From Agromyces fucosus (lineage in GTDB: Bacteria > Actinomycetota > Actinomycetes > Actinomycetales > Microbacteriaceae), in assembly GCF_004134865.1 (NCBI RefSeq), contig NZ_SDPO01000003.1, forward strand, positions 248,001 to 312,000: a DNA stretch of 64,000 bases, in the 5' to 3' direction. A program made the translations under genes and the position numbers. The notes beneath the pieces are model-generated. The model ran no database searches. It was not told where the DNA came from and saw only the letters and a program-made list of their open reading frames with translations. Below, piece after piece: positions 1-64,000 of the stretch (position 1 is its first letter; the number at the start of each line of letters is the position of its first letter).

Positions 1-419
1 GCTTCGCGAGCACGGCCATCGTGCAGCGCGAGACGCAGACGAGCTTGCCCGCGGCATCCGTGATCCTGATGTCCCAGACCTGTGTCGTGCGGCCGCGCGT
101 GAGGGGCATGGCCTCGCCGTAGACCCAGCCCTCGGCGACGGGGCGCACATGGTTCGCGTTGATCTCCATGCCGACGCAGTAGAACTTCGAGGGGTCCACC
201 GTGAGCGTCGCGCCCCAGCTCGCGAGCGTCTCGGCGAGGGCGACGGATGCTCCGCCGTGCAGCACCCCGCCGGGCTGGCGGGTGCGGTGGTCGACCGGCA
301 TCCGGCCTTTGAGTGAACCGTCGGTCGTCTCGGTCAGCTCGATGCCGAGGGTGCGGATCAGGGTGTCGTCGCGCGCGTTCGCCCACTCCAGTGAGGGCTC
401 GCCGAACCAGATGCTCATG
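1..419 (-). CDS. PaaI-family hotdog thioesterase (3' part cut by window edge)
   Basis: The reading frame starts at the ATG complementary to 417-419 and runs off the left edge, so the C-terminus is missing. The start MSIWFGEPSLEW is followed at about residues 48-60 by G-x-L-H-G-G-A-S-V-A-L-A-E, the signature of hotdog-fold acyl-CoA thioesterases of the PaaI / YdiI type, and then by a second beta-hairpin with E-I-N-A-N-H. Family knowledge: these cytosolic enzymes hydrolyse aryl- or acyl-CoA thioesters, for example 1,4-dihydroxy-2-naphthoyl-CoA or phenylacetyl-CoA. Substrate cannot be told from the sequence. No menaquinone or phenylacetate genes are visible next to it. Confidence 0.8.
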
Positions 420-455
420 CCGTCGAGTCTGGCACGCGGGCAGCGCCGAGCCGGT

Positions 456-1067
456 CTATGCGAGCTCGGCGATGATCGGGTGCATGGCGTCGTCGAACGC
501 CGAGGCATCCGATCGGAGCGAATCGGTCACCGCGACGGTCATGTCGCCGATCCACCAGACGCCCGACTCGGCGAGCGGCACGACCTCGACGTTGAGTTCG
601 AAGGAGTGGGCGCGGCGCCCGACCTCGCGTTCGTGCTCGGCGATGGTGCCGGCGTAGGCGCGATACGAGTCGCCGCGGCGGGATGCCGATGCGTTGCGGT
701 AGCCGTCGTGCGCCCAGTCGGCCCAGGCCCGCGCCGCCTCCGCGTGGGGCAGGATAGCCGCGGCGAGCACCTCGGCGCCCGACGTCGGCAGCGCGACCTC
801 GGTCTCGTAGGCGTCGACGAGCTCGAGCGGCACGGCCGACGGATGCGTCTCGGGTTCCACGGTCATCGCCCACCAGGTGCGCCACTGCTGCTCGAGACGG
901 TCGTGCTGATCGATCTCGAGGCGGTCGCCGACGGGCCCGACGTCGCGCAGGCGCGGCAGTTCGAGAGGAGAGGCGATACCGAGCACCTCGCGCAGATAGA
1001 GCGCGAGGAGGACCGGGCGACTCGCGTTCTCACGGATCACCCACGACGGTGTGCCCCCCGGCTGCAT
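456..1067 (-). CDS. conserved hypothetical protein
   Basis: A 203-residue soluble protein, rich in Trp, Ala and Glu, with no signal peptide or membrane segment. I do not recognise a domain. The N-terminal part (PSWVIRENASRPVLLALYLREVLG) and the central W-W-A-M-T-V and W-A-D-W stretches look like a folded all-helical protein. It is divergently transcribed from purM with an 80-base gap. GC-rich codon use matches its neighbours, so it looks native. The start chosen is the first ATG, preceded by a purine-poor leader, so a start a few codons later is possible. Confidence 0.6.
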   Translation of the reverse strand: MQPGGTPSWVIRENASRPVLLALYLREVLGIASPLELPRLRDVGPVGDRLEIDQHDRLEQQWRTWWAMTVEPETHPSAVPLELVDAYETEVALPTSGAEVLAAAILPHAEAARAWADWAHDGYRNASASRRGDSYRAYAGTIAEHEREVGRRAHSFELNVEVVPLAESGVWWIGDMTVAVTDSLRSDASAFDDAMHPIIAELA

Positions 1068-1147
1068 GGCTGTATTTTAGTCCGCCGTTCGCGCAGCGGC
1101 ACGGTTCGGCACGCGGAGAGCCGGCATGGCGCGGGTACGCTTGACGG

Positions 1148-2251
1148 GTGACCTCGAACTCGTCCTATGCCGCTGCCGGAGTCGACACGCACGCGGGTGA
1201 TCTCGCCGTCGAACTGATGAAGGCGTCGGTCTCCGCCACGCACGGGCCGAACGTGCTCGGCGGGGTCGGCGGATTCGCCGGGCTCTTCGACCTCTCGTTC
1301 GCCAAGGACTACACGCGTCCGCTGCTCGCGACCTCCACCGACGGCGTCGGCACGAAGATCGCGATCGCGCAGGCGCTCGACAAGCACGACACGATCGGCC
1401 AGGACCTGGTCGGCATGGTCGTCGACGACATCGTCGTGGTCGGTGCGAAGCCGCTCTTCATGACCGACTACATCGCGTGCGGCAAGGTCGTGCCCGAGCG
1501 CATCGCCTCGATTGTCACGGGCATCGCCCGTGCCTGCGCCGAGACCGGCACCGCCCTCGTCGGCGGCGAGACCGCAGAGCACCCGGGCCTGATGGGCGCC
1601 GACGACTACGACGTCGCGGGCGCCGCGACCGGCATCGTCGAGGCCGACCGACTGCTCGGTGCCGAGAAGGTCGAGTCGGGCGACGCCGTCATCGCGATCG
1701 CGTCGAGCGGCCTGCACTCCAACGGCTTCTCGCTCGTGCGGCACATCCTCACGAGCGCCGGCATCGGGTACACCGACGCCTCGGCCGAGCTCGGCACGAC
1801 CTGGGGCGAGGCCCTGCTCGAGCCCACTCGCCTCTACACCGGTCAGCTCGTCGAGCTGCTCGCCGGCCCGCACGGCGACGCCGTGCACTCGCTCTCCCAC
1901 GTCACGGGCGGCGGCATCGCCGCGAACCTCGCCCGTGTGCTGCCGCTCGGCTCCTGGGTCGAGCTCGACCGCACGAGCTGGTCGCCGGCCCCCGTCTTCC
2001 GCGTGCTGAACGACCTCGCGGGCACCTCGCTCGAGTCGACCGAGGGCACCTGGAACCTCGGCATCGGCTTCTTCGCCGTCGTGCGAGCGGATGCCGCGGC
2101 ATCCGTCATCTCGGCGCTCGGCGCCCTCGGCCTCCCGTCGTGGCAGGCCGGCACGGTGACGATCGGCGCCCGGGATCTCGGGGGCTTCGAGCAGGGCGCC
2201 AAGGGCGTCGACGGCGGCGCCGTGCGACTCGTCGGCTCCTACGCGAGCTGA
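1148..2251 (+). CDS. purM: phosphoribosylformylglycinamidine cyclo-ligase (AIR synthetase)
   Basis: Cytosolic enzyme of de novo purine synthesis: closes the imidazole ring, turning formylglycinamidine ribotide plus ATP into 5-aminoimidazole ribotide. The 367-residue length fits the family (about 345-370). Visible motifs are the early G-G-V-G-G-F-A-G-L-F-D, T-D-G-V-G-T-K-I (nucleotide-binding region), D-D-I-V-V-V-G-A-K-P-L-F-M-T-D-Y and G-G-E-T-A-E-H-P-G, then the S-S-G-L-H-S-N-G-F motif. The start is GTG at 1148. A DUF3073 gene lies a little downstream, an arrangement common in actinobacteria; purF is not adjacent here. Confidence 0.97.
   Translation: MTSNSSYAAAGVDTHAGDLAVELMKASVSATHGPNVLGGVGGFAGLFDLSFAKDYTRPLLATSTDGVGTKIAIAQALDKHDTIGQDLVGMVVDDIVVVGAKPLFMTDYIACGKVVPERIASIVTGIARACAETGTALVGGETAEHPGLMGADDYDVAGAATGIVEADRLLGAEKVESGDAVIAIASSGLHSNGFSLVRHILTSAGIGYTDASAELGTTWGEALLEPTRLYTGQLVELLAGPHGDAVHSLSHVTGGGIAANLARVLPLGSWVELDRTSWSPAPVFRVLNDLAGTSLESTEGTWNLGIGFFAVVRADAAASVISALGALGLPSWQAGTVTIGARDLGGFEQGAKGVDGGAVRLVGSYAS
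2088..2105. repeat. 18-bp perfect palindrome CGGATGCCGCGGCATCCG inside purM
   Basis: Perfect dyad CGGATGCCGCGGCATCCG encoding Ala-Asp-Ala-Ala-Ala-Ser in purM. The same 18-mer recurs at 3076, 13113 and 45676. The half-site CGGATGCC / GGCATCCG is scattered throughout the window, in genes and between them. Confidence 0.9.
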
Positions 2252-2261
2252 TCGGCCGCCC

Positions 2262-3038
2262 GTGCACACGCCCGTCTCGATCGGACTGATCGGCACGACC
2301 GATGCGTCGATCGTGGCGGCGCTCGCGCCGCGCATCGAGCGGCTCGGATTCCACGCGCTGTGGCTCAACGACGTGCCGGGCGGCGACTCGCTCGCCGGAC
2401 TCCGCGTCGCCGCGGCGGCGACCGAGCGGCTCGGGCTCGCGACCGGCGTGATCCCGCTCGACCGGCGACCGGTCGACACGCTCGACCTCGCGGGCCTCCC
2501 CGAGGCGCGCACGAGCATCGGCATCGGCTCCGGTCGCATCGCGCACCCGCTGGCGTTCGTCGAGCAGGGCGTCGCGAGGCTGCGCGAACGCTGCGACGCC
2601 GAGATCATCCTCGGCGCCCTCGGCCCGCGCATGCGCCGGCTCGCCGCCGAACGCGCCGACGGAGTACTGCTCAACTGGCTGACGCCCCAGGCGGCGTCCG
2701 CCACGACCGCCGAACTGCGGGCGAGCGCAGGCGAGCGACGCGCGCGGTCGGTCCTCTACACGCGCACCGTCGTCGACGACGACGCCCGTGCGGAGCTCGA
2801 GGCCGAGTCCGAACGCTACGAGCAGGTGCCGGCCTACGCCGCGAACTTCGCCCGCCTCGGCATCCGCGCGATCGACGCGACGATCGACGGCGCGGGCGGG
2901 GTCGCAGCCTACGAGTCAACGGTCGACGAAATCGTCTTGCGCGCGATCACCCCGAGCGGGTCGCTCGCCGAGCTCGAACGATTCGTCGAGACGACCGCCG
3001 CATGGGTCGAACGCGCCGCGGAGGTCCGCCCGGTGTAG
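2262..3038 (+). CDS. luciferase-like (LLM class) flavin-dependent oxidoreductase, short form
   Basis: 258 residues starting with GTG 10 bases after the purM stop, so probably co-transcribed with it. The N-terminus I-G-L-I-G-T-T-D followed by a beta-alpha pattern ending in H-A-L-W-L-N-D, the segment T-E-R-L-G-L-A-T-G-V-I-P-L-D-R-R and the central G-I-G-S-G-R-I are those of the F420- or FMN-dependent luciferase-like TIM-barrel monooxygenases. It is shorter than the usual 300-350 residues, with several insertion regions missing. Substrate unknown; whether it still binds a flavin is open. Confidence 0.65.
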   Translation: MHTPVSIGLIGTTDASIVAALAPRIERLGFHALWLNDVPGGDSLAGLRVAAAATERLGLATGVIPLDRRPVDTLDLAGLPEARTSIGIGSGRIAHPLAFVEQGVARLRERCDAEIILGALGPRMRRLAAERADGVLLNWLTPQAASATTAELRASAGERRARSVLYTRTVVDDDARAELEAESERYEQVPAYAANFARLGIRAIDATIDGAGGVAAYESTVDEIVLRAITPSGSLAELERFVETTAAWVERAAEVRPV

Positions 3039-3180
3039 CTCCGTCCGGTGCGGGACGCCTCGCAGCATCGAGCAGCGGATGCCGCGGCATCCGCCGTTCG
3101 GTCACCGCTGCGCCGGGCCTCGAAGGCCGGAAGTCTCGCGGTGGTGCGAGGTCGTTGCGAGCTGCGAGGAGAACGCGCGG
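3039..3180. other. convergent intergenic region with the 18-bp palindrome
   Basis: Lies between two genes ending toward each other. It holds the palindrome CGGATGCCGCGGCATCCG at 3076-3093, which as RNA could fold into a hairpin and might help termination. No U-tract follows. Nothing else recognised. Confidence 0.5.
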
Positions 3181-3387
3181 CTATGCGCGCTGTTCGTCCT
3201 CCGCGACATAGGTGTCGTCATCGTCAGCGGAATACTCCGCCCACTTCGACGCCTCTTCGCTGTACTCGTCATGCGGCGAGCTCGTGGTGAGCTCGCGCTC
3301 AAGCGCGTTGTAGTCGGTGTTCGGGCTGAAGTACTTCAGCTCCCGAGCGACTTTGGTGTGCTTGGCTTTCTGACGGCCGCGCCCCAT
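3181..3387 (-). CDS. DUF3073 family small protein
   Basis: 68 residues opening with M-G-R-G-R-Q-K-A-K-H-T-K-V-A-R-E-L-K-Y-F, the hallmark of DUF3073, a small basic-then-acidic protein found almost only in actinobacteria, often near purM. The C-terminal half is very acidic (YSADDDDTYVAEDEQ). Cytosolic; function unknown. The basic head might bind nucleic acid, but that is inference. A 200-base region upstream, shared with the divergent oxidoreductase gene, should carry its promoter. Confidence 0.9.
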   Translation of the reverse strand: MGRGRQKAKHTKVARELKYFSPNTDYNALERELTTSSPHDEYSEEASKWAEYSADDDDTYVAEDEQRA

Positions 3388-3585
3388 GCGTGACCCCCTT
3401 ACGGCATCTGGCCGGGTGGGATTTGGTCTTCACCCGGCGCTCATCTGATAAATGAATTCGTCCAACCGCCAGTTTAGCACCGCCGCAGACCCGCTTCGGC
3501 GTACTGCACAGGCATGCCGGAGGACGTATGGTGGCTTTCGGCTCGCGTGCTGCGAGCACACAGCAAGCCGTGCTGAGATTGTCAG

Positions 3586-4764
3586 GTGATGACGAGCCCC
3601 GAACGCGTGAAGGTCGTGGTGATCGGCGCCGGACAGGCCGGCTTGTCGGTCGCCTTCTACCTGCGACGGTTCGAGCTCGTGGCCGATGACGATTTCGTCA
3701 TGCTCGACCGTGCCCCCGGTCCTGGCGGCGCCTGGCAGCACCGCTGGTCGTCGCTCCGGCTCGGTACTGCGCACCGGGTGAACGACCTGCCGGGCATGTC
3801 CGAGCTCGGGTTGAGCTTCGACACCGCCGACCGCAATCTCCCCGCGAAAGACGTCGTCGCCGACTACTACGACCGGTTCGAGCAGCACTTCGACCTGCGG
3901 GTGCGACGGCCCATGAACGTGCGCCGGGTCGTGAACGACGGCGTCGACCTGCAGGTGCGCTACGAAGACCTCGCCCCGCAGCCCCTCGAAGAGCAGAAGG
4001 CCGCGCGCGGGCTCTTCGGCCGTCGCCGCAAGACGTTCGAGGAGCCGGCGGAGCCGTCGGCGCCGCAGCACGAGATCAACACGCAGTTCCTCGTGAACGC
4101 GACGGGCACCTGGGGTTCGCCGTTCGTGCCGTACTACCCGGGCATGACCGAGTTCGCCGGCCGCCACGTGCACACCTCCGACTTCACCGACGCAGAGGAC
4201 TTCCGCGACAAGCACGTCGTCGTGGTCGGCGGCGGCACCTCGGCGATCGGCTTCATGCTCGAGCTCGAAGAGGTCGCCGCCGGGCTCACCTGGGTCTCGC
4301 GCCGGCCGATCGACTGGCTCGACCGACAGGAGCTCGACCTCGAAGGGGCATCCGCAGCCGTCGCCATGCAAGACGAGGCCGCGCGCTCGGGTCGGGCACT
4401 GCCGTCGATCGTGAGCGGCACCGGCGTGCCGAAGAGCCGTCGCATCGCCGCGGGCATCGAGCGGGGGCTGCTCGTCGCGCGGCCCATGTTCGACCGCATC
4501 GAGGCCGACCGGGTGGTCTGGGACGGCGACGAGTCGGGCATGGCCCGGGCCGACGTCATCATCTGGGCCACCGGCTTCCGCCCCGACCTGCGCCACCTCT
4601 CGCCGCTGAAGCTGCGCGAGAAGGCCGGCGGCATCACGGTGGGCCAGGGCGCCGCGTGGAGCGACCCGCGGATCTTCCTCGCAGGCTACGGTCCGCAGGC
4701 CTCGACGATCGGCGCGAGCCGTGCGGGCCGCATGATCGCGCGCCAGATCATGGCGATGCTCTAG
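3586..4764 (+). CDS. FAD-dependent oxidoreductase, flavin-containing monooxygenase-like
   Basis: 392 residues. The first Rossmann motif V-V-V-I-G-A-G-Q-A-G-L-S near residues 10-20 binds FAD; a second, H-V-V-V-V-G-G-G-T-S-A-I-G-F near residue 210, should bind NAD(P)H; the ending A-T-G-F-R-P-D closes the FAD domain. This is the layout of class B monooxygenase relatives (FMO / CzcO type). Soluble. Substrate unknown. Starts GTG at 3586 and ATG at 3589 are adjacent; either gives the same protein within one residue. Confidence 0.85.
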   Translation: MMTSPERVKVVVIGAGQAGLSVAFYLRRFELVADDDFVMLDRAPGPGGAWQHRWSSLRLGTAHRVNDLPGMSELGLSFDTADRNLPAKDVVADYYDRFEQHFDLRVRRPMNVRRVVNDGVDLQVRYEDLAPQPLEEQKAARGLFGRRRKTFEEPAEPSAPQHEINTQFLVNATGTWGSPFVPYYPGMTEFAGRHVHTSDFTDAEDFRDKHVVVVGGGTSAIGFMLELEEVAAGLTWVSRRPIDWLDRQELDLEGASAAVAMQDEAARSGRALPSIVSGTGVPKSRRIAAGIERGLLVARPMFDRIEADRVVWDGDESGMARADVIIWATGFRPDLRHLSPLKLREKAGGITVGQGAAWSDPRIFLAGYGPQASTIGASRAGRMIARQIMAML

Positions 4765-4789
4765 CCCCGAGCGGTGCGGTCCGGCTGGC

Positions 4790-5233
4790 TCAACCGGCGG
4801 AGGGGGCGCTGTCGCGAGCGCGCTGACCGAAGGTACCCGAGGTGACCGTGCGGTACGAGGCACGCACCATCGACGCGAGCACGTCGAGGTCGACGTCGTC
4901 GAGGTTCTTGAGGTAGAGGCATCCGACGCCCGTCGTGTGCGCGCCGAGCTTCGCGAGTGCCTCAGCGTGCGCGCCGACGCCCTCGGGGAAGTAGATCGTC
5001 GTCGCGGCCTTGCGGGGCGAGAACCCCGCGGCTCCTGCACTACCCTCGCGGCCGCTCTCGTACGTGTAGTGGTACTCGCCGTACCCGATGATCGACGGCC
5101 CCCACATGCGCGGCGGCTCACCCGTCACACGGGAGAAGAGCTCGAGCAGCGTCTCGGCGTCGCGACGGCGCACGGGGTGCGCGACCCGGTCGACGAACTC
5201 GTGCACCGAGGCATCCGTGTAGTCCGTGGCCAT
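4790..5233 (-). CDS. DUF1801 domain protein
   Basis: 147 residues; begins with an ATG at 5231-5233, 9 bases from the stop of the permease gene transcribed in the same direction upstream. The core (R-R-R-D-A-E-T-L-L-E-L-F, then M-W-G-P-S-I-I-G-Y-G-E-Y-H-Y and the C-terminal helix ending G-C-L-Y-L-K-N-L-D-D-V-D) matches the YdhG/DUF1801 fold seen in many bacteria, of unknown function. Soluble, no catalytic motif recognised. Likely co-transcribed with the permease gene. Confidence 0.85.
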   Translation of the reverse strand: MATDYTDASVHEFVDRVAHPVRRRDAETLLELFSRVTGEPPRMWGPSIIGYGEYHYTYESGREGSAGAAGFSPRKAATTIYFPEGVGAHAEALAKLGAHTTGVGCLYLKNLDDVDLDVLASMVRASYRTVTSGTFGQRARDSAPSAG

Positions 5234-5242
5234 GGCGCCAGC

Positions 5243-7384
5243 CTAACGCCGGCGCTTCTCGTTCGACTCGACGACCGGACGGCGGGGCACGGGGCGCACG
5301 GGCTCGCCGCGTCGGTCCTGACCCGGCAGCGGGCGCGAGCGGCGTCCGTAGAGCAGGTCGGAGGAGTCGAGCAGCCACGGCACGAGCGACACCGTCACGC
5401 CGTGCACGAGCAGCAGCTTCTGGCGGATGCGCCGGGCCTTGTGGTTGTGCAGGATGTTCTCCCACCAGTGGCCCACGACGTACTGCGGCATGTACACGGT
5501 CACGACCTCGGAGCCGTGCTCCTCGCGCCGGGACTTGATGTAGGTGATGAGCGGGTAGCTCAGGTCGCGGTAGGGCGAGTTCAGGATCCGCAGCTTCACG
5601 TGGATGTTCTGCTTGACCCAGTCCTTCTTGAGGCGCTTCGTCTCCTCGTCGTCGAGGGACACGTGGATGGCCTCGAGCGAGTCGTGCCGGGCGGCGATCG
5701 CGTAGTCGAGCGCCTTGAGCGTCGGCTTCTGCATGCGGCCGACGAGCACGATCGCGTGGTCGCCCGTCGCGCCGAAGGTCGTGGTCGGGTCGACCTCGAT
5801 CTCCTTCTCGACGTCGCGGTAGTAGCGGTTCACGCCCATCATCAGGAAGAACAGGATCGGCATCAGGAGGAACACGATCCACGCGCCGTGCGTGAACTTC
5901 GTGACCGTGACCACGATGAGCACGACCGCGGTCATCGCGGCGCCGATCGCGTTGATCACGAGCGCGCGCAGGATCGCACCGCGAGTGAGCGGGGGAGCGT
6001 CGTCGGGGTCGGCGCGCGGGGCTCGCTTCGGCGCCCCCTTGGCCGGATGCCGCAGCCGCGAGAGCTCGCGCAGCCAGTGCCGCACCATGCCCGTCTGGCC
6101 GAGCGTGAACGAGACGAAGACGCCGATGATGTAGAGCTGGATCAGCACGGTCAGGTTCGCCTGGAAGATCAGCAGGATCAGGGATGCCGCGAGCGCGAGG
6201 ATCACGACGCCGTTCGAGTAGATCAGGCGGTCGCCGCGAGTCGACAGCGACTTCGGCGCATAGCCGTCACGGGCGAGCACCGAGCCGAGCAGCGGGAAGC
6301 CGTTGAACGCGGTGTTGGCCGCGAGCAGCAGCACGAGCGCCGTGGTGGCCTGGATCAGGTAGAAGGCGATGGTCGCGTCGCCGAACGTCGCGGCGGCGAC
6401 CTGTGCGATGAGGCTGCGCTGCGGCTCGGTCGCGCACCCGCTCCAGCCGATCAGGTGGCATGGATCCTCGGCGTAGTGCACCTGGGAGATGAGCGCGACC
6501 GCCGTGAGGCCCGCGAAGAGCACGATCGCGATGCCGCCCATGAGCACGAGCGTGCGCTGCGCGTTCTTCACCTTCGGGCGGCGGAACGCCGGCACGCCGT
6601 TCGAGATCGCCTCGACGCCGGTGAGGGCGGAGCATCCGCTCGCGAAGGAGCGCAGCAGCAGCAGGATGATGCCCGCCTGCGTCAGGGACTCGGCCTCGAC
6701 GCCGAAGGTCGCGGACTCGGCGACCGGCGGATCACCCATGAACGTGCGGGTCAGGCCGACGACGATCATCACGAAGACGCTGCCGATGAAGAGATACGTC
6801 GGCACCGCGAAGGCCTTCGACGACTCCGAGACGCCGCGCAGGTTGATGGCCGCGAGGATGATGACGAACACGATCGCGAGCTCGACGCGGAACGGGTTCA
6901 GCTCGGGGATCGCCGAGATGATGTTGTCGACGCCCGACGCGACCGACACGACGACGGTCATGACGTAGTCGACGAGCAGTGCCGACGCGACCACGAGGCC
7001 CGCCTTCTCGCCGAGGTTGCGGTGCGCGACCTCGTAGTCGCCGCCGCCGGAGGGGTAGGCGCGGATGAGCTGGCGATAGCTCGCGACGACCGTCACGAGC
7101 AGCACGACGACCGCGAGTGCGACCCACGGCGCGAAGCTCAGGAAGGCGAGTCCGCCGACCATGAGGATCATCACGAGCTCCTGCGGCGCGTACGCCACCG
7201 ACGAGAGCGGGTCGCTCGCGAAGATCGGGAGCGCGAAGCGCTTCGGGAGGAGCTGGCCCTCGAGTTTCTCTGTTGGCAGCGGGTCGCCGATGATCCAGTG
7301 CTTCGGCGACTTCAACTCAGCCGGCGGTGTATCCGCCTCATTCGTCACGGCGGTCGAGACTACACCCGCCGCGACCGGTGTCAA
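5243..7384 (-). CDS. APC-superfamily amino-acid/potassium permease
   Basis: 713 residues with about 12 hydrophobic segments in the N-terminal two thirds, starting after F-A-S-D-P-L-S-S-V-A-Y-A, typical of large APC permeases that resemble KUP potassium carriers. The last 200 residues are cytosolic and carry a beta/alpha unit (DHAIVLVGRMQKPTLKALDYA) like the universal-stress domains of this class. Integral membrane protein, probably proton-coupled uptake; substrate undetermined. The outermost start is TTG at 7382-7384; a GTG twelve codons in is also possible. It faces away from the copper cluster. Confidence 0.85.
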   Translation of the reverse strand: MTPVAAGVVSTAVTNEADTPPAELKSPKHWIIGDPLPTEKLEGQLLPKRFALPIFASDPLSSVAYAPQELVMILMVGGLAFLSFAPWVALAVVVLLVTVVASYRQLIRAYPSGGGDYEVAHRNLGEKAGLVVASALLVDYVMTVVVSVASGVDNIISAIPELNPFRVELAIVFVIILAAINLRGVSESSKAFAVPTYLFIGSVFVMIVVGLTRTFMGDPPVAESATFGVEAESLTQAGIILLLLRSFASGCSALTGVEAISNGVPAFRRPKVKNAQRTLVLMGGIAIVLFAGLTAVALISQVHYAEDPCHLIGWSGCATEPQRSLIAQVAAATFGDATIAFYLIQATTALVLLLAANTAFNGFPLLGSVLARDGYAPKSLSTRGDRLIYSNGVVILALAASLILLIFQANLTVLIQLYIIGVFVSFTLGQTGMVRHWLRELSRLRHPAKGAPKRAPRADPDDAPPLTRGAILRALVINAIGAAMTAVVLIVVTVTKFTHGAWIVFLLMPILFFLMMGVNRYYRDVEKEIEVDPTTTFGATGDHAIVLVGRMQKPTLKALDYAIAARHDSLEAIHVSLDDEETKRLKKDWVKQNIHVKLRILNSPYRDLSYPLITYIKSRREEHGSEVVTVYMPQYVVGHWWENILHNHKARRIRQKLLLVHGVTVSLVPWLLDSSDLLYGRRSRPLPGQDRRGEPVRPVPRRPVVESNEKRRR

Positions 7385-7452
7385 GTCTGCCGCTCAGGGG
7401 CGCCGAGTAGAGTTGTGGCGATTCTTCGAACACTCGACTTCCGGGGGCAAGC

Positions 7453-8085
7453 GTGAACCGTGCGGCGCAGCTCGCGCGTGGCTCGGCCACGGCGGTCGTC
7501 GCCCTGTTCCTCGCGGCCTTCTCGCACGGCGTCGCCGCGGGCGAGGCACCCGGCGGGCTCGGGCTCCTGCTCGCGGGCATCGTCGCGCTCGCGGCATCCG
7601 TCGCGTTCGTCGGCCGTCGCTCGACTCCGCTGCGCACGACGCTCGCGGTCATCGTGAGTCAGGGGGCGTTCCACCTGCTGTTCGGCGTCGGAGCCGGCGC
7701 ATCGACCGGGTCGTTGGTCGTCAGGGGCGGCGGTCACCACGAGGCCGTCGTGTTCGTCGACGGCGGTGCCGTTGCCGGTGCGGCGGAGGGTGCCGGCGCG
7801 CCCGCCGGTCACCTGCATGCCGACACTGCCATGCTCATCGGCCACGCGGTCGCCGCGGTCGCGACCATCGTCTTCCTGCTCGCGTTCGAGCGGGCGGCCT
7901 GGCGGGCCGTCACCTCGGCCGCACGCCGATTCGCGCTGCGCCTCACCGCGCCCGTGCCGCAGCTCGCGCTGCTTCCTCTCGTCGTTCGTCGGGTCGCCTC
8001 GACGAACGCCCCGCGGCTCCGGTCGCGTCTCCGCTTCACCGCGCTGGGCTCCCGTGGCCCGCCGTTCGCCCGCGCCTCCGCGTAA
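7453..8085 (+). CDS. hypothetical membrane protein upstream of copC
   Basis: 210 residues with an N-terminal hydrophobic segment, two to three further ones (I-V-A-L-A-A-S-V-A-F-V, A-V-I-V-S-Q-G-A-F-H-L-L-F-G) and a central His-containing loop (G-G-G-H-H, A-G-H-L-H-A-D). It is followed by copC, a PCu(A)C chaperone and a Dyp peroxidase on the same strand, so a role in copper entry or storage is plausible from context. No known family recognised with certainty; it resembles the unnamed membrane proteins found next to ycnI/copC genes in related bacteria. Confidence 0.6.
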   Translation: MNRAAQLARGSATAVVALFLAAFSHGVAAGEAPGGLGLLLAGIVALAASVAFVGRRSTPLRTTLAVIVSQGAFHLLFGVGAGASTGSLVVRGGGHHEAVVFVDGGAVAGAAEGAGAPAGHLHADTAMLIGHAVAAVATIVFLLAFERAAWRAVTSAARRFALRLTAPVPQLALLPLVVRRVASTNAPRLRSRLRFTALGSRGPPFARASA

Positions 8086-8187
8086 TCCCGCCGACCGGCG
8101 GACCCAGAGATTTCCGGATGCCTCCGCGGCCGCGCCTCATCGCGCGCGCCGGCCCGGGCCCGGACCGAGGAGAGAGACTCCCAAGCA

Positions 8188-8952
8188 ATGAACAACCCGA
8201 ACTCCGTGACCACCGCGACCGCACTCGACGCGCGCGAGAGCGCCACGCGCCTCCGCACCCTCGTGCTCGCCGCCTCCGCGCTCACCGTCGCCGTCGGCAT
8301 CACCCTCGCGGGCGCCTCGCCCGCCTTCGCACACGACGAGCTGCTGGCCTCGAGCCCCGAGCCCGGCGAGGTCTTCGACACGGCACCCGCAGAGGTCGCC
8401 CTCGACTTCTCGAACGACATCATCGAGGTCGGTACCGCGATCGTCGTCGTCGACCACCACGGCGGCGACGTCGAAGTGGGTGACCCCGTGGTCGCCGGCG
8501 CACACGTCACGGCTGCGCTCCCGACCGACCTCGAGGGCGACTACCAGGTGCGCTGGCGCGCCGTCTCGAGCGACGGGCACCCGATCGAGGGCACGATCGA
8601 CTTCGGAGTCGGCGCCGACGCGACCGGCGTCTGGACCGAGGAGGCACCCCACGACGACTCGGCGACTGAAGAAGAGCCCGCCGAAGGCGACCATGCCGAG
8701 GGTGACCACGCCGAGGGCGACGACGCCGCGCAGAGCGGACCTGACGGATGGGCCGTCGCCGGCTTCGTCGTCGGCGGGCTCGGGATCCTCGCGCTCCTCG
8801 CCGCCGTCATCCTGAACGCGAAGCGCAAGAGCGCAGGCCCCGGTTCGGGTTCGGGCGACGGTGCTGGCAACGCCTCCGGTGACGGCACCGGGAACGGTGG
8901 CGGCGCACCCGGTACCGGCACCGGTTCCGGCACGTCCGGCGACGACGCCTGA
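8188..8952 (+). CDS. copC: CopC-domain copper resistance protein, membrane-anchored
   Basis: 254 residues. A signal peptide ends at S-P-A-F-A before H-D-E-L-L-A-S-S-P, giving the N-terminal His that is a Cu(II) ligand in CopC; P-x-x-G-E and S-S-D-G-H-P-I-E-G mark the CopC beta-sandwich (residues about 47-150). An acidic, His-dotted stretch follows, then one membrane segment (V-A-G-F-V-V-G-G-L-G-I-L-A-L-L-A-A-V) and a Gly/Ser tail. It binds copper outside the membrane. An AGGAGAGAG-like ribosome site precedes the ATG. First of a three-gene unit with the PCu(A)C and Dyp genes. Confidence 0.88.
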   Translation: MNNPNSVTTATALDARESATRLRTLVLAASALTVAVGITLAGASPAFAHDELLASSPEPGEVFDTAPAEVALDFSNDIIEVGTAIVVVDHHGGDVEVGDPVVAGAHVTAALPTDLEGDYQVRWRAVSSDGHPIEGTIDFGVGADATGVWTEEAPHDDSATEEEPAEGDHAEGDHAEGDDAAQSGPDGWAVAGFVVGGLGILALLAAVILNAKRKSAGPGSGSGDGAGNASGDGTGNGGGAPGTGTGSGTSGDDA

Positions 8953-8971
8953 GCCCGGGGGAGCAGCACAC

Positions 8972-9496
8972 ATGCGTTCCACTGCGATGACCCCTGCCCT
9001 CGGCACCGCGCTCGCGGCCGTGCTCGCCCTCGCGGGCTGCGCCGGCGGCCAGCCCGCCGAGACCCCCGCCGCGTCGGCGCACGCCGAGGCCGCGGCATCC
9101 GTGACCGTTTCCGATGCCTGGGTGAAAGCGGGCGATGACGGCATGACCGCGCTCTTCGGCATGCTCGACAACGGCGGCGCGACCTCGATCACGCTCTCGG
9201 GCGCCGAGACCGACGCCGCCGACATGGCCGAACTGCACGAGACGGTCGAGTCCGACGGCGCGATGACCATGCGCGAGAAGGAGGGCGGCTTCGAGATCGC
9301 CGCCGGCGGTCACCTCATGCTCGAACCCGGCGCGAACCACGTCATGCTCATGGGCCTGACCGGCCCGCTGCGCGCCGGGGACGAGGTCACCGTGACGCTC
9401 TCGTTCTCCGACGGTTCCACGCTCGACGTGGTCGCGCCCGTCAAGGACTACCAGGGCGCGAACGAGGAGTACGACGAAGGCCACGAGGCGCACTGA
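8972..9496 (+). CDS. PCu(A)C copper chaperone lipoprotein
   Basis: 174 residues from the ATG at 8972; an upstream in-frame extension into copC is not needed because the lipoprotein signal (A-V-L-A-L-A-G-C) fits this start. The copper-site pattern H-x10-M ... H-x-M is present as E-L-H-E-T-V followed by M-T-M, and G-G-H-L-M plus N-H-V-M-L-M. Family role: carries Cu(I) outside the membrane, often toward cytochrome oxidase CuA. Its stop overlaps the ATG of the Dyp gene by one base (TGATG), so the two are translationally coupled. Confidence 0.9.
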   Translation: MRSTAMTPALGTALAAVLALAGCAGGQPAETPAASAHAEAAASVTVSDAWVKAGDDGMTALFGMLDNGGATSITLSGAETDAADMAELHETVESDGAMTMREKEGGFEIAAGGHLMLEPGANHVMLMGLTGPLRAGDEVTVTLSFSDGSTLDVVAPVKDYQGANEEYDEGHEAH

Positions 9497-10743
9497 TGAC
9501 CGGTGAACCCGGCGGCTCCGGGTTCTCGCGGCGGCACCTCCTGTTCGGAGGTGCCGCCGCGGCGGGAGCCGGTGCCGCGGCGGCGCTCGGCGCCTCGGCC
9601 GCGATTCGGGCTGGTGACGAGGCGGCGGGCACCCCGGATGCCGCGGTCGGTGCTGCCGTCGCGACGGCGAACGCCGTCGGCGAGGCGATCGTGCCCTTCC
9701 ACGGCGTGCACCAGGCGGGCATCGAGACGCCGCCGCAGGCGCACGCGCTCTTCATCGCGCTCGATCTCCTGCCCGAGGTCGATGCGGACGCGCTCCGCCG
9801 CATGCTGCGGGTGCTGAGCGACGACGCCGCTCGCGTGACGCAGGGGCGCGCGCCGCTCGCCGACACGGAACCCGAGCTCGCCGAGGTACCTGCACGTCTG
9901 ACCGTCACGTTCGGCTTCGGCCCTGGTCTCGTCGCGCGCGCCCGGTCCGAGGCGCCCGCGTGGCTGCGGCCGTTGCCGCCGTTCGGCATCGACCGCCTCG
10001 AGCCGAGATGGAACGACGGCGACCTGTTGCTGCAGCTCGGTTCCGACGACGCGATCACGGTCTCGCACGCCGCGCGCATGCTGCTGAAGGACGCGCGCAG
10101 CTTCGCCACCGTGCGCTGGTCGCAACGCGGGTTCCGCCGCGCCGCGGGTGCCGAACCCGAGGGTCGCACGATGCGGAACCTCTTCGGACAGCTCGACGGC
10201 ACCGTGAACCCGAAGCCGGGCACCACGGAATTCGACGAGCTCGTCTGGTCGGCCGGGCAGCCCGAGTGGATGGCGGGCGGCACCTCGATGGTGCTTCGGC
10301 GCATCGCGATGGATCTCGACGGGTGGGATCGGGTCGATCGACCCGGTCGCGAGGCATCCGTCGGTCGCAGGCTCGCCTCGGGAGCCCCGCTCACGGGGGA
10401 GAGCGAACACGACGAGCCCGACTTCGCGGCCCTCGGCCCCGTGGGCTTCCCGGTGATCCCCGACTTCTCGCACCTGCGGCGATCGCGGAGCGAGGAGCCG
10501 GGGGAGCGCATCTACCGGCGCGGGTACAACTACGACGAGGCGCCGGCCGGGGCATCCGTCTCGGATGCCGGGCTGCTGTTCGCCTCGTACCAGGCGGACG
10601 TCGATCGCCAGTTCGTGCCGATCCAGCGGCGGCTCGAGGAGCTCGACCTGCTCAACGAGTGGACGACGCCGATCGGGTCGGCGGTGTTCGCGATTCCGCC
10701 GGGATGCGCCGAGGGAGGCTACATCGGGGACACCCTCGTCTGA
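9496..10743 (+). CDS. Dyp-type haem peroxidase, Tat-exported
   Basis: 415 residues. The N-terminus has a twin-arginine signal (S-R-R-H-L-L-F-G-G then an Ala/Gly-rich hydrophobic run). The Dyp fingerprint G-x-x-D-G occurs as F-G-Q-L-D-G-T-V-N-P near residue 235, and the later Y-R-R-G-Y-N-Y-D and S-Y-Q-A-D segments fit the proximal-His domain. Family: exported haem peroxidase (EfeB/DyP), folded with haem before Tat transport. It closes the copper operon with a one-base overlap. In related bacteria this order copC - PCu(A)C - Dyp is common. Confidence 0.92.
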   Translation: MTGEPGGSGFSRRHLLFGGAAAAGAGAAAALGASAAIRAGDEAAGTPDAAVGAAVATANAVGEAIVPFHGVHQAGIETPPQAHALFIALDLLPEVDADALRRMLRVLSDDAARVTQGRAPLADTEPELAEVPARLTVTFGFGPGLVARARSEAPAWLRPLPPFGIDRLEPRWNDGDLLLQLGSDDAITVSHAARMLLKDARSFATVRWSQRGFRRAAGAEPEGRTMRNLFGQLDGTVNPKPGTTEFDELVWSAGQPEWMAGGTSMVLRRIAMDLDGWDRVDRPGREASVGRRLASGAPLTGESEHDEPDFAALGPVGFPVIPDFSHLRRSRSEEPGERIYRRGYNYDEAPAGASVSDAGLLFASYQADVDRQFVPIQRRLEELDLLNEWTTPIGSAVFAIPPGCAEGGYIGDTLV

Positions 10744-10787
10744 GCCCGATCGTTCGCGCGTTCGCGGGTTCGCGGTTGCGTGGGTCG

Positions 10788-11303
10788 CTACGAGCGGGGC
10801 GGCGACGCGAGGTCGACGACCCAGTCGTTGGTCTGCAGCACGAGGCCCGGCTTCACCTCGAACGCCTCCTCGCCGAGCAGGCGGAAGCCGGCCTTCCGGC
10901 AGACGGCGTTCGACGCCGGATTGTCGACCCGCGGGTACGCGTGCACCGGCAGCACCTCGCCGGCAGTGCGCGCGGCGTCGAGCATCACGATCACCGCGGC
11001 CGGGGCGATGCCCTGGCCGCGGTACTCCGCTTCGACCGACCAGCCGGACTCGAGGGCGTGTTCGCCGTGCCAGTCGTGCTGCCAGTAGCCGACCATGCCC
11101 ACACCCTCGGGATGCCCGGGGATCACGATGCGGAACTGGTGCGCGGTGCCCTCGCGCTGCATGCGGAGGTAGCGCTCGTGCCGCGCGAGCACCTGCGCGT
11201 CGTTCTCGGGGCCGCCCAGCTGGTCCATGAGCTCGTGCGTGTTCGCGCGGTGGAGGAGGTCGAGGTCGTCGTCGGCCCAAGGATGCAGCTCGATATCGGG
11301 CAT
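10788..11303 (-). CDS. GNAT-family N-acetyltransferase
   Basis: 171 residues from the ATG at 11301-11303 (MPDIELHPW). A longer in-frame version extends upstream through a hairpin and looks non-coding. The GNAT core is visible: W-S-V-E-A-E-Y-R-G-Q-G-I-A with the acetyl-CoA loop R-G-Q-G-I-A, and the C-terminal N-P-A-S-N-A-V-C-R-K-A-G-F-R of the RimJ/RimL side of the family. Cytosolic; acceptor unknown. It ends tail-to-tail with the Dyp gene. Confidence 0.85.
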   Translation of the reverse strand: MPDIELHPWADDDLDLLHRANTHELMDQLGGPENDAQVLARHERYLRMQREGTAHQFRIVIPGHPEGVGMVGYWQHDWHGEHALESGWSVEAEYRGQGIAPAAVIVMLDAARTAGEVLPVHAYPRVDNPASNAVCRKAGFRLLGEEAFEVKPGLVLQTNDWVVDLASPPRS

Positions 11304-11367
11304 GTCGCCATCACACCACCGCCCGCCGACACTGCGGTGCGCCGACGTGCCGCCCGCCGAGCGGCGT

Positions 11368-11424
11368 CGAGATGACGCGTGTTGTCGGTTCCCCTCGCCG
11401 GTACCGACAACACGCGTCATCTCG
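11368..11424. repeat. perfect 22-bp inverted repeat / terminator-like hairpin
   Basis: Arms at 11368-11389 and 11403-11424 are perfectly complementary over 22 bases with a 13-base loop. The arm contains CGACAACACGCGTCATCTCG, and this exact 20-mer also occurs at 43842-43861 in the first codons of the IclR gene. Between the acetyltransferase start (11303) and the padR stop (11495), both on the minus strand. It could end padR-DUF4097 transcription, or be a copy of a dispersed repeat. Confidence 0.85.
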
Positions 11425-11494
11425 GCGGTGGAGGGGGGCATGACGCAGGAGGGCGGCGCCCCGGGGGAGGCGCCGCCCCTTCATGGGGCTCGGG

Positions 11495-12139
11495 CTAGTG
11501 GTCGCCGAGCGTCGCGAGCACGTCGGTCCGCACCTGCGCGAGACGCGCACGCAGCAGCGTGACCGTCTCGGGGCTGACGCGCCCGCGGCTCGCCCGCGTG
11601 CGCAGGTCGGTGCGCAGCTGCTGCCGGAACTCGCTCAGCACGAGGTCGGCCTCGTGCACGGCGCGGCTCGTCTCCGCACGGGCGTCGCCGCCCCACGAGG
11701 TCGAGGCGCCGGCGCCCCCCGCCGACGCGGAGGTCTTCGTCGACGCGCGCTTGGCCTCTCGGGCCGCGCTCGCGAGTTCGGCTCGGAGGGAGCGCATGGC
11801 GTCGTTGACCTCTGCGCGCACACCGTCGGCGAGGCGTCGCACCGAGTCGGTGACCTCGTTCTCGATGCCGTCGAGCTCGTCGCGGCGCGACTCGAGTTCG
11901 GCGCGGCCGGCATCCGTGATCTCGTAGACGGTCTTGCGACCGTCGGTCGACTTGGAGACGAGGCCCTCCTCCTCGAGCTTCGAGAGGCGCGGATAGATCG
12001 TGCCGGCGCTCGGACTGTAGGTGCCGCCGAAGCGGTCGGAGAGCGCCTGGATCAGCTCGTATCCGTGTCGCGGCTGCTCGTCGAGCAGGGCGAGCAGGTA
12101 GAGGCGCAGACTGCCGTGGGCGAAGACCGGCGGAGTCAT
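11495..12139 (-). CDS. PadR-family transcriptional regulator
   Basis: 214 residues, start ATG at 12137-12139 overlapping the DUF4097 stop by four bases (ATGA). The winged helix is clear: L-R-L-Y-L-L-A-L-L-D-E-Q-P-R-H-G-Y-E-L-I-Q-A-L, S-A-G-T-I-Y-P-R-L-S-K-L-E-E-E-G-L-V and K-T-V-Y-E-I-T-D-A-G. The C-terminal half is long, helical and charged, as in PadR subfamily 1 dimerisation arms, but longer than usual. Cytosolic repressor; likely binds the twin palindromes before DUF4097 and controls its own operon (inference). Confidence 0.9.
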   Translation of the reverse strand: MTPPVFAHGSLRLYLLALLDEQPRHGYELIQALSDRFGGTYSPSAGTIYPRLSKLEEEGLVSKSTDGRKTVYEITDAGRAELESRRDELDGIENEVTDSVRRLADGVRAEVNDAMRSLRAELASAAREAKRASTKTSASAGGAGASTSWGGDARAETSRAVHEADLVLSEFRQQLRTDLRTRASRGRVSPETVTLLRARLAQVRTDVLATLGDH

Positions 12140-13071
12140 GCGGATGCCTCGTCGCCGCTCTGTGCCGAACCGCTCGGTGCCGAACCGCTCTGTGCCGAAC
12201 CGCTCTGCCCGGAACTGCTCGCCGCGTCGCCGTGGCTCGCGCCCGAGGCATCCGACGGCGTGCCGACCTTCTCGCGGCGCATGACCGAGATCGAACCCGA
12301 GACGCTGTTGGCGCCGAGGTCGAGCCACGTGCCCGAGAGTTCGCCCGTGACGCGCTCGAAGCCCTTGCCGAGCATGCCCTTGATGGTCGTGTCGTCGATG
12401 AGCACGGTGCCGCCGACCGTGTTGATGCGGTAGCGGGCGCCCGATGCGGCGGCGAACCGAACCGTGAGGTCGCCCGCGACGGTGTTGGTGTCGACCCGGT
12501 CGGGGGTGCCGAACGCGTCGAGGATCATGTTGCCCGAGACCGTGTCGGCGTTGAACGAGCGCACGTCGCCCGTGGCGACGACGTCGCCCGAGACCGAGTG
12601 CGCGGTGATGCGGCCGGTGTGGTTGCCGGCCGACACCTCGCCCGAGACGGTCGAGAGCTCGACGTCGCCCTCGTGGTTGTCGAGCACGAGGTCGCCCGAC
12701 ACGGTCGAGAGCTTGGCATCGGTCGTGAAGCCTGAGACGAGCGCGTCGCCCGAGACCATGCCGAGCTTCATGGCCACGTGCCGCGGCGCGAGGATCGACA
12801 CCTCGGCCTTCGCGTTGCCGGCCCAGCCCTTGAAGACGTCGATGAAGTTGTCCCACCGGAGCTGCGGGTGGTCGATCTCGAGGGAGTCGCCGTCGATCTC
12901 GATCTTCAGGTCTTTGCCGGTGACGTTCGAGACCTCGATGCGGGCGCCGGGCTCGTCGTGGGCGATCACGTCGACCTTGCCGCCGATGAGGCTCACCTTG
13001 AGCTTGCGAACCAGTTCGAGGTCGATGACCCGGGTCTCTCCGGGGTTGATGACCCACTTCTCGATGGACAT
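12136..13071 (-). CDS. DUF4097 beta-strand repeat protein
   Basis: 311 residues, no signal peptide. The body is a series of short beta-strand repeats built around T-V-S-G-D / S-V-S-G-D at roughly 20-residue spacing (residues about 95-230), predicted to form a right-handed solenoid as in the DUF4097/LiaG-type adhesin-like group. The C-terminus has a low-complexity tail of Ser-Gly-Ser-Ala-Gln repeats, matching three 15-base direct repeats near 12160-12208. First gene of a two-gene operon with padR; such pairs are common in actinobacteria and are linked to envelope stress, though the role is unknown. Confidence 0.85.
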   Translation of the reverse strand: MSIEKWVINPGETRVIDLELVRKLKVSLIGGKVDVIAHDEPGARIEVSNVTGKDLKIEIDGDSLEIDHPQLRWDNFIDVFKGWAGNAKAEVSILAPRHVAMKLGMVSGDALVSGFTTDAKLSTVSGDLVLDNHEGDVELSTVSGEVSAGNHTGRITAHSVSGDVVATGDVRSFNADTVSGNMILDAFGTPDRVDTNTVAGDLTVRFAAASGARYRINTVGGTVLIDDTTIKGMLGKGFERVTGELSGTWLDLGANSVSGSISVMRREKVGTPSDASGASHGDAASSSGQSGSAQSGSAPSGSAQSGDEASA

Positions 13072-13148
13072 GTGGTGCTCCTTCTGTCGCGGTTGCGTTC
13101 GGGTGCGAGGCGCGGATGCCGCGGCATCCGCTGCGCTCGAAGTCTGTG

Positions 13149-13192
13149 ACGCGATATATCGCGTGTCTGATGTAGGTCACGATATATCGCGT
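13149..13192 (-). promoter_or_regulatory. twin palindromic operator, probable PadR site
   Basis: ACGCGATATATCGCGT (13149-13164) is a perfect 16-bp palindrome. A second copy with the core CGATATATCG lies at 13180-13189, within ACGATATATCGCGT. The cores are 28 bp apart. The A/T-rich centre stands out sharply against the GC-rich surroundings. Position, about 80-120 bases before the DUF4097 start, fits the promoter region of the DUF4097-padR operon. Confidence 0.7.
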
Positions 13193-13348
13193 TTGCTCCC
13201 AATGCAAGTCCGGACTCCGCCGAGGCTTTCGCTGAGTCGCAGGGGGGGTTCGCCCGACACGCCGGGCTGGACTCGGCGCGGCGCGCGGATCGTCCTGCGA
13301 CTCGGCGACGGCGCGAATCCTCCTGAGGTGAGCGGATGCCTCGCGCGC

Positions 13349-13379
13349 TTGACATTGACGCAGCGTCAACCTCTACCGT
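13349..13379 (+). promoter_or_regulatory. MerR-type promoter with 19-bp spacer and central dyad
   Basis: TTGACA at 13349-13354 and TACCGT at 13374-13379 are separated by 19 bases, the over-long spacing typical of MerR-regulated promoters. The spacer holds the perfect dyad TTGACGC-A-GCGTCAA (13355-13369). The MerR gene begins 57 bases downstream, so autoregulation is the simplest reading. Confidence 0.75.
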
Positions 13380-13435
13380 GGCAGATGTGGGGCAGAACGC
13401 CCCCGATCACGAGAGACACGAGAGAGGAGCACGCC

Positions 13436-14194
13436 GTGGACTGGTCGATCCAGGAGATCGCGAAGCTCGCCGGCACGACGAGCCGCACGCTGCGTCACTA
13501 CGACGACATCGGGCTGCTCACGCCGACCCGCATCGGCTCGAACGGCTATCGCCACTACGACGACGCCGCACTCGTGCGCCTGCAGCGCATCCTGCTGCTG
13601 CGGGACCTCGGCCTCGGACTCCCCGCGATCGGCGAGGTGCTCGACCGTGAGGCGAGCGCCCCGCACGCGCTGCGCAGCCACCTCGAGTGGCTTCGCGGCG
13701 AGCAAGGACGACTGGCGCGGCAGATCGCGTCGGTCGAGAACACCATCGGAGCACTGGAAGGAGGTGGACAACTGATGGCAGAGAACATGTTCGACGGCTT
13801 CGACCACACCCAGTACAAGGAGGAGGTCGAAGAGCGTTGGGGCACGGACGCGTACGCGAAGAGCGACGCGTGGTGGCGCTCGATGAGCGCCGACGACAAG
13901 GCGGCCTGGCAGCAGCGGATGTCGCAGCTGGGCCGTGACTGGATCTCGGCGTTCGAGCGGGGCGTCGACCCGGCGGGCGACGAGGCGCAGGCACTCGCGC
14001 AGCGCCAGTTCGACTGGTTGCGCGGCATTCCTGGCACGCCGGGCGGCGGCGGCGCAGGTCCGAGCAAGGAGTACTTCCTCGGCCTCGCCGAGATGTACGT
14101 GGCCGACGAGCGCTTCGGTGCGAACTACGGCGGCCAGGCGGGTGCCGAGTTCGTGCGCGACGCGATGACCGCGTACGCGGAGCGCGAGCTGTAA
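13436..14194 (+). CDS. MerR-family regulator with TipAS effector domain
   Basis: 252 residues from GTG at 13436, preceded by GAGAGGAG. Residues 1-75 are a MerR winged helix (S-I-Q-E-I-A-K-L-A-G-T-T-S-R-T-L-R-H-Y-D-D-I-G-L-L then G-Y-R-H-Y-D-D). A coiled linker leads to a C-terminal TipAS-like domain (F-D-H-T-Q-Y-K-E-E-V-E-E-R-W-G ... Y-V-A-D-E-R-F-G-A-N-Y-G), which in TipA binds thiopeptides and in relatives other hydrophobic drugs. Cytosolic activator. Its own promoter has the classical MerR layout, but no obvious drug exporter is adjacent. Confidence 0.92.
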   Translation: MDWSIQEIAKLAGTTSRTLRHYDDIGLLTPTRIGSNGYRHYDDAALVRLQRILLLRDLGLGLPAIGEVLDREASAPHALRSHLEWLRGEQGRLARQIASVENTIGALEGGGQLMAENMFDGFDHTQYKEEVEERWGTDAYAKSDAWWRSMSADDKAAWQQRMSQLGRDWISAFERGVDPAGDEAQALAQRQFDWLRGIPGTPGGGGAGPSKEYFLGLAEMYVADERFGANYGGQAGAEFVRDAMTAYAEREL

Positions 14195-14233
14195 CGAGCG
14201 CCCCGTCTCGGCACGTCGGAGGTCGCGGGTTCA

Positions 14234-14330
14234 GTCGGAGGCGACGGTTCCGTCGCCTCCGACGCGCTTCGTCGCCTCCGACCTGGAAGTGCAGTCGCCC
14301 CCGAGGTGTCCCGACCTCGGGGGCGACTGC
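14234..14330. terminator. two strong hairpins between convergent genes
   Basis: GTCGGAGGCGACGG (14234-14247) pairs with CCGTCGCCTCCGAC (14250-14263), with a partial third copy at 14270-14282. A second stem of 17 perfect pairs (14291-14307 with 14314-14330, loop GTCCCG) follows. No clear U-tract. They sit between the MerR gene and yczE, which end toward each other, and most likely terminate both. Confidence 0.75.
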
Positions 14331-14343
14331 CGTCTGGGGGCGG

Positions 14344-15063
14344 TCAGGCCGCGGGTTCGGTGGACGGCACCGGGGTGACGGATGGCGCGGGCGCCGCGGC
14401 ATCCGCTCGCTCGACGCTCGGCTCGGTCGGCGTCGCGCTCGCCGGACGCTTGATCGCGAACATGGGGATCGTGTACCCGCAGAGCGGCCCGATGAGCAGG
14501 GCGAAGGCGACCGTGCCGATGCCGACGTCGCCCCCGAGCGCCCAGCCGATGGCGAGCACGATGAGCTCGATGCCGGTGCGCACGATCCAGATCTTCCAGC
14601 CGGTGACGCGGTGGAGACCCGTCATGAGGCCGTCGCGCGGGCCGGGTCCGAAGTGCGCGCCGATGTAGAGGCCGGTGGCGATGGCGAGCACGACGATGCC
14701 GGCGGGCAGCAGGAGCACCCGCACCCAGAGATCGAGGCCCGACGGGATGAGCCACAGGCCGATGTCGGCCGAAGGGCCGACGAGCAGTGCATTCATGACC
14801 GTGCCGAAGCCGAGTCGCTGCCGGATCGGGATCCAGAGCAGCAGCACGACGCCGCTCAGGATCACGGTGATGAGTCCGAAGCCGAGGCCCGTCTGCTTCG
14901 CGATGCCCTGGGTCAGCACGTCCCATGGGGCGACGCCGAGCTCCCCGCGCACGATGAGCGCGATGCCGATGCCGTAGAGGAACAGGCCGACGAAGAGCTG
15001 CACGAAGCGGCGCACGAGCACGGGCGTCGAATCGGCAGTGGTGAAACGGATGGGGCGGGGCAT
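14344..15063 (-). CDS. yczE: YczE-like membrane protein
   Basis: 239 residues from the ATG at 15061-15063. Five to six membrane segments starting with L-F-V-G-L-F-L-Y-G-I-G-I-A-L-I-V-R-G-E-L-G-V-A-P-W-D-V-L, plus G-P-R-D-G-L-M-T-G-L, both typical of the YczE/YyaS/YitT group. The short tail is Ala/Pro/Ser-rich. Function not firmly known; in bacilli yczE is controlled by the divergently read MocR-type regulator YczR, the arrangement seen here. A pyridoxal- or vitamin-B6-linked transport role has been suggested for such pairs; here that is inference. Confidence 0.82.
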   Translation of the reverse strand: MPRPIRFTTADSTPVLVRRFVQLFVGLFLYGIGIALIVRGELGVAPWDVLTQGIAKQTGLGFGLITVILSGVVLLLWIPIRQRLGFGTVMNALLVGPSADIGLWLIPSGLDLWVRVLLLPAGIVVLAIATGLYIGAHFGPGPRDGLMTGLHRVTGWKIWIVRTGIELIVLAIGWALGGDVGIGTVAFALLIGPLCGYTIPMFAIKRPASATPTEPSVERADAAAPAPSVTPVPSTEPAA

Positions 15064-15071
15064 TCTGCAAC

Positions 15072-15108
15072 CCAATTACACGATTGGCCTGTTCGCAAAG
15101 AGCCAATT
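15072..15108. promoter_or_regulatory. CCAAT / ATTGG repeats, probable MocR-type operator
   Basis: CCAATT at 15072-15077 and 15103-15108 form a direct repeat 31 bp apart (about three helical turns), with an inverted ATTGGC at 15083-15088 between them. They fill the 62-base gap between yczE and the MocR-type regulator. TAAAGT at 15113-15118, 7 bases before the regulator ATG, could be a -10 for a leaderless message. Confidence 0.5.
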
Positions 15109-15125
15109 CGTCTAAAGTGGCTCGA

Positions 15126-16568
15126 ATGGCGGAGTCCACCCTGAGCGCACGTGCGCTCGACAACCTGCTCGGCGACTGGCGCAGCGGCGCCGGCAGCGCG
15201 TACCACGCGCTCGCGGAGCGCATCCGGCTGCTCGTGCTCGACGGTCGCATCCCGGTCGACACCCGGCTGCCGGCCGAACGCGACCTGGCCGAGCGACTCG
15301 GCCTGAGTCGCACGACCGTGACCGCCGCCTACCGGCACCTGCGCGAACAGGGACTCGTGCTGAGCGTGCGGGGTTCGGGCAGCGTGGCCCGGCTGCCCGG
15401 TGCGCCGACCATGCTGCCCCCGGCTCCGGCCGCCGACTACATCGACTTCTCGAAGGCGGCCCCGACGGCTCTGCCGTGGCTGCCCGACCTCGCGCGACAG
15501 GCGGTCGAAGACCTGCCCGAACACCTCGGCGACGCCGGTTTCGACCCGATCGGCACCCCGGCGCTGCGTGCGGCGATCGCCGATCGCTACACCGCACGCG
15601 GGCTCCCGACGACGCCCGAGCAGATCATGGTCACGATCGGCGCGCAACACGCGATCGCCCTGCTCTCGCGGGCGCTCATCGGTCGTGGCGACCGGGCCAT
15701 CATCGAGGCGCCGACCTACCCGCACGCCTACGAGGCGCTCCGGGCGGCGGGAGCCCGGCTCGTGCCCGTCGGCGTCGCGCCGCGCGACGACGTCGACCCC
15801 GACGGCCGGGCCGAGGCCGAGGCGCTCGTGCGCGCGATCGGGCACTCGAACCCCGTCGCCGCCTACCTCATGCCCGACTTCCAGAACCCGACCGGCCGTT
15901 CGATGAGCGCCGAGACCCGCGAGCGCGTGCTCGACGCGGCCGCCCGGCAGGGCACCGTCATCGTCGCCGACGAGACGACGGGCGAACTCGACATCGATCG
16001 CCCCGAGTCCCTGCTGCCGATGGCCGCCTACGGCCCGGCGATCATGGTGGGCTCGGTCGGCAAGACCGTCTGGGGCGGCGTGCGCGTCGGCTGGATCCGC
16101 GCCGACCGGCCGCTCATCCGTCGGCTGCTCGCGGTGCGGTCGCCCGGCGACCTCGGCACGCCGATCATCGAGCAACTGCTCGTCACTCGCGCCCTGCCGC
16201 ACATGGACGACATCCTCGACCTCCGCCGCGAACAGCTCCGCGCGGGGCGCGACCGGCTCGAGGGACTGCTCGCACAGGCCTTCCCCGAATGGCAGGTGCC
16301 GCACGTCGACGGCGGCATCGTCACCTGGGTCGGCCTCGGCGCGGCGGTGAGCTCGCAGCTCGCGCTCGCCGCGCGCTCGCAGGGGCTCATCATCGCCGCG
16401 GGGCCCCGGTTCGGCATCGACGGTGCCTTCGAACGGTTCCTGCGGTTGCCCATCTGCTATCCGGCCGAGACGACGGATGCCGCGGTGCAGGCGCTCGCCC
16501 GCGCGTGGCGCTCGCTCTCGGGGGCGGCGCCGGTGCCCGACCAGAGCCTCCTCGCCTCGGTGATCTGA
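15126..16568 (+). CDS. yczR: MocR-type PLP-dependent transcriptional regulator (YczR-like)
   Basis: 480 residues from ATG 15126. Residues 20-95 are a GntR winged helix (G-S-A-Y-H-A-L-A-E-R-I-R-L-L-V-L-D-G-R-I, L-P-A-E-R-D-L-A-E-R-L-G-L-S-R-T-T-V-T-A-A-Y). Residues about 120-470 form a class I aminotransferase-like domain with Y-L-M-P-D-F-Q-N-P-T-G-R, V-A-D-E-T-T-G-E and the expected Schiff-base Lys in G-S-V-G-K-T-V-W-G-G-V-R-V-G-W. Such regulators sense pyridoxal phosphate or an amine adduct. Divergent to yczE. No clear Shine-Dalgarno, so possibly leaderless. Confidence 0.9.
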   Translation: MAESTLSARALDNLLGDWRSGAGSAYHALAERIRLLVLDGRIPVDTRLPAERDLAERLGLSRTTVTAAYRHLREQGLVLSVRGSGSVARLPGAPTMLPPAPAADYIDFSKAAPTALPWLPDLARQAVEDLPEHLGDAGFDPIGTPALRAAIADRYTARGLPTTPEQIMVTIGAQHAIALLSRALIGRGDRAIIEAPTYPHAYEALRAAGARLVPVGVAPRDDVDPDGRAEAEALVRAIGHSNPVAAYLMPDFQNPTGRSMSAETRERVLDAAARQGTVIVADETTGELDIDRPESLLPMAAYGPAIMVGSVGKTVWGGVRVGWIRADRPLIRRLLAVRSPGDLGTPIIEQLLVTRALPHMDDILDLRREQLRAGRDRLEGLLAQAFPEWQVPHVDGGIVTWVGLGAAVSSQLALAARSQGLIIAAGPRFGIDGAFERFLRLPICYPAETTDAAVQALARAWRSLSGAAPVPDQSLLASVI

Positions 16569-16618
16569 GCCGCCGAGTCTCGCGCGTCGGCGCGCGGCGT
16601 CGCGGAGCGAAGTGCGGA

Positions 16619-16648
16619 GCGGGCGGACGACTGCGCTCGTCCGCCCGC
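16619..16648 (+). terminator. hairpin terminator after the MocR-type gene
   Basis: GCGGGCGGACGA (16619-16630) pairs perfectly with TCGTCCGCCCGC (16637-16648) around a CTGCGC loop, 51 bases after the regulator stop. Confidence 0.7.
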
Positions 16649-16742
16649 CCCGACCGGCTGCGGTTCGGGCACACCGCGGCCTGCCGTGCCGCACGGGTCG
16701 GCGGCACGGAGTCTGTGGGGCAGTGATCTGCCAGGGGTGCGA

Positions 16743-16770
16743 GCCCGGCGCCGGAAGGGCGGCGCCGGGC
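16743..16770 (-). terminator. hairpin terminator after the chaplin-like gene
   Basis: GCCCGGCGCC (16743-16752) pairs with GGCGCCGGGC (16761-16770), 12 bases past the stop of the leftward chaplin-like gene. Ten perfect pairs, 8-base loop. Confidence 0.65.
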
Positions 16771-16781
16771 CCATCCCGTTG

Positions 16782-18275
16782 CTAGCGCTTCAGCGCGAAC
16801 CGCCGGAACCCGACGAGCACGAGGCCCGCGAGCATCGCGAGTGCCGCGAGCCCGAGGCCCGAGGCGTCCACGCCGGTCGACGCGAGCGTCGCTGCATCCG
16901 TGTCGCCAGATCCGCCGGATCCGCTGCCGGACGCGACCGTCGAGCCGCCGTCACCCGGAGAGGTGGGCGTCGTCGGATCGGTCGGGTCCACCGGGTCCAC
17001 CGGGTCCACCGGGTCGACCGGGTCGACGGGGTCGACGGGGTCGGTCGGATCCGTCGGGTCGACGATGGTGGTCGCCCCGTCGGTCTCGCTGTCGCCGATC
17101 ACCGAGATGGCGTTGCCGCCGATCGTCACGGGCAGGGACAGGTTCGGCAGCAGCTGTGTTCCCCCGAGCAGCCCGCCGTTCCCATCCGTCGTCGCCGAAC
17201 CGCCCCCGGTTCCTGGCGTCACGACCGTCTCGGCACCGGTCGACGCGCTGTCGCCCACTCCCGAGATCGCGTTGCCTCCGACCGTCACCGGCAGGCCGAT
17301 CGACGGCAGCACCTGCGTGCCGCCGAGGATCGAGTCCTCGCCGCTGGTCTCGGCCGAGCCGCCGCCGTTGCCGGCGCCGGACGTGACGGCGGTCGTCGCG
17401 TCGGTGCTCTCGCTGTCGCCGATGACCGAGATGGCGTTGCCGCCGACCGTCACCGGCACAGAGCCGCCCACGATGGCCTGGGTGCCGCCGAGGATCGAGT
17501 CCTCGCCGCCGGTCTCGGCCGAGGAGCCCTCGCCCGAGGCGGTGCCCGCCGCGACACCGGTTGCGGCACCGCTGCTGGTGCTGTCGCCGATGACCGAGAC
17601 GGCGTTGCCGCCGAGCGTGATCGGAATGTCGATCCCGCCGAGCAACTGCGTGCCGCCGAGGATCGAATCGTCACCCGAGGTCGACGCGCTGCCTGCGTCG
17701 TTCGAGCCGCCCGAGCCGCCGGAGGCGACGGCGGTGCCGGCGCCCTCGGTCGACGAGTCGCCGATGAGCGAGATGGCGTTGCCGCCGAGGGTGATGGGAA
17801 TCGACACGTCGACGAGTCCCTGCGTGCCGCCGAGCAGCGAGTCGTCTCCGCTGGTCCCGGTCGCTGCCGGGGCCGCCGCAGCGGGTGCCGGTGCCACCTC
17901 GGTGGCCGCGCCCTCGGTCGACGAGTCGCCGATGAGCGAGATGGCGTTGCCGCCGAGCGTCACCGGCACCGAGACGTCGATGATCGCCTGGCTGCCCGAG
18001 CCGATGCCGTCGTCACCTGAAGTGACGGCCGCCGGCTCGGCGGCGTCGCCGCTCGAGGCCTCCGTGCTGGCGTCCTGCGACGACGAGTCCCCGATGAGGG
18101 AGATCGCGTTGCCGCCGAGCGTGATCGGCAGGTCGATCGAGATGCCCGCTTGGGTTCCCGACAGGATGCCGTCGTCGCCCGTCGTCTCCGACGCGTGTGC
18201 GACTCCGGCGCCGAGGAGCGAGAGGCCCCCGGCGAAGAGGGTCGCGTACAGCGCCCTCAAGAGCAGTTTCTTCAT
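16782..18275 (-). CDS. chaplin-like repeat protein with sortase signal
   Basis: 497 residues. Signal peptide to about residue 28 (ends V-A-H-A). Then seven repeats of about 45 residues, each with G-D-D/G-x-x-L/I-G-G-T-Q, a short alternating strand, V/I-T-L/V-G-G-N-A-I/V-S-x-I-G-D-S and a variable linker. The motif resembles the chaplin domain (C-G-N-x-V-x-V-I-G) of Streptomyces but the protein has no Cys at all. A Pro-Asp-Val wall-spanning repeat and the sorting signal L-A-S-T-G, a membrane helix and R-R-F-A-L-K-R end it. Predicted wall-anchored, amphipathic surface protein. Chaplin assignment is by eye. Confidence 0.75.
   Translation of the reverse strand: MKKLLLRALYATLFAGGLSLLGAGVAHASETTGDDGILSGTQAGISIDLPITLGGNAISLIGDSSSQDASTEASSGDAAEPAAVTSGDDGIGSGSQAIIDVSVPVTLGGNAISLIGDSSTEGAATEVAPAPAAAAPAATGTSGDDSLLGGTQGLVDVSIPITLGGNAISLIGDSSTEGAGTAVASGGSGGSNDAGSASTSGDDSILGGTQLLGGIDIPITLGGNAVSVIGDSTSSGAATGVAAGTASGEGSSAETGGEDSILGGTQAIVGGSVPVTVGGNAISVIGDSESTDATTAVTSGAGNGGGSAETSGEDSILGGTQVLPSIGLPVTVGGNAISGVGDSASTGAETVVTPGTGGGSATTDGNGGLLGGTQLLPNLSLPVTIGGNAISVIGDSETDGATTIVDPTDPTDPVDPVDPVDPVDPVDPVDPTDPTTPTSPGDGGSTVASGSGSGGSGDTDAATLASTGVDASGLGLAALAMLAGLVLVGFRRFALKR
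16975..17060 (-). repeat. 9-bp tandem repeats encoding Asp-Pro-Val/Thr
   Basis: About nine near-identical copies of a 9-base unit (GGGTCCACC / GGGTCGACG on the + strand) encode a run of Asp-Pro-Val and Asp-Pro-Thr in the chaplin-like protein, probably a cell-wall spacer. Such short tandem units can change copy number by slippage. Confidence 0.9.
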
Positions 18276-18366
18276 GATCCAGTCCTCCTGAACTGATGGG
18301 GTGAATACGCTCCGGGTACGGAGCGATGACCGTCTTCCGCCTCACGAGCAGGCGGAACGGCCCCCG

Positions 18367-19461
18367 TCAGTCAGGGGTGGAGTCGGTGTCGTAGACCGGC
18401 GACGACGGCAGCTCGTCGTCGACCGAGTGGAGTGCGAGCGACGCGAGCGCGTCGAGTTCGAGGGCGGCGTAGGCCGCGTCGGAAGTGCCGGATGCCGCGC
18501 CGCCGCCGCTGCCCGCAGCGCCGGTGCCGGAGCCGGCCACGCCGAGTGCGGGCGCGCCGAGTGCCGGTGAGCCGTCGCCAGCCGGCGATCCGCCGTCGGA
18601 CGGCGAGATCGTGCCGATCGCGGAGTCGACGGTCGCCTGGAGATTCGTGGCGCCCGTGCGGTCGAAGCCGCTCGAGGCATCGGCATTCCGCCCATCGGCG
18701 GCACCGGGCGGTGCCCCGGCGTGGCCGGGCGGCGGTGTTTCGCCGGGTGTCTGGTCTCCCGGGCCGCCGGGTGCTTCCGGGCCGGTGCCGTCGGTGCCGC
18801 CGGGAATCAGCGGGATCGACGGGAGCTGGGGGAGCACGCCGCTGCCGTCGGTGGGCAGTGCGGGCAACGTGCCGACGACGGTGCCGAGCGTGTCGTCGAC
18901 GAGGCCCGCCACGGGGCCGAGCACCGCGCCGACCGTGCCGCTCGGGAGCAGCGTTCCGACGATCGGCAGTTCGTCGACGATGCCGTCGACGAGTCCGGCG
19001 ACGGGGGTCGTGATGCCGCTGACGGTGCCGCCTCCGGCGATGCCCGACACGGTGCCAGTGACGCCGTTGACGATGGTTCCGACCGCGGCGTTGCCGCCGC
19101 CGATCACGGTGTTGGCGGTCTCGGTGACCGTGTCGACCGCATCGGGCACGACCACGGCGACCGGCTCGGCGACGGGTTCGGGCAGCACCTCGACGACGGG
19201 TTCGACGACCTGGTTGACCGGGGTGACGACCGTCTCGACGACGCCGCCCACGAGACCGCCGACGGCGCCCGTGACCTCGGTCACGCCGCCGAGCAGCGAG
19301 CCGACGGTGCCGAGGAGTCCGCTGCCCGAGTCGCGTTCGTCGGCCGAGGCGCTCGGTGCGCTCGAGGCGAGCGAGATGACGAGCCACACCGCGGTCAGCG
19401 ATGCCGCGAGGAGGGCGTAGCGGAGCCACGGCACCTGCCGTGCAGCATCCGCGGAGCTCAT
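18367..19461 (-). CDS. exported Gly/Val/Pro-rich low-complexity protein
   Basis: 364 residues from the ATG at 19459-19461. The N-terminus has a long hydrophobic segment (A-L-L-A-A-S-L-T-A-V-W-L-V-I-S-L-A-S-S) acting as signal peptide or anchor. Residues about 60-240 alternate Gly-Leu/Val pairs in 11-15-residue amphipathic units such as G-G-L-V-G-G-V-V-E-T-V and V-A-G-L-V-D-G-I-V-D-E-L, then Pro/Gly-rich linkers and an acidic end. No known domain recognised; no Cys. It sits 92 bases upstream of the chaplin-like gene on the same strand, so the two are probably expressed together as surface proteins. Confidence 0.7.
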   Translation of the reverse strand: MSSADAARQVPWLRYALLAASLTAVWLVISLASSAPSASADERDSGSGLLGTVGSLLGGVTEVTGAVGGLVGGVVETVVTPVNQVVEPVVEVLPEPVAEPVAVVVPDAVDTVTETANTVIGGGNAAVGTIVNGVTGTVSGIAGGGTVSGITTPVAGLVDGIVDELPIVGTLLPSGTVGAVLGPVAGLVDDTLGTVVGTLPALPTDGSGVLPQLPSIPLIPGGTDGTGPEAPGGPGDQTPGETPPPGHAGAPPGAADGRNADASSGFDRTGATNLQATVDSAIGTISPSDGGSPAGDGSPALGAPALGVAGSGTGAAGSGGGAASGTSDAAYAALELDALASLALHSVDDELPSSPVYDTDSTPD

Positions 19462-19633
19462 CGCCACTCCTTTTCGTTCCCCTGTTGGCAACCCTAACCG
19501 GGGCCATTCTCGTATCGATACCCCCCGGACGGGGGTCAGATGGGACCGATCCGCCGACATGCCGAACCCCGATGTCGCGTGAATTTCACCGCGATGTGAT
19601 ATCCGCTGCGGCAGCGCCTGCGAGAATCGAGCA
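19462..19633. other. 172-base divergent promoter region
   Basis: Between the exported Gly/Val-rich protein and the RND pump. Holds two small palindromes, GTATCGATAC (19512-19521) and GTGAATTTCAC (19579-19589). The second is 45 bases before the pump start and could be an operator, but nothing confirms it. Confidence 0.4.
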
Positions 19634-22600
19634 ATGCACCTGCTCGCCGCGCTCAGCATGAAGAACCGTGCCCTCATCGCGCTCATCACCGTCGTCGTCG
19701 CGATCTTCGGCGGCATCTCGCTGACGAGCCTCAAGCAGGAGCTGGCGCCGTCGATCGAGTTCCCGCAGCTGTCGATCGTGACGAGCTACCCCGGTGCGTC
19801 GCCCGACATCGTCAACACCGACGTGTCCACCCCGATCGAGACCGCGATCCAGGGCATCACGGGCCTCGAGTCGACGTCGACGACGAGCTCGACCGGGCTC
19901 TCGCGCGTCACGGCGAGCTTCACCTACGGCACCGATCTCGCCTTCGCCGAGCAGAAGATGCTCTCGGCGGTGAACCGCATCGCGGGCCAGTTGCCCGACG
20001 ACGTCGACCCGCAGGTGATCGCGCTCAGCCTCGACGATTTCCCGGTGCTGCAGATCGCCGTGACCGGCGCCGACGACATCAGCGCACTCTCCGACGAGAT
20101 CGAGCGCACGACGCTGCCCGAGATCACCGACGTAGACGGCGTGCGCGAGGCGAGCCTCGTCGGCGAGGTCGGCCAGCGCGTCACCATCACGCCCGACCCC
20201 GCGCAGCTCGCGGCCTACGGCATCACCCAGCAGGCCATCCGCGACGCGTTGCAGCAGAACGGACTCCTGGTGCCCGCGGGCACGATCACCGAGGGCGACT
20301 CGACGTTCGCGGTGCAGACGGGCACGCGCGTCCAGAGCGTCGACGAGATCACGGCGCTCCCGGTGCTCGGTGCCACCGAGCAGGTTCCGGATCCAACGGA
20401 GGAGACGCCGACCGACGGCACCGGCGAGACCGACGGCACGACGCTCCCCGACGGTGCCGAGCTGCCCGCCGGTGCCGAGCTGCCCGCAGGTCTCGGCGCC
20501 GCGACGAGCGTGCCGGCCGCGATCACGATCGCCGACGTGGCATCCGTCGAACTGACCGACAACCCCGTCTCGAGCATCTCGCGCGTGAACGGCGAACCGG
20601 CGCTGACCATCTCGGTCACGAAGCTGCCGGCGGCGAACACCGTCGAGGTCTCGAACGCGGTGACGGCGCTGCTGCCCGACCTCGAGTCCTCGCTCGACAC
20701 GACCAACCCCGGCGCGACCTTCACCGTCGTCTTCGACCAGGCGCCCTACATCGAGCAGTCGATCGAGTCGCTCGCGACCGAGGGCATGCTCGGGCTCCTG
20801 TTCGCGGTGATCGTCATCCTGATCTTCCTGCTGTCGGTGCGCGCGACCCTCGTCACCGCGATCTCGATCCCGACGTCGGTGCTCATCACGTTCATCGGGC
20901 TGCAGGCCGCCGACTACACCCTGAACATCCTGACGCTCGGCGCGCTCACGATCGCGATCGGACGAGTCGTCGACGACTCCATCGTCGTCATCGAGAACAT
21001 CAAGCGGCACCTCATCGTGGGCGTCGACAAGGCGACGACGATCGTGCACACGGTGCGCGAGGTCGCCGGGGCGATCACCGCCTCGACCATCACGACGGTC
21101 GCGGTCTTCCTGCCGCTCGCGCTCGTCGAGGGCGTGACTGGCGAGCTGTTCCGGCCGTTCGCGCTGACCGTGACGATCGCCCTCGTCGCCTCGCTCCTCG
21201 TCTCGCTGACGATCGTGCCGGTGCTCGCGTACTGGTTCCTGAAGCCCGCGAAGCTCGCCAAGCACGAAGACGAAGCCGAGATCGCGGCCGCCGCGTTCGT
21301 CGACGACGTCTGGCTCGCGCCCGAGCTCCGCGACGAGACCGGCGCGACCGGGCTGCCCACGTCGTCGGGCGCCGTGGGCGCCGCCGGTTCCCCGGGTGCC
21401 GCCGGTTCCCCGGGTGCCGCCGCCCGCACCGCGACGGCCGTGAAGCCGAAGCCCGTCGCCCCCGCCGACGAGCTCGAACACCCCTCGCGTCTCCAGCGCG
21501 GTTACCTGCCCATCATCGGGTGGACCCTGAAGCACGGCGTCGTGACGCTCATCGTCGCCGGTCTCGTGCTCGGCGGCACCGTCGCGCTGATCCCGCTCAT
21601 GAAGACGAACTTCCTCGGCTCCTCGGGGCAGAACACCTTCCGCGTGACGCAGGAGCTGCCGATCGGCACGAGCCTCGACGCCATGGACGAGGCCTCGCAG
21701 CCCGTCGAGCAGGCGATCCGCGACACCGAGGGCGTCGAGACCGTGCAGACCTCCATCGGCTCCGGGAGCGGCCTCACCGCGGCGTTCGGCGGCGGTGGCG
21801 CGACGATCACGTACTCGGTCACGACCGATGAGGACGCCGACCAGGATGCACTGCAGGCGAGCGTGCGCGACGACCTCGACGGGCTCGACGACGTCGGCGA
21901 GGTCACCCTCGCCGCGTCGAGCGGCTTCGGCGCCTCGAGCGACATCGAGGTCGACATCACCGCCTCGAACGCCGAGGACCTGCAGGCGGCCACCGACGCC
22001 GTCGTCACCGAGCTCGACGGCATCGACTCGCTCGCGCAGGTCAGCTCGAACCTGTCGGAGTCCCAGCCGTACGTCGCCGTCGAGGTGAACCGAGCGGATG
22101 CCGCGGCAGCGGGCTACTCCGAGGTGGCCCTCGGCGGGTTCGTCTCCGCCGCGATGCAGCCGCAGCGTGCGGGGACCGTCGTGATCGACGAGAAGACCCT
22201 CACGATCTACCTCGCGACCGACAACCCGCCCGCGACCGTCGAGGAGCTCTCGGCGCTCGAGGTGCCGACGCCCGCCGGCCTCGTGCGGCTCGATTCGCTC
22301 GCGACCGTCGAGAACGTCGACGGGCCGGCATCCGTCACCACCGTGCAGGGTCTCCGCAGCGCGACCGTCTCGGCGACGCCCGCGGGCGACGACCTCGGCA
22401 CGGCGAGTGGTGCCGTGGCCGCCGCGGTCGACTCCGTCGACCTGCCGGCCGGCACGACCGCATCGATCGGCGGGGTCAGCGCCGACCAGCAGGAGTCGTT
22501 CTCGCAGCTGGGCCTCGCGCTCCTCGCGGCGATCCTGATCGTCTACATCGTGATGGTCGCGACGTTCCGTTCGCTGTTGCAGCCGCTGCTGCTGCTCGTC

Positions 22601-23335
22601 TCGGTGCCGTTCGCGGCGACCGGCGCGATCGCGCTGCAGGTCATCACGGGCGTGCCGCTCGGCGTCGCCTCGCTCGTGGGCGTGCTGATGCTCGTCGGCA
22701 TCGTGGTGACGAACGCGATCGTGCTCGTCGACCTTGTGAACCAATATCGGGATCGCGGCATGAACGTGCGGGACGCCCTCGTGCACGGCTCATCCCGACG
22801 TCTCCGGCCGATCCTCATGACGGCGCTCGCGACGATCTTCGCGCTGCTGCCGATGGCGATCGGGCTCACGGGGCACGGCGGCTTCATCTCGCAGCCGCTC
22901 GCGCTCGTCGTGATCGGCGGACTCGTGTCGTCGACCGCGCTCACGCTCGTCGTGCTGCCCGTGCTCTACGACCTCGTCGAGGGCGGCCGCGAGCGGCGCC
23001 GCGAGAAGCGAGCTGCGAGGGCAGCGGGCCGACCGGATGCCTCGGCGCCGGCGCACGCCGTCGCGGGTGCGGGTGCTGCCGTTGCGACGGTACCCGCAGC
23101 GGCGCCCGCTGCACGCGAGCCGGAGCCGACACCCGCCGAGCCGGCACCTGCCGAGCCGGCGCCCGCCGAGCCCGAGCCCGCCGAGCCGGCGCCCGGCGAG
23201 CCCGAGCCCGCCGAATCTCCCGCCGAGCCGACGCCGGCCGAGCCCGCGGAGTCCGATGCCGACGCATCCGATGACGACGGCGATGGGTCCGACGACGGCG
23301 ACGAGGGCGGCACCCCGCCGCCCCCATGGGCCTGA
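19634..23335 (+). CDS. HAE1-type RND efflux transporter, SwrC-like
   Basis: 1233 residues with the RND duplicated layout: one N-terminal helix (I-A-L-I-T-V-V-V-A-I-F-G-G-I-S-L), a large extracellular porter loop, helices 2-6, then the same again. Key signs are S-Y-P-G-A-S-P-D-I-V, G-R-V-V-D-D-S-I-V-V-I-E-N-I (proton-relay Asp pair) and V-T-N-A-I-V-L-V-D-L-V-N-Q. Closest in type to B. subtilis SwrC, a stand-alone pump for surfactants and drugs. No membrane-fusion partner is adjacent. Unusual: an acidic linker near residues 250-295, an Ala/Gly-rich insert near 565-620 and a 100-residue C-terminal tail of Pro-Ala-Glu repeats then Asp/Gly. Confidence 0.92.
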   Translation: MHLLAALSMKNRALIALITVVVAIFGGISLTSLKQELAPSIEFPQLSIVTSYPGASPDIVNTDVSTPIETAIQGITGLESTSTTSSTGLSRVTASFTYGTDLAFAEQKMLSAVNRIAGQLPDDVDPQVIALSLDDFPVLQIAVTGADDISALSDEIERTTLPEITDVDGVREASLVGEVGQRVTITPDPAQLAAYGITQQAIRDALQQNGLLVPAGTITEGDSTFAVQTGTRVQSVDEITALPVLGATEQVPDPTEETPTDGTGETDGTTLPDGAELPAGAELPAGLGAATSVPAAITIADVASVELTDNPVSSISRVNGEPALTISVTKLPAANTVEVSNAVTALLPDLESSLDTTNPGATFTVVFDQAPYIEQSIESLATEGMLGLLFAVIVILIFLLSVRATLVTAISIPTSVLITFIGLQAADYTLNILTLGALTIAIGRVVDDSIVVIENIKRHLIVGVDKATTIVHTVREVAGAITASTITTVAVFLPLALVEGVTGELFRPFALTVTIALVASLLVSLTIVPVLAYWFLKPAKLAKHEDEAEIAAAAFVDDVWLAPELRDETGATGLPTSSGAVGAAGSPGAAGSPGAAARTATAVKPKPVAPADELEHPSRLQRGYLPIIGWTLKHGVVTLIVAGLVLGGTVALIPLMKTNFLGSSGQNTFRVTQELPIGTSLDAMDEASQPVEQAIRDTEGVETVQTSIGSGSGLTAAFGGGGATITYSVTTDEDADQDALQASVRDDLDGLDDVGEVTLAASSGFGASSDIEVDITASNAEDLQAATDAVVTELDGIDSLAQVSSNLSESQPYVAVEVNRADAAAAGYSEVALGGFVSAAMQPQRAGTVVIDEKTLTIYLATDNPPATVEELSALEVPTPAGLVRLDSLATVENVDGPASVTTVQGLRSATVSATPAGDDLGTASGAVAAAVDSVDLPAGTTASIGGVSADQQESFSQLGLALLAAILIVYIVMVATFRSLLQPLLLLVSVPFAATGAIALQVITGVPLGVASLVGVLMLVGIVVTNAIVLVDLVNQYRDRGMNVRDALVHGSSRRLRPILMTALATIFALLPMAIGLTGHGGFISQPLALVVIGGLVSSTALTLVVLPVLYDLVEGGRERRREKRAARAAGRPDASAPAHAVAGAGAAVATVPAAAPAAREPEPTPAEPAPAEPAPAEPEPAEPAPGEPEPAESPAEPTPAEPAESDADASDDDGDGSDDGDEGGTPPPPWA

Positions 23336-23341
23336 TGCCGA

Positions 23342-24676
23342 CTATTCGGCAGGGGGCACGGCCGGCGGTGCGAGCGCGGCGATCTTCGCGAGCAGTGAAG
23401 CCCGCTCCTGCTCGTTGCCGGTGAGCCGCGCGGCGGCCTCGAGCTCGCTGCGCGCCTCGCTCGTGCGTCCGAGCCGGCGCAGCAGTTCGCCGCGCACCGC
23501 GGGCAGGGGCGCGTAGCCCGCGAGCCGTCCGTTCGCGACGAGCTCGTCGACGATGCGCAGCGCGCTCGCGGGTCCGGTCGACATCGCGACCGCGACGGCG
23601 CGGTTCAGGTCGACGACGGGCGACGGTGCGAGGCGCCCGAGCGCTTCGTAGAGCAGCACGATGCGGCCCCAGTCGGTGTCGTCGACGGATGCCGCGACCG
23701 CATGGCACTCGGCGATCGCCGCCTGCAGGCCGTACGCGCCGCGTCCGCGGCCGATGGCGTCGGCCCGCGCGAGTGCTGCCTGGCCGCGGCCGATCTGCGC
23801 GCGGTCCCAGCGGGATCGGTCCTGCTCGTCGAGCGGGATCGGGGTGCCGTCGCGCGCGGTGCGCGCCGCGAAGCGCGACGCGGTGAACTCCATGAGGGCG
23901 ACGAGCGACTGCGCCTCGGGCTCGCGGGGCATGAGCCCCGCCACCATGCGGGTGAGCCTGAGGGCCTCGGCCGAGACATCCGGCCGTACCCATTCGTCGC
24001 CCGCCGCGGGCAGGTAGCCCTCGTTGAAGATCAGGTAGAGCACCTGCAGCACCGAGGCGAGCCGGGCGGCGTACTCGTTCGGCTCGGGCACCTCGAACGG
24101 CACCTTCGCCGCGGCGAGCGTCTTCTTCGCCCGCACGATGCGCTGCTGCACGGTCGCGGTCGGCACGAGGAAGGCGCGGGCGATCTCCTCCGACCCGAGG
24201 CCGCCGACGATGCGCAGCGTCAGCGCGATCTGCGCTTCGCGAGAGAGCACGGGGTGGCACGACACGAAGATCAGCCGCAGGATGTCGTCGTCGATCGTGT
24301 CGGGATCCCAGAACGTGTCGGATGCCGCGGCTCCATCGCGCTCGAGATCATGGGCCATTGCGGCGTACCGCTCGTCGAGCCGCTCGCGACGACGCCAGCC
24401 GTCGATCGCCCGGCGCTTGGCGACCGCGGTCAGCCACGCGCCCGGGTTGTTCGGAACGCCCTCGGCCGGCCACTGCCGGAGCGCCTCGACGAGCGCCTCC
24501 TGCGCGAGGTCCTCCGCCTGCCCCACGTCGCCGACGAAGCGCGTGAGCGTCGCGACGATGCGGGCCGACTCGATGCGCCAGACCGCGGCGACGGCGCGCC
24601 GGGCCCGGTCGGCGGCGGCGTCGCCTGCAGCGGCGTCCGCCGGCTCGACCGTGCCCGGGGCATCCGTCTCGGTCAT
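23342..24676 (-). CDS. ECF-type RNA polymerase sigma factor with C-terminal extension
   Basis: 444 residues. Region 2 is R-F-V-G-D-V-G-Q-A-E-D-L-A-Q-E-A-L-V-E-A-L ending in A-K-R-R-A-I-D-G-W-R-R; region 4 is I-A-L-T-L-R-I-V-G-G-L-G-S-E-E-I-A-R-A-F-L-V-P-T-A-T-V-Q-Q-R-I-V-R-A-K. The remaining 250 residues (L-Y-L-I-F-N-E-G-Y onward) form a TPR-like helical domain of the DUF6596 type, usual for this sigma group instead of an anti-sigma factor. It directly follows a YCII gene (9-base gap) on the same strand, the standard pairing. Start chosen at 24674-24676. Confidence 0.9.
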   Translation of the reverse strand: MTETDAPGTVEPADAAAGDAAADRARRAVAAVWRIESARIVATLTRFVGDVGQAEDLAQEALVEALRQWPAEGVPNNPGAWLTAVAKRRAIDGWRRRERLDERYAAMAHDLERDGAAASDTFWDPDTIDDDILRLIFVSCHPVLSREAQIALTLRIVGGLGSEEIARAFLVPTATVQQRIVRAKKTLAAAKVPFEVPEPNEYAARLASVLQVLYLIFNEGYLPAAGDEWVRPDVSAEALRLTRMVAGLMPREPEAQSLVALMEFTASRFAARTARDGTPIPLDEQDRSRWDRAQIGRGQAALARADAIGRGRGAYGLQAAIAECHAVAASVDDTDWGRIVLLYEALGRLAPSPVVDLNRAVAVAMSTGPASALRIVDELVANGRLAGYAPLPAVRGELLRRLGRTSEARSELEAAARLTGNEQERASLLAKIAALAPPAVPPAE

Positions 24677-24685
24677 GATGTCGAC

Positions 24686-25117
24686 CTAGTTCGCGGTGCC
24701 GAGGCGACCCTCGGCCTCTGCGCGCCAGCCGGCCTCCTTCTGGATCCACTCGTTGTCCTGCGGGAAGTCCTCGAGCTCGGTGACGCGGCGCACCTCGAGC
24801 TTCGAGCCCGGTCCGAGGGGGCAGCGCTTGGCCCACTCGGCCGCCTCTTCGGGGCTCGCGGCCTGGATGATCCAGAAGCCGTTGAAGAGCTCCTTCGTCT
24901 CGCCGTAGGGGCCGTCGGTGACGACCGGGGGAGTCGAGTCGAAGTCGACGACGAAGCCCTCCTTCGCGTCGGTCAGCCCCTCGCCGCCGAGCAGCACGCC
25001 CGCCTTGATGAGCGACTCGTTGTAGGCGCCCATGGCGGCGATGACCTCGGTGAAGTCGAGGTTCTCGTAGTCCTCGACGGCCTGGTCGTTCGAGCGCATG
25101 ATCAGCATGTACTTCAT
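24686..25117 (-). CDS. YCII-domain protein
   Basis: 143 residues from the ATG at 25115-25117, with GAAGGAGAGA just before it. M-K-Y-M-L-I-M-R-S-N-D and the central F-V-V-D-F-D-S-T-P-P-V-V-T-D-G-P-Y-G-E-T-K-E-L-F-N-G-F-W-I-I-Q mark the YCII / DGPF family, a ferredoxin-like fold with a conserved His/Asp pair in some members. Cytosolic. Genes of this family nearly always sit beside the sigma-factor type found downstream here and may give or read its signal; the mechanism is not known. Confidence 0.92.
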   Translation of the reverse strand: MKYMLIMRSNDQAVEDYENLDFTEVIAAMGAYNESLIKAGVLLGGEGLTDAKEGFVVDFDSTPPVVTDGPYGETKELFNGFWIIQAASPEEAAEWAKRCPLGPGSKLEVRRVTELEDFPQDNEWIQKEAGWRAEAEGRLGTAN

Positions 25118-25249
25118 GGTCGTTCTCTCCTTCGTGGGAGGGGGCCGAAGTGCCCGCCTCACTCTGGCGTCGAACGGGCGATGGCCGGATCGACATCCGC
25201 CCGAGAATTTCTTTCCTCATGCTGCCATGGGCACGCGACTTGCGTCAGA

Positions 25250-25267
25250 GATACCCTAGGGGGGTAT
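25250..25267 (+). promoter_or_regulatory. CsoR-like copper operator before the HMA gene
   Basis: ATACCCTAGGGGGGGTAT is a G-tract dyad of the form TACCC-N-GGGGTA known for CsoR sites. It lies 33 bases before the ATG at 25301. A near-identical box is at 31817-31833. Confidence 0.75.
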
Positions 25268-25300
25268 AGTGGTGGTGGCGACCGACGAAAGGACCGAACC

Positions 25301-25639
25301 ATGACGCTCGCACCAGAAGGCCGAACCGAGATCGACATCGACGGAGGCGGGTGCTCCTGCTGCGCGATCGACACGACGACGGATGCCTCGGCGCTCGCCG
25401 AGACAGCCGTCGACGCCTCCCTCGTCGAGGCGACCTTCGGCGTCGCCGGCATGACCTGCGGCAGCTGCGTGGCCCATGTGACCCAAGAGCTCTCGGCCAT
25501 CGACGGCGTCGACGGCGTCGAGGTCGAGCTCGTCAACGGCGGCGTCTCCGGCGTGACCGTGCGGAGCAGTGCTCCCGTCTCCGACGCCGCGATCGCCGCG
25601 GCCGTCGAAGAGGCCGGGTACCGGGTGGCGGAGCGATGA
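25301..25639 (+). CDS. heavy-metal-associated (CopZ-like) domain protein
   Basis: 112 residues from ATG 25301, with GAAAGGA before it. The N-terminal 30 residues hold an extra Cys cluster G-G-C-S-C-C. Residues about 45-110 are an HMA ferredoxin-like domain with the metal loop G-M-T-C-G-S-C-V-A-H-V, then the fold's usual strands. Expected to bind Cu(I) in the cytosol and pass it to an exporter such as the CopB-type ATPase at 29.5-31.8 kb. Preceded by a CsoR-like operator; its stop overlaps the next ATG (ATGA). Confidence 0.9.
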   Translation: MTLAPEGRTEIDIDGGGCSCCAIDTTTDASALAETAVDASLVEATFGVAGMTCGSCVAHVTQELSAIDGVDGVEVELVNGGVSGVTVRSSAPVSDAAIAAAVEEAGYRVAER

Positions 25640-26283
25640 GCGCGGGGTCGGGCGCCCCGTTCCGCGCCTCGGCGCGCCACCGCGGCCTCGCCAGGACCCT
25701 GCCCGCCGTCGCGCTCGGCATCGCCGGGCTGCTCGCGCTCACCGGCTGCGCCGCGAACGGCGGCGACACCTCGGGCGGTGGCCACGACGGCCATTCGATG
25801 ACCGGAACCGAGACCGAGGCGCCCGCGGCTGCCGGCACCGCCGCCGACGTGATGTTCGCGCAGATGATGATCCCGCACCACGAGCAGGCGCTCGAGATGA
25901 GCGGCATCGTGCTCGCGAAAGACGGGCTCGACCCCGAGGTCGCTGCGCTCGCCGAGGAGATCCAGTCGGCGCAGGGTCCCGAGATCGCTCAGCTCGAGGC
26001 CTGGCTCGACGAATGGGACGCTCCGCGCGAGATGCCCGGCGGCGGCCACGGGATGAGCGGCATGCTGAGCGACGACGAGCTCGCCGCGCTCGAGTCCGCC
26101 GACGCGGCCACCGCGTCGCGGCTGTTCCTCGAGCAGATGATCGAGCACCACGAGGGCGCGGTCGAGATGGCTGAAGACGAGATCGCGAGCGGCTCGCACG
26201 AGGGTGCGATCGAGATGGCCGAGGCCATCGTCGCGACCCAGACGGCGGAGATCGAGCGGATGCAGGCTCTGCTCGAAGGGTGA
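25636..26283 (+). CDS. DUF305 lipoprotein
   Basis: 215 residues from ATG 25636, four-base overlap with the HMA gene. Lipoprotein signal (G-L-L-A-L-T-G-C) and then a His/Met-rich spacer. The DUF305 ferritin-like four-helix repeat appears twice: M-M-I-P-H-H-E-Q-A-L-E-M-S and M-I-E-H-H-E-G-A-V-E-M-A, with M-F-A-Q / L-F-L-E before them. Proteins of this family are repeatedly found in copper operons and probably bind metal outside the membrane. Part of the CsoR-box unit with the HMA gene. Confidence 0.92.
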   Translation: MSAGSGAPFRASARHRGLARTLPAVALGIAGLLALTGCAANGGDTSGGGHDGHSMTGTETEAPAAAGTAADVMFAQMMIPHHEQALEMSGIVLAKDGLDPEVAALAEEIQSAQGPEIAQLEAWLDEWDAPREMPGGGHGMSGMLSDDELAALESADAATASRLFLEQMIEHHEGAVEMAEDEIASGSHEGAIEMAEAIVATQTAEIERMQALLEG

Positions 26284-26302
26284 CCCGAAGGGCTACGGTC
26301 GA

Positions 26303-26343
26303 GGTGGGGGACGGCGAGGCGGCGCGTCGCTGCCGCCCCCACC
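26303..26343 (+). terminator. hairpin after the DUF305 gene
   Basis: GGTGGGGG (26303-26310) pairs with CCCCCACC (26336-26343) and an inner CGGC/GCCG pair extends it past one bulged A. Located 20 bases after the stop. Likely ends the copper transcript. Confidence 0.55.
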
Positions 26344-26369
26344 CGTGACCGACCGTGCTCGGAGGCCCC

Positions 26370-26453
26370 ATGGAACGCAGTGACACCGACGGCGACAAGC
26401 TGCCCGCGGTCGACCGGATGATCGTCGGCGAGCTCGCCCCGGAGGCACCGTGA
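26370..26453 (+). CDS. 27-residue leader-like ORF coupled to GH15 gene
   Basis: ATG at 26370 is preceded by GGAGG at 26361-26365 and opens a 27-codon frame (MERSDTDGDK...) whose TGA (26451-26453) overlaps the GTG start of the GH15 gene (GTGA). The upstream gene of a coupled pair is usually translated. The peptide is charged, with no membrane segment, and I recognise no family. It may be a short leader that sets translation of the glycosidase or a small protein in its own right. Confidence 0.45.
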   Translation: MERSDTDGDKLPAVDRMIVGELAPEAP

Positions 26454-28333
26454 CCGGGGGTCGGGCGCCGCAGATGCAGGGCGCGGTCGCCCGTTCGCCG
26501 TTTCCGCCGATCGCCTCCTTCGCGTTCCTCTCCGACTGCCACACCGGCGCACTGGTCGCCCCCGATGGCGCGATCGGATGGCTCTGCCCGCCGCGGTTCG
26601 ACGCCCCGAGCGTGTTCGCGACGATCCTCGACCGGCAGGCCGGCTACTTCCGTTTCGGACCGTTCGATGTCAATGCCCCCTCGGCGCGCGCCTACGAACC
26701 GGGCACCAACGTGCTCGTGACGACGTGGAAGACCCCGACCGGCTGGGCCGAGGTGCGCGACGCGCTCACGATCGTGCGGCGCTCGGCTCCCGACACGACC
26801 ACCCCGCACACCCGCGCGCCCGCCGATGACGACGCCGCGCACTGCCTCGTGCGCACCGTCACCTGCCTCGACGGGCACGTCGAGATGGAGATGCTCTGCG
26901 AGCCGGTCTTCGACTACGGCCGCGTCGCCGCCGACTGGGAGGCGAACGACGAGCACGAGGCGACCGCGAGCGGCGGCGGGATGTCGCTGCGCCTGCGCTC
27001 CGACCTTTCGCTCGGCGTGCAGGGCGGTCACGTCCGCGCGCGCCACACGCTGCACGCCGGAGATCAGGCGTTCTGCTCCCTCTCGTGGGCCGACGACCTC
27101 GCCGGACCGTCGACGTTCGAGGAGGCCGCCGCGGAGCTCGACTCGACGACGCGCTACTGGCGCGACTGGCTCGGCGACGCGACGATCCCCGACCACCCGT
27201 GGCGGGAGGCCCTCGAACGCTCGGCGCTGACTATCAAGGGGCTCACCTACATGCCGACCGGGGCGACGGTCGCTGCGCTCACGACCTCGCTCCCCGAGAC
27301 GCCGGGCGGCGAGCGCAACTGGGACTACCGCTACAACTGGATCCGCGACTCCTCGTTCACCGTGCAGGCGCTGCACTACCTCGACCTCGACTGGGAGGCC
27401 GATGAGTTCGTCGAGTTCCTCTCGGGGCTCGAAGCCAACGATGACGGCTCCCTGCAGATCATGTACGGCATCGACGGACGGCGCGACCTCACCGAGACGA
27501 CGCTCGACCACCTCACGGGCTACCAGGGTGCCCGGCCGGTGCGCACGGGCAACGGCGCGTTCGCACAGCGCCAGAACGACCTGTACGGCGCCGTGCTCGA
27601 TGCGATCCTCATGCACGCCCAGCACAGCCAGCGGGTGCCGCGTTCGCTGTGGCCGCTCGTCCGCTCGCAGGCGGACTGCGCGACGGCCGCCTGGCGCGAG
27701 CCCGACCAGGGCATCTGGGAGGCCCGGGGAGCACCCCAGCACTACGTGTCGTCGAAGATCATGTGCTGGGTCGCCCTCGACCGTGCGTCGAAACTCGGCA
27801 TCGTCGTCGGCGACGCCGAATCGGCGGCGCGGTGGCGCGGGGTGGCCGACGAGATCGCGGCCGACATCCTCGCCGAAGGCGTGAGCGAGCGGGGCGTGTT
27901 GCGCCAGCACTACGGCACCGATGCGCTCGATGCATCCGCTCTGCTCGCGGCCATCTACGGGTTCCTCGAGCCCGACGACGAGCGGCTGCGGGCGACCGTG
28001 CTCGCGATCGCCGACGAGCTCTCCGAAGACGGGTTCGCGCTGCGGTACCGCACCGAGGAGACCGACGACGGGCTGTCGGGGCGGGAGGGGACCTTCCTCA
28101 TCTGCTCGTTCTGGCTCGTCTCGGCGCTCACCATCATCGGCGAGGGCGCCCGCGCCCGTGCGCTCATGGAGAAGCTGCTGCGCGTCGTCTCGCCGCTCGG
28201 CCTCCTCGCCGAGGAGCTCGACACAACGACCGGGCAGCACCTCGGCAACTTCCCGCAGGCGTTCTCGCACCTCGCCCTCATCGAGGCGGCGCGGCGCATC
28301 ATCATGATCGAGAAGCTGCTCGAGTTCGTCTGA
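26450..28333 (+). CDS. glycoside hydrolase family 15 protein (glucoamylase/trehalase type)
   Basis: 627 residues from GTG 26450. N-terminal beta-sandwich opens with S-D-C-H-T-G-A-L-V-A-P-D-G-A-I-G-W-L-C; the (alpha/alpha)6 barrel shows N-W-D-Y-R-Y-N-W-I-R-D-S-S-F-T near residue 285 and E-T-D-D-G-L-S-G-R-E-G-T-F-L-I-C-S-F-W-L near 540, the usual pair of regions that carry the catalytic Glu residues. No signal peptide, so cytosolic; relatives split trehalose or maltodextrins. Specificity between trehalase and glucoamylase cannot be told. Independent of the copper genes around it, apart from position. Confidence 0.92.
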   Translation: MTGGRAPQMQGAVARSPFPPIASFAFLSDCHTGALVAPDGAIGWLCPPRFDAPSVFATILDRQAGYFRFGPFDVNAPSARAYEPGTNVLVTTWKTPTGWAEVRDALTIVRRSAPDTTTPHTRAPADDDAAHCLVRTVTCLDGHVEMEMLCEPVFDYGRVAADWEANDEHEATASGGGMSLRLRSDLSLGVQGGHVRARHTLHAGDQAFCSLSWADDLAGPSTFEEAAAELDSTTRYWRDWLGDATIPDHPWREALERSALTIKGLTYMPTGATVAALTTSLPETPGGERNWDYRYNWIRDSSFTVQALHYLDLDWEADEFVEFLSGLEANDDGSLQIMYGIDGRRDLTETTLDHLTGYQGARPVRTGNGAFAQRQNDLYGAVLDAILMHAQHSQRVPRSLWPLVRSQADCATAAWREPDQGIWEARGAPQHYVSSKIMCWVALDRASKLGIVVGDAESAARWRGVADEIAADILAEGVSERGVLRQHYGTDALDASALLAAIYGFLEPDDERLRATVLAIADELSEDGFALRYRTEETDDGLSGREGTFLICSFWLVSALTIIGEGARARALMEKLLRVVSPLGLLAEELDTTTGQHLGNFPQAFSHLALIEAARRIIMIEKLLEFV

Positions 28334-28335
28334 GC

Positions 28336-28521
28336 TCAGTGGTCGGGCGTTCGAGACGTGGGTCCTGGCTCCTGCTGCAGCGCATAATGCAGGATCTCCG
28401 TCGGCTTGGCCCCGCCTGCGCGCCCATCACCCAGGATCTCCTGAATTGCGCGTCGTACCGAGCTGCCCGAATCTGGTGCCTCGCTGTACTGCCTGCTAGG
28501 TTCGCCGCGGAGGTGGCCATG
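28336..28521 (-). pseudogene. possible gene remnant, lower-GC reading frame
   Basis: A 61-codon frame from GTG 28519-28521 down to the stop at 28336 (H-G-H-L-R-G-E-P-S-R-Q-Y ... R-A-I-Q-E-I-L-G-D-G-R-A-G-G-A-K-P-T-E-I-L-H-Y-A-L-Q). It reads like a folded helical tail, and its codons use A/T third positions (GCA, CCA, ATT, TAT) unlike the neighbours. It overlaps the start of the lipoprotein gene on the other strand. A remnant of imported DNA is possible; so is chance. A 10-base direct repeat CAGGATCTCC occurs twice inside. Confidence 0.25.
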
Positions 28522-28680
28522 CACGGAGCACGCGGTTCGAGGCCGACGGCGACGAGGGTGGCTGAGGTGGTGCTGACGCTGGCGGTTCTGGCGGCACTGA
28601 CCGGATGCTCTGGGGCGAGCGTGGCCGCCGACGAGGCGACAGCGACGCCCGAGGCGACGGATGCAGCGGGGGCAGGCTGA
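28519..28680 (+). CDS. small lipoprotein
   Basis: 53 residues with GCGGAGG before the ATG. A signal segment (V-V-L-T-L-A-V-L-A-A-L-T-G-C-S-G) ends in a lipobox Cys, leaving a mature peptide of about 24 residues rich in Ala, Thr and Glu. Its stop overlaps the next ATG (TGATG), so the pair is coupled. No family recognised. Being very short, it may act as a membrane tether or be a decayed lipoprotein gene. Confidence 0.55.
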   Translation: MHGARGSRPTATRVAEVVLTLAVLAALTGCSGASVAADEATATPEATDAAGAG

Positions 28681-29303
28681 TGACCGAGCCCCGCGGGACC
28701 GGCACGACTCGACCATGCGAGCCACCACGGCGCGGCGCGGCATCGGGCGTGGACGACCTTCCGGACGAACCCCGTCGCTGGGGCATCGAGTCCGACGGCC
28801 CGCCGCAGGAGGCCTACAGCCGAGTCGGCGACGCCGAGCGCTACCGCCCGCTCCACGCCTTCGCCCTTGCGCTCGTCGACGAGCTCGAAGCGGAGTTCGA
28901 CGTCGAGCGCGACGACGAGCCGTCGCTCGATGCCTGGCTCACCGACGGCGTCGACGTCGTCCGCGCGGTCCGGCTGCGCCCGCGAGCGGATGTCGCGGCG
29001 CCGATCACGATCGGCCTCACCTCGTTCCCCGGCCTCGTGGTCGGATGCGGCGAGTTCACGCGGCTGCCGTCGCCGTTCTGCGGATGCGACGCGTGCGACG
29101 AGCATCTCGCCGACTCGGTCGCGTCGGTGCGCGAGCATGTCGACGCCGTCGTGTCGGGCGGCTTCGCCGAGGCATCCGGTGGCTGGGCGTCGTTCCGTAC
29201 CGAACGTGGCTCGAGCGAGGGCGGCGGCCCCGGCCCGTACGGCCCACGTCGCGCATGGGCGGCGTGGCCGCGCTGCCCACGAGTCACTGGCCACGTCGGC
29301 TGA
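28680..29303 (+). CDS. hypothetical protein, DUF6226-like
   Basis: 207 residues from ATG 28680. Soluble. N-terminal part V-D-D-L-P-D-E-P-R-R-W-G-I-E-S-D-G-P-P-Q-E-A-Y-S-R-V-G-D-A-E-R-Y-R-P-L-H, a central beta sheet, and the Cys cluster F-C-G-C-D-A-C-D-E near residue 140 that looks like a small metal site. The combination reminds me of the DUF6226 group of actinobacteria, but I am not certain. Function unknown. Coupled to the small lipoprotein gene before it. Confidence 0.6.
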   Translation: MTEPRGTGTTRPCEPPRRGAASGVDDLPDEPRRWGIESDGPPQEAYSRVGDAERYRPLHAFALALVDELEAEFDVERDDEPSLDAWLTDGVDVVRAVRLRPRADVAAPITIGLTSFPGLVVGCGEFTRLPSPFCGCDACDEHLADSVASVREHVDAVVSGGFAEASGGWASFRTERGSSEGGGPGPYGPRRAWAAWPRCPRVTGHVG

Positions 29304-29338
29304 TTCACGCCGACCGGGTGTTCCTCGAGTTTCGCGCC

Positions 29339-29414
29339 GGCGATTGCGAGGAGATCGGCGATTGCGAGGAGTCTCCGCGCGAAAACCGTCCTCTGAATCG
29401 CCGATCTCCTCGCA
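29339..29414. terminator. 19-bp perfect inverted repeat with internal direct repeat
   Basis: Arms TGCGAGGAGATCGGCGATT (29345-29363) and AATCGCCGATCTCCTCGCA (29396-29414) match perfectly, loop 32 bases. GGCGATTGCGAGGAG is also directly repeated at 29339-29353 and 29357-29371. It sits between the DUF6226-like gene and the convergent ATPase gene, so a two-way terminator is likely, though the direct repeat suggests a dispersed repeat element. Confidence 0.7.
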
Positions 29415-29494
29415 TTTGCGGCTCGGGTGCGGGCAGGGTGGGCCCTGCTGCTCGGGTGATGGCAGGGTGGGAGACGGCGCGGCGAGCGGATGCC

Positions 29495-31777
29495 TCAGCT
29501 CGCGCGCTCGAGCACTGCACGGGTCGAGGCCTCCGGCCGCAGATCGAGGCGGCGCAGCAACTGCGCGTTCGCCGCGACGATGACGGTCGAGAGGCTCATC
29601 AGGATCGCGCCGACCGACATCGGCAGCACGAACCCGATGGGCGCGAGGATGCCCGCCGCGAGCGGCACCGACACGAGGTTGTACCCGGCCGCCCACCACA
29701 GGTTCTGCGACATCTTGCGGTAGCTCGCCCGCGACAGCTCGATGACCGAGATCACCGAACGCGGGTCCGACGACGCGAGGATCACGCCGGCGGAGGCGAT
29801 CGCGACATCTGTTCCCGCGCCGATGGCGATGCCGACGTTCGCCTGCGCGAGCGCCGGGGCGTCGTTGACGCCGTCGCCGACCATCGCGACCGAGAGGCCC
29901 TCGTGCTGCAGTTCCTGCACCTTCGCGGACTTGTCCTCGGGGCGCACGCCCGCGTAGACCCGATCGATGCCGAGCTGCGCCGCGACGGTGCGCGCCACCG
30001 GCTCGGCGTCGCCCGTGATCATGACGACCTGCACGCCGAGGGCGTGGAGTGCGTCGACCGCCTCCTTCGACTCGGGGCAGATCTCGTCGGCCAGCGCGAT
30101 GGCGCCGGCCACCTGGCCGTCGACGAGCACGTGCAGCACCGTCGAGCCGGCTTCGGCCCAGGCGACGGATGCCGCGAGCGGTTCGAGGTTCTCGCGCTCG
30201 AGCATGCCGGGGCCGCCGACCTGCACGGCCCGTCCGTCGACCGTTGCACGGACGCCGATCGCGGCGGAGGCCTCGAAGCCCTGAGCAGCGCGCGTCGCGA
30301 GTCCACGGTGCGCGGCCTCCGCGACGATCGCCTTCGCGAGGGGGTGCTCGGAGTCGCCCTCGGCGGATGCCGCGAGCACGAGCACCTCATCGAGGTCGTG
30401 ACCGGGTGCGGCCGCGGCATCCGTCACCGCCGGCTCGCCCTTCGTCAGCGTGCCGGTCTTGTCGAAGAGCACAGCGCCGACCGTGCGCATCGTCTCGAGC
30501 GCGAGGCGGTCGGTGACGAGCACGCCGCCCTTCGCCGCTCGTTCGGTCGCGATCGACACGACGAGCGGGATGGCGAGGCCGAGGGCGTGGGGGCAGGCGA
30601 TCACGAGCACGGTGATCGTGCGTATCACGGCGTCGTCGGGGTCGCCGAGTAGGGTCCACGCGATCGCGGTGATCACCGCGGCGCCGAGCGCGAACCAGAA
30701 GAGCCAACCGGCCGCGCGGTCGGCGAGGCGCTGCGCGCGGGAGGTCGACGCCTGCGCCTGCGCGACGAGGCGCTGGATTCCGGCGAGCGCGGTGTCGTCG
30801 CCGACCGCGCCGACCCGGACGCGGATCGCGGTGTCGGTCGCGACCGTGCCGGCGACGACGTGCGCGCCGGGGCCGCGAGCGACCGTCGACGACTCGCCAG
30901 TGATCATCGACTCGTCCATCGCGGCGGTGCCGTCGACGACCTCGCCGTCTGCGGGCACGCGGCCGCCGGGGCGCACGATGACGAGGTCGCCGACCGTGAG
31001 CTCGGACGGGGAGACGGTCTCGGTCGATGGCGCGCCGCTCGCCCCCTCGTGGGTCGAGCCGTTCGAGACCACTCGCTCGGCCTCGTCGGGGAGCAGCGCC
31101 GCGAGCGCGTCGAGTGCGCTCGAGGCCTGCATGATCGAGCGCATCTCGATCCAGTGACCGAGCAGCATGATCACGATGAGGAGCGCGAGCTCCCACCAGA
31201 AGTCGAGGTGGTGACTGAGGATGCCGAGGCTCGCGCCCAGCGACGCGAAGTACGCGACCGTGATGGCGAGGCCGATGAGGAGCATCATGCCGGGCTTGCG
31301 CGCCTTCAGCTCCGACCATGCGCCCGTGAGGAACGGCTTGCCGCCCCAGAAGTACATGACGGTGCCGAGCACCGGCGAGATCCACGGGATCACCGGGTTG
31401 TCGGGCAGCGAGTAGCCGAGGATCGAGGCGAACATCGGGCTGAACGCGATCGTCGGCACGGCGATCACGAGCATGATCCAGAAGAGGCGGCGGAACTGGC
31501 CGACGTGGTCGCCGTGCCCCGCGTGTCCGCCATGGCCGCCGTGCGCGCCGATGTCGTGGCCGCCGTGCCCGCTCATGTCGTGACCGGCGTGCCCGCTCAT
31601 GTCGTGCCCGGCATGCGGGTCGTGATGCGCCTGCGTGCTCATGTCGTGACCCGCGTGCGGATCGTGACCGGCGTGCTGGTCGACCGCGGAGGCCGCCTGA
31701 TGTCCCGCGTGGGGGTCGTGGTGGTCGTGGCCGGCGTGACCGTCGTGGTCGGGCCGTTCACCGTGCGTCGTGCTCAT
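29495..31777 (-). CDS. copB: CopB-type heavy-metal P-type ATPase (CPH motif)
   Basis: 760 residues. The first 95 residues hold 25 His in D-P-H-A-G-H-D / S-G-H-A-G-H-D repeats, a metal-binding tail. Eight membrane segments follow. Motifs in order: T-G-E-S, the ion-site C-P-H at residues 395-397 (A-C-P-H-A-L-G-L-A-I-P), phosphorylation site D439 in D-K-T-G-T-L-T-K-G-E-P, H-P-L-A-K-A-I and G-D-G-V-N-D-A-P-A-L. CPH in place of CPC is the mark of P1B-3 ATPases that export Cu(II)/Cu(I) or Ag. A CsoR-like box stands 40 bases before the start. Confidence 0.95.
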   Translation of the reverse strand: MSTTHGERPDHDGHAGHDHHDPHAGHQAASAVDQHAGHDPHAGHDMSTQAHHDPHAGHDMSGHAGHDMSGHGGHDIGAHGGHGGHAGHGDHVGQFRRLFWIMLVIAVPTIAFSPMFASILGYSLPDNPVIPWISPVLGTVMYFWGGKPFLTGAWSELKARKPGMMLLIGLAITVAYFASLGASLGILSHHLDFWWELALLIVIMLLGHWIEMRSIMQASSALDALAALLPDEAERVVSNGSTHEGASGAPSTETVSPSELTVGDLVIVRPGGRVPADGEVVDGTAAMDESMITGESSTVARGPGAHVVAGTVATDTAIRVRVGAVGDDTALAGIQRLVAQAQASTSRAQRLADRAAGWLFWFALGAAVITAIAWTLLGDPDDAVIRTITVLVIACPHALGLAIPLVVSIATERAAKGGVLVTDRLALETMRTVGAVLFDKTGTLTKGEPAVTDAAAAPGHDLDEVLVLAASAEGDSEHPLAKAIVAEAAHRGLATRAAQGFEASAAIGVRATVDGRAVQVGGPGMLERENLEPLAASVAWAEAGSTVLHVLVDGQVAGAIALADEICPESKEAVDALHALGVQVVMITGDAEPVARTVAAQLGIDRVYAGVRPEDKSAKVQELQHEGLSVAMVGDGVNDAPALAQANVGIAIGAGTDVAIASAGVILASSDPRSVISVIELSRASYRKMSQNLWWAAGYNLVSVPLAAGILAPIGFVLPMSVGAILMSLSTVIVAANAQLLRRLDLRPEASTRAVLERAS

Positions 31778-31816
31778 CGATCTTCCTCCGTCGTGCCGCT
31801 CGGTTCAGTCGAGCTT

Positions 31817-31833
31817 ATACCCCTAGGGGGTAT
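31817..31833 (-). promoter_or_regulatory. CsoR-like copper operator before the CopB-type ATPase
   Basis: ATACCCCTAGGGGGTAT, nearly perfect dyad. Compare ATACCCTAGGGGGGGTAT at 25250-25267. Forty bases upstream of the ATPase start on the minus strand. Confidence 0.78.
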
Positions 31834-31974
31834 CTGTCACCAGGTGGAACGCCTGTCAGTCGGGACTATTCCCGAGTCATGACGAACGCCTCCGACGGTA
31901 GCAGCGGATGCCGCGGGGTTCGCGGATCGAGAACAGGGGCGCGCGCGGCATCCGCATCGTGTTGTGATGTCGGC

Positions 31975-32973
31975 ATGGACATCCTGATTCTCGGTGGCAC
32001 GCAGTGGCTCGGCCGCGAACTCGCCAAGGAGGCGCTGCGGCGCGGGCACGCCGTCACCTCGCTCGCGAGAGGCGAGGCGGGGGCGGTGGCCGAGGGGTCG
32101 ACATTCGTGGCGGCCGATCGCTCGAAGCCCGACGCCTACGACGCCGTCACGGATCGCGAGTGGGACGCCGTCATCGACGTGACCCGGCAGCCGGGCTTCG
32201 CGCGCCGAGCGGCCGAGGACCTGGCGCCGCACGCGGCCCATTGGACCTTCATCTCCTCCTGCAACGTCTATGCAGCGCAGAACGAGCCCGGCGCCGACGA
32301 GTCGGCCGAGCTCATGGCGCCGCTCGCGGCCGACGAGTCGACGGCGGAGACCTATGGCGAGGCGAAGTCCGCCATCGAGTCGGCATATCGTGACGCGCTC
32401 GGCGACCGGCTGCTCGTGATCCGCCCGGGTCTCATCGTCGGCCCCGGCGACGCCTCGGGTCGCGGCGGCTACTGGGTTGCGCGTGCTGCCCGGAGTGACG
32501 AGCCCATGCTCGTCCCCGACATCCTCGACGACGCCGTGCAGGCGATCCACGTCGACGACCTCGTGACGTTCACGATCGATGCCGTCGAGCGCCGGCTCAC
32601 CGGGGCGTTCAACGCGGTCGGCGAGCCCACGACGTTCGGCGACTGGCTCGAGCGCTCGCGCGCCCTCGCCGGACACGAGGGCGAGGTCGTCGCCGTCTCG
32701 CCCGCGTGGCTCGCCGAACAGGGGGTCGCCGAATGGTCGGGCCCCGAGTCGCTCCCGCTCTGGATCATCGACCCCGAATGGAGGGCCTTCCTCGACCGGT
32801 CGAACGCCGCGGCGCTCGCGGCGGGCCTGCGCCTGCGTCCGCTCGACCAGCTGCTGCAGGAGATCCTCGACTGGGAGCGCAGCGAGGGACTCGAGCGCGA
32901 GCGCGGCGCCGGGCTCAGCGCTGAACGCGAGCGCGAGCTGCTCGCGGCGCTCCGCGGCCCGTCGATCGAGTAG
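31975..32973 (+). CDS. NAD-dependent epimerase/dehydratase family protein
   Basis: 332 residues from ATG 31975. Rossmann motif I-L-I-L-G-G-T-Q-W-L-G near residues 3-13, then W-T-F-I-S-S-C-N-V-Y-A, the T-Y-G-E-A-K-S-A-I-E active-site Tyr-x3-Lys, and R-P-G-L-I-V-G-P-G-D. Extended short-chain dehydrogenase/reductase of the atypical type. Soluble. Substrate unknown. A dyad GTCCGGTATCGCAGAC just after its stop belongs to the next gene. Confidence 0.85.
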   Translation: MDILILGGTQWLGRELAKEALRRGHAVTSLARGEAGAVAEGSTFVAADRSKPDAYDAVTDREWDAVIDVTRQPGFARRAAEDLAPHAAHWTFISSCNVYAAQNEPGADESAELMAPLAADESTAETYGEAKSAIESAYRDALGDRLLVIRPGLIVGPGDASGRGGYWVARAARSDEPMLVPDILDDAVQAIHVDDLVTFTIDAVERRLTGAFNAVGEPTTFGDWLERSRALAGHEGEVVAVSPAWLAEQGVAEWSGPESLPLWIIDPEWRAFLDRSNAAALAAGLRLRPLDQLLQEILDWERSEGLERERGAGLSAERERELLAALRGPSIE

Positions 32974-32980
32974 CGACACC

Positions 32981-32996
32981 GTCCGGTATCGCAGAC
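32981..32996 (+). promoter_or_regulatory. hut-type 16-bp operator before the arginase-family gene
   Basis: GTCCGGTATCGCAGAC, 56 bases before the ATG at 33052. Fourteen of 16 positions agree with the sites at 40371-40386 (read on the minus strand) and fifteen with 43712-43727, both next to hut genes. Confidence 0.7.
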
Positions 32997-33051
32997 ACGA
33001 GTGGTGACGGATGCCTCGGCTCGCGGCATCCGTCGTTGCTACCGTCTGACC

Positions 33052-33984
33052 ATGGGAACCGCTGCGCTTCCGAACGATCCGCTCTGGCCTCGGGCCGGCG
33101 ACTGGCCGCCGCTCGACGCGCTCGACCCGGGGGAGCGCGCCGATCTCGCCCTCGTCGGCGTGCCGGCGTTCAGCACCTCGCTCTCGCCGACCGGCGCGCA
33201 CGCGACGCCCGCGGCGATCCGCGCGGCGCTGCGCCGCTACAGCCCGACGCTCATGGCCGACCGCGGTCGCCGGAGCGATGCGCGTTCACTCGACGACCTC
33301 GTGGTCGTCGACGCCGGCGACGTCGCCGAGCCCGACGGTCCCGAGGGCGAGGCGCGGGTGCGTGCCGCGGTCGCCGCAGCAGCGTCCCGTGCCGGCGCCG
33401 TCGTCGCGCTCGGCGGCGACAACTCCCTGACCTCGCCCGTGGCGCTCGGCGTCTGGGGCGATCGGCTCGCCACGGCCGGGCTCATCACGCTCGACGCGCA
33501 CTACGACCTGCGCGACGGCGTGAGCAACGGCTCGCCCGTGCGCCGGCTGCTCGAAGCCGGCCTCGACGGCCGCCGCGTCGTGCAGATCGGCATCGCGGAC
33601 TTCGTGAACTCCCGCGAGTACGCCGATCGCGCCCGCGACGCCGGCATCACGGTCGTGCATCGCGACGAGCTGCACCGCCGCCCGATGGACGAAGTGTTCG
33701 CCGAGGCGCTCGAGATCGCGGGTGCCGGCGGCGGGCCGATCCACGTCGACCTCGACGTCGACGTGTGCGACCGCGCGGTGGCGCCGGGGTGCCCCGCTTC
33801 GGTGCCCGGCGGCCTCTCGGCGTGGGAGCTGCGGCAGGCCGCGCGGGCGGCGGGAGCCGATCCGCGGGTGGAATCGATCGACCTCGCCGAGGTGGACGCC
33901 ACGGCCGACGCCGCCGACGGCCGCACCGTTCGGCTCGCCGCGCTCTGCGTGCTGGAGGTCGCTGCGGGAATCGCCCTACGCTGA
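33052..33984 (+). CDS. hutG: arginase-family enzyme, probable formimidoylglutamase
   Basis: 310 residues from ATG 33052. Arginase-fold metal motifs: G-G-D-N-S at residues 121-125 (Asn124 where arginases have His), D-A-H-Y-D at 148-152 and D-L-D-V-D-V-C-D at 233-240. Family members hydrolyse guanidino or formimidoyl groups with two Mn. The upstream 16-bp site shared with hutU and hutH makes N-formimidoyl-L-glutamate hydrolysis (last step of histidine breakdown to glutamate and formamide) the best guess over agmatine or arginine. Asn in the first motif may lower affinity for one Mn. A remnant of a second copy lies at 34578. Confidence 0.75.
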   Translation: MGTAALPNDPLWPRAGDWPPLDALDPGERADLALVGVPAFSTSLSPTGAHATPAAIRAALRRYSPTLMADRGRRSDARSLDDLVVVDAGDVAEPDGPEGEARVRAAVAAAASRAGAVVALGGDNSLTSPVALGVWGDRLATAGLITLDAHYDLRDGVSNGSPVRRLLEAGLDGRRVVQIGIADFVNSREYADRARDAGITVVHRDELHRRPMDEVFAEALEIAGAGGGPIHVDLDVDVCDRAVAPGCPASVPGGLSAWELRQAARAAGADPRVESIDLAEVDATADAADGRTVRLAALCVLEVAAGIALR

Positions 33985-34031
33985 CAGCGTGCCTCGATCG
34001 AGTCGCACACCCTGAACACGGGAACGGAACC

Positions 34032-34523
34032 ATGAAGACTCTCCTGCTGGTGCGGCATGCCAAATCGAGCTGGGGCGACCAGGCTCTCCCCGACCACGAA
34101 CGTCCGCTGAACCATCGGGGCCGGCGTGATGCGCCGAGGGTGGGCGAGCGACTGCGGGAGCGGGGCGTCGTTCCCGACGTGATCGTGACGAGCACTGCGG
34201 TGCGCGCCCGCTCGACGGCGGAGATCCTCGCCCGGGCGCTCGACGTCGACTCCGGCCGGATCGTGGAGGACGGCCGTCTCTACGGTGCCACTCCCGATGG
34301 CCTGCTCGAGGTCATCCGGGCCCACGACGACGAGGTGGACAGCCTCATGCTGGTCGGCCACAACCCCGAGATCGGCGATCTCGCATCGCGGCTCTCGGAC
34401 GAGGTTCCCGAGATGCCGACCTGCGCCGTCGCCGAGTTCCGTTTCGACGTCGCCGACTGGGCGGAGGTCGGCGCCGCGACGCCGGTCGAGGTGCGGTTCG
34501 AGGCTCCTGCTCACGACCGGTGA
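34032..34523 (+). CDS. SixA-like histidine phosphatase, first copy
   Basis: 163 residues from ATG 34032. The histidine-phosphatase core L-V-R-H-A-K-S-S-W near residues 6-14 gives the catalytic R-H-A; H-N-P-E near residue 115 carries the second catalytic His. Compact, without the extra domains of phosphoglycerate mutases, as in SixA. SixA removes phosphate from phosphohistidine in signalling proteins; in actinobacteria the substrate is unknown. A second homologue lies 200 bases on, at 34726, and a remnant of an arginase gene between them. Confidence 0.88.
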   Translation: MKTLLLVRHAKSSWGDQALPDHERPLNHRGRRDAPRVGERLRERGVVPDVIVTSTAVRARSTAEILARALDVDSGRIVEDGRLYGATPDGLLEVIRAHDDEVDSLMLVGHNPEIGDLASRLSDEVPEMPTCAVAEFRFDVADWAEVGAATPVEVRFEAPAHDR

Positions 34524-34577
34524 CGACACTCCGTCCGGTGCAGCGAGGGCGGTGCTCGCCACGAGAGCACCTCGCCG

Positions 34578-34668
34578 TCCATCGGCCTCGCCGGGCTCGA
34601 TGCCACCGCGGATGCGCCAGAGGGGCGTACGGTACGACTGGCGGCATTCCGCGTGCTGGAGGCCGCCG
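34578..34668 (+). pseudogene. remnant of a second arginase-family gene (C-terminal end only)
   Basis: The frame reads S-I-G-L-A-G-L-D-A-T-A-D-A-P-E-G-R-T-V-R-L-A-A-F-R-V-L-E-A-A-A-G; the end of the intact gene reads S-I-D-L-A-E-V-D-A-T-A-D-A-A-D-G-R-T-V-R-L-A-A-L-C-V-L-E-V-A-A-G. Most residues are the same over about 31 codons. The rest of the gene is absent, and the frame runs on without the original stop. It lies between the two sixA-like genes, marking a tandem duplication of an arginase-sixA unit followed by loss. Confidence 0.8.
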
Positions 34669-34725
34669 CGGGCAGGCACTGCGCCGGCAGGCGTGCGCGC
34701 GAACGGCCCGACGGAAGGACGCATC

Positions 34726-35253
34726 GTGAAGACCCTCGTGCTCATGCGACATGCGACTTCGAGCTGGGACTCGCCAGGCCTCGTCGATCACGATCGGCCG
34801 CTGAACGATCACGGCCGCGAAGACGCGCCCCGCATGGGCCGGCGACTCGTCGAACGCGGCATCGAGCCCGACGTGATCATCACGAGCACCGCCGAGCGCG
34901 CCCGGTCGACGGCCGCGCTGGTGGCAGGTCAACTCGGCACCCCCGCCCGGCGCATCATCGCCGACGAACGGCTCTACGCCGCGTCGGTCGACACGATGAT
35001 GCGCGTCATCCGCTCGCTCGACGACCGGCTCGCCGTCGCGATGCTCGTCGGACACAATCCCGAGATGACCGAGCTCGCGACCCGCTTCTCGAAGACCGCC
35101 GAGGCCATGTCGACGGCGGCGATCGCCGTCTTCACCTTCGATACGGCCTCGTGGGCCGATGTGCGCACGACGCCGAGCGCGGGCAGGGCCGCGGCGGCGC
35201 CGGTCGGCGTGACGTTCGACGCCCCCGACCGGTCGCACGACCGGAACCGGTGA
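34726..35253 (+). CDS. SixA-like histidine phosphatase, second copy
   Basis: 175 residues from GTG 34726 with GGAAGGAC upstream. Paralogue of the gene at 34032: L-M-R-H-A-T-S-S-W, D-H-D-R-P-L-N-D-H-G-R-E-D-A-P-R, I-T-S-T-A-E-R-A-R-S-T-A and L-V-G-H-N-P-E-M-T-E match it closely. An Ala/Pro-rich insert precedes the final strand. Catalytic residues intact, so probably active. Product of the same tandem duplication that left the arginase remnant between them. Confidence 0.88.
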   Translation: MKTLVLMRHATSSWDSPGLVDHDRPLNDHGREDAPRMGRRLVERGIEPDVIITSTAERARSTAALVAGQLGTPARRIIADERLYAASVDTMMRVIRSLDDRLAVAMLVGHNPEMTELATRFSKTAEAMSTAAIAVFTFDTASWADVRTTPSAGRAAAAPVGVTFDAPDRSHDRNR

Positions 35254-35301
35254 CAGCCGCCTCCTGCGTCGCTAGTGTCGATGCCAACGGGAGGGAGCGC
35301 C

Positions 35302-35892
35302 ATGTCGTTCATCACCAGGGGATTCAGCGGGCGCAGCCGTGATCGCGACGATCGGCTTCCACCCGGCCAGACGCTCGTGCCCGATTTCCCGGTGCTGTCG
35401 GCGGGGCCGACGCCCGAGGTCGACACCGCGGAGTGGGAGTTCACGATCCGCACCGAGTCGGGCGTGCACCGGTGGAACTGGGACGAGTTCATGGCCCTCG
35501 CGATCGAGGACGTCGACACCGACATCCATTGCGTCACGCACTGGTCGAAGCTCGGCACGAATTGGCGCGGCGTCTCGCTCGACACCCTCTTCGAACACGT
35601 CGAGACGGAGCGGGAGTTCGTCATGGCGCACAGCTACGGCGGCTACACGACCAACGTGCCCCTCGATGAGCTGCTCGGCGGCAAGGCGTGGGTCGCGTTC
35701 GAGTTCGACGGCGAACCGCTCGAGCCCGAGCACGGCGGGCCGGCCCGGTTGCTCGTGCCGCACCTCTACTTCTGGAAGAGCGCGAAGTGGGTGCGCGGAC
35801 TCCTGATGATGGACGAGGACGAGCCAGGATTCTGGGAGCAGAACGGCTACCACCTCCACGGGGACCCGTGGACCGAGGAGCGCTACTGGTGA
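35302..35892 (+). CDS. molybdopterin-dependent oxidoreductase (sulfite-oxidase fold)
   Basis: 196 residues from ATG 35302, with GGGAGGGAGC before it. The sulfite-oxidase-type Mo domain shows D-I-H-C-V-T-H-W-S-K-L-G near residue 75; the Cys is the expected Mo ligand. Then W-R-G-V-S-L, A-H-S-Y-G-G-Y-T-T-N-V-P-L and Y-F-W-K-S-A-K-W-V-R-G, as in MsrP (YedY)-type enzymes. No signal peptide, so cytosolic. Its TGA overlaps the GTG of the flavin reductase gene (GTGA), suggesting the reductase feeds it electrons. Substrate unknown. Confidence 0.88.
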   Translation: MSFITRGFSGRSRDRDDRLPPGQTLVPDFPVLSAGPTPEVDTAEWEFTIRTESGVHRWNWDEFMALAIEDVDTDIHCVTHWSKLGTNWRGVSLDTLFEHVETEREFVMAHSYGGYTTNVPLDELLGGKAWVAFEFDGEPLEPEHGGPARLLVPHLYFWKSAKWVRGLLMMDEDEPGFWEQNGYHLHGDPWTEERYW

Positions 35893-36743
35893 GCGAGGCC
35901 GTCGCCCAGAGGCCGGAATCGAATGCCCCGTCGGCGGTGCCGCCAAGCGCCGCGCTGCGTGCGGTGCCCCGCTCGGGCTGGCACGTCGCGACCGTCGCGT
36001 CGACGCGCCGCGAGACGCCGAACGCGTCACGCCTCGAGCTCGACGTCGACGGATGGCCCGGCAACGCCGCCGGACAGCATCTCGATGTGCGGCTCACCGC
36101 ACCCGACGGCTACACGGCGACCCGCTCGTACTCGATTGCATCGTCGGGCACCGGCACCCGCGTCACCCTCGCGGTCGACAAGCTGCCCGACGGCGAGGTC
36201 TCGCCGTATCTCGTCGACGAGGTGCGCGGCGGTGACATGCTCGAGGTGCACGGACCGCTCGGCGCATTCTTCGTGTGGGCACCGGATGCCGCGGCAGCGG
36301 GCGACTCGGACGGCGACGACACCGGCGGCCCCACGGCAGGAACCCGGCCCGTGCAGCTCATCGCGGGCGGCTCGGGCGTCGTGCCGCTGTTCGCGATGGC
36401 CGCGGCCCACGGTGCGGTCGCCGATTCGACGCCGTTCCGCCTGCTCTACTCGGTCCGGAGCCCCGACGACGTCTACTTCGCCGACGAGTTGCAGCGGCTC
36501 GCCGAGGCATCCGCACCGTTGCGACTCGACCTCGTCTACACGCGCCGCGCACCCGACGGATGGCCGTCGTCACCGGCGCGCATCACTCGAGAGGTGCTCG
36601 AGACGGCCGTGATCCCGGCGGCCGAGCGGCCGCGGGTCTTCGTCTGCGGGTCGACCGGCTTCGTCGAGCGCGTCGCCGACTGGCTCGTCGAGCTGGGCCA
36701 TGATGCACGGTCGATCCGCACCGAGCGATACGGAGGCACCTGA
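35889..36743 (+). CDS. FAD/NAD(P)-dependent reductase of the ferredoxin-reductase family
   Basis: 284 residues from GTG 35889. The FAD-binding barrel shows T-R-S-Y-S-I-A-S-S near residue 85; the NAD(P) part has I-A-G-G-S-G-V-V-P-L-F-A-M near 165 and V-F-V-C-G-S-T-G-F at the end. No 2Fe-2S domain. The first 30 residues are Pro/Ser-rich. Coupled to the Mo enzyme before it and to the DUF6510 gene after it by overlapping stop/start codons, so the three probably form one electron-transfer unit. Confidence 0.88.
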   Translation: MSEAVAQRPESNAPSAVPPSAALRAVPRSGWHVATVASTRRETPNASRLELDVDGWPGNAAGQHLDVRLTAPDGYTATRSYSIASSGTGTRVTLAVDKLPDGEVSPYLVDEVRGGDMLEVHGPLGAFFVWAPDAAAAGDSDGDDTGGPTAGTRPVQLIAGGSGVVPLFAMAAAHGAVADSTPFRLLYSVRSPDDVYFADELQRLAEASAPLRLDLVYTRRAPDGWPSSPARITREVLETAVIPAAERPRVFVCGSTGFVERVADWLVELGHDARSIRTERYGGT

Positions 36744-37018
36744 TGGAGCATGTCGACGGCAACGCCCTGGCGGGTCCGCTCGCGGAGTTCTTCAGCTTCG
36801 ACGCGACCACCGCGACGGCGCGATGCAACGGGTGCGGTGCGATCGGCGAGCTCGCCCGCGCGATGGTCTACCGCAGCGGCGCCGGCACCGTGGTGCGCTG
36901 CAGCAGCTGCGACCACGTGCTCGCCACCCTCGTCGAGACCGCCGGGCGCGCCTGGATCGGCCTCAGCGGCATCAGTGCGATCGAGGTGCCCCGGGGCCCA
37001 GCCACATCGTCGGGGTGA
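36743..37018 (+). CDS. DUF6510 zinc-ribbon protein
   Basis: 91 residues, one-base overlap (TGATG) with the reductase gene. Two Cys pairs, C-N-G-C and C-S-S-C, 33 residues apart, with the sheet M-V-Y-R-S-G-A-G-T-V-V-R between, form a likely zinc ribbon. This DUF6510 layout is typical as the third gene after a sulfite-oxidase-like and a flavin reductase gene in actinobacteria. Cytosolic. Whether it binds Zn or an Fe-S cluster and acts in maturation or electron transfer is unknown. Confidence 0.85.
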   Translation: MEHVDGNALAGPLAEFFSFDATTATARCNGCGAIGELARAMVYRSGAGTVVRCSSCDHVLATLVETAGRAWIGLSGISAIEVPRGPATSSG

Positions 37019-37020
37019 CC

Positions 37021-37314
37021 ATGTGGATCGGCTGGATCGAGTTCGACGTGCTGCTCGGCGACGTGCACTCGCTGAAGGGCAAGCGCGCCGTCATCCGGCC
37101 GATCATGGCCGAGTTGCGGCGCACGACCGAGGCGAGTGTGGCGGAGGTCGGCGAACAGGACCTGCATCGTCGCACGGTCATCGGACTCGGCGTGGTCTCG
37201 TCCGCGCCCGACCGGGTGACCGAGACGCTCGACCGGGCTGAACGGCTCGTCGCCGATCGGCCCGAGGTCACGTTGCTCTCGACCCGGCGCGGCCTGCATC
37301 GCAGCGACGACTGA
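37021..37314 (+). CDS. DUF503 (YlxP-like) protein
   Basis: 97 residues from ATG 37021; a GTG six bases earlier overlaps the DUF6510 stop and is an alternative. M-W-I-G-W-I-E-F-D-V-L-L-G-D-V-H-S-L-K-G-K-R-A-V-I-R-P-I and V-A-E-V-G-E-Q-D-L-H-R-R-T-V-I-G identify the DUF503/YlxP family, small ferredoxin-fold proteins often near ribosome-maturation genes but here next to the Mo-enzyme trio. Function unknown; possibly RNA-binding. Confidence 0.9.
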   Translation: MWIGWIEFDVLLGDVHSLKGKRAVIRPIMAELRRTTEASVAEVGEQDLHRRTVIGLGVVSSAPDRVTETLDRAERLVADRPEVTLLSTRRGLHRSDD

Positions 37315-37329
37315 GTGGATGCCCCGGCG

Positions 37330-38628
37330 TCAGCCCGACGCGACGACCGCGCCGTCCTTCCAGACGCGTGAGATGAGCGGCACCCCGGGCCGGTAGGCGA
37401 GGTGAACGTGGCTCGGCGCCGAGAGCTCGACGAGGTCGGCGCGCATGCCGGGGCGGATCGCACCGACATCCGTTCGCCGCAGCGCGAGGGCACCGCCCGC
37501 GGTCGACGCCCAGACCGCCTCGGCCGGGGTCATGCCCATGTCGCGCACGGCGACGGCGATGCAGAACGGCAGCGAGCTCGTGAAGCTCGAGCCCGGGTTG
37601 CAGTCGCTCGCGAGCGCGACGGTGACGCCGGCCTCGATGAGGCGTCGGGCGTCGGGGTAGGGCTGCCGCGTCGAGAACTCGACGCCCGGCAGCAGGGTCG
37701 CCACGGTATCGGATGACGCGAGCGCCGCGACATCCGCATCGCTCAAGTAGGTGCAGTGGTCGACCGACGCGGCGCCGAGTTCGACCGCGAGCTGGACGCC
37801 CGGCCCTTCGCCGAGCTGGTTGCCGTGCACCCGAACGCCGAGTCCGGCAGCCGCCCCGGCCTCGAGCACGCGTCGCGACTGCTCGGCGGTGAAGGCGCCG
37901 CGCTCGCAGAAGGCGTCGACCCAGCGCGAGTGCGGGGCGCACGCGTCGAGCATCTCGCCCACGACGAGGTCGACGTACGTCTCGGCGGCTTGATCGGCGT
38001 CGCCGCCGAACGCAGGGTCCTCGCGGAACTCGAACGGCACGACGTGCGCGCCGAGGAACGTCACCTCGGAGGTGACCTCGTGGGCGAGCCGTACGAGCCG
38101 TTCCTCGTCAGCGACCGAGAGGCCGTAGCCCGACTTGATCTCGAAGGTCGTCGTGCCCTGCGCGTGCAGCTCGGCGACGAATCCGGCGAGCCGCGCTCGC
38201 AGCTCGTCGTCGCTCGCGGCTCGCGTCGCCGCAACCGTCGAGCGGATGCCGCCGGCTTCGTACCGCTGCCCGGCCATGCGGGCGGCGAACTCCGCCGCGC
38301 GGTCGCCGCCGAAGACGAGGTGCGAATGGCTGTCGACGAAGCCGGGGATGACGGCCCGGCCGCCGGCGTCGACGACCTCGACGTCGGCGTCCCACAGCGA
38401 GCGGTGCTCGTCGCCGTCGCGCCGGTCTTCGCGTTCGACCCGGTGACCGAGGCGCTCGTCGGCGTGCGTGGCGGTGCCGACCCACGCGATGCGTCCGTCT
38501 TCGACGAGCACGGCGGCGTCACGCACGATGCCGAGCAGGCCCGCCTCGCGATCGGGCGACGGGTCGTTCGTGATGAGCTCGCCGATGCCGGTCAGCAGCA
38601 TGCGCCCGGCGGCGCCCCCGTCGCTCAT
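37330..38628 (-). CDS. hutI: imidazolonepropionase
   Basis: 432 residues from ATG 38626-38628, which overlaps the hutU stop (ATGA). Hydrolyses 4-imidazolone-5-propionate to N-formimidoyl-L-glutamate, third step of histidine degradation. Amidohydrolase metal motif [11 protein letters not shown] near residues 78-88, then [15 protein letters not shown] and H-G-N-Q-L, and S-D-C-N-P-G-S near the end. Cytosolic, zinc or iron. Second gene of the hutUI operon; the 16-bp operator lies before hutU. Confidence 0.95.
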
Positions 38629-40316
38629 GCCTCGAGCATAGGCACGCGCAGGCCGCGCTCGCGAGCGACCTCGACCGCTCGGTCGTACCCGGCGTCGACG
38701 TGGCGCATGACCCCGGTGCCAGGGTCGTTCACGAGCACGCGCGCGATCTTCTCGGCGGCGAGCTCGGTGCCGTCGGCGACGATGACCTGTCCGGCGTGGA
38801 TCGAACGCCCGATGCCGACGCCGCCGCCGTGGTGGATCGAGACCCACGTCGCACCCGACGCCGTGTTCAGCAGGGCGTTCAGGAGCGGCCAGTCGGCGAT
38901 CGCGTCGGAGCCGTCGGCCATGGACTCGGTCTCGCGATATGGGCTCGCCACGGATCCCGAGTCGAGGTGGTCGCGACCGATCGCGACCGGGGCACTGAGC
39001 TCGCCCGAGGCGACCATCTCGTTGAACTTCAACCCGGCGAGGTGACGCTCCTGGTAGCCGAGCCAGCAGATGCGCGCCGGCAGGCCCTCGAAGTGCACCT
39101 TCTCACCGGCCTGGGTGATCCAGCGGCGGAGGTGCTCGTCGTCGGGGAAGAGCTCGAGGATCGCCCTGTCGGTCGCGGCGATGTCGGCGGGGTCGCCCGA
39201 GAGCGCCGCCCAGCGGAACGGCCCCTTGCCCTCGGCGAAGAGGGGCCGGATGTAGGCGGGCACGAAGCCGGGGAACTCGAACGCACGGTCGTACCCGCCG
39301 AGCTCTGCTTCGCGGCGGATCGAGTTGCCGTAGTCGAAGACCTCGGCACCGGCGTCCTGGAATCCCACCATCGCTGCCACCTGCTTGGCCATGCTGCCTC
39401 GCGCACGATCGGTGAACCCCTCGGGGTCGCGCTCGGCCTCGGCGCGCCAGTCCTCGAATGCGACGCCGACCGGCAGGTACGCGAGCGGGTCGTGGGCGCT
39501 CGTCTGGTCGGTCACGATGTCGACCTGCAGCTCTCCGGCGCGGTGGCGCAGGAGCAGGTCGCCGAAGATCAGGGCGGCATTGCCGACGACGCCCACCGAG
39601 AGGGCCTCGCCAGCCGCCTTCGCGGCGGTGACACGCGTGATCGCCGCCTCCAGGTCGGTGGTGTACTCGTCGAGGTAGCCGTGCTCGACGCGGCGGGCCA
39701 GCCGCGTCTCGTCGACGTCGACGATGAGCACCGCCCCGCCGTTCATGGTGACGGCGAGCGGCTGCGCGCCGCCCATGCCGCCGCAGCCGCCCGTGAGGGT
39801 CAGCGTGCCGGCGAGCGTGCCGTCGAACGACGCGCGCGCGATCGCGCCGAACGTCTCGTACGTGCCCTGCAGGATGCCCTGCGTGCCGATGTAGATCCAC
39901 GAGCCGGCCGTCATCTGGCCGTACATCGTGAGGCCCTGCTGCTCGAGCTTGCGGAACTCGGGCCACGTCGCCCAATCGCCCACGAGGTTCGAGTTGGCGA
40001 TGAGCACGCGGGGCGCCCACTCGTGCGTGCGGAACACGCCGACGGGCTTGCCCGATTGCACGAGCAGCGTCTCATCGGACTCGAGGCCTTCGAGCGTGCG
40101 CACGATCGCGTCGAAGGACTCCCAGTTGCGGGCGGCCTTGCCCGTGCCGCCGTAGACGATGAGGTCCTCTGGCCGCTCGGCGACCTCGGGGTCGAGGTTG
40201 TTCATGAGCATGCGCAGCGGCGCCTCGGTCTGCCAGCTCTTGGCGGTGAGCTCGGTGCCGCGGGCGGCCCGAACCGTGCGGGGGCCGGCGGGGGCTGCGA
40301 TGGGTGCGTCGGTCAT
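38625..40316 (-). CDS. hutU: urocanate hydratase
   Basis: 563 residues from ATG 40314-40316; a start six codons earlier is possible but lies closer to the operator. Adds water to urocanate to give 4-imidazolone-5-propionate. Strong family signs: [11 protein letters not shown] near residue 60, [14 protein letters not shown] (NAD site), [13 protein letters not shown] and the terminal [12 protein letters not shown]+-dependent, cytosolic. Leads the hutUI operon. The 16-bp dyad at 40371-40386 lies 54 bases upstream. Confidence 0.97.
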
Positions 40317-40370
40317 GCTCCGATGCTCGCGCACCGCGCGGTCACCGACAACGGATGTCGCGAGCGTGCT

Positions 40371-40386
40371 GTCTGGGATACCAGAC
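40371..40386 (-). promoter_or_regulatory. hut-type 16-bp operator before hutU
   Basis: GTCTGGGATACCAGAC on the + strand, a perfect dyad with arms of six and a GATA centre. Read in the direction of hutU it is GTCTGGTATCCCAGAC. Matches sites at 32981 and 43712. Probable binding site for the IclR-type regulator. Confidence 0.75.
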
Positions 40387-40451
40387 GAGTGCGAGCGCGC
40401 CCGACGAACAGTTGCGGGTCGAGCCTGTCGGAACCCGGTTCCGGGAGAGCC

Positions 40452-41942
40452 TCAGCCGAGCTGGATGCCGCGGGCCGCCATGAACGGCACGGCGTCGACG
40501 GCGGTGCCGTCGAGTCGCACCTCGAAGTGCAGGTGGCAGCCGGTCGACGCGCCGGTGCTGCCGACGGCCCCGATGAGCTGACCCGCCGCAACCGCGTCCC
40601 CGGGACTGACGAGGATGCCGCCGTCGGAGAGGTGCGCGTACCCGGTCTGCACGCCTGCGCCGTGCTCGAGCAGGATCCAGTTGCCGTAGCTGCCGTTCGC
40701 GCGGGCTTCGACGACGATGCCGCCGGTCGCGGCGAAGACGGGCGAGCCGCAGCTCGCCGCGACATCCGTGCCGCGGTGGAAGTCGTTCACGCCGGCGAGG
40801 GGCTTGTTCGGCCGGGGGCCGAATCCGTCGGTCTGGTTTCCGGAGACCGGGGGGGCCCAGCCCTGCTCGCTCAGCTGCCCGGCATCGCGCGGGAGCGAAT
40901 CGATCAGCGAGACGCTCGTCGAAGCCACGCGCGTGCGCAGGCCGGAGAGGTCGGAACGAGCGGATGCCACGGCGCGCTCGGCTGCGGCCACCGCAGCCTG
41001 TGCCGCCTCGACCGGCACCGCGTCGACGGCGGCCCACGCCTCGGCGGCGCGCTCCTCTGCGACGTCGGCTTCCGCCGAGCGCTTCTCGGCGATCTTCTGC
41101 AGCTTCTCGGCGTCGCCGGTGATCTGGTCGACGCGGGCCACGCCGCCGAGGCCGGCGAGCAGGTCTTTGCCGGAGCCGAAGGCCGCGGCCATGGACGTGA
41201 GCGAGCTGTCGCCGCCGCGCGAGGCGGCGAAGGCGGCCGCGCCGGCTGCATCGGCGTCGGCGCGGGCCTCGACGGCCTGCTCCTGCAGTTGCGTCGCCAG
41301 CGCCCGGGCCTCGATGCGCGTCGACTGTGCGGCGTCGAACTCCGCCTCAGCGGTGCGGAGTGCTGCGGTCGCCCGATCGAGGGCGGTGCGGGCGCCGAGC
41401 AGCGAACTGAGCTGCGGGTCGCTGCCGCTCGAGATGCGCGCGTACGGGCCGCTGCCGACGAGCAGCGAGGCGCCGGGGCTCGCGACCGGGGCGGAGGGGG
41501 CCGGCGGCTGCGCCGGAGTCCCCGTCGTCGGCGGCGGCGTCGTGGCCGGCGGGTCGGTGGGCGTCGGGGTGGGAGTGGGCGTCGGGGTCGGCTCGGGGGT
41601 CGGCGTCGGCGTGGGCGTCTCGGTCGGCGTCGGCGTCGGTTCGGGCGTCGGCTCCGGGGTCGGCTCGGAAGTGGGTTCGGGTGTCGGCTCCGGTGTGGGT
41701 TCGGGCGCCGGTTCGGTCGCCTCCCCGGTCGTGTCGGCCGTCGTGTCGGTGGTGTCGGCGGTGGTCTCCGAGGTCGTCGCCGCCGTCTCGGTCGCGACGA
41801 TCTCCTCTGCCGATGCCGTGGTGATGCCGGAGATGCCCAGCACGACGACGGCTGCCGCGGCGGCCAGGGCGAGCCCATCGGGGCGAGCGCGACGCACTCG
41901 GGACGGGTGGTGCAGGCCGGGCACTCGTTGCATCATCGACAT
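40452..41942 (-). CDS. M23-family cell-wall peptidase with coiled coil
   Basis: 496 residues. Signal peptide to about residue 44 (ends T-A-S-A). Then a Thr/Glu- and Pro-rich spacer with P-T-P-E-P-T repeats (residues about 75-145), an Ala/Glu-rich coiled coil (about 170-340) and a C-terminal M23/LytM domain with H-R-G-T-D-V-A-A near residue 385 and G-C-H-L-H-F-E-V near 472, the zinc-binding His residues. Exported peptidoglycan endopeptidase of the EnvC/NlpD or RipC type. It sits inside the hut cluster but no hut-type box is seen before it. Confidence 0.92.
   Translation of the reverse strand: MSMMQRVPGLHHPSRVRRARPDGLALAAAAAVVVLGISGITTASAEEIVATETAATTSETTADTTDTTADTTGEATEPAPEPTPEPTPEPTSEPTPEPTPEPTPTPTETPTPTPTPEPTPTPTPTPTPTDPPATTPPPTTGTPAQPPAPSAPVASPGASLLVGSGPYARISSGSDPQLSSLLGARTALDRATAALRTAEAEFDAAQSTRIEARALATQLQEQAVEARADADAAGAAAFAASRGGDSSLTSMAAAFGSGKDLLAGLGGVARVDQITGDAEKLQKIAEKRSAEADVAEERAAEAWAAVDAVPVEAAQAAVAAAERAVASARSDLSGLRTRVASTSVSLIDSLPRDAGQLSEQGWAPPVSGNQTDGFGPRPNKPLAGVNDFHRGTDVAASCGSPVFAATGGIVVEARANGSYGNWILLEHGAGVQTGYAHLSDGGILVSPGDAVAAGQLIGAVGSTGASTGCHLHFEVRLDGTAVDAVPFMAARGIQLG
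41555..41720 (-). repeat. Pro-Thr/Glu spacer repeats
   Basis: Short repeats of GTCGGC(G/T)(T/C) type on the + strand, coding Pro-Thr-Pro-Glu/Thr in the M23 peptidase. Likely a cell-wall spacer. Confidence 0.7.
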
Positions 41943-42066
41943 AGGGTTCCGTTCAGACGCCGGCTTCGGGGGCCGACATCTCCCTCAGTCTCTCAGCGCA
42001 GGCAGGTCGACACAACACCTGAACGCGTCGATCTCGCACCCTGTTCGGGGCACACGTGGGCCCGGC

Positions 42067-43656
42067 TCAGTCGAGCGCGCCCGTCGCCGACGTCGCCGCG
42101 ACGACGATCCGGCCGTGTTCCACGAGGTCCGAGATCGCCTCGATCTCGGGGGAGAGGAAGCGATCGGGCCCCGGCACCGCACCGGTCTCGGCGACGAGCG
42201 AGACGACCGCTGCGGTCGCCGCGCCGGGCACGAGCGGTGCCCGCAACGCGAGGCCGCGGGCCGCGGTCATGACCTCGATCGCGAGCACGCGGGAGAGGCC
42301 GTCGATCGAACGCCGCAGCTTCCGCGCGGCCGCCCAGCCCATCGAGACGTGGTCCTCCTGCATCGCCGACGACGGGATCGAGTCGACGGATGCCGGCACC
42401 GCGAGCCGCTTCAGCTCGGAGACGATGCCTGCGGCGGTGTACTGGGCGATCATGAGACCCGAGTCCACGCCGACCTCGTGCGCGAGGAAGGGTGGCAGGC
42501 CCTGGTTGCGCGCGCGGTCGAGGAACCGGTCGGTGCGGCGCTCGCTCATCGACGCGACATCCGCCACGCCGATCGCGAGGAAGTCGAGCACGTAGGCGAC
42601 CGGGGCGCCGTGGAAGTTGCCGTTCGACTCGACGCGGCCGTCGAGCGTGAGCACGGGGTTGTCGACGGCGCTCGCGAGTTCGGCGTCGGCGACGGATGCC
42701 GCGTGCGCGAGCGTGTCGCGTGCGGCGCCGTGCACCTGGGGGGCGCAGCGGAGCGAATAGGCGTCCTGCACGCGCGTGCATTCGGGGCCCTTGTGGCTCT
42801 CGACGATGGGCGAGCCGGCCAGCAGGCGCCGCAGGTTCGAGGCGGAGATCGCCTGGCCGCGCTGCGGGCGGAGCGCGTGCAGGTCGGCGGCGAAGACGGC
42901 GTCGGTGCCCATGAGTCCCTCGACGCTCATCGCCGCGGCGATGTCTGCGGTGGTGAGGAGCATCCGCAGGTCGTCGATCGCGAGGGCCAGCATGCCGAGC
43001 ATGCCGTCGGTGCCGTTGATGAGGGCGAGACCCTCCTTCTCGGCGAGGCGGAGCGGCGTGATGCCCGCGGCGGCGAGGGCGCTCGCGGCATCCGTCGTTT
43101 CGCCGACCCCTCCGGTCGAGCCCGTCGATACGCGGACCTCGCCCTCGCCCATCGCGACGAGCGCGCAGTGCGCGAGGGGGGCGAGGTCGCCGGAGCATCC
43201 GAGCGATCCGTACTCGCGCACGACCGGCGTGATGCCGGCGTTGAGGATCGCCGCGTACGTCTCCGCAGTCTCGCGGCGCACGCCCGTGCGGCCGGTCATG
43301 AGGGTCGAGAGGCGCAGCAGCATGAGGGCGCGCACGACCTCGCGTTCGACCTCGGCGCCCGAACCCGCGGCGTGCGAGCGCACGAGGCTCGCCTGCAGCT
43401 GGGCGCGGCGGTCCTCGGCGATGAACGTGGTGGCGAGTGCGCCGAAGCCCGTGGAGATGCCGTAGTGCGGCTCGGGGTCGGCCGCGAGTCCCTCGACGAT
43501 CTCGCGGCTCGCGGCCACGCCGTCGAGCGCTGCGGGGTCGAGCACGACGGATGCCCCGTGGCGGGCCACCGCGACGACGTCGTCGATGCCGAGGGGGCCG
43601 GTGCCGACGGTGACGGATGCCGCGGCGCGCGCGGGGGCGGAGTCGTTGCTGCTCAT
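42067..43656 (-). CDS. hutH: histidine ammonia-lyase
   Basis: 529 residues from ATG 43654-43656. Removes ammonia from L-histidine to give urocanate, first step of the pathway. The MIO-forming segment reads Y-G-S-L-G-C-S-G-D-L-A-P-L-A-H, with C154-S155-G156 in place of the usual Ala-Ser-Gly. Other family signs are H-Y-G-I-S-T-G-F-G near residue 60, E-G-L-A-L-I-N-G-T, Q-D-A-Y-S-L-R-C-A-P-Q-V-H-G and N-G-N-F-H-G-A-P. Separate transcript from hutUI, divergent from the IclR regulator across the shared operator. Confidence 0.96.
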   Translation of the reverse strand: MSSNDSAPARAAASVTVGTGPLGIDDVVAVARHGASVVLDPAALDGVAASREIVEGLAADPEPHYGISTGFGALATTFIAEDRRAQLQASLVRSHAAGSGAEVEREVVRALMLLRLSTLMTGRTGVRRETAETYAAILNAGITPVVREYGSLGCSGDLAPLAHCALVAMGEGEVRVSTGSTGGVGETTDAASALAAAGITPLRLAEKEGLALINGTDGMLGMLALAIDDLRMLLTTADIAAAMSVEGLMGTDAVFAADLHALRPQRGQAISASNLRRLLAGSPIVESHKGPECTRVQDAYSLRCAPQVHGAARDTLAHAASVADAELASAVDNPVLTLDGRVESNGNFHGAPVAYVLDFLAIGVADVASMSERRTDRFLDRARNQGLPPFLAHEVGVDSGLMIAQYTAAGIVSELKRLAVPASVDSIPSSAMQEDHVSMGWAAARKLRRSIDGLSRVLAIEVMTAARGLALRAPLVPGAATAAVVSLVAETGAVPGPDRFLSPEIEAISDLVEHGRIVVAATSATGALD

Positions 43657-43711
43657 GCCTCCGATTCCACACCGCCCCCACGCGCGCGGGAAGCGCGTGG
43701 ACTCGGAAGCC

Positions 43712-43727
43712 GTCCGGTATCCCAGAC
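43712..43727. promoter_or_regulatory. hut-type 16-bp operator between hutH and the IclR gene
   Basis: GTCCGGTATCCCAGAC, dyad with one mismatch. Lies 56 bases from the hutH start and 92 from the IclR start in the divergent region 43657-43818. Confidence 0.75.
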
Positions 43728-43818
43728 TCGCGCGGTACGCTCGCCTCACACTCCAAACCTCAGCTCACACTCCACACCTCACCCTCACCCGACCCGACTC
43801 GAATCGAGATGGCAGAAG

Positions 43819-44643
43819 ATGTCGGAATCCATCGCCCGGAGCGACAACACGCGTCATCTCGATACGCTCGACCGCTCGAAGGTGCCCGCGGCCGACCAGA
43901 CGCTCGCGATCCTCACCCACCTCGCGGCGCAGCGCGGGCCCGTGCCGGCAGCGACGATCGCCGCAGCGCTCGGCATTCCGCGCTCGACGGTCTACCACCT
44001 GCTGGCCGTCATGCAGGAGCGCGGTTTCGTCGTGCACCTGCCCGAAGAACGCCGCTACGGGCTCGGGATCGCCGCCTTCGAGCTCTCGAGCGGCTTCTCC
44101 CGACAGCAGCCGCTCGCCCGCCTCGGCCGGCCGCTCGTCGCGGCGCTCGTCGACCGGCTCGGGGAGAGCGGGCACCTCGCGGTGCTCCACGGGCGCGACG
44201 TGCTCTACCTCGTCGAGGAGCGCGCCCCGAGACGCCCCTCGCTCGTGACCGACGTCGGGGTGCGGCTGCCCGCGCACCTCACCGCCACCGGCAGGGCGAT
44301 GCTCGCCGTGCTGCCCCCCGCGCAACTCCGGGCCCTCTACCCAGACGCGGCTGCGTTCGCGGGACGCGCCGCGCTCGACGGCGCCGAGCACGTGTGGAGC
44401 TACGGGCGCCTGAAGCGCGTGCTCGCCGTCGTGCGCGAGCAGGGCTGGGCCGGTGAAGACGGCGAGGTCACGGGCGGTCTCGCCTCGGTCGGGTCGGTCG
44501 TGCTCGACCACGTCGGCTGGCCGGCTGCGGCGATCGCGGTGACGTACCCGGATGCCGCGCCCGAGACGGAGGTCGCCCGGTACGTGTCGGCGGTGCAGGA
44601 GGCGGCCACGACGCTCGCTCGCCGCATCGGCACCCCGCGCTGA
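43819..44643 (+). CDS. IclR-family regulator, probable hut regulator
   Basis: 274 residues from ATG 43819. Winged helix at residues about 25-85 (A-D-Q-T-L-A-I-L-T-H-L, I-A-A-A-L-G-I-P-R-S-T-V-Y-H-L-L-A-V-M-Q-E-R-G-F-V), then the IclR effector domain with L-P-A-H-L-T-A-T-G-R-A-M-L. Divergent to hutH. It probably binds the three 16-bp sites and senses urocanate or a related compound (inference). Residues 8-17 (S-D-N-T-R-H-L-D-T-L) are coded by a 20-base sequence also found in the hairpin at 11405-11424. Confidence 0.88.
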   Translation: MSESIARSDNTRHLDTLDRSKVPAADQTLAILTHLAAQRGPVPAATIAAALGIPRSTVYHLLAVMQERGFVVHLPEERRYGLGIAAFELSSGFSRQQPLARLGRPLVAALVDRLGESGHLAVLHGRDVLYLVEERAPRRPSLVTDVGVRLPAHLTATGRAMLAVLPPAQLRALYPDAAAFAGRAALDGAEHVWSYGRLKRVLAVVREQGWAGEDGEVTGGLASVGSVVLDHVGWPAAAIAVTYPDAAPETEVARYVSAVQEAATTLARRIGTPR

Positions 44644-44738
44644 GTCACGGCGCCCAGCTTCCGTCCAACCGGCGCCGGTAGCGTGAAGCCGCCGCCGAGC
44701 ACCGATCATCGACCCCGACCGAGAGCCGAGACACGACC

Positions 44739-45392
44739 TTGCTGACGACTGCCGCCGACCACGGTTTCACCGGCCTCACCGGATTCGCCGCCGACGTGCT
44801 GAACTCCCTCGGGGACGTCGGCGTCGGGGTGCTCGTCTTCCTCGAGGTGCTGATCCCGCCGATCCCGAGCGAGGTCATCCTGCCGTTCGCGGGCTACCTC
44901 AGCCAGTCGGGCGACCTCCACCTCGGGATGCTCATCCTCTGGTCGACCCTCGCCTCCGTCGTCGGGGCGCTCGTGCTCTACGGGCTCGGCGCAGCGGTCG
45001 GCCTGGCACGCGCCATCCGCTGGATCGCGTGGACGCGTCTCGTGAGTCTCACCGACCTCGAACGGGGCGCGGAGTGGTTCCATCGGCACGGCCGCTGGTC
45101 GGTGCTCGTGGGGCGCATGATCCCCGGAGTCCGCAGCCTGATCTCGCTGCCTGCCGGGGCCGATCGCATGCCGCTCCTCTCCTTCTGCCTCTTCACCGCC
45201 CTCGGCTCGGGCCTCTGGAACACGCTGCTCATCGGCGTCGGCGCAGCGCTCGGCACCCAGCACGCACTGCTCGAGGAGTACCTGCAGTACCTCGATTGGG
45301 TCGTCTACGGCGCGATCGCGGTCGCCCTCGCGGTGCTCGTCATCCGCCGAATCCTCGAGCACCGGCGCGTGGTCGACGAAGCATCGGCGTAA
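44739..45392 (+). CDS. DedA-family membrane protein
   Basis: 217 residues; the start is TTG at 44739. Motifs of the DedA/VTT fold: E-V-L-I-P-P-I-P-S-E-V-I-L-P-F-A-G-Y-L and F-H-R-H-G-R-W-S-V-L-V-G-R-M-I-P-G-V-R-S-L-I-S-L-P-A-G, then the C-terminal W-N-T-L-L. About four membrane-associated segments. DedA proteins move polyprenyl-phosphate or phospholipids across the membrane in bacteria and keep the proton gradient. Alone on its transcript. Confidence 0.93.
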   Translation: MLTTAADHGFTGLTGFAADVLNSLGDVGVGVLVFLEVLIPPIPSEVILPFAGYLSQSGDLHLGMLILWSTLASVVGALVLYGLGAAVGLARAIRWIAWTRLVSLTDLERGAEWFHRHGRWSVLVGRMIPGVRSLISLPAGADRMPLLSFCLFTALGSGLWNTLLIGVGAALGTQHALLEEYLQYLDWVVYGAIAVALAVLVIRRILEHRRVVDEASA

Positions 45393-45427
45393 CGCCGCCG
45401 GCTTCGGCGCTCCTGCTCCGGCCCGTC

Positions 45428-46027
45428 TCAGCGAGCGTCGGGCGCGAGCCAGCGCCGGAGCAGCCGCGTCACGAAGGGCAGCGCCCAGAACGTCATGACG
45501 GGCGTCAGCAGCAGGGTCGTGACGAGCACCTTCCACACCACCGCGAGCTCGTTCCAGCCCGGCAGGTACGCCGTCACGAGCAGCGTGAAGACGAGGTTCA
45601 CCGGGAAGAAGCCGAGCCAGATCGTCACCGCCTGCTTCCACCGGGGCGGCGCAGGCGGCAGTTCGTCGAGCGAAGCGGATGCCGCGGCATCCGCTGCCGG
45701 CACCGAACCTGTCGCCGGGTCGTCGAACCAGCCCTCGATGCCCGTGCGGCGCTTGCTGCGCTCGGAGCGCACGAAGCCCTCGCCCATCGAGAGCCACCAG
45801 GTGCGCTCGGCCGAGCCCTCCCAGGCCTCGAGCGTCGCCTCGTTCGCGAAGCGGTAGAGCATGTGCCACACCTGCGAGCCCTCGCCGGCGCGCACCCAGC
45901 CGGAGCCGAGGAAGCCCGGGTACTTGGCCGCGAGGTTCACGCCGGTCTGCACCCACGCGGTTGCCTCCGAGATGCGCTCGGGGTCGACCTCGCGCCGGAT
46001 CGAGACGGTGATCGGTTCGCTGTTCAT
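45428..46027 (-). CDS. ABM-domain protein with membrane tail
   Basis: 199 residues. N-terminal part (I-T-V-S-I-R-R-E-V-D-P, G-F-L-G-S-G-W-V-R, L-Y-R-F-A-N-E-A-T-L-E-A-W-E-G-S) is an antibiotic-biosynthesis-monooxygenase (ABM) dimeric barrel; the C-terminal 80 residues hold two membrane segments. This two-part form is frequent in actinobacteria; role unknown, with no clear haem or flavin site. The 18-bp palindrome CGGATGCCGCGGCATCCG at 45676-45693 codes the Ala/Asp linker between the parts. Confidence 0.88.
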   Translation of the reverse strand: MNSEPITVSIRREVDPERISEATAWVQTGVNLAAKYPGFLGSGWVRAGEGSQVWHMLYRFANEATLEAWEGSAERTWWLSMGEGFVRSERSKRRTGIEGWFDDPATGSVPAADAAASASLDELPPAPPRWKQAVTIWLGFFPVNLVFTLLVTAYLPGWNELAVVWKVLVTTLLLTPVMTFWALPFVTRLLRRWLAPDAR

Positions 46028-46190
46028 GGGCCACCCCGGGGCACTCGCGAGTCCCGCGGATCGTGTGCGCGGAACTCTGGATGATCGGCCGTTTCGCTGG
46101 TGGCGGGCTGGTCCAGGCCGAATGCGAGTGTAACCGGGCCATGTTTCGAGGGTGCTTCGAGCACGTCGCCGCCGGCGACCGCCCGGCTCG

Positions 46191-46739
46191 TCAGCCGGCG
46201 AGCGGCCGAGGCGCCTCCGGCCACGCGACCGTGAACCGCTCGAAGAGGATCTCGAGGTCGTCGGACCACTCGATTTCGAGGGCTGCGCAGACGCGGTCCC
46301 AGTAGCGACGGTGGCTCACGAGCCACGCGTCGAGCGAGCGGTCGTCCTCGGCCTCGTCGAAGGCGAAGGCCTCGTCGGCGTCCGCGATCGTGCCGAGTCG
46401 CAGCTCGGTGCTCCGCAGGATGACCCGGGGCGCACCGCTCGCGTCGCAGGCGATCCAGTGGCTGCCGACGCGGGGGAGCGGCACGCCGTCGGCGGCGAAC
46501 TCCTTCACGAGCGTGGCCGTCGCCCGTTTCCGGCCGGAGACGACGAGGTCGAGCAGCGCATCCGAGAGTTCGGCGTGGTCGCCGAACCGCTCGACGGTGG
46601 GCACGTCGTCGAGCCCGACCTGGTCGGGATGTGCCCGCCAGTAGGCGTTCCACATCGTGGAGGCTGCTTCGCGGTCGACCGGCACCATTTCGTTCAACGG
46701 CACCTCGCGCTCCCTCGGGCTGCGCTCGTCGATGATCAT
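46191..46739 (-). CDS. ASCH-domain protein
   Basis: 182 residues from the ATG 46737-46739; a second ATG 17 codons in (MVPVDREAASTMW) is possible. Core of the ASCH (PUA-like) fold: S-G-R-K-R-A-T-A-T-L, V-P-L-P-R-V-G-S-H-W-I-A-C-D-A-S-G-A-P-R-V-I-L-R-S-T-E, and a C-terminal R-R-Y-W with F-E-R-F. ASCH proteins bind RNA or act as nucleoside amidohydrolases (YqfB). Cytosolic. Downstream of the ParA-like gene by 14 bases on the same strand, so likely one transcript. Confidence 0.85.
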   Translation of the reverse strand: MIIDERSPREREVPLNEMVPVDREAASTMWNAYWRAHPDQVGLDDVPTVERFGDHAELSDALLDLVVSGRKRATATLVKEFAADGVPLPRVGSHWIACDASGAPRVILRSTELRLGTIADADEAFAFDEAEDDRSLDAWLVSHRRYWDRVCAALEIEWSDDLEILFERFTVAWPEAPRPLAG

Positions 46740-46753
46740 CCCCGTGCCCCGGT

Positions 46754-48169
46754 TCAGAGCTGGTCGGCGACCACGGCGGCGGCGGTGAGCCACGCGTCGT
46801 GGGTCTCGGCCGAGAGTGCGTCGAAATCGATCGTGCCGCCGTCGACGAGCGCGGCGTCGTAGGGGATCGTCGTGACCGCGGCGGTGAGCGCGCCGAAGTG
46901 GTCGGTGAGGCGCTGCTCGAGCTCGCGGTCGGGCTTGTCCGATGGCGAGGTCAGGATGGTGACGGCCCGGTCGACCTTGTCGCCGAAGCCCTTCTCGGCG
47001 AGGCCGTCGAGGAGCCAGGCGGCGCTCGCCGCGGTGTCCTCGCGCACGGTCGAGACGATCACGAGCTGGTCGGCCGCGGCGACCGCTGCGACCCAGTTGG
47101 AGGCGCGCATGTTGTTGCCGGTGTCGACGATCAGCAGGCGGTAGTACCGCGAGAGCGTGCGGTGCAGCCGGTCGAACGCGGCGTCGTCGATGGTGGATGT
47201 CGCGGCGGCATCCTCGTCGGAGGCGAGCACGTCGAAGCGGGCGTCGACCTGCGTGCGCACGTAGTCGTCGAGCTGGCTGAGGCTCGCGACGCTCGGATTC
47301 TCGAACCGCTCGAGATCGTTCAGGAGGTCGACGGCGGTGCGGTGATGCGGGGTGTGCTGCGCGCGCCAGCCGAGGGTGCCGCGCGTCTCGTTGTTGTCCC
47401 ACGCGAGGGTCGAGCCGCCGCGGAGCCGTCCGAAGGTCGCTGCGAGCAGCAGGGTGCTCGTGGTCTTGTGCGCGCCGCCCTTGGGGTTCAGCACCACGAT
47501 CGTGCGGGGGCCGTCGAGCCGCTTCTGCACGCGGTTCGTCTGGTCGTGACGGGTCTGCTCGGTCGCGCTCGGCTTCGGCGAGATGAGGCCGCCGCTCATG
47601 CGGCGCACCCGGCCCTGCCAGCCGGTGGTCGCCTTCAGTGGGCGCTGCCGGGGCCGGCTCGAGAGCAGGTCCTCGACGGTCGGGCGGTGCGGCCTGGGTT
47701 CGGCGGGTGGTGTCGCCGGGACAGCCGGGGCGGCCGCGACCGGCGGAGGTGCCACCTCGGAGGCCGGGACGATCGGCGGGGCTGGCACCGCCTGAGCAGC
47801 GACCGGCTGTGCGACGGGCTGGGCGGGCACCGCCGGGGCGACCGGTGCGGCCGACACCGTCGGGATCGGCGCGGTCGAGGTCGGGCGCGGCTCGAAGCTG
47901 TCGGTCACGAGCCCGGTCGGCGCCTCGGTGACCCGGCCGTCGGGTTCGACGGTCAGGGTCCAGTGGGAGGAGTCGTCGATGAGCGCGGCGGTGGCCGGTA
48001 CTCCGAGGCGCTGCGCTCGCTCCTGCACGAACGCCACGACGCGGTCGCGCAGCGCGTCGCCGTCGGCGGCCTGGATGCCGAGCACCGCCCCGTCAGCGTG
48101 CACGTCGGCCTCGGTGGCCGAGGTCAGGAAGACCGTGACGCCGTCATGCGTGTTGATCGAAGTGGACAA
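46754..48169 (-). CDS. ParA/MinD-like ATPase with variant P-loop
   Basis: 471 residues from TTG 48167-48169, chosen because GGGGGAA stands 6 bases before it. N-terminal domain of about 100 residues, then a Pro/Ala/Val-rich linker (residues about 110-170), then a MinD/ParA ATPase (from V-V-L-N-P-K-G-G-A-H-K-T-T) with D-N-N-E-T-R-G-T-L-G and L-L-I-V-D-T-G. The P-loop K-G-G-A-H-K-T-T has His where most have Gly. The layout recalls EspI-like ATPases of ESX loci and other actinobacterial MinD-like proteins, but no ESX gene is in view. Confidence 0.8.
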   Translation of the reverse strand: MSTSINTHDGVTVFLTSATEADVHADGAVLGIQAADGDALRDRVVAFVQERAQRLGVPATAALIDDSSHWTLTVEPDGRVTEAPTGLVTDSFEPRPTSTAPIPTVSAAPVAPAVPAQPVAQPVAAQAVPAPPIVPASEVAPPPVAAAPAVPATPPAEPRPHRPTVEDLLSSRPRQRPLKATTGWQGRVRRMSGGLISPKPSATEQTRHDQTNRVQKRLDGPRTIVVLNPKGGAHKTTSTLLLAATFGRLRGGSTLAWDNNETRGTLGWRAQHTPHHRTAVDLLNDLERFENPSVASLSQLDDYVRTQVDARFDVLASDEDAAATSTIDDAAFDRLHRTLSRYYRLLIVDTGNNMRASNWVAAVAAADQLVIVSTVREDTAASAAWLLDGLAEKGFGDKVDRAVTILTSPSDKPDRELEQRLTDHFGALTAAVTTIPYDAALVDGGTIDFDALSAETHDAWLTAAAVVADQL

Positions 48170-48401
48170 CTGATTCCCCCAAAAAGCCGTGCGTCGGTCA
48201 TGGGAGATCGGGCCGGGTGCACCGGCTGCAACCGCCCGGATGCAGCCTGCCGGACGCGAGCGCTCCGCGTCGCCGGCCGTTCCCCCGCGGATCAGTCTAT
48301 GGTCCCGTCCATCGACGGAACCTGGACCAATCCGCTCCCCGAGCCGTTCCGAATCCCCTTCCAGCACGGCAGATGCCGCGCCACTGAGAAGGAGGAACCT
48401 C

Positions 48402-48809
48402 ATGCGAAACTCCCCGAACCGCATCGTCGCGACCGTCTTCGGCGCGGTCTACGTGCTCGTCGGACTGCTCGGATTCGCCGTCACCGGCGGGGTCGGGTTC
48501 TTCGCGACCGAAGGAGGGCTGCTCCTCGGCGTCTTCGCGGTCAACCCGTTCCACAACGTGGCCCACCTGCTGATCGGAGCCGCGCTGCTCATCGGCGGCA
48601 TCGTCTCGGCAACCGCGGCGAAGGCTGTCAACGCGACGGTCGGCGCCGCCTACCTGCTGCTCGGCATCGTGGGGTTCTTCCTCGCGGGCACGGCGGCGAA
48701 CATCCTCGCGCTGAACACGGCCGACCATTTCCTGCACCTCGCGAGCGCGATCGTGCTGCTGGGGGTCGCGCTCGGGTTCGAGCGCTCCGGACGCGTGGCG
48801 ACGGCGTAG
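48402..48809 (+). CDS. DUF4383 membrane protein
   Basis: 135 residues from ATG 48402 after a clear GAAGGAGGAA site. Four membrane segments, the first M-R-N-S-P-N-R-I-V-A-T-V-F-G-A-V-Y-V-L-V-G-L-L-G-F and a central N-P-F-H-N-V-A-H-L-L-I-G, typical of DUF4383 in actinobacteria. Function unknown. Followed nine bases later by another membrane-protein gene. Confidence 0.9.
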   Translation: MRNSPNRIVATVFGAVYVLVGLLGFAVTGGVGFFATEGGLLLGVFAVNPFHNVAHLLIGAALLIGGIVSATAAKAVNATVGAAYLLLGIVGFFLAGTAANILALNTADHFLHLASAIVLLGVALGFERSGRVATA

Positions 48810-48818
48810 GGGCCGGCC

Positions 48819-49388
48819 ATGCACGCACTGGCGGCGGCGCTGCGCAGTTGGCCGATGCTCGCCGCCCTCGGCGCCGGGCTCGTGCTGCTCGCGCTCGCCG
48901 CCGGTGCAGGGGGAGCGATGCTGCCCGCCCTCGCCGCGGCCGGCGTCGCCGCGCTCGGCTGGGGCGGGCTGGCGCTTCGGGCGGGGCGCGTGATCGCCCC
49001 GTCGACGACGCTCGTCGTGACCGCCGTCGCCCTCGTGGGGATGGCGGCGGCGGTCTCGACGGGTGCCGCCGCGATGACGGATGTCGCGCCGGGCCCGCTC
49101 GCCGCGGCATCCGTGTTCATCGTGGTCGTGGCGCTCTCCGCTGGCCTCGAACTGCGTGCACGCTCCCGCCTCGCCCGTGCGGGAGCGCATCCCCGCGGCG
49201 ACCGTGATGCCGCGGCATCCGACACTGCTCGTCTCCTCGGCCTGGTCGCCGGTGCCGCGCTCGTCGCGGCCCTCGCGACGCCGGCGCTCGCGGCGACCGA
49301 GGCCGGCGAGTCGGCCGTGCCGCACGGCACGCACGACGTCGGCACCGATGCGCCTCTGCCGGGCGCGCCCGCCGGCCACGATCACTGA
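48819..49388 (+). CDS. hypothetical membrane protein
   Basis: 189 residues with four to five hydrophobic segments rich in Ala and Gly, and a C-terminal tail H-G-T-H-D-V-G-T-D-A-P-L-P-G-A-P-A-G-H-D-H with five His that might bind metal. No known family recognised. Nine bases after the DUF4383 gene, so probably the same transcript. Codon use native. Confidence 0.6.
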   Translation: MHALAAALRSWPMLAALGAGLVLLALAAGAGGAMLPALAAAGVAALGWGGLALRAGRVIAPSTTLVVTAVALVGMAAAVSTGAAAMTDVAPGPLAAASVFIVVVALSAGLELRARSRLARAGAHPRGDRDAAASDTARLLGLVAGAALVAALATPALAATEAGESAVPHGTHDVGTDAPLPGAPAGHDH

Positions 49389-49450
49389 CCCCACGCGGGC
49401 GTGCCCGCGAGCCGGCCGAGCCGTCGCTCCACCGCGCAACGGTCGATCGG

Positions 49451-50002
49451 TCAGTCGCGCGGCGCGGCGCCGTCGGTCGGGATGAGCGCCGTCGCGAGCG
49501 TGACGGCACGGCGGCCGTCGACCTCACGCTCGGCGGTCAGGTAGGGCGCGAGCAGCTCGCCGAGCCCCGCCTGGATGACGGCGAGGTCGGCCGTCGTCAC
49601 GTGCAGGGTCGTCTCGCCGAATCCGAGGAAGTCGCGGAACCGCGGATCCTCGGCCGCGCTGGCCCGGTCGAAGCTCTCGCCGAGGTGGGCGAGGAAGGTC
49701 AGGAACGCCTGCTGCAGCTCGCGCGACCCCATCTCGAGCAGTTCGTCGTGATCGACGTGCGCCATGCGCTCGCCGAGGGCGAAGGTGCGCTCGACCGCGC
49801 CGCGAACGCGTCGCTCCTCGACGACGGTGAGCACGTCGGCGTCGACGAGCGCGGCGATGTGCCGGTAGAGGGTCGCCTGAGCGACATCGGGCAGGGCGCT
49901 GCGCAGGCTCGCCGTGGTGACCTCCTGCGTGCCCACCTGCTGGATGATCCGTAGCCGGACGGGGTGCATGACGACGTCGGCGATGGGCGACGGGTTGCGC
50001 AT
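49451..50002 (-). CDS. ArsR-type winged-helix regulator of the ABC operon
   Basis: 183 residues. N-terminal winged helix I-A-D-V-V-M-H-P-V-R-L-R-I-I-Q-Q-V-G, L-P-D-V-A-Q-A-T-L-Y-R-H-I-A-A-L-V-D-A-D-V-L and E-R-R-V-R-G-A-V-E-R-T-F. C-terminal helical domain without an obvious metal site. Divergent to the ABC transporter genes over the palindrome TTCTCAC-G-GTGAGAA, which overlaps the probable promoter of both. Likely repressor of both, with an unknown ligand. Confidence 0.88.
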   Translation of the reverse strand: MRNPSPIADVVMHPVRLRIIQQVGTQEVTTASLRSALPDVAQATLYRHIAALVDADVLTVVEERRVRGAVERTFALGERMAHVDHDELLEMGSRELQQAFLTFLAHLGESFDRASAAEDPRFRDFLGFGETTLHVTTADLAVIQAGLGELLAPYLTAEREVDGRRAVTLATALIPTDGAAPRD

Positions 50003-50020
50003 CGGTCCTCCGGATGATTA

Positions 50021-50035
50021 TTCTCACGGTGAGAA
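50021..50035. promoter_or_regulatory. palindromic operator TTCTCACGGTGAGAA
   Basis: Perfect dyad of 7+1+7 in the 80-base region between the regulator and the ABC ATPase gene; an A/T-rich stretch on both sides. A half-site ATTCTCA repeats at 50037-50043. Confidence 0.7.
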
Positions 50036-50061
50036 CATTCTCATTGCTCTCGAACGAGTAT

Positions 50062-50847
50062 GCCACCGAAGGGATCCGCTCCATGATCACCGCCCAGATC
50101 GAAGTCTCCGGACTCGCGAAGCGCATCGGCGACGTCGAGGCGGTGCGCGACGTCACGTTCGTCGCGGCGCCCGGCCGCGTCACCGGCTTCCTCGGCCCGA
50201 ACGGCGCGGGCAAGTCGACGACGCTTCGCATCCTGCTCGGACTCGCGCGCTCCGATTCGGGCACCGCGCTCATCGGCGGCCGTCGGTACGCCGAGCTGCC
50301 TGACCCGACGGGCACCGTCGGGGCCGTGCTCGACCTCGCCGGCGCGCATCCGGCGATGACCGCCCGCGGCCACCTGCGCGCCTACTGCGCACTCGGCGGG
50401 CATGATGCCGGACGCGTCGAAGCGGTGGCCGAGCTCACCGGCATGTCGGAGTACCTCGACCGCCGTGTCGGCGGCTTCTCGACGGGCATGCGGCAGCGAC
50501 TCTCCCTCGCGACGGCGCTGCTCGGCGACCCCGCGGCGCTCGTGCTCGACGAGCCGTCGAACGGACTCGACCCGGCGGGCATCGTCTGGCTGCGCACTTT
50601 CCTCCGGGAGTTCGCGGCGAAGGGCGGCACCGTGCTGATCTCGAGCCACGTGCTCACCGAACTGCAGCACGGCATCGACGACCTCGTGCTGATCGATCGC
50701 GGTCGCACGACCTGGTCGGGGCCGCTCGACGCGTTCACCGCGCGCGGCACGAGCCTCGAGGAGGCGTTCCTCGAACTCACCTCGGGAGTCGAGTCGTCGC
50801 CAGTCCCGACCGCCACCGCCACCCCCAACGCCACCGAAGGGATCCGC
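50062..50847 (+). repeat. 18-bp repeat carrying both ribosome sites of the ABC operon
   Basis: GCCACCGAAGGGATCCGC occurs at 50062-50079 and 50830-50847, each time 2-3 bases before the ATG of the ATPase and permease genes. Both copies contain the GAAGGGATC ribosome site. The second copy also codes Ala-Thr-Glu-Gly-Ile-Arg at the end of the ATPase. Confidence 0.9.
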
Positions 50848-50853
50848 GCATGA
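50083..50853 (+). CDS. ABC transporter ATP-binding protein
   Basis: 256 residues from ATG 50083, where GAAGGGATC stands before it. Walker A G-P-N-G-A-G-K-S-T-T near residue 40, signature F-S-T-G-M-R-Q-R-L-S near 135, Walker B L-V-L-D-E-P-S-N-G-L-D-P near 155 and the His switch S-S-H. Type of drug- or lantibiotic-exporter ATPases (BcrA/CcmA-like). The stop overlaps the next start (ATGA). Controlled by the divergent regulator. Confidence 0.94.
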   Translation: MITAQIEVSGLAKRIGDVEAVRDVTFVAAPGRVTGFLGPNGAGKSTTLRILLGLARSDSGTALIGGRRYAELPDPTGTVGAVLDLAGAHPAMTARGHLRAYCALGGHDAGRVEAVAELTGMSEYLDRRVGGFSTGMRQRLSLATALLGDPAALVLDEPSNGLDPAGIVWLRTFLREFAAKGGTVLISSHVLTELQHGIDDLVLIDRGRTTWSGPLDAFTARGTSLEEAFLELTSGVESSPVPTATATPNATEGIRA

Positions 50854-51647
50854 CCCGCCTGCTCCGCGGCGAGGTCGCCAAGCTCTTCGCCACCCGTCTT
50901 CCGCTCTGGTCGCTCGTGACCGCCGCGCTCTGCGGAGGCGGCCTGACCGGGCTCCTCTCGCTCATCGGCCCCGAGAACGCGACGCCGCCGCTTCCCGGAC
51001 TGGGCGCCGCCGAGGGCGTCGGCATCGTCGTCGGGATGAGCGGGCTCCTGCTCTTCGTGCCCGCGCTCATCGGCACGATCGCCGTCACCGGCGAGTACCG
51101 GCACCGCACGATCGGCACGACGTTCCTCGCTGCGCCGCGCCGCGGGCGGGTGCTCGCCGCGAAGCTCATCGTGTTCGGGGGTCTCGGCGTCGGGTACGGC
51201 GTGGTGTCCTCCCTCTTCGCCGGCCTGGCCGTCGCGGCGGGGGCCGCGGTGCAGGGGGTCGAACTCGGGGTGCCGCTCGCCGACCTCGTCGCGCTGCTCG
51301 CGCGGATCGCCCTCGCGGCGGCCGTGTACATGGTGCTCGGCGTCGCGATCGGCGCGCTCGCCCGCCACCAACTGCTCGCGGTCGGCATCGTGCTCGGGTA
51401 CTTCTACTTCCTCGAGCACGTGCTCATGATCATCCCCGGGGTCAACGTGATCCACCCGTTCCTCCCCGGCGGCGCGACCGCGGCTCTCACCGACTTCACC
51501 TTCCTGGGCGACGCGATCGCGGAGCAACTGCCCATGGCGGCCGCGTCGACGACGTCGCCGCTCGTCGGAGCCCTCGTGCTGCTCGGCTACGCGGTCGTGG
51601 CGGCCTGGCTCGCCATCGCGATCCCGTTGCGCCGCGACCTGCGCTGA
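50850..51647 (+). CDS. ABC transporter permease
   Basis: 265 residues, six membrane segments (for example L-S-L-I-G-P-E, L-I-G-T-I-A-V-T-G-E-Y-R-H-R-T-I-G-T-T-F-L-A-A-P, which is the usual cytosolic loop of ABC-2 permeases). Partner of the ATPase before it (four-base overlap), making an exporter. Its last 61 bases overlap, tail to tail, the end of the acyltransferase gene on the other strand. Confidence 0.9.
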   Translation: MTRLLRGEVAKLFATRLPLWSLVTAALCGGGLTGLLSLIGPENATPPLPGLGAAEGVGIVVGMSGLLLFVPALIGTIAVTGEYRHRTIGTTFLAAPRRGRVLAAKLIVFGGLGVGYGVVSSLFAGLAVAAGAAVQGVELGVPLADLVALLARIALAAAVYMVLGVAIGALARHQLLAVGIVLGYFYFLEHVLMIIPGVNVIHPFLPGGATAALTDFTFLGDAIAEQLPMAAASTTSPLVGALVLLGYAVVAAWLAIAIPLRRDLR

Positions 51648-52996
51648 ACCCGCAGCGCCGTGGTCGCCCTCGCGAGCACCGGGCCGATGTTCTCGCTGCC
51701 GTGCAGTGCGATCGTCAGCAGCGCGAGCGCGATGCCGGCCTGCACCGGCCCGAACCCGCTGACGAGCACAACGGCGACGCCGGCCACGCCGCAGACGGCA
51801 TCGAGGGCAGCCGCACGACGACTCGTCGCGGCGGGTCGGGGCGCTGCGTTCCGCGCTCGCTCGAACCGGGCGAACACGAGCGTGACGCACACGACGACGA
51901 CCGCCGCCGCGCTCAGCCAGAGCGGACGCGTCGCCCACCAGTCGGCGCTCATCGGCGCGGGCAGCGGCAGCCCGAATGCGGCGTTCGCGACGAGCAGTGC
52001 CCCCGCGAGTCCCACGAGCACCGGCATGTGCCACAGGTAGACGGTCATCGCGCGCTCGCCGACGGCCGAGATCGGCCGCGAGGCATCCGCTCGGTCGACC
52101 CAGGCCCTGATGCGCGGGCGCGCCAGCTGGAAGAGGGCGAGCTGTGCGACGCCGAGCACGACGAGGCATACGGTCGGCGGGTTGAGGTTCTCGTACATGT
52201 CGGCCGAGTACGGCGTCGCGGCGGTGAGCGCGACGAGCAGCGCGAGCGCGCCGGCGGCGATCGACCACAGGGCCGCGGGGGAGAGACGGTCGAGCGCCCC
52301 GTCGGCGAGGTGGAATCCGAGCTGCTGCACGAGCAGCCACACGAGCAGGAGGTTCAGGAAGCCGATGCCGTCGAGCCCGGTCGAGAAGCGCAGCATGTCG
52401 ACCGCGACGACGCCCGCGAGCAGCGCGACCGGTGTCAGCACCCGCGCGCGCTCGTGGGCGCGCACCATGAGCGGCACGAGCGCCGAGGTCGCGAGGTACA
52501 CGCCGAGGAACCACAGCGGCTGCCCGATGCGGAAGCCCGCCGTCGCGACCATCTCGGGCGGCAGCCCGGCGAGCGAGAGTGCCACGAGGGCGGCGGCGAC
52601 CACGGCGACGAGCACGACGGCCGGGCGCACGAGGCGCTCGACCCGCGCTCGCACGTAGTCCGCCCCGCTCGCCCCGCGGCTCCGCATCGAACGCCAGTGG
52701 TGGAAGCTCGAGAACCCGCCCGCGATGAAGAACAAGGGCATGATCTGCACGACCCAGCTCACGGCGGCGAACCACGGCCGGCCCTCGAGGGCGTTCTCGA
52801 GCACCGGGCCGTCTGGCCCGACGCTCACGCCGACCATCATCGCGTGCAGCGCGAACACCACGACGAGCAGCGCGACCCGGATCGCGTCGACGCTCGAGTC
52901 GCGGGTGACCGGCGTCGAACGACGAGCGGATGTCTCGGCGCGCGTCGCCGGATGGACGCGACCGGCCCCGGTCGAGGGTGCGAGTACGTCGGTCAT
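51587..52996 (-). CDS. acyltransferase-3 family membrane protein
   Basis: 469 residues from ATG 52994-52996 (GGAGG five bases before); a start four codons earlier is possible. About ten membrane segments after V-D-A-I-R-V-A-L-L-V-V-V-F-A-L-H-A-M, with M-P-L-F-F-I-A-G-G-F-S-S-F and R-V-E-R-L-V-R-P, the hallmarks of acyltransferase-3/OpgC proteins that acylate surface sugars, phospholipids or peptidoglycan using an acyl donor across the membrane. Substrate unknown. Confidence 0.9.
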   Translation of the reverse strand: MTDVLAPSTGAGRVHPATRAETSARRSTPVTRDSSVDAIRVALLVVVFALHAMMVGVSVGPDGPVLENALEGRPWFAAVSWVVQIMPLFFIAGGFSSFHHWRSMRSRGASGADYVRARVERLVRPAVVLVAVVAAALVALSLAGLPPEMVATAGFRIGQPLWFLGVYLATSALVPLMVRAHERARVLTPVALLAGVVAVDMLRFSTGLDGIGFLNLLLVWLLVQQLGFHLADGALDRLSPAALWSIAAGALALLVALTAATPYSADMYENLNPPTVCLVVLGVAQLALFQLARPRIRAWVDRADASRPISAVGERAMTVYLWHMPVLVGLAGALLVANAAFGLPLPAPMSADWWATRPLWLSAAAVVVVCVTLVFARFERARNAAPRPAATSRRAAALDAVCGVAGVAVVLVSGFGPVQAGIALALLTIALHGSENIGPVLARATTALRVQRRSRRNGIAMASQAATTA

Positions 52997-53103
52997 TGCC
53001 GCCTCCATCCGGGCGGCTCCTCCGCCCTCGAAGGCAGGTTAGGAAGGCGGCGTCGCCGTGCTCATCACCCGCAGGAGCGGTTCCGACCGGTACCGGCGTA
53101 CGG

Positions 53104-53775
53104 TCAGGATCCCGGTTGCACGAGACCGGTGTCGTACGCCAGTACGACGGCGTGCACGCGATCGCGGAGGCCGAGCTTCGAGAGGATCTTCGACACGTGG
53201 GTCTTCACCGTCTGCTCGGCGATGAAGAGGGCCGCGGCGATCTCGGTGTTCGAGAACCCCCGGCCGACGAGCGTCAGCACCTCGCGCTCGCGCTCGGTGA
53301 GCTCGGAGAGGCGGGTGGCGTCGATGCGCGGCGGCGGCGCCGACCGGGCGAAGTCCTCGATGAGGCGGCGCGTCACGCTCGGCGCGAGCAGCGCGTCGCC
53401 CCCGGCGACGATGCGCACCGCGGCGACGAGCTCCTCGGGCGTCGCGTCCTTCAGGAGGAATCCGCTCGCCCCGGCTCGCAGCGCCTCGTAGACGTAGTCG
53501 TCGATGTCGAACGTCGTCAGCATGAGCACGCGGGGCACGTAGTCGCTCGAGCGCGGCGGGGTCTGCAGGTCGCGGGTCGCCTCGAGGCCGTTGCGGCCGG
53601 GCATGCGCACGTCCATCACGACGACGTCAGGTCGCAGCTCGTGCGCCATCGCCACGGCTTGGTCGCCGTCGGCCGCCTGCCCGACGACCTCGATGCCGTC
53701 CTGGGCGGCCAGCACCGCCGCGAAACCGGCTCGCACCATCGCCTGGTCGTCGGCGATGAGCACCGAGATCGTCAC
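53104..53775 (-). CDS. NarL/LuxR-type response regulator
   Basis: 223 residues. Receiver domain with the D-D pair in L-I-A-D-D-Q, phosphorylation Asp in V-V-M-D-V-R-M-P-G-R-N-G, T/S and K residues in L-T-T-F-D and L-L-K-D; LuxR-type DNA-binding helix E-L-T-E-R-E-R-E-V-L-T-L-V-G-R-G-F-S-N-T-E-I-A. Start overlaps the kinase stop by four bases (ATGA). Forms a two-component system with the kinase next to it. Targets unknown. Confidence 0.95.
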   Translation of the reverse strand: MTISVLIADDQAMVRAGFAAVLAAQDGIEVVGQAADGDQAVAMAHELRPDVVVMDVRMPGRNGLEATRDLQTPPRSSDYVPRVLMLTTFDIDDYVYEALRAGASGFLLKDATPEELVAAVRIVAGGDALLAPSVTRRLIEDFARSAPPPRIDATRLSELTEREREVLTLVGRGFSNTEIAAALFIAEQTVKTHVSKILSKLGLRDRVHAVVLAYDTGLVQPGS

Positions 53776-55091
53776 ACCGCGCCTCCGTCCGACCCAAGCG
53801 GAAGGGTCGCGAGAACACGGTAGCCGCCGTCCGGCCGTTCGCCGAACTCGGCGCGCCCGCCGAGCAGTGCCGCGCGCTCGCCGATGCCGACGAGGCCGTG
53901 GCCGCCGCCCTTCGCGTCGGTGGCCGGGTCAGCCGTCGCCGCCTCGTTCTCGATGCACACGACGAGGTCGTCGGCGAGCACCTCGACCGAGACGAACGTG
54001 GTCGCGCCGGGCGCGTGGCGGACGACGTTGCTGAGCGCCTCCTGCACGATGCGGTAGGCCGCGGTGGCGGCGAGTCCGCCGTCGTGCAGGGAGGCGTCGA
54101 CCGTCAGCGTCACCGGCACGCCGGCGCGTTCGACGGATGCCGCGAGCTCGGGCAGTTGGGCGAGCCCGGGCTGCGGGGCGGTCTCCGCCGCGGTGTCGGC
54201 GCTGCGGAGCACTCCGAGCAGCTGTCGCATCTCGGTCATCGCCGAGCGGGCGGAGGCCGCGATCTCGGAGAACTCGGTCTTGGCGGCGTCGCTCAGCCCC
54301 TCGACCCGGTACGGCGCACTCGTCGCCTGCACGTGGATGATCGAGAGTCCGTGCGCGACGACGTCGTGCAGTTCGCGGGCGATGCGGTTGCGCTCCTCGA
54401 CGAGCACGCGGCGCTGCTGCTCGGAGGCGGAATGCGCGCGTTCACGGAAGAGCTCGACGCCGATCACGCGGCGCTGGGCGAGCAGCACCGCGATCGCGCA
54501 GGCGAGTGCCGTGACGGCGGCGCCCGTGATCATGCTGGCCGCAGCCCCGGTGTCGACGAAGGCGAACGGCAGCGTCACGACGACCCCCATCGCCCACGCG
54601 ATGAGGCCAAGGCGCCACTCCCACATGAGGCCGAGCACGATGAGCAGCACGCCCTGGCTCACGATCGAGGTGACCGGCCACGGCCACGGCCACCCCTCGG
54701 AGTTCATGGTGAGCAGTGCGAAGGCGAGCAGGCCCGCAGCGGAGACGCTCGCGGCGACCCACGGCCACCGCACCGCGAGCGGCAGCGCGATCGCGAGCGC
54801 GAGGCACGTGCCGAACGCGGCGAGCAGGTTGATGTCGTAGATGGTGGCCGCGAGCGGCACCGAGATGGCGAAGAGGATGATGGCGAGGAGCGAGGTCGAC
54901 ACGAGCATCCAGGCCCTGAACTGCCGTTCGTCGGCCGTGATGCGCGCGAGGCGCGCGGGCGCGGCGGGGATCGACGGCACGGGCGGAAGCGGCGCCGCAG
55001 GCGGGCGCGGCGGGGGCGGGGCCTGCTGCGCGGGACGGGCCTGCGCCGCGGCATCCGCCGGGCTCTGCTCAGGGTGATGGGTCTGCGCCAT
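53772..55091 (-). CDS. sensor histidine kinase (NarL-type partner)
   Basis: 439 residues from the ATG 55089-55091. A Pro-rich N-terminus, about five membrane segments (residues 55-200), then a HisKA_3 dimerisation domain with R-N-R-I-A-R-E-L-H-D-V-V-A-H-G-L-S near residue 245 (His is the phospho-acceptor) and a C-terminal HATPase with A-Y-R-I-V-Q-E-A-L-S-N-V-V-R-H-A and G-H-G-L-V-G-I-G-E-R. No large sensor domain outside the membrane, as in LiaS/DesK-type kinases that sense membrane state. Confidence 0.93.
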   Translation of the reverse strand: MAQTHHPEQSPADAAAQARPAQQAPPPPRPPAAPLPPVPSIPAAPARLARITADERQFRAWMLVSTSLLAIILFAISVPLAATIYDINLLAAFGTCLALAIALPLAVRWPWVAASVSAAGLLAFALLTMNSEGWPWPWPVTSIVSQGVLLIVLGLMWEWRLGLIAWAMGVVVTLPFAFVDTGAAASMITGAAVTALACAIAVLLAQRRVIGVELFRERAHSASEQQRRVLVEERNRIARELHDVVAHGLSIIHVQATSAPYRVEGLSDAAKTEFSEIAASARSAMTEMRQLLGVLRSADTAAETAPQPGLAQLPELAASVERAGVPVTLTVDASLHDGGLAATAAYRIVQEALSNVVRHAPGATTFVSVEVLADDLVVCIENEAATADPATDAKGGGHGLVGIGERAALLGGRAEFGERPDGGYRVLATLPLGSDGGAV

Positions 55092-55173
55092 GATGCCAGT
55101 AGCCAATCACGCCGTGTGCTGCGCTGCATCCCTCCCGAGGACGATTCGGGGGCGTACGCGGGTACTGTGCCGC

Positions 55174-56277
55174 TCAGCCGTGCGGGCGGAGCCCGGCGGG
55201 CGGGGTCACGCCGTCGACCGGGGTGTCGGGGCGCATGCCGGCGGAGGCGTGCACATCGCGCAGGCGCTGGGTGCGGTTCACCGTGATCACGCGGTCGTCG
55301 CGCAGCGGAAGACGCACCTGCTCCTCGGCGGGAATGCCGGCGCGCAGCTGGCGAGCCCGTTCGACCTCGGTGTCGAGCACGGCGCCGAAGAGCATCGCGA
55401 GGTTCGACAACCACACCCACAGCATGAAGGCGACGACCCCGCCGAGCACGCCGTACACGCGCTCGTAGTTGCCGACGCCGAAGACGTAGAGGGCGAACAG
55501 CGCGGTCGTCGCGATCCAGGCGAGCAGCGCGGCCACCGCGCCGATGCTGAACCAGCGCAAGTGCCGACGCCGCACGTTCGGTGCGGCCCAGTAGAGCACC
55601 GCCAGGACGAGCACGCCGATGGCCGCGAGCACGGGCACCTTGGCGAGGTCCCACCAGAAGACGACGCCCTCGTCGAGGCCGAGCACGCGGGCTGCGGCCT
55701 CGGCCACGGGCCCGGTCATGACGAGCCCGGCGGCGGCGATGGCCCCGAGCACGACGAGCACCGCGGACACGGCGAGCATCGCGGGACGCATCTCCCAGAA
55801 GGGGCGCCCCTCCTCGACCCGGTAGATGCGGTTCATGCCGCGGCCGAAGGTGCCGACGAAGCCCGAGGCGGCCCAGAGGGTGGCGACCAGGCCGCTCCCG
55901 AAGGCGAGCCCCGCGTGGGACGCGTTCAGCAGCTGGTCGAGCGGCTCGCGCAGGACCTCGACGACGGATGCCCCGCCGAGCTCCTCCAGCACCCGCAGCG
56001 CATCGGCCACGACCGCCTCGGCGCTGCCGAAGATGCCGAGCAGCGCGAGCACGGCGAGCAGCGCGGGGAAGATGGTGAGCAGCACGTAGAACGTCAGCGC
56101 CGCCGCGATGTCGTGCACCTGGTTGATGCGGTACTCGTGCACCGTGCGGGTGCCGATGATGCGCCAGTCGGCGCGCGAAAGTTGCGCCGGCGAGTCGTCA
56201 TCGGCCGAGCCGGACGGGTCGTGGACGGCTGGATCGTGGACGGCTGGATCGTGGTCGGATGGACCGTGTTCGGGCAT
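55174..56277 (-). CDS. YihY/virulence-factor BrkB family membrane protein
   Basis: 367 residues, six membrane segments. Family signs are the entry V-H-E-Y-R-I-N-Q-V-H-D-I-A-A-A-L-T-F-Y-V-L-L-T-I-F-P-A-L-L, the central L-W-A-A-S-G-F-V-G-T-F-G-R-G-M-N-R-I-Y and the late F-M-L-W-V-W-L-S-N-L-A-M-L-F-G-A-V-L-D. Probable transporter or membrane-organising protein, function unknown. The first 30 residues are an Asp/His/Pro repeat (D-P-A-V-H-D-P-A-V-H-D-P). Same strand as the kinase gene, 82 bases upstream of it. Confidence 0.93.
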   Translation of the reverse strand: MPEHGPSDHDPAVHDPAVHDPSGSADDDSPAQLSRADWRIIGTRTVHEYRINQVHDIAAALTFYVLLTIFPALLAVLALLGIFGSAEAVVADALRVLEELGGASVVEVLREPLDQLLNASHAGLAFGSGLVATLWAASGFVGTFGRGMNRIYRVEEGRPFWEMRPAMLAVSAVLVVLGAIAAAGLVMTGPVAEAAARVLGLDEGVVFWWDLAKVPVLAAIGVLVLAVLYWAAPNVRRRHLRWFSIGAVAALLAWIATTALFALYVFGVGNYERVYGVLGGVVAFMLWVWLSNLAMLFGAVLDTEVERARQLRAGIPAEEQVRLPLRDDRVITVNRTQRLRDVHASAGMRPDTPVDGVTPPAGLRPHG

Positions 56278-56388
56278 GATGCCTCCCGTGCAGACGCCCC
56301 GAGCCTACGGGTGCCGGCGACGTCGGCACAGGGGGTTGCCGAACTCAGGCCGATCACCTCATACGCGGGACGCGCGCCGGCCGGGCGG

Positions 56389-57405
56389 TCAGCCCAGGTG
56401 CGCGTGGAGGAACGCGGCGACGCGCGCGCGCATCGCCGCATCGAGGATGCCGATCGAATGATCGGAGCCCGGCACGACGGCGAGCTCGGCCGAGACGCCT
56501 GCCGCGGTGAGGGCGGTGGCGAGCCGCTCCGACTGCCCGAGCGGCACGACCTCCGCCTCGGCGTGCCCGATGAAGAAGGGCGGGTCGCTCGGGTCGGCGA
56601 AGCTCGCGGCCGAGGCATCCGCCGCCTGAGGGCACTCTTCGTCGCTCGCGCCCGGCTCGCAGTCGAGGTACTCGCCCACGATGCGCTGCAGCCAGTCGGA
56701 TGCCCCGTCGGACACGAGGTCCGCAGCCCCGAGCCCGACGGGGCCCGAGAGCTCGGCGACCGCCGCGACCCGGGATCCCTCGTCGAGCGGCCCTTCGCCG
56801 GTGGTGCCGAGCAGTGCGGCCAGGCTGCCGCCCGCCGAACCGCCGAAGGCGCCGATGCGAGCGGGGTCGATGCCGAAGCGCTCGGACTGCTCGGGGTCGC
56901 GGAGCCATTCCACCGCGAGCGCGACATCGTCGATAGCGGCGGGGAAGACGGCGTCGGGCACGAGCCGGTAATTGACGGATGCCGCGACGAACCCCTCGCT
57001 CGCGAGCCAGAGGCAGACGCCCCGCCAGTCGGCGTTGCCCTTGTCGCCGCGCGCCCAGCTGCCGCCGTGCACCGAGACCACCGCGGGCAGCGGCTCGTCG
57101 GTGAGCACCGCACCGGCGGGCGTGCACACGTCGAGGGTGAGCAGCGTGCCGTCTTCGCGCACCCCGTACTCGACGTCGGCCTCGACCGCGATGTCGGCCG
57201 GCGCCGTGAAGGTGCGGATGCCGATGAGCTCAGCGGTCGCGACCTCGCTCGCCGCGTCGGCGCCCCGGGGGTCGATCTCGCGGAGCGGCACATGGAAGCC
57301 CGAGAGCGCGCTCACGCTCGCGATGGCGGCTGCAGCGGCCGCGACGGCCCACACCACTCGCCGGGCGCGAGTGCCGGAGCCGCCTGTGCGTCGGGTCGAG
57401 TTCAC
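56389..57405 (-). CDS. exported alpha/beta hydrolase (esterase)
   Basis: 338 residues. N-terminal membrane anchor (V-V-W-A-V-A-A-A-A-A-A-I-A-S-V-S-A-L). Hydrolase core: oxyanion H-G-G-S-W-A-R-G near residue 110, nucleophile G-G-S-A-G-G-S near 195, and the catalytic Asp/His in D-P-S-D-P-P-F-F-I-G-H and G-S-D-H-S-I-G. This resembles the hormone-sensitive-lipase / BD-FAE esterase group. Tethered outside the cell. Substrate unknown. Confidence 0.9.
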   Translation of the reverse strand: MNSTRRTGGSGTRARRVVWAVAAAAAAIASVSALSGFHVPLREIDPRGADAASEVATAELIGIRTFTAPADIAVEADVEYGVREDGTLLTLDVCTPAGAVLTDEPLPAVVSVHGGSWARGDKGNADWRGVCLWLASEGFVAASVNYRLVPDAVFPAAIDDVALAVEWLRDPEQSERFGIDPARIGAFGGSAGGSLAALLGTTGEGPLDEGSRVAAVAELSGPVGLGAADLVSDGASDWLQRIVGEYLDCEPGASDEECPQAADASAASFADPSDPPFFIGHAEAEVVPLGQSERLATALTAAGVSAELAVVPGSDHSIGILDAAMRARVAAFLHAHLG

Positions 57406-57436
57406 ACCGGGCTCCGGGTTCAGGGGTGGAGTGATG

Positions 57437-57952
57437 CTACCTCACGTTCTGTGCAGGTGGAAACGCTTGCTCCTCGGCGGCGAGGGGCTTCGCGAAGCAC
57501 ACCGAGTGCGCCTCGCCGACGTACTGGCCGAACTGCGGGATCTCGCGGTAGCCGTGGCGCGTGTAGAGCGCCTGTGCGGCGTCGTGCAGGTCACCGGTCT
57601 CGAGCACGATCTCGATGAGCCCGCGCGCCGAGGCATCCGCTTCGATGCGTTCCAGGAGTGCGGCCGCGACGCCGCGACCGCGCGCATCGGAGTCGACGAA
57701 CATGCGCTTCAGCTCGCCGCGCGCGGCCGACGCATCGGCGACGAGTGCGGCGATGCCGACCGCGCGCCCGCCGTCGCGCGCGACGTAGAGGGAGACCTCG
57801 GGGCGTTCGAGGGTTGCGATGTCGAGCAGGAAGTTGCTCTCGGGCGGGTACAGGCTCTCGGCGAAGGCGGTGCTGCCGTCGAGGAGGCGTTCGACCTCGG
57901 GCTGGCGGGGCGGTTCGATGCTGACGGTCACTGGAGCGGGGTGCTGCGGCAT
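57437..57952 (-). CDS. GNAT-family N-acetyltransferase
   Basis: 171 residues. GNAT core G-E-L-K-R-M-F-V-D-S-D-A-R-G-R-G-V-A-A-A-L-L near residue 90, with R-x2-G-x-A acetyl-CoA loop R-G-R-G-V-A, then L-Y-T-R-H-G-Y-R-E-I-P-Q-F-G-Q-Y. The long L-Y-P-P-E-S-N-F-L-L start fits the subfamily that acts on small amines. Cytosolic; acceptor unknown. 31 bases separate its end from the esterase gene start, same strand. Confidence 0.88.
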   Translation of the reverse strand: MPQHPAPVTVSIEPPRQPEVERLLDGSTAFAESLYPPESNFLLDIATLERPEVSLYVARDGGRAVGIAALVADASAARGELKRMFVDSDARGRGVAAALLERIEADASARGLIEIVLETGDLHDAAQALYTRHGYREIPQFGQYVGEAHSVCFAKPLAAEEQAFPPAQNVR

Positions 57953-58115
57953 CCGGCGAGCATACGTCGCGGGTGTTTCGTCGCGATTTCGGAGTCGGCG
58001 GGAGTTCCGCGTGCCGCGACGGATCGCGGAACGGCCTCGCTACGATGAGCGCGACGCGGCTCCGCACCGTGCCGTCACGGGTCGACCGGAGCGCGAGACG
58101 TGAGGGGTGCACGCC

Positions 58116-58823
58116 ATGACCGACGACCGGAACCCGCAGAACGCGCCATCCGAACCGACGGGAGCATCGCCTCAGTCGTCGACCACCGCGGGTGCGCCCG
58201 CGAAGCCGGCGGGAGCGAGCCGCGCGATGCTGCTCTGGGTCGGTGTCGCGGTCGTGCTCCTCTCCTTCGTGGCGTCGTTCCTCGGGGCCACGCTGGCCCG
58301 GTCGTCGGATGCCGACGAGGCGGCCGCCACCCCGCCGCCGACCACGGCCGAGGTCGACGAGGCCGCCTACGAGGAGGCGCTCGCCGAGATCCTCCCCGCG
58401 GGATCCGCGGTGCGCGCCGGTTCTGGGGTTCCCGAGTCGGGCAAGGGCTACGAGGGCGACGTCTACATCGACATCGCCACGGCCGACGTCTACCTCTTCT
58501 CCGACGGCGAGTGGTCGCTCGTCGGCAACATCCGCACCTCGGCGGCCGAGCACCTCACGGGCGCGACCGGCGCCACCGGTGCGACGGGCGAGACCGGCGC
58601 GGCGGGCAAGCCCGGTGCCACCGGAGCGCCCGGCGCGAGCGGTGCTCCCGGCCAACCCGGAACGCAGGTCGTGCTGGGCGTCGGCGAACCGGCTCCCGAG
58701 ACGTGCACGACCGACGGCGACGTGTTCATCGACACCGAGACCGTGACCTTCTACGAGTGCCAGGGCGGCGCGTGGGTGCTCTCGGGCGCCACCGATGAGG
58801 TGGCGCCGGCTCCCGAGGGCTGA
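58116..58823 (+). CDS. collagen-like repeat membrane protein
   Basis: 235 residues from ATG 58116. Pro/Ser-rich cytosolic start, one membrane segment (L-W-V-G-V-A-V-V-L-L-S-F-V-A-S-F-L-G), an alpha/beta outer part with D-V-Y-I-D-I-A-T-A-D-V-Y, then 12 Gly-x-y triplets (G-A-T-G-A-T-G-A-T-G-E-T ... G-Q-P-G-T-Q), then a second D-V-F-I-D-T-E-T-V-T-F-Y-E-C strand. The paired D-V-x-I-D motifs flanking a short collagen stretch suggest a trimeric stalk on the cell surface. Function unknown. Confidence 0.85.
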   Translation: MTDDRNPQNAPSEPTGASPQSSTTAGAPAKPAGASRAMLLWVGVAVVLLSFVASFLGATLARSSDADEAAATPPPTTAEVDEAAYEEALAEILPAGSAVRAGSGVPESGKGYEGDVYIDIATADVYLFSDGEWSLVGNIRTSAAEHLTGATGATGATGETGAAGKPGATGAPGASGAPGQPGTQVVLGVGEPAPETCTTDGDVFIDTETVTFYECQGGAWVLSGATDEVAPAPEG

Positions 58824-59069
58824 GCCGCCGACGGCAGCGCGGATGTCCCGTGCGGGACTTTCCCAGACGATTCCGGTATCGTTGCCGAGTCGGTTCTGGA
58901 CACCGCGCTGTGCGCGGATGGGTTTGTGAGTCCAAAGGGCCGGTTTCGAGGCACAGGCCTCGGATAGTCACCGTATGTGAACGGCCCCGGTCGACGATGC
59001 TCCGGGTTCTCAGTGTGCTGCGCCTGCAGTGGCGCTGCCATGTACATGAGTACAACCCAGGAAGTCACC
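58824..59069 (+). promoter_or_regulatory. long leader region before the DEAD-box helicase
   Basis: 246 bases. Holds the hairpin CGAGGC-ACAG-GCCTCG (58947-58962) and several ATGs, of which only 59070 has a good ribosome site (AGGAAG). Long 5' leaders are typical of cold-shock helicase genes; the promoter is not identified with certainty. No gene seen. Confidence 0.5.
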
Positions 59070-61484
59070 ATGCCCAAGAACAAGAAGCCCCAAGGCGGCA
59101 GGCCCGCCAAGAACTTCGATCCCTCGTACGCGAAGGGCGGCTCGAAGGGCGGCCCGGCACGCGCCGGATCGTCCAAGCCCGGCTCGCGCAGCGAAGGCCA
59201 CCGCGGCTACCGCCCCGAGGCCGACGCGCCCCGAAAGGAGCGCTGGTCGCGCGACGAGCGCGTCTCCACCGGCCGCGCCCCGCACCGTTCCGAGCGTGAC
59301 GGCCGCGACGAGCGGGCTCCTCGCTCGTTCGATCGCAACGACCGTCCCGCGCGTTCGTACGACCGTGACGACCGTGCACCCCGTACGAACGACCGCAACG
59401 ATCGCGCGCCGCGTTCGTTCGATCGCAACGACCGCCCGGCCCGTTCCTTCGACCGGAACGACCGCAACGACCGTCCCGCGCGGTCGTACGACCGTGACGA
59501 CCGTGCGCCCCGCACGAACGACCGCAACGACCGTGCGCCCAGGTCGTTCGACCGCAACGACCGCAACGACCGTCCGGCTCGTTCGTTCGACCGGAACGAC
59601 CGTCCTGCGCGTTCGTACGACCGTGACGATCGTGCACCGCGCACGAACGACCGCAACGACCGTCCGGCTCGTTCGTTCGACCGGAACGACCGTCCGGCCC
59701 GCTCGTTCGACCGGAACGACCGCCCCGCGCGTTCGTTCGATCGCGACGACCGCGCCCCTCGCTCGAACGACCGGAACGACCGCCCGGCTCGTTCGTTCGA
59801 TCGCGATGACCGTGCTCCCCGCTCGTTCGACCGCAACGACCGCAACGACCGTCCGACTCGCTCGTACGACCGGAACGACCGGAACGACCGTCCGGCCCGT
59901 TCGTTCGACCGGAACGATCGCAATGACCGTCCGGCTCGCTCGTTCGATCGCCCCGACCGTCCCACCCGGTCCTACGATCGCGACGACCGCGCTCCGCGCC
60001 GTGACTTCGACCGCCCCGGCTTCAAGGAGTCCTCGGGTCGCCGCGACTCGAGCTTCTACCCGGCCAAGGACCAGGGCAACCGTCACGCGAAGACCGACGA
60101 CGTCGTGCTCGAGCGCCTCGAGGCCCAGGCCATCCAGGCGACCGACGCCGACGGCGTGAGCTTCGCCGACCTCGGCCTCGGCGGCAACGTCGTCGCCGCG
60201 CTCCGGCAGCTCGGCGCCGAGTCGCCGTTCCCGATCCAGGCTGCGACGATCCCGGTCGTGCTCGAGGGTCGCGACGTGCTCGGCCGCGGCAAGACCGGAT
60301 CGGGCAAGACGATCGCCTTCGGCGCCCCGACCGTCGAGCGCCTCATGAAGCTCTGGGCCGAGTCCGGCAAGGCCGGCGGCAAGCGCCAGATGGGCCGCAA
60401 GCCCCGCGCCCTGATTCTCGCCCCGACCCGCGAGCTCGCCCTCCAGATCGACCGCACGGTGCAGCCCATCGCGCAGAGCGTCGGCCTCTTCACCACGCAG
60501 ATCTACGGCGGCGTGCCCCAGCAGCGTCAGGTCGGTGCGCTCCAGCGCGGCGTCGACATCGTGATCGGCACCCCCGGCCGCATCGAGGACCTCATCGAGC
60601 AGCGCCGACTCGACCTCTCCGAGGTCGTCATCACGGTGCTCGACGAGGCCGACCACATGTGCGACCTCGGCTTCCTCGAGCCCGTGCAGCGCATCATCCG
60701 CCACACCGCGAACGGCGGCCAGAAGCTCCTCTTCTCGGCCACCCTCGACAAGGGCGTCGCCGCGCTCGTCGACGAGTTCCTCGTCGACCCGGCTGTGCAC
60801 GAGGTCGCCGGTGAAGACCAGGCCTCCTCGACGATCGAGCACCGCGTGTTCGTCATCGGCAACCACGAGAAGCGCGACATCGTCGCAGAGCTCGCGAACC
60901 GCGAGGGCAAGACGCTCGTCTTCTCCCGCACCCGCGCGTTCGCCGAAGACCTCACGGGGCACCTCGAGGACTACGGCATCCGTGCCGTCGCCCTGCACGG
61001 CGACCTCAACCAGTCGCGTCGTACCCGCAACCTGCAGCAGCTCACGAGCGGCCGGGTCAACGTGCTCGTCGCGACGGATGTCGCGGCACGCGGCATCCAC
61101 GTCGATGACATCGACCTCGTGATCCAGGCCGACGCGCCCGACGAGTACAAGACCTACCTGCACCGTTCCGGCCGCACCGGCCGTGCGGGCAAGACGGGCC
61201 AGGTCGTCACGCTCATCCCGCGCAACCGCCAGCGTCGCATGGTCGAGCTGCTCGACCGGGCGGAGATCGACGTCGACTTCGTCGACATGCGGCTCGGCGA
61301 CGACTTCGCGGGCGAGCTCGAGCGCGGCACGGCCGCTGCCGTGGCCATCGAATCGCTCGACGCGGCTGCCGACGCAGTCGACGTCGTCGAGCTCGATGAC
61401 GTCGTCGAGATCATCGAGGTCGAGGAGACCATCGAGATCGTCGAGACCGTATCGGTCGCAGCCGATGAGGAATTCGCCGGCTGA
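59070..61484 (+). CDS. DEAD-box RNA helicase with Arg/Asp-rich repeat tail
   Basis: 804 residues from ATG 59070 (M-P-K-N-K-K-P-Q-G-G). Residues about 70-330 are a low-complexity tract of D-R-N-D-R-P-A-R-S-F-D-R repeats; the helicase core follows: Q motif F-P-I-Q-A-A-T, Walker A G-K-T-G-S-G-K-T, P-T-R-E-L-A, D-E-A-D-H, S-A-T, and H-R-S-G-R-T-G-R-A-G. The C-terminus is Ile/Val/Glu-rich. Unwinds short RNA duplexes, likely in ribosome assembly or cold adaptation. Basic/acidic repeats of this kind tend to drive phase separation (inference). Long leader upstream. Confidence 0.95.
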   Translation: MPKNKKPQGGRPAKNFDPSYAKGGSKGGPARAGSSKPGSRSEGHRGYRPEADAPRKERWSRDERVSTGRAPHRSERDGRDERAPRSFDRNDRPARSYDRDDRAPRTNDRNDRAPRSFDRNDRPARSFDRNDRNDRPARSYDRDDRAPRTNDRNDRAPRSFDRNDRNDRPARSFDRNDRPARSYDRDDRAPRTNDRNDRPARSFDRNDRPARSFDRNDRPARSFDRDDRAPRSNDRNDRPARSFDRDDRAPRSFDRNDRNDRPTRSYDRNDRNDRPARSFDRNDRNDRPARSFDRPDRPTRSYDRDDRAPRRDFDRPGFKESSGRRDSSFYPAKDQGNRHAKTDDVVLERLEAQAIQATDADGVSFADLGLGGNVVAALRQLGAESPFPIQAATIPVVLEGRDVLGRGKTGSGKTIAFGAPTVERLMKLWAESGKAGGKRQMGRKPRALILAPTRELALQIDRTVQPIAQSVGLFTTQIYGGVPQQRQVGALQRGVDIVIGTPGRIEDLIEQRRLDLSEVVITVLDEADHMCDLGFLEPVQRIIRHTANGGQKLLFSATLDKGVAALVDEFLVDPAVHEVAGEDQASSTIEHRVFVIGNHEKRDIVAELANREGKTLVFSRTRAFAEDLTGHLEDYGIRAVALHGDLNQSRRTRNLQQLTSGRVNVLVATDVAARGIHVDDIDLVIQADAPDEYKTYLHRSGRTGRAGKTGQVVTLIPRNRQRRMVELLDRAEIDVDFVDMRLGDDFAGELERGTAAAVAIESLDAAADAVDVVELDDVVEIIEVEETIEIVETVSVAADEEFAG
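59305..60008 (+). repeat. tandem repeats coding D-R-N-D-R-P-A-R-S-F
   Basis: About 700 bases of imperfect repeats built from GACCGCAACGACCG / CGTTCGTTCGA units in the helicase gene. Neighbouring units differ mainly at silent positions, showing selection for the peptide repeat. Repeats of this length can vary in copy number by recombination. Confidence 0.9.
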
Positions 61485-61505
61485 CTCGCGGCGAACTGAT
61501 CGACC

Positions 61506-61536
61506 GAAGGCCCGTGTCCGGTGGACGCGGGCCTTC
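61506..61536 (+). terminator. hairpin terminator after the helicase gene
   Basis: GAAGGCCCGTGTCC (61506-61519) pairs with GGACGCGGGCCTTC (61523-61536) with one G-U pair and a 3-base loop, 21 bases past the stop. Confidence 0.75.
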
Positions 61537-61615
61537 GTCGTCCCCGGCTGCCATGGTCGAGCCCGCGGCGTGCCGGTATGCTGGCGCCCCAGCACGGGAC
61601 CGACGGGGAGGGCGC

Positions 61616-62494
61616 ATGACCATCGCGGATCCGGTCGTCGCGCGGCGCGAGCGCCGGCGACGGCTCGAAGGGCGGCCCGCCGTGCTCGCCCTGATCGTCG
61701 TGGCCGTCGTCGTGGCGATGGGCTGCGCGGTCGCGCTCGGCATCATGATCGGCGCGACCGTCGAAGACATCCGCCACTCGATCATCGACAGTGTCTTCGA
61801 CGAACGCGAGTCGGAGCCGACGTTCTGGGGGCCCGCGACGACGGCCATCCTGTGGATCCTGGGCACGTTCGGCCTGCTCGGGTCGGCGGCGGCGGCATCC
61901 TGGTCGCTCGACGCCTACCGCGGCGGCGAGCGGACGCCGGTCGTGCTCGTGCCGGCGCTGTCGGCGATCGTCGTCGCCGTGGTCGCGATCGACGCCACGG
62001 GTTGGCTCGAACCGTTGCGCGTGGGCACCCGGGTCGACCCGGTGTTCCACCACGACGTGCCGTGGGATGCGGGCTCGTGGGTGGCGTACACCGCCGACCT
62101 CTGGCTCCCGGTGCTCCTCATCCTCGCCGTCGCCGGCGGCATCGTGGTCGTCGCCGTGCACAACCGGCGACTGCTCGAGCAGCGGAGGCTCCGCACTCGC
62201 CTCCTGCGTGAAGGCCGACGGGTGCCGGGCACGATCGTCGGGACGACCGCCCGCACCGCGACGAACGATGTCGGCCAGCGCTCGGTCATCGGCGCGACGG
62301 TCGACGTTCGATACACGGACCACGCCGGTGTCGGGCATCGGCTCAGTCGTTCGATACGTCGGCGCGACGTGCTCGCCGGAGGCTTCAGCGTCGAGGTGCT
62401 GTACGACCCGGCGCGACCGGGCGACGACGACGCGGTCTTCCTCGCGTTCGATCGGGATCCCGACCCGTCGGAGTGGGTCGGCGCCGTCGACTGA
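61616..62494 (+). CDS. DUF3592 membrane protein
   Basis: 292 residues from ATG 61616 with GGGGAGGGCG before it. Four membrane segments (A-V-L-A-L-I-V-V-A-V-V-V-A-M-G, T-A-I-L-W-I-L-G-T-F-G-L-L-G, L-V-P-A-L-S-A-I-V-V-A-V-V-A-I, W-L-P-V-L-L-I-L-A-V-A-G-G). The cytosolic C-terminus has the DUF3592 fold: R-L-L-R-E-G-R-R-V-P-G-T-I-V-G-T, D-V-R-Y-T-D-H-A-G, V-E-V-L-Y-D-P-A-R-P-G. Function unknown. Confidence 0.85.
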   Translation: MTIADPVVARRERRRRLEGRPAVLALIVVAVVVAMGCAVALGIMIGATVEDIRHSIIDSVFDERESEPTFWGPATTAILWILGTFGLLGSAAAASWSLDAYRGGERTPVVLVPALSAIVVAVVAIDATGWLEPLRVGTRVDPVFHHDVPWDAGSWVAYTADLWLPVLLILAVAGGIVVVAVHNRRLLEQRRLRTRLLREGRRVPGTIVGTTARTATNDVGQRSVIGATVDVRYTDHAGVGHRLSRSIRRRDVLAGGFSVEVLYDPARPGDDDAVFLAFDRDPDPSEWVGAVD

Positions 62495-62720
62495 TCGCGG
62501 CGTCCGGCGGACGGCTCGCGCGTGATGGGCCGCAGCTCGTCATCTGTCGGAGAAGATCGGATGTCTCGTGAGAGATTTCTTCAGCTCCATGAGAGCGGTT
62601 CCACTCGGCGGCCTCTTGCCAGGAGAACCGAGCAAGATCGTAGATGCCTGAGATTGCAGGCATGCGCACGGTCACATTGGTGCTTGCCGAACCCTCGTTT
62701 CCCCAGTAGCGTCAACACTC
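62495..62720. other. intergenic region of lower GC
   Basis: 226 bases before the glycosidase gene. Contains ATGCCTG-AGATTG-CAGGCAT (62644-62663), a 7-bp hairpin. A CGGTTC/GAACCG pair (62596-62601, 62625-62630) could fold also. Probable promoter and leader of the exported glycosidase; no regulator site recognised. Composition less GC-rich than the genes on both sides. Confidence 0.4.
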
Positions 62721-64000
62721 ATGCAACCGACATCGTCGTCGTTCCCCTCTCGCCCACGGGCCGTTGTCCTGACCTTTGCGACAATCGCGGCCCTCGCTTC
62801 GTCAACGCTCGTGCTGCCGAGTGCCGCTCACGCAGCAGACGTTCCCGTCACCCCCGCGACCGTCGGCTACGGTTCCTCGAGCCCGGCTGCGGCCGACACG
62901 ACGGTCATGGCCGTGCACGCCGCCGGGCGCACGATCATCGACGTGACGGACTTCGGCGCCGACCCGACGGGCGAGAGCGACTCGGCCGGCGCGATCGCCG
63001 ACGCCGTGGAGCACGCGAAGGCGCTCGGCACGCCGGTCACGATCCGGTTCCCCTACGGCACCTACGACATCTATCCCGAGCAGACCGAGAAGCGCGAACT
63101 GTACGTCTCGAACACGACCGGCGCGGACGCCGGCCCCCGGGTGAAGAACATCGGCATCCTGATCGAGGACATGTCCGACGTCATCGTCGACGGCGAGGGC
63201 TCGAAGTTCAACTTCCACGGCCTGCAGACGCAGTTCGCGGCGATCCGTACCGAGGACGTCACCTTCACGGGATTCAGCACCGACTGGGTCGCCCCGAACA
63301 CGGTCGACCTGACGGTGCTCGACACGGGCGTCGCGAACGGCGTGCCGTACCGCGACATCCAGGTGCCGCCCGGAACCCGCTACGAGATCGCGAACGGCAA
63401 GGCGGCCTTCCTCGGCGAAGCGAGTCCGGTGACGGGTCAGCCGTACTGGCGGTACGAACCCGGCTCGGCGACGCAGGGCCACAACCAGCGGCGTCACCTC
63501 GCGACCGGCCAGACGTACCGCACCTCGATTCCCGTGTGGACGAACTCGACCGGCGTCTCGGAACTCGGTGACAACCGGCTCCGCGTAACCTACTCCGGCA
63601 GCACCGACCCGGGCGGCCGCGGCGAGGTCTACGAGCTCCGACCGACCTACCGAGACACCCCCGGCGTCTTCGCGTTCGAGGCCGCGAACACCGACCTCGT
63701 CGATCTCGAGTTCGGGTACCTGCACGGGTTCGGCATGGTCGGGCAGATGTCGCACAACATCACGCTCGACGGCGTGCGGTTCAAGACCGAGGACGGCACG
63801 TGGCGGCAGACCTCGGGCTTCGCCGACTACCTGCAGATGTCGGGTGTGGGCGGCAAGGTGCAGATCCTCAACACCCTCTTCGACAACCCGCACGACGACC
63901 CGATCAACATCCACGGCACCTACATGCAGGTCAAGGGCGTCGACGTCGCGAACAAGAAGGTCACCCTGCAGTACATGCACCACCAGAGCGCGGGCTTCCC
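62721..64000 (+). CDS. exported GH110-like alpha-1,3-galactosidase (3' part outside window)
   Basis: First 426 residues. Signal peptide to about residue 40 (ends A-A-H-A). A right-handed beta-helix follows, starting D-F-G-A-D-P-T-G-E-S-D-S-A-G-A-I. Late motifs H-G-F-G-M-V-G-Q-M-S-H-N-I-T, S-G-F-A-D-Y-L-Q-M-S-G-V-G-G-K, F-D-N-P-H-D-D-P-I-N-I-H-G-T-Y and Y-M-H-H-Q-S-A-G-F match, in my memory, the GH110 enzymes that remove terminal alpha-1,3-galactose (blood-group B type). Some other beta-helix glycosidases are possible. The frame runs off the window end. Confidence 0.75.
   Translation, partial: MQPTSSSFPSRPRAVVLTFATIAALASSTLVLPSAAHAADVPVTPATVGYGSSSPAAADTTVMAVHAAGRTIIDVTDFGADPTGESDSAGAIADAVEHAKALGTPVTIRFPYGTYDIYPEQTEKRELYVSNTTGADAGPRVKNIGILIEDMSDVIVDGEGSKFNFHGLQTQFAAIRTEDVTFTGFSTDWVAPNTVDLTVLDTGVANGVPYRDIQVPPGTRYEIANGKAAFLGEASPVTGQPYWRYEPGSATQGHNQRRHLATGQTYRTSIPVWTNSTGVSELGDNRLRVTYSGSTDPGGRGEVYELRPTYRDTPGVFAFEAANTDLVDLEFGYLHGFGMVGQMSHNITLDGVRFKTEDGTWRQTSGFADYLQMSGVGGKVQILNTLFDNPHDDPINIHGTYMQVKGVDVANKKVTLQYMHHQSAGF

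Follow-up and report, generated by a model that had tools for sequence, protein, structure and literature searches.

Predicted HutR operators at the separated histidine-utilization units of Agromyces fucosus

The histidine-utilization (hut) genes of Agromyces fucosus lie in separate transcription units, and the locus raises the question of whether one regulator serves them all and, if so, in what manner. A preliminary description of the window (the whole 64,000-nucleotide stretch analyzed here, contig NZ_SDPO01000003.1, positions 248,001 to 312,000) had pointed to three similar 16-bp sites, and had proposed that they place an arginase-family gene, hutU, hutH, and an adjoining IclR-family gene in one regulon.

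Three matching sites at the hut units

The sites and the genes of the locus are as follows.

32981..32996, + strand: HutR operator of hutG, GTCCGGTATCGCAGAC, exact match; predicted binding site
33052..33984, + strand: hutG, formimidoylglutamase, arginase superfamily; ATG at 33052; profile and structure matches
37330..38628, - strand: hutI, imidazolonepropionase; the hutU stop and the hutI ATG overlap (ATGA)
38625..40316, - strand: hutU, urocanate hydratase; profile matches
40371..40386, - strand: HutR operator of hutUI, GTCTGGTATCCCAGAC on the - strand, exact match; predicted binding site
40452..41942, - strand: M23 peptidase gene, between hutH and hutU; profile matches
42067..43656, - strand: hutH, histidine ammonia-lyase; ATG at 43656; profile matches
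43712..43727, + strand: HutR operator common to the divergent hutH and hutR, GTCCGGTATCCCAGAC, exact match; predicted binding site
43819..44643, + strand: hutR, IclR-family regulator with HTH_IclR and IclR_C domains (PF09339 and PF01614, above cut-off), divergent from hutH

All three sites were recovered exactly where they had been described, and 14 of 16 positions are identical among them. The dyad form ascribed to them is good in the second site (7 of 8 pairs) and weaker in the third (6 of 8) and the first (5 of 8). The distances from site to ATG, previously given as 54-92 bases, are 55 for hutG, 54 for hutU, 55 for hutH, and 91 for hutR. When up to three mismatches were allowed, the window held seven matches against 2.0 expected, a number attained in one of 100 shuffles; the only matches with zero mismatches were these three sites. 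Beyond them, the 4.0-Mb genome contained no place with zero or one mismatch and three further places with two mismatches, so that the statement that no fourth copy exists, originally made for the window, is valid genome-wide. Each predicted hut transcription unit of this genome is provided with one site.

The hutH, hutU, and hutI products exceed their NCBIfam cut-offs. The best NCBIfam family for hutG is TIGR01227 (formimidoylglutamase), a nearly full-length match and the best among the arginase-superfamily models listed, with a score of 141.8 bits that falls below the 229.15-bit cut-off; the closest solved chain, 3m1r, is also a formimidoylglutamase. A profile search of the genome returned no match for hutF (TIGR02022) or N-formylglutamate deformylase (TIGR02017). 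The four-enzyme pathway HutH-HutU-HutI-HutG is present, with HutG below its family cut-off, and an operator stands at each of its transcription units. As described earlier, hutG is detached from the core cluster; the distance from its stop to the hutI stop is, however, 3.3 kb rather than 4 kb.

The motif of the IclR-family regulator HutR of Corynebacterium resistens is given as GTCTGWWATWCCAGAC in Table 1 of PMC8222616, and the HutR regulon of strain DSM 45100 is attributed there and in PMC3350403 to Schroder et al. (2012, FEMS Microbiol Lett 331:136). The window sites agree with this motif at 13, 14, and 13 of 16 positions (3, 2, and 3 mismatches at hutG, hutU, and hutH, respectively). Since the motif was published for an IclR-family protein, it accords with the IclR gene that adjoins the third site.

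Conservation of the sites in related genomes

In 80 named hutG-centered loci, 105 of 107 relaxed-pattern sites fall at hut starts (within an interval reaching from 200 bp ahead of the start to 20 bp into the gene) and two lie elsewhere, while the reversed pattern yielded no site in the same loci. Across 60 genomes of the genus, at least 190 relaxed-pattern sites were found, against four for the reversed control. The scan of relatives for the motif near hut genes, which the preliminary description had called for, showed it to be conserved before hutH and before separated hutU. For hutU, we counted the 57 loci with a usable hutU start among 81 (the 80 named loci and the window), scoring a site when it had at most four mismatches to the published motif and lay 20-150 bp before the start. 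An own site was present in 20 of 22 loci in which hutU is separated from hutH, and in 0 of 35 in which it directly follows hutH; in these relatives, a hutU that is cut off from hutH nearly always appears to have its own site.

The picture for hutG differs among genera. A site lies upstream of hutG in Agromyces (21/22), Leifsonia (8/10), and Leucobacter (11/11, here in the region common to the divergent hutH); however, Microbacterium hutG has none (0/15), and no site was found at the hutG loci of Cellulosimicrobium (4), Isoptericola (3), Occultella (3), or Aurantimicrobium (3). The expectation that the motif precedes hutG orthologs therefore held in the first three genera but not in Microbacterium, and hutG is predicted to have a site in some genera and to be without one in others. 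The proposed tie of the arginase-family gene to histidine breakdown gains from the upstream operator in those three genera, as well as from its best match to formimidoylglutamase.

Among 128 loci with divergent hutR and hutH, an operator was called in 121, and among 2560 shuffles the same loose criterion was satisfied in 247. No site with four or fewer mismatches was seen in seven hutR loci that lack a hutH match (L173, L175, L176, L179, L181, L182, and L185) or in L171, a hutR locus that has one. Taken with the published motif, this conservation before hut genes leaves an IclR-controlled hut regulon, as predicted from the sequence, well supported, but of an already known kind.

Spacing between site and start codon

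With the site picked regardless of its distance, 112 of 129 hutH loci have an in-frame start codon 54-55 bp beyond it, where 9.2 would be expected. The same spacing occurs at hutU in 16 of 28 loci (1.8 expected), a set that also admits hutU genes immediately following hutH if the loose rule placed a site there, and at hutG in 24 of 39 (1.5 expected). These counts omit near-identical rows, rows of <50% identity, rows whose 5' end is missing or that have <100 bp of upstream sequence, and loci in which no candidate start was present. The counts include related genomes, and counted by genus groups the spacing holds in 66 of 74 for hutH, 5 of 12 for hutU, and 8 of 11 for hutG; as named and coded genera were counted apart, some genera are counted twice. 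Spacings of 54-56 bp were found in other families of the class as well. An alternative count, which left out own-genome copies and pattern-search loci and sought the site 50-60 bp from the start, was set aside because that range favors 54-55. Several loci scored as lacking an operator in it show a site or a variant by eye.

Promoter-like elements between site and start

Candidate promoter elements in the window are the following.

33040..33045, + strand: TACCGT, predicted -10 box of hutG, 6 bases upstream of its ATG
40346..40351, - strand: TTGTCG, predicted -35 box of hutU, separated by 17 bases from the -10 box predicted below
40323-40328, - strand: predicted -10 box of hutU, GAGCAT
43664..43669, - strand: predicted -10 box of hutH, TGGAAT; a similar element occurs in relatives

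No clear -35 box was seen at hutG or hutH of the window, and a consensus-promoter scan of 32500-45000 found no sigma-70-like promoter. We examined column conservation after own-genome copies and near-identical rows had been left out (67 hutH, 17 hutU, and 38 hutG rows remaining). Columns T20 T21 G22 after the site are conserved at hutU, T20 also at hutH, and columns T43..A47 T48 at both, resembling -35 and -10 boxes; the predicted hutU boxes coincide with conserved columns +20..+23 and +43..+48. In the 38 hutG rows, none of the -10 columns is markedly prominent. In the catabolic promoters, the end of the operator precedes the -35-like columns by ~19 bp and the -10-like columns by 42-43 bp. For a transcript beginning at the start codon, the center of the site would lie near -63, an activator-like position. 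At class-I-type activated promoters, the activator binds upstream of the -35 box, at a constant position near -61. Schroder and colleagues, in their 2012 study, reportedly located the HutR sites ahead of mapped promoters.

The hutR side and residue 60

On the hutR side of 49 divergent loci, candidate starts, sought from the operator onward only and not upstream of it, range from -13 to +112, and only column +1 is conserved. This lack of a fixed spacing suggests autorepression, that is, that HutR may limit its own expression at the divergent gene.

A non-G base at operator position 5 accompanies seven of eight HutR proteins with R or K at residue 60, compared with six of 113 others (pooled Fisher p ~2e-7). 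The covariation is carried by two changes on the tree, on which it is not significant, and an independent-pairs test cannot reach significance; six H-type proteins have a C-type operator. With only these two changes and six exceptions, residue 60 was rejected as a settled specificity switch and kept as a lead. Q at this residue goes with C4 in both arms in six of 26 cases versus three of 82 (p 0.006 before relatedness), a weak association that we likewise treat as a lead only.

Discussion

We consider it probable, judging from sequence comparisons, that the three sites are operators of HutR, through which it would activate hutG, hutUI, and hutH and limit its own expression at hutR. A dimer of the IclR-family protein coded beside the third site would bind the 16-bp dyad, which at hutG, hutUI, and hutH is centered ~63 bp ahead of the predicted start of transcription and upstream of the -35 region. 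These three promoters seem to start transcription at the start codon, giving leaderless messages. HutR most likely activates by touching RNA polymerase once it has bound an intermediate of the histidine pathway; urocanate is the usual hut inducer. At the divergent hutR, where the site would be close to the promoter or start region, or overlap it, at no set distance, the most likely outcome is self-limitation.

HutR might instead be a classical repressor that binds the same sites without inducer, blocks the promoters, and is released by urocanate or histidine. Such a role would suit the placement of the site on the hutR side, as far as repression of hutR itself is concerned. It also has precedent: the IclR family is described as holding repressors, activators, and dual regulators (PMC8222616), and Pseudomonas HutC, like HutR a local regulator of histidine breakdown but a member of another protein family (GntR), is reported to repress hut (PMC12977541). 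At the catabolic promoters, however, the near-fixed distances from the operator to the -35-like and -10-like columns speak against it, and we regard repression there as rather unlikely. Activators commonly have their operators so placed; for simple steric repression, such an arrangement would be unusual.

Some HutR-like proteins are coded in loci that have no hutH match or no site, as might be expected if the sites belonged to another regulator (e.g., a nitrogen or carbon regulator) and the adjoining IclR gene were incidental. We think this very improbable, given the fit to the published C. resistens HutR motif (PMC8222616), the excess of operators in divergent hutR-hutH loci over shuffles, and the near confinement of pattern sites to hut starts. 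Chance or repeat-element resemblance is refuted by the comparative counts and next to inconceivable: the motif is rare genome-wide, far exceeds its reversed control in the genus, and keeps a near-fixed placement in many genera. It is true that, among the matches listed, the relaxed pattern gave further sites in some genomes of the genus. Twelve regions chosen as non-hut were inspected, and in each the site overlaps an open frame of >=150 aa; these sites look like background. In G+C-rich DNA such overlap is weak evidence, and the regulon was not enlarged by a transporter or any other gene. Searches for other signals returned no Rfam match in the window, no terminator in 32500-45000, and no inverted repeat resembling the operator between hutG and hutI.

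Among regulators of catabolic operons such as PcaU, PobR, MhpR, and GenR, some bind near -60 as activators. These belong, like HutR, to the IclR family, with which it is placed by motif type (PMC8222616); they differ from it in serving aromatic pathways and in their motif sequences. The likeness to C. resistens HutR is drawn from adjacency, motif, and class-wide homologs: as far as that regulon is set out in the reports cited above, an IclR-family regulator is coded with hutH, hutU, hutI, and hutG, and the 16-bp dyad is the one matched at 13-14 of 16 positions here. Unlike in C. resistens, the A. fucosus hut genes form separate units, each with its own site, hutG lying 3.3 kb off and hutU behind the M23 gene.

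On a broader reading we are evenly divided. HutR may, across many genera of the class, be an activator of fixed geometry, its dyad centered ~63 bp before a leaderless start at the hut promoters under its control, such that a gene leaving the operon keeps or gains a site at the same spacing; Microbacterium hutG would have escaped, and a change of residue 60, in the recognition helix, from H/Q to R/K possibly went with a switch of base 5 from G.

No new kind of regulation is involved. The near-fixed distance from site to start codon is a measurement of the present analysis. The comparison carries a regulator known from one Corynebacterium over to Agromyces and many further genera of actinobacteria, connects the detached hutG with histidine breakdown, and offers a simple rule for finding hut units and predicting their activation: an own operator for each separated unit, with the start codon 54-55 bp downstream. 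It would provide a clean case of an operator that accompanies genes while their operon breaks up.

The predicted operator and its probable regulator

The preliminary description had drawn attention to a 16-bp motif shared by three histidine-utilization (hut) promoters of the window, and this observation is confirmed: the sites are present, exactly as described, at the following positions.

32981-32996 (+), site before hutG
40371-40386 (-), site before hutUI
43712-43727 (+), site between the divergent hutH and hutR

Distances to the start codon, previously put at 54-92 bases, measured 55 for hutG, 54 for hutU, 55 for hutH and 91 for the IclR-family regulator gene, hutR. The claim that there is no fourth copy held, since the whole 4.0-Mb genome contains no further place with zero or one mismatch to the consensus; three places besides these sites have two mismatches.

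In a comparative study of IclR-type regulators (PMC8222616, Table 1), the HutR motif of Corynebacterium resistens is given as GTCTGWWATWCCAGAC, on the basis of Schroder et al. 2012 and that study's own analysis; a hut cluster with hutR is described in the C. resistens genome paper (PMC3350403). The hutG, hutU and hutH sites differ from GTCTGWWATWCCAGAC at only 3, 2 and 3 positions, respectively (matching at 13, 14 and 13 of 16), which identifies the motif as the one already known for HutR. An IclR-type regulator had been proposed, which is the right type, and the predicted IclR-controlled hut regulon is supported on sequence grounds.

The encoded proteins comprise HutG (arginase family), HutU, HutI, HutH, the IclR-family regulator and an M23 peptidase. 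HutH, HutU and HutI passed their NCBIfam cut-offs; for HutG, formimidoylglutamase was the best match, yet its score lay below the cut-off, and the closest solved chain is the formimidoylglutamase 3m1r. Because models for HutF and N-formylglutamate deformylase had no match in the genome, hutG likely encodes the last step of the pathway. The hutU and hutI genes are joined by an ATGA overlap and are probably one unit. Named hutG loci nearest to that of the window, with 90-91% identity, are those of Agromyces cerinus, Agromyces sp. Root81 and A. subbeticus.

Several neighboring genes were also noted. The M23 peptidase gene (40452-41942, -), on the same strand as the flanking hutH and hutU, encodes a long Thr/Pro/Glu-rich stretch, and it lies between these genes in all seven Agromyces loci showing both (the window counted). 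Between hutG and hutI are two tandem, similar genes (34032-34523 and 34726-35253, +), whose proteins, starting MKTLLLVRHAKSS and VKTLVLMRHATSS, presumably resemble SixA-type phosphohistidine phosphatases, and a molybdopterin-binding oxidoreductase gene followed by an FAD/NAD reductase frame (35275-36743, +), before which the window scan found no HutR site. A P-type ATPase (29495-31777, -) has a striking N-terminal His/Gly/Asp-rich stretch of about 90 residues that is probably metal-binding.

Conservation and promoter geometry

The preliminary proposal to look for the motif next to hut genes in related genomes gave a positive outcome for hutH, for a separated hutU and, in Agromyces, Leifsonia and Leucobacter, for hutG. 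With up to four mismatches, the published motif occurred in 176 of 312 regions upstream of hutG, hutU, hutH and hutR, and the reversed pattern in 7. This set contains the window's own genome in a few copies, and hutH and hutR regions in it often share one site. Across 80 named loci, all centered on hutG (1.61 Mb), GTCYGNNATNNCRGAC had 107 exact matches, of which 105 fall in the interval from 200 bp before a hut gene start to 20 bp past it; its reversed pattern had none. Sixty genomes of the genus, among them that of the window, yielded 190 matches versus 4 for the reversed control, with at least one match in 59.

When distance played no part in the choice of site, hutH had an in-frame start codon 54 or 55 bp downstream of the site in 112 of 129 loci (9.2 expected), hutU in 16 of 28 (1.8 expected) and hutG in 24 of 39 (1.5 expected); by genus groups, with named and coded genera counted apart, the figures were 66/74, 5/12 and 8/11. 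Spacings of 54-56 bp also occur in other families of the class. Between site and start, counting downstream from the operator, columns +20 to +22 (TTG) are conserved, most clearly at hutU, as are +43 to +48 (T...AT) at hutH and hutU; taken as hexamers, these elements are 17 bp apart, with the start codon at +55 or +56. The corresponding box of hutG is TAGCGT or TACCGT in many relatives, its column being less sharp than at hutH and hutU. If transcription begins at the start codon, as the boxes imply, the center of the operator would lie near -63, farther upstream than the -35 region. Such well-conserved hut geometry was not found in the literature searched, a scope outside which the primary HutR paper lies. 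Three loci (L089, L108 and L238) carry two operator copies before hutH.

On the hutR side, candidate in-frame starts, taken from the operator onward, range from -13 to +112 among 49 divergent loci, with column +1 alone conserved. In 10 of the 49, nine from Microbacterium plus L111, the sole candidate is an ATG within the operator:

L092, L098, L101, L104, L106, L107, L111, L113, L116, L117

Near-fixed spacing at the catabolic genes, together with loose, overlapping placement at hutR, fits a model in which bound HutR would activate hutH, hutU and hutG and, at its own divergent gene, would repress hutR; the model is inferred from position. The main rival, that HutR represses all of these promoters, we consider unlikely.

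HutR variants and lineage-specific sites

In some lineages, GTCTC...GAGAC replaces GTCTG...CAGAC. A base other than G at operator position 5 accompanied Arg or Lys at recognition-helix residue 60 of HutR in 7 of 8 loci, and other residues in 6 of 113. By our reading of the conserved PRST segment, residue 60 would correspond to Arg52 of TtgV, a direct DNA contact (PMC8222616, Table 5). As a lead this covariation did not hold: it is not significant on the tree, because only two changes carry it. Separately, six loci of one family, f33 (L173, L175, L176, L179, L181 and L182), encode HutR-like proteins of 57-63% identity; these had no hutH match in the stretch examined and no operator with up to four mismatches in about 3.7 kb.

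None of 35 loci in which hutU directly follows hutH has a second site for hutU. When other genes intervene, when hutU is found in another place, or when the stretch examined does not include hutH, 20 of 22 loci have one. Three Microbacterium loci in which hutU is separated carry a site there too. The two of the 22 that lack one, L090 and L114, are both from Leucobacter, and one has a 5-mismatch match.

A site at hutG was found in 21 of 22 Agromyces, 8 of 10 Leifsonia and all 11 Leucobacter loci, the hutG start in Leucobacter adjoining divergent hutH, with a region common to both. None was found in the 15 Microbacterium, 4 Cellulosimicrobium, 3 Isoptericola, 3 Occultella and 3 Aurantimicrobium loci; nine loci of other or unassigned genera divided into four with and five without. 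From this presence and absence by genus, the predicted site at hutG is lineage-specific. By eye, a TAnCGT box shortly precedes the start of 10 of the 15 Microbacterium hutG genes, which thus seem to keep a promoter independent of HutR. The hut/HutR system itself, with binding predicted, is of an already known kind.
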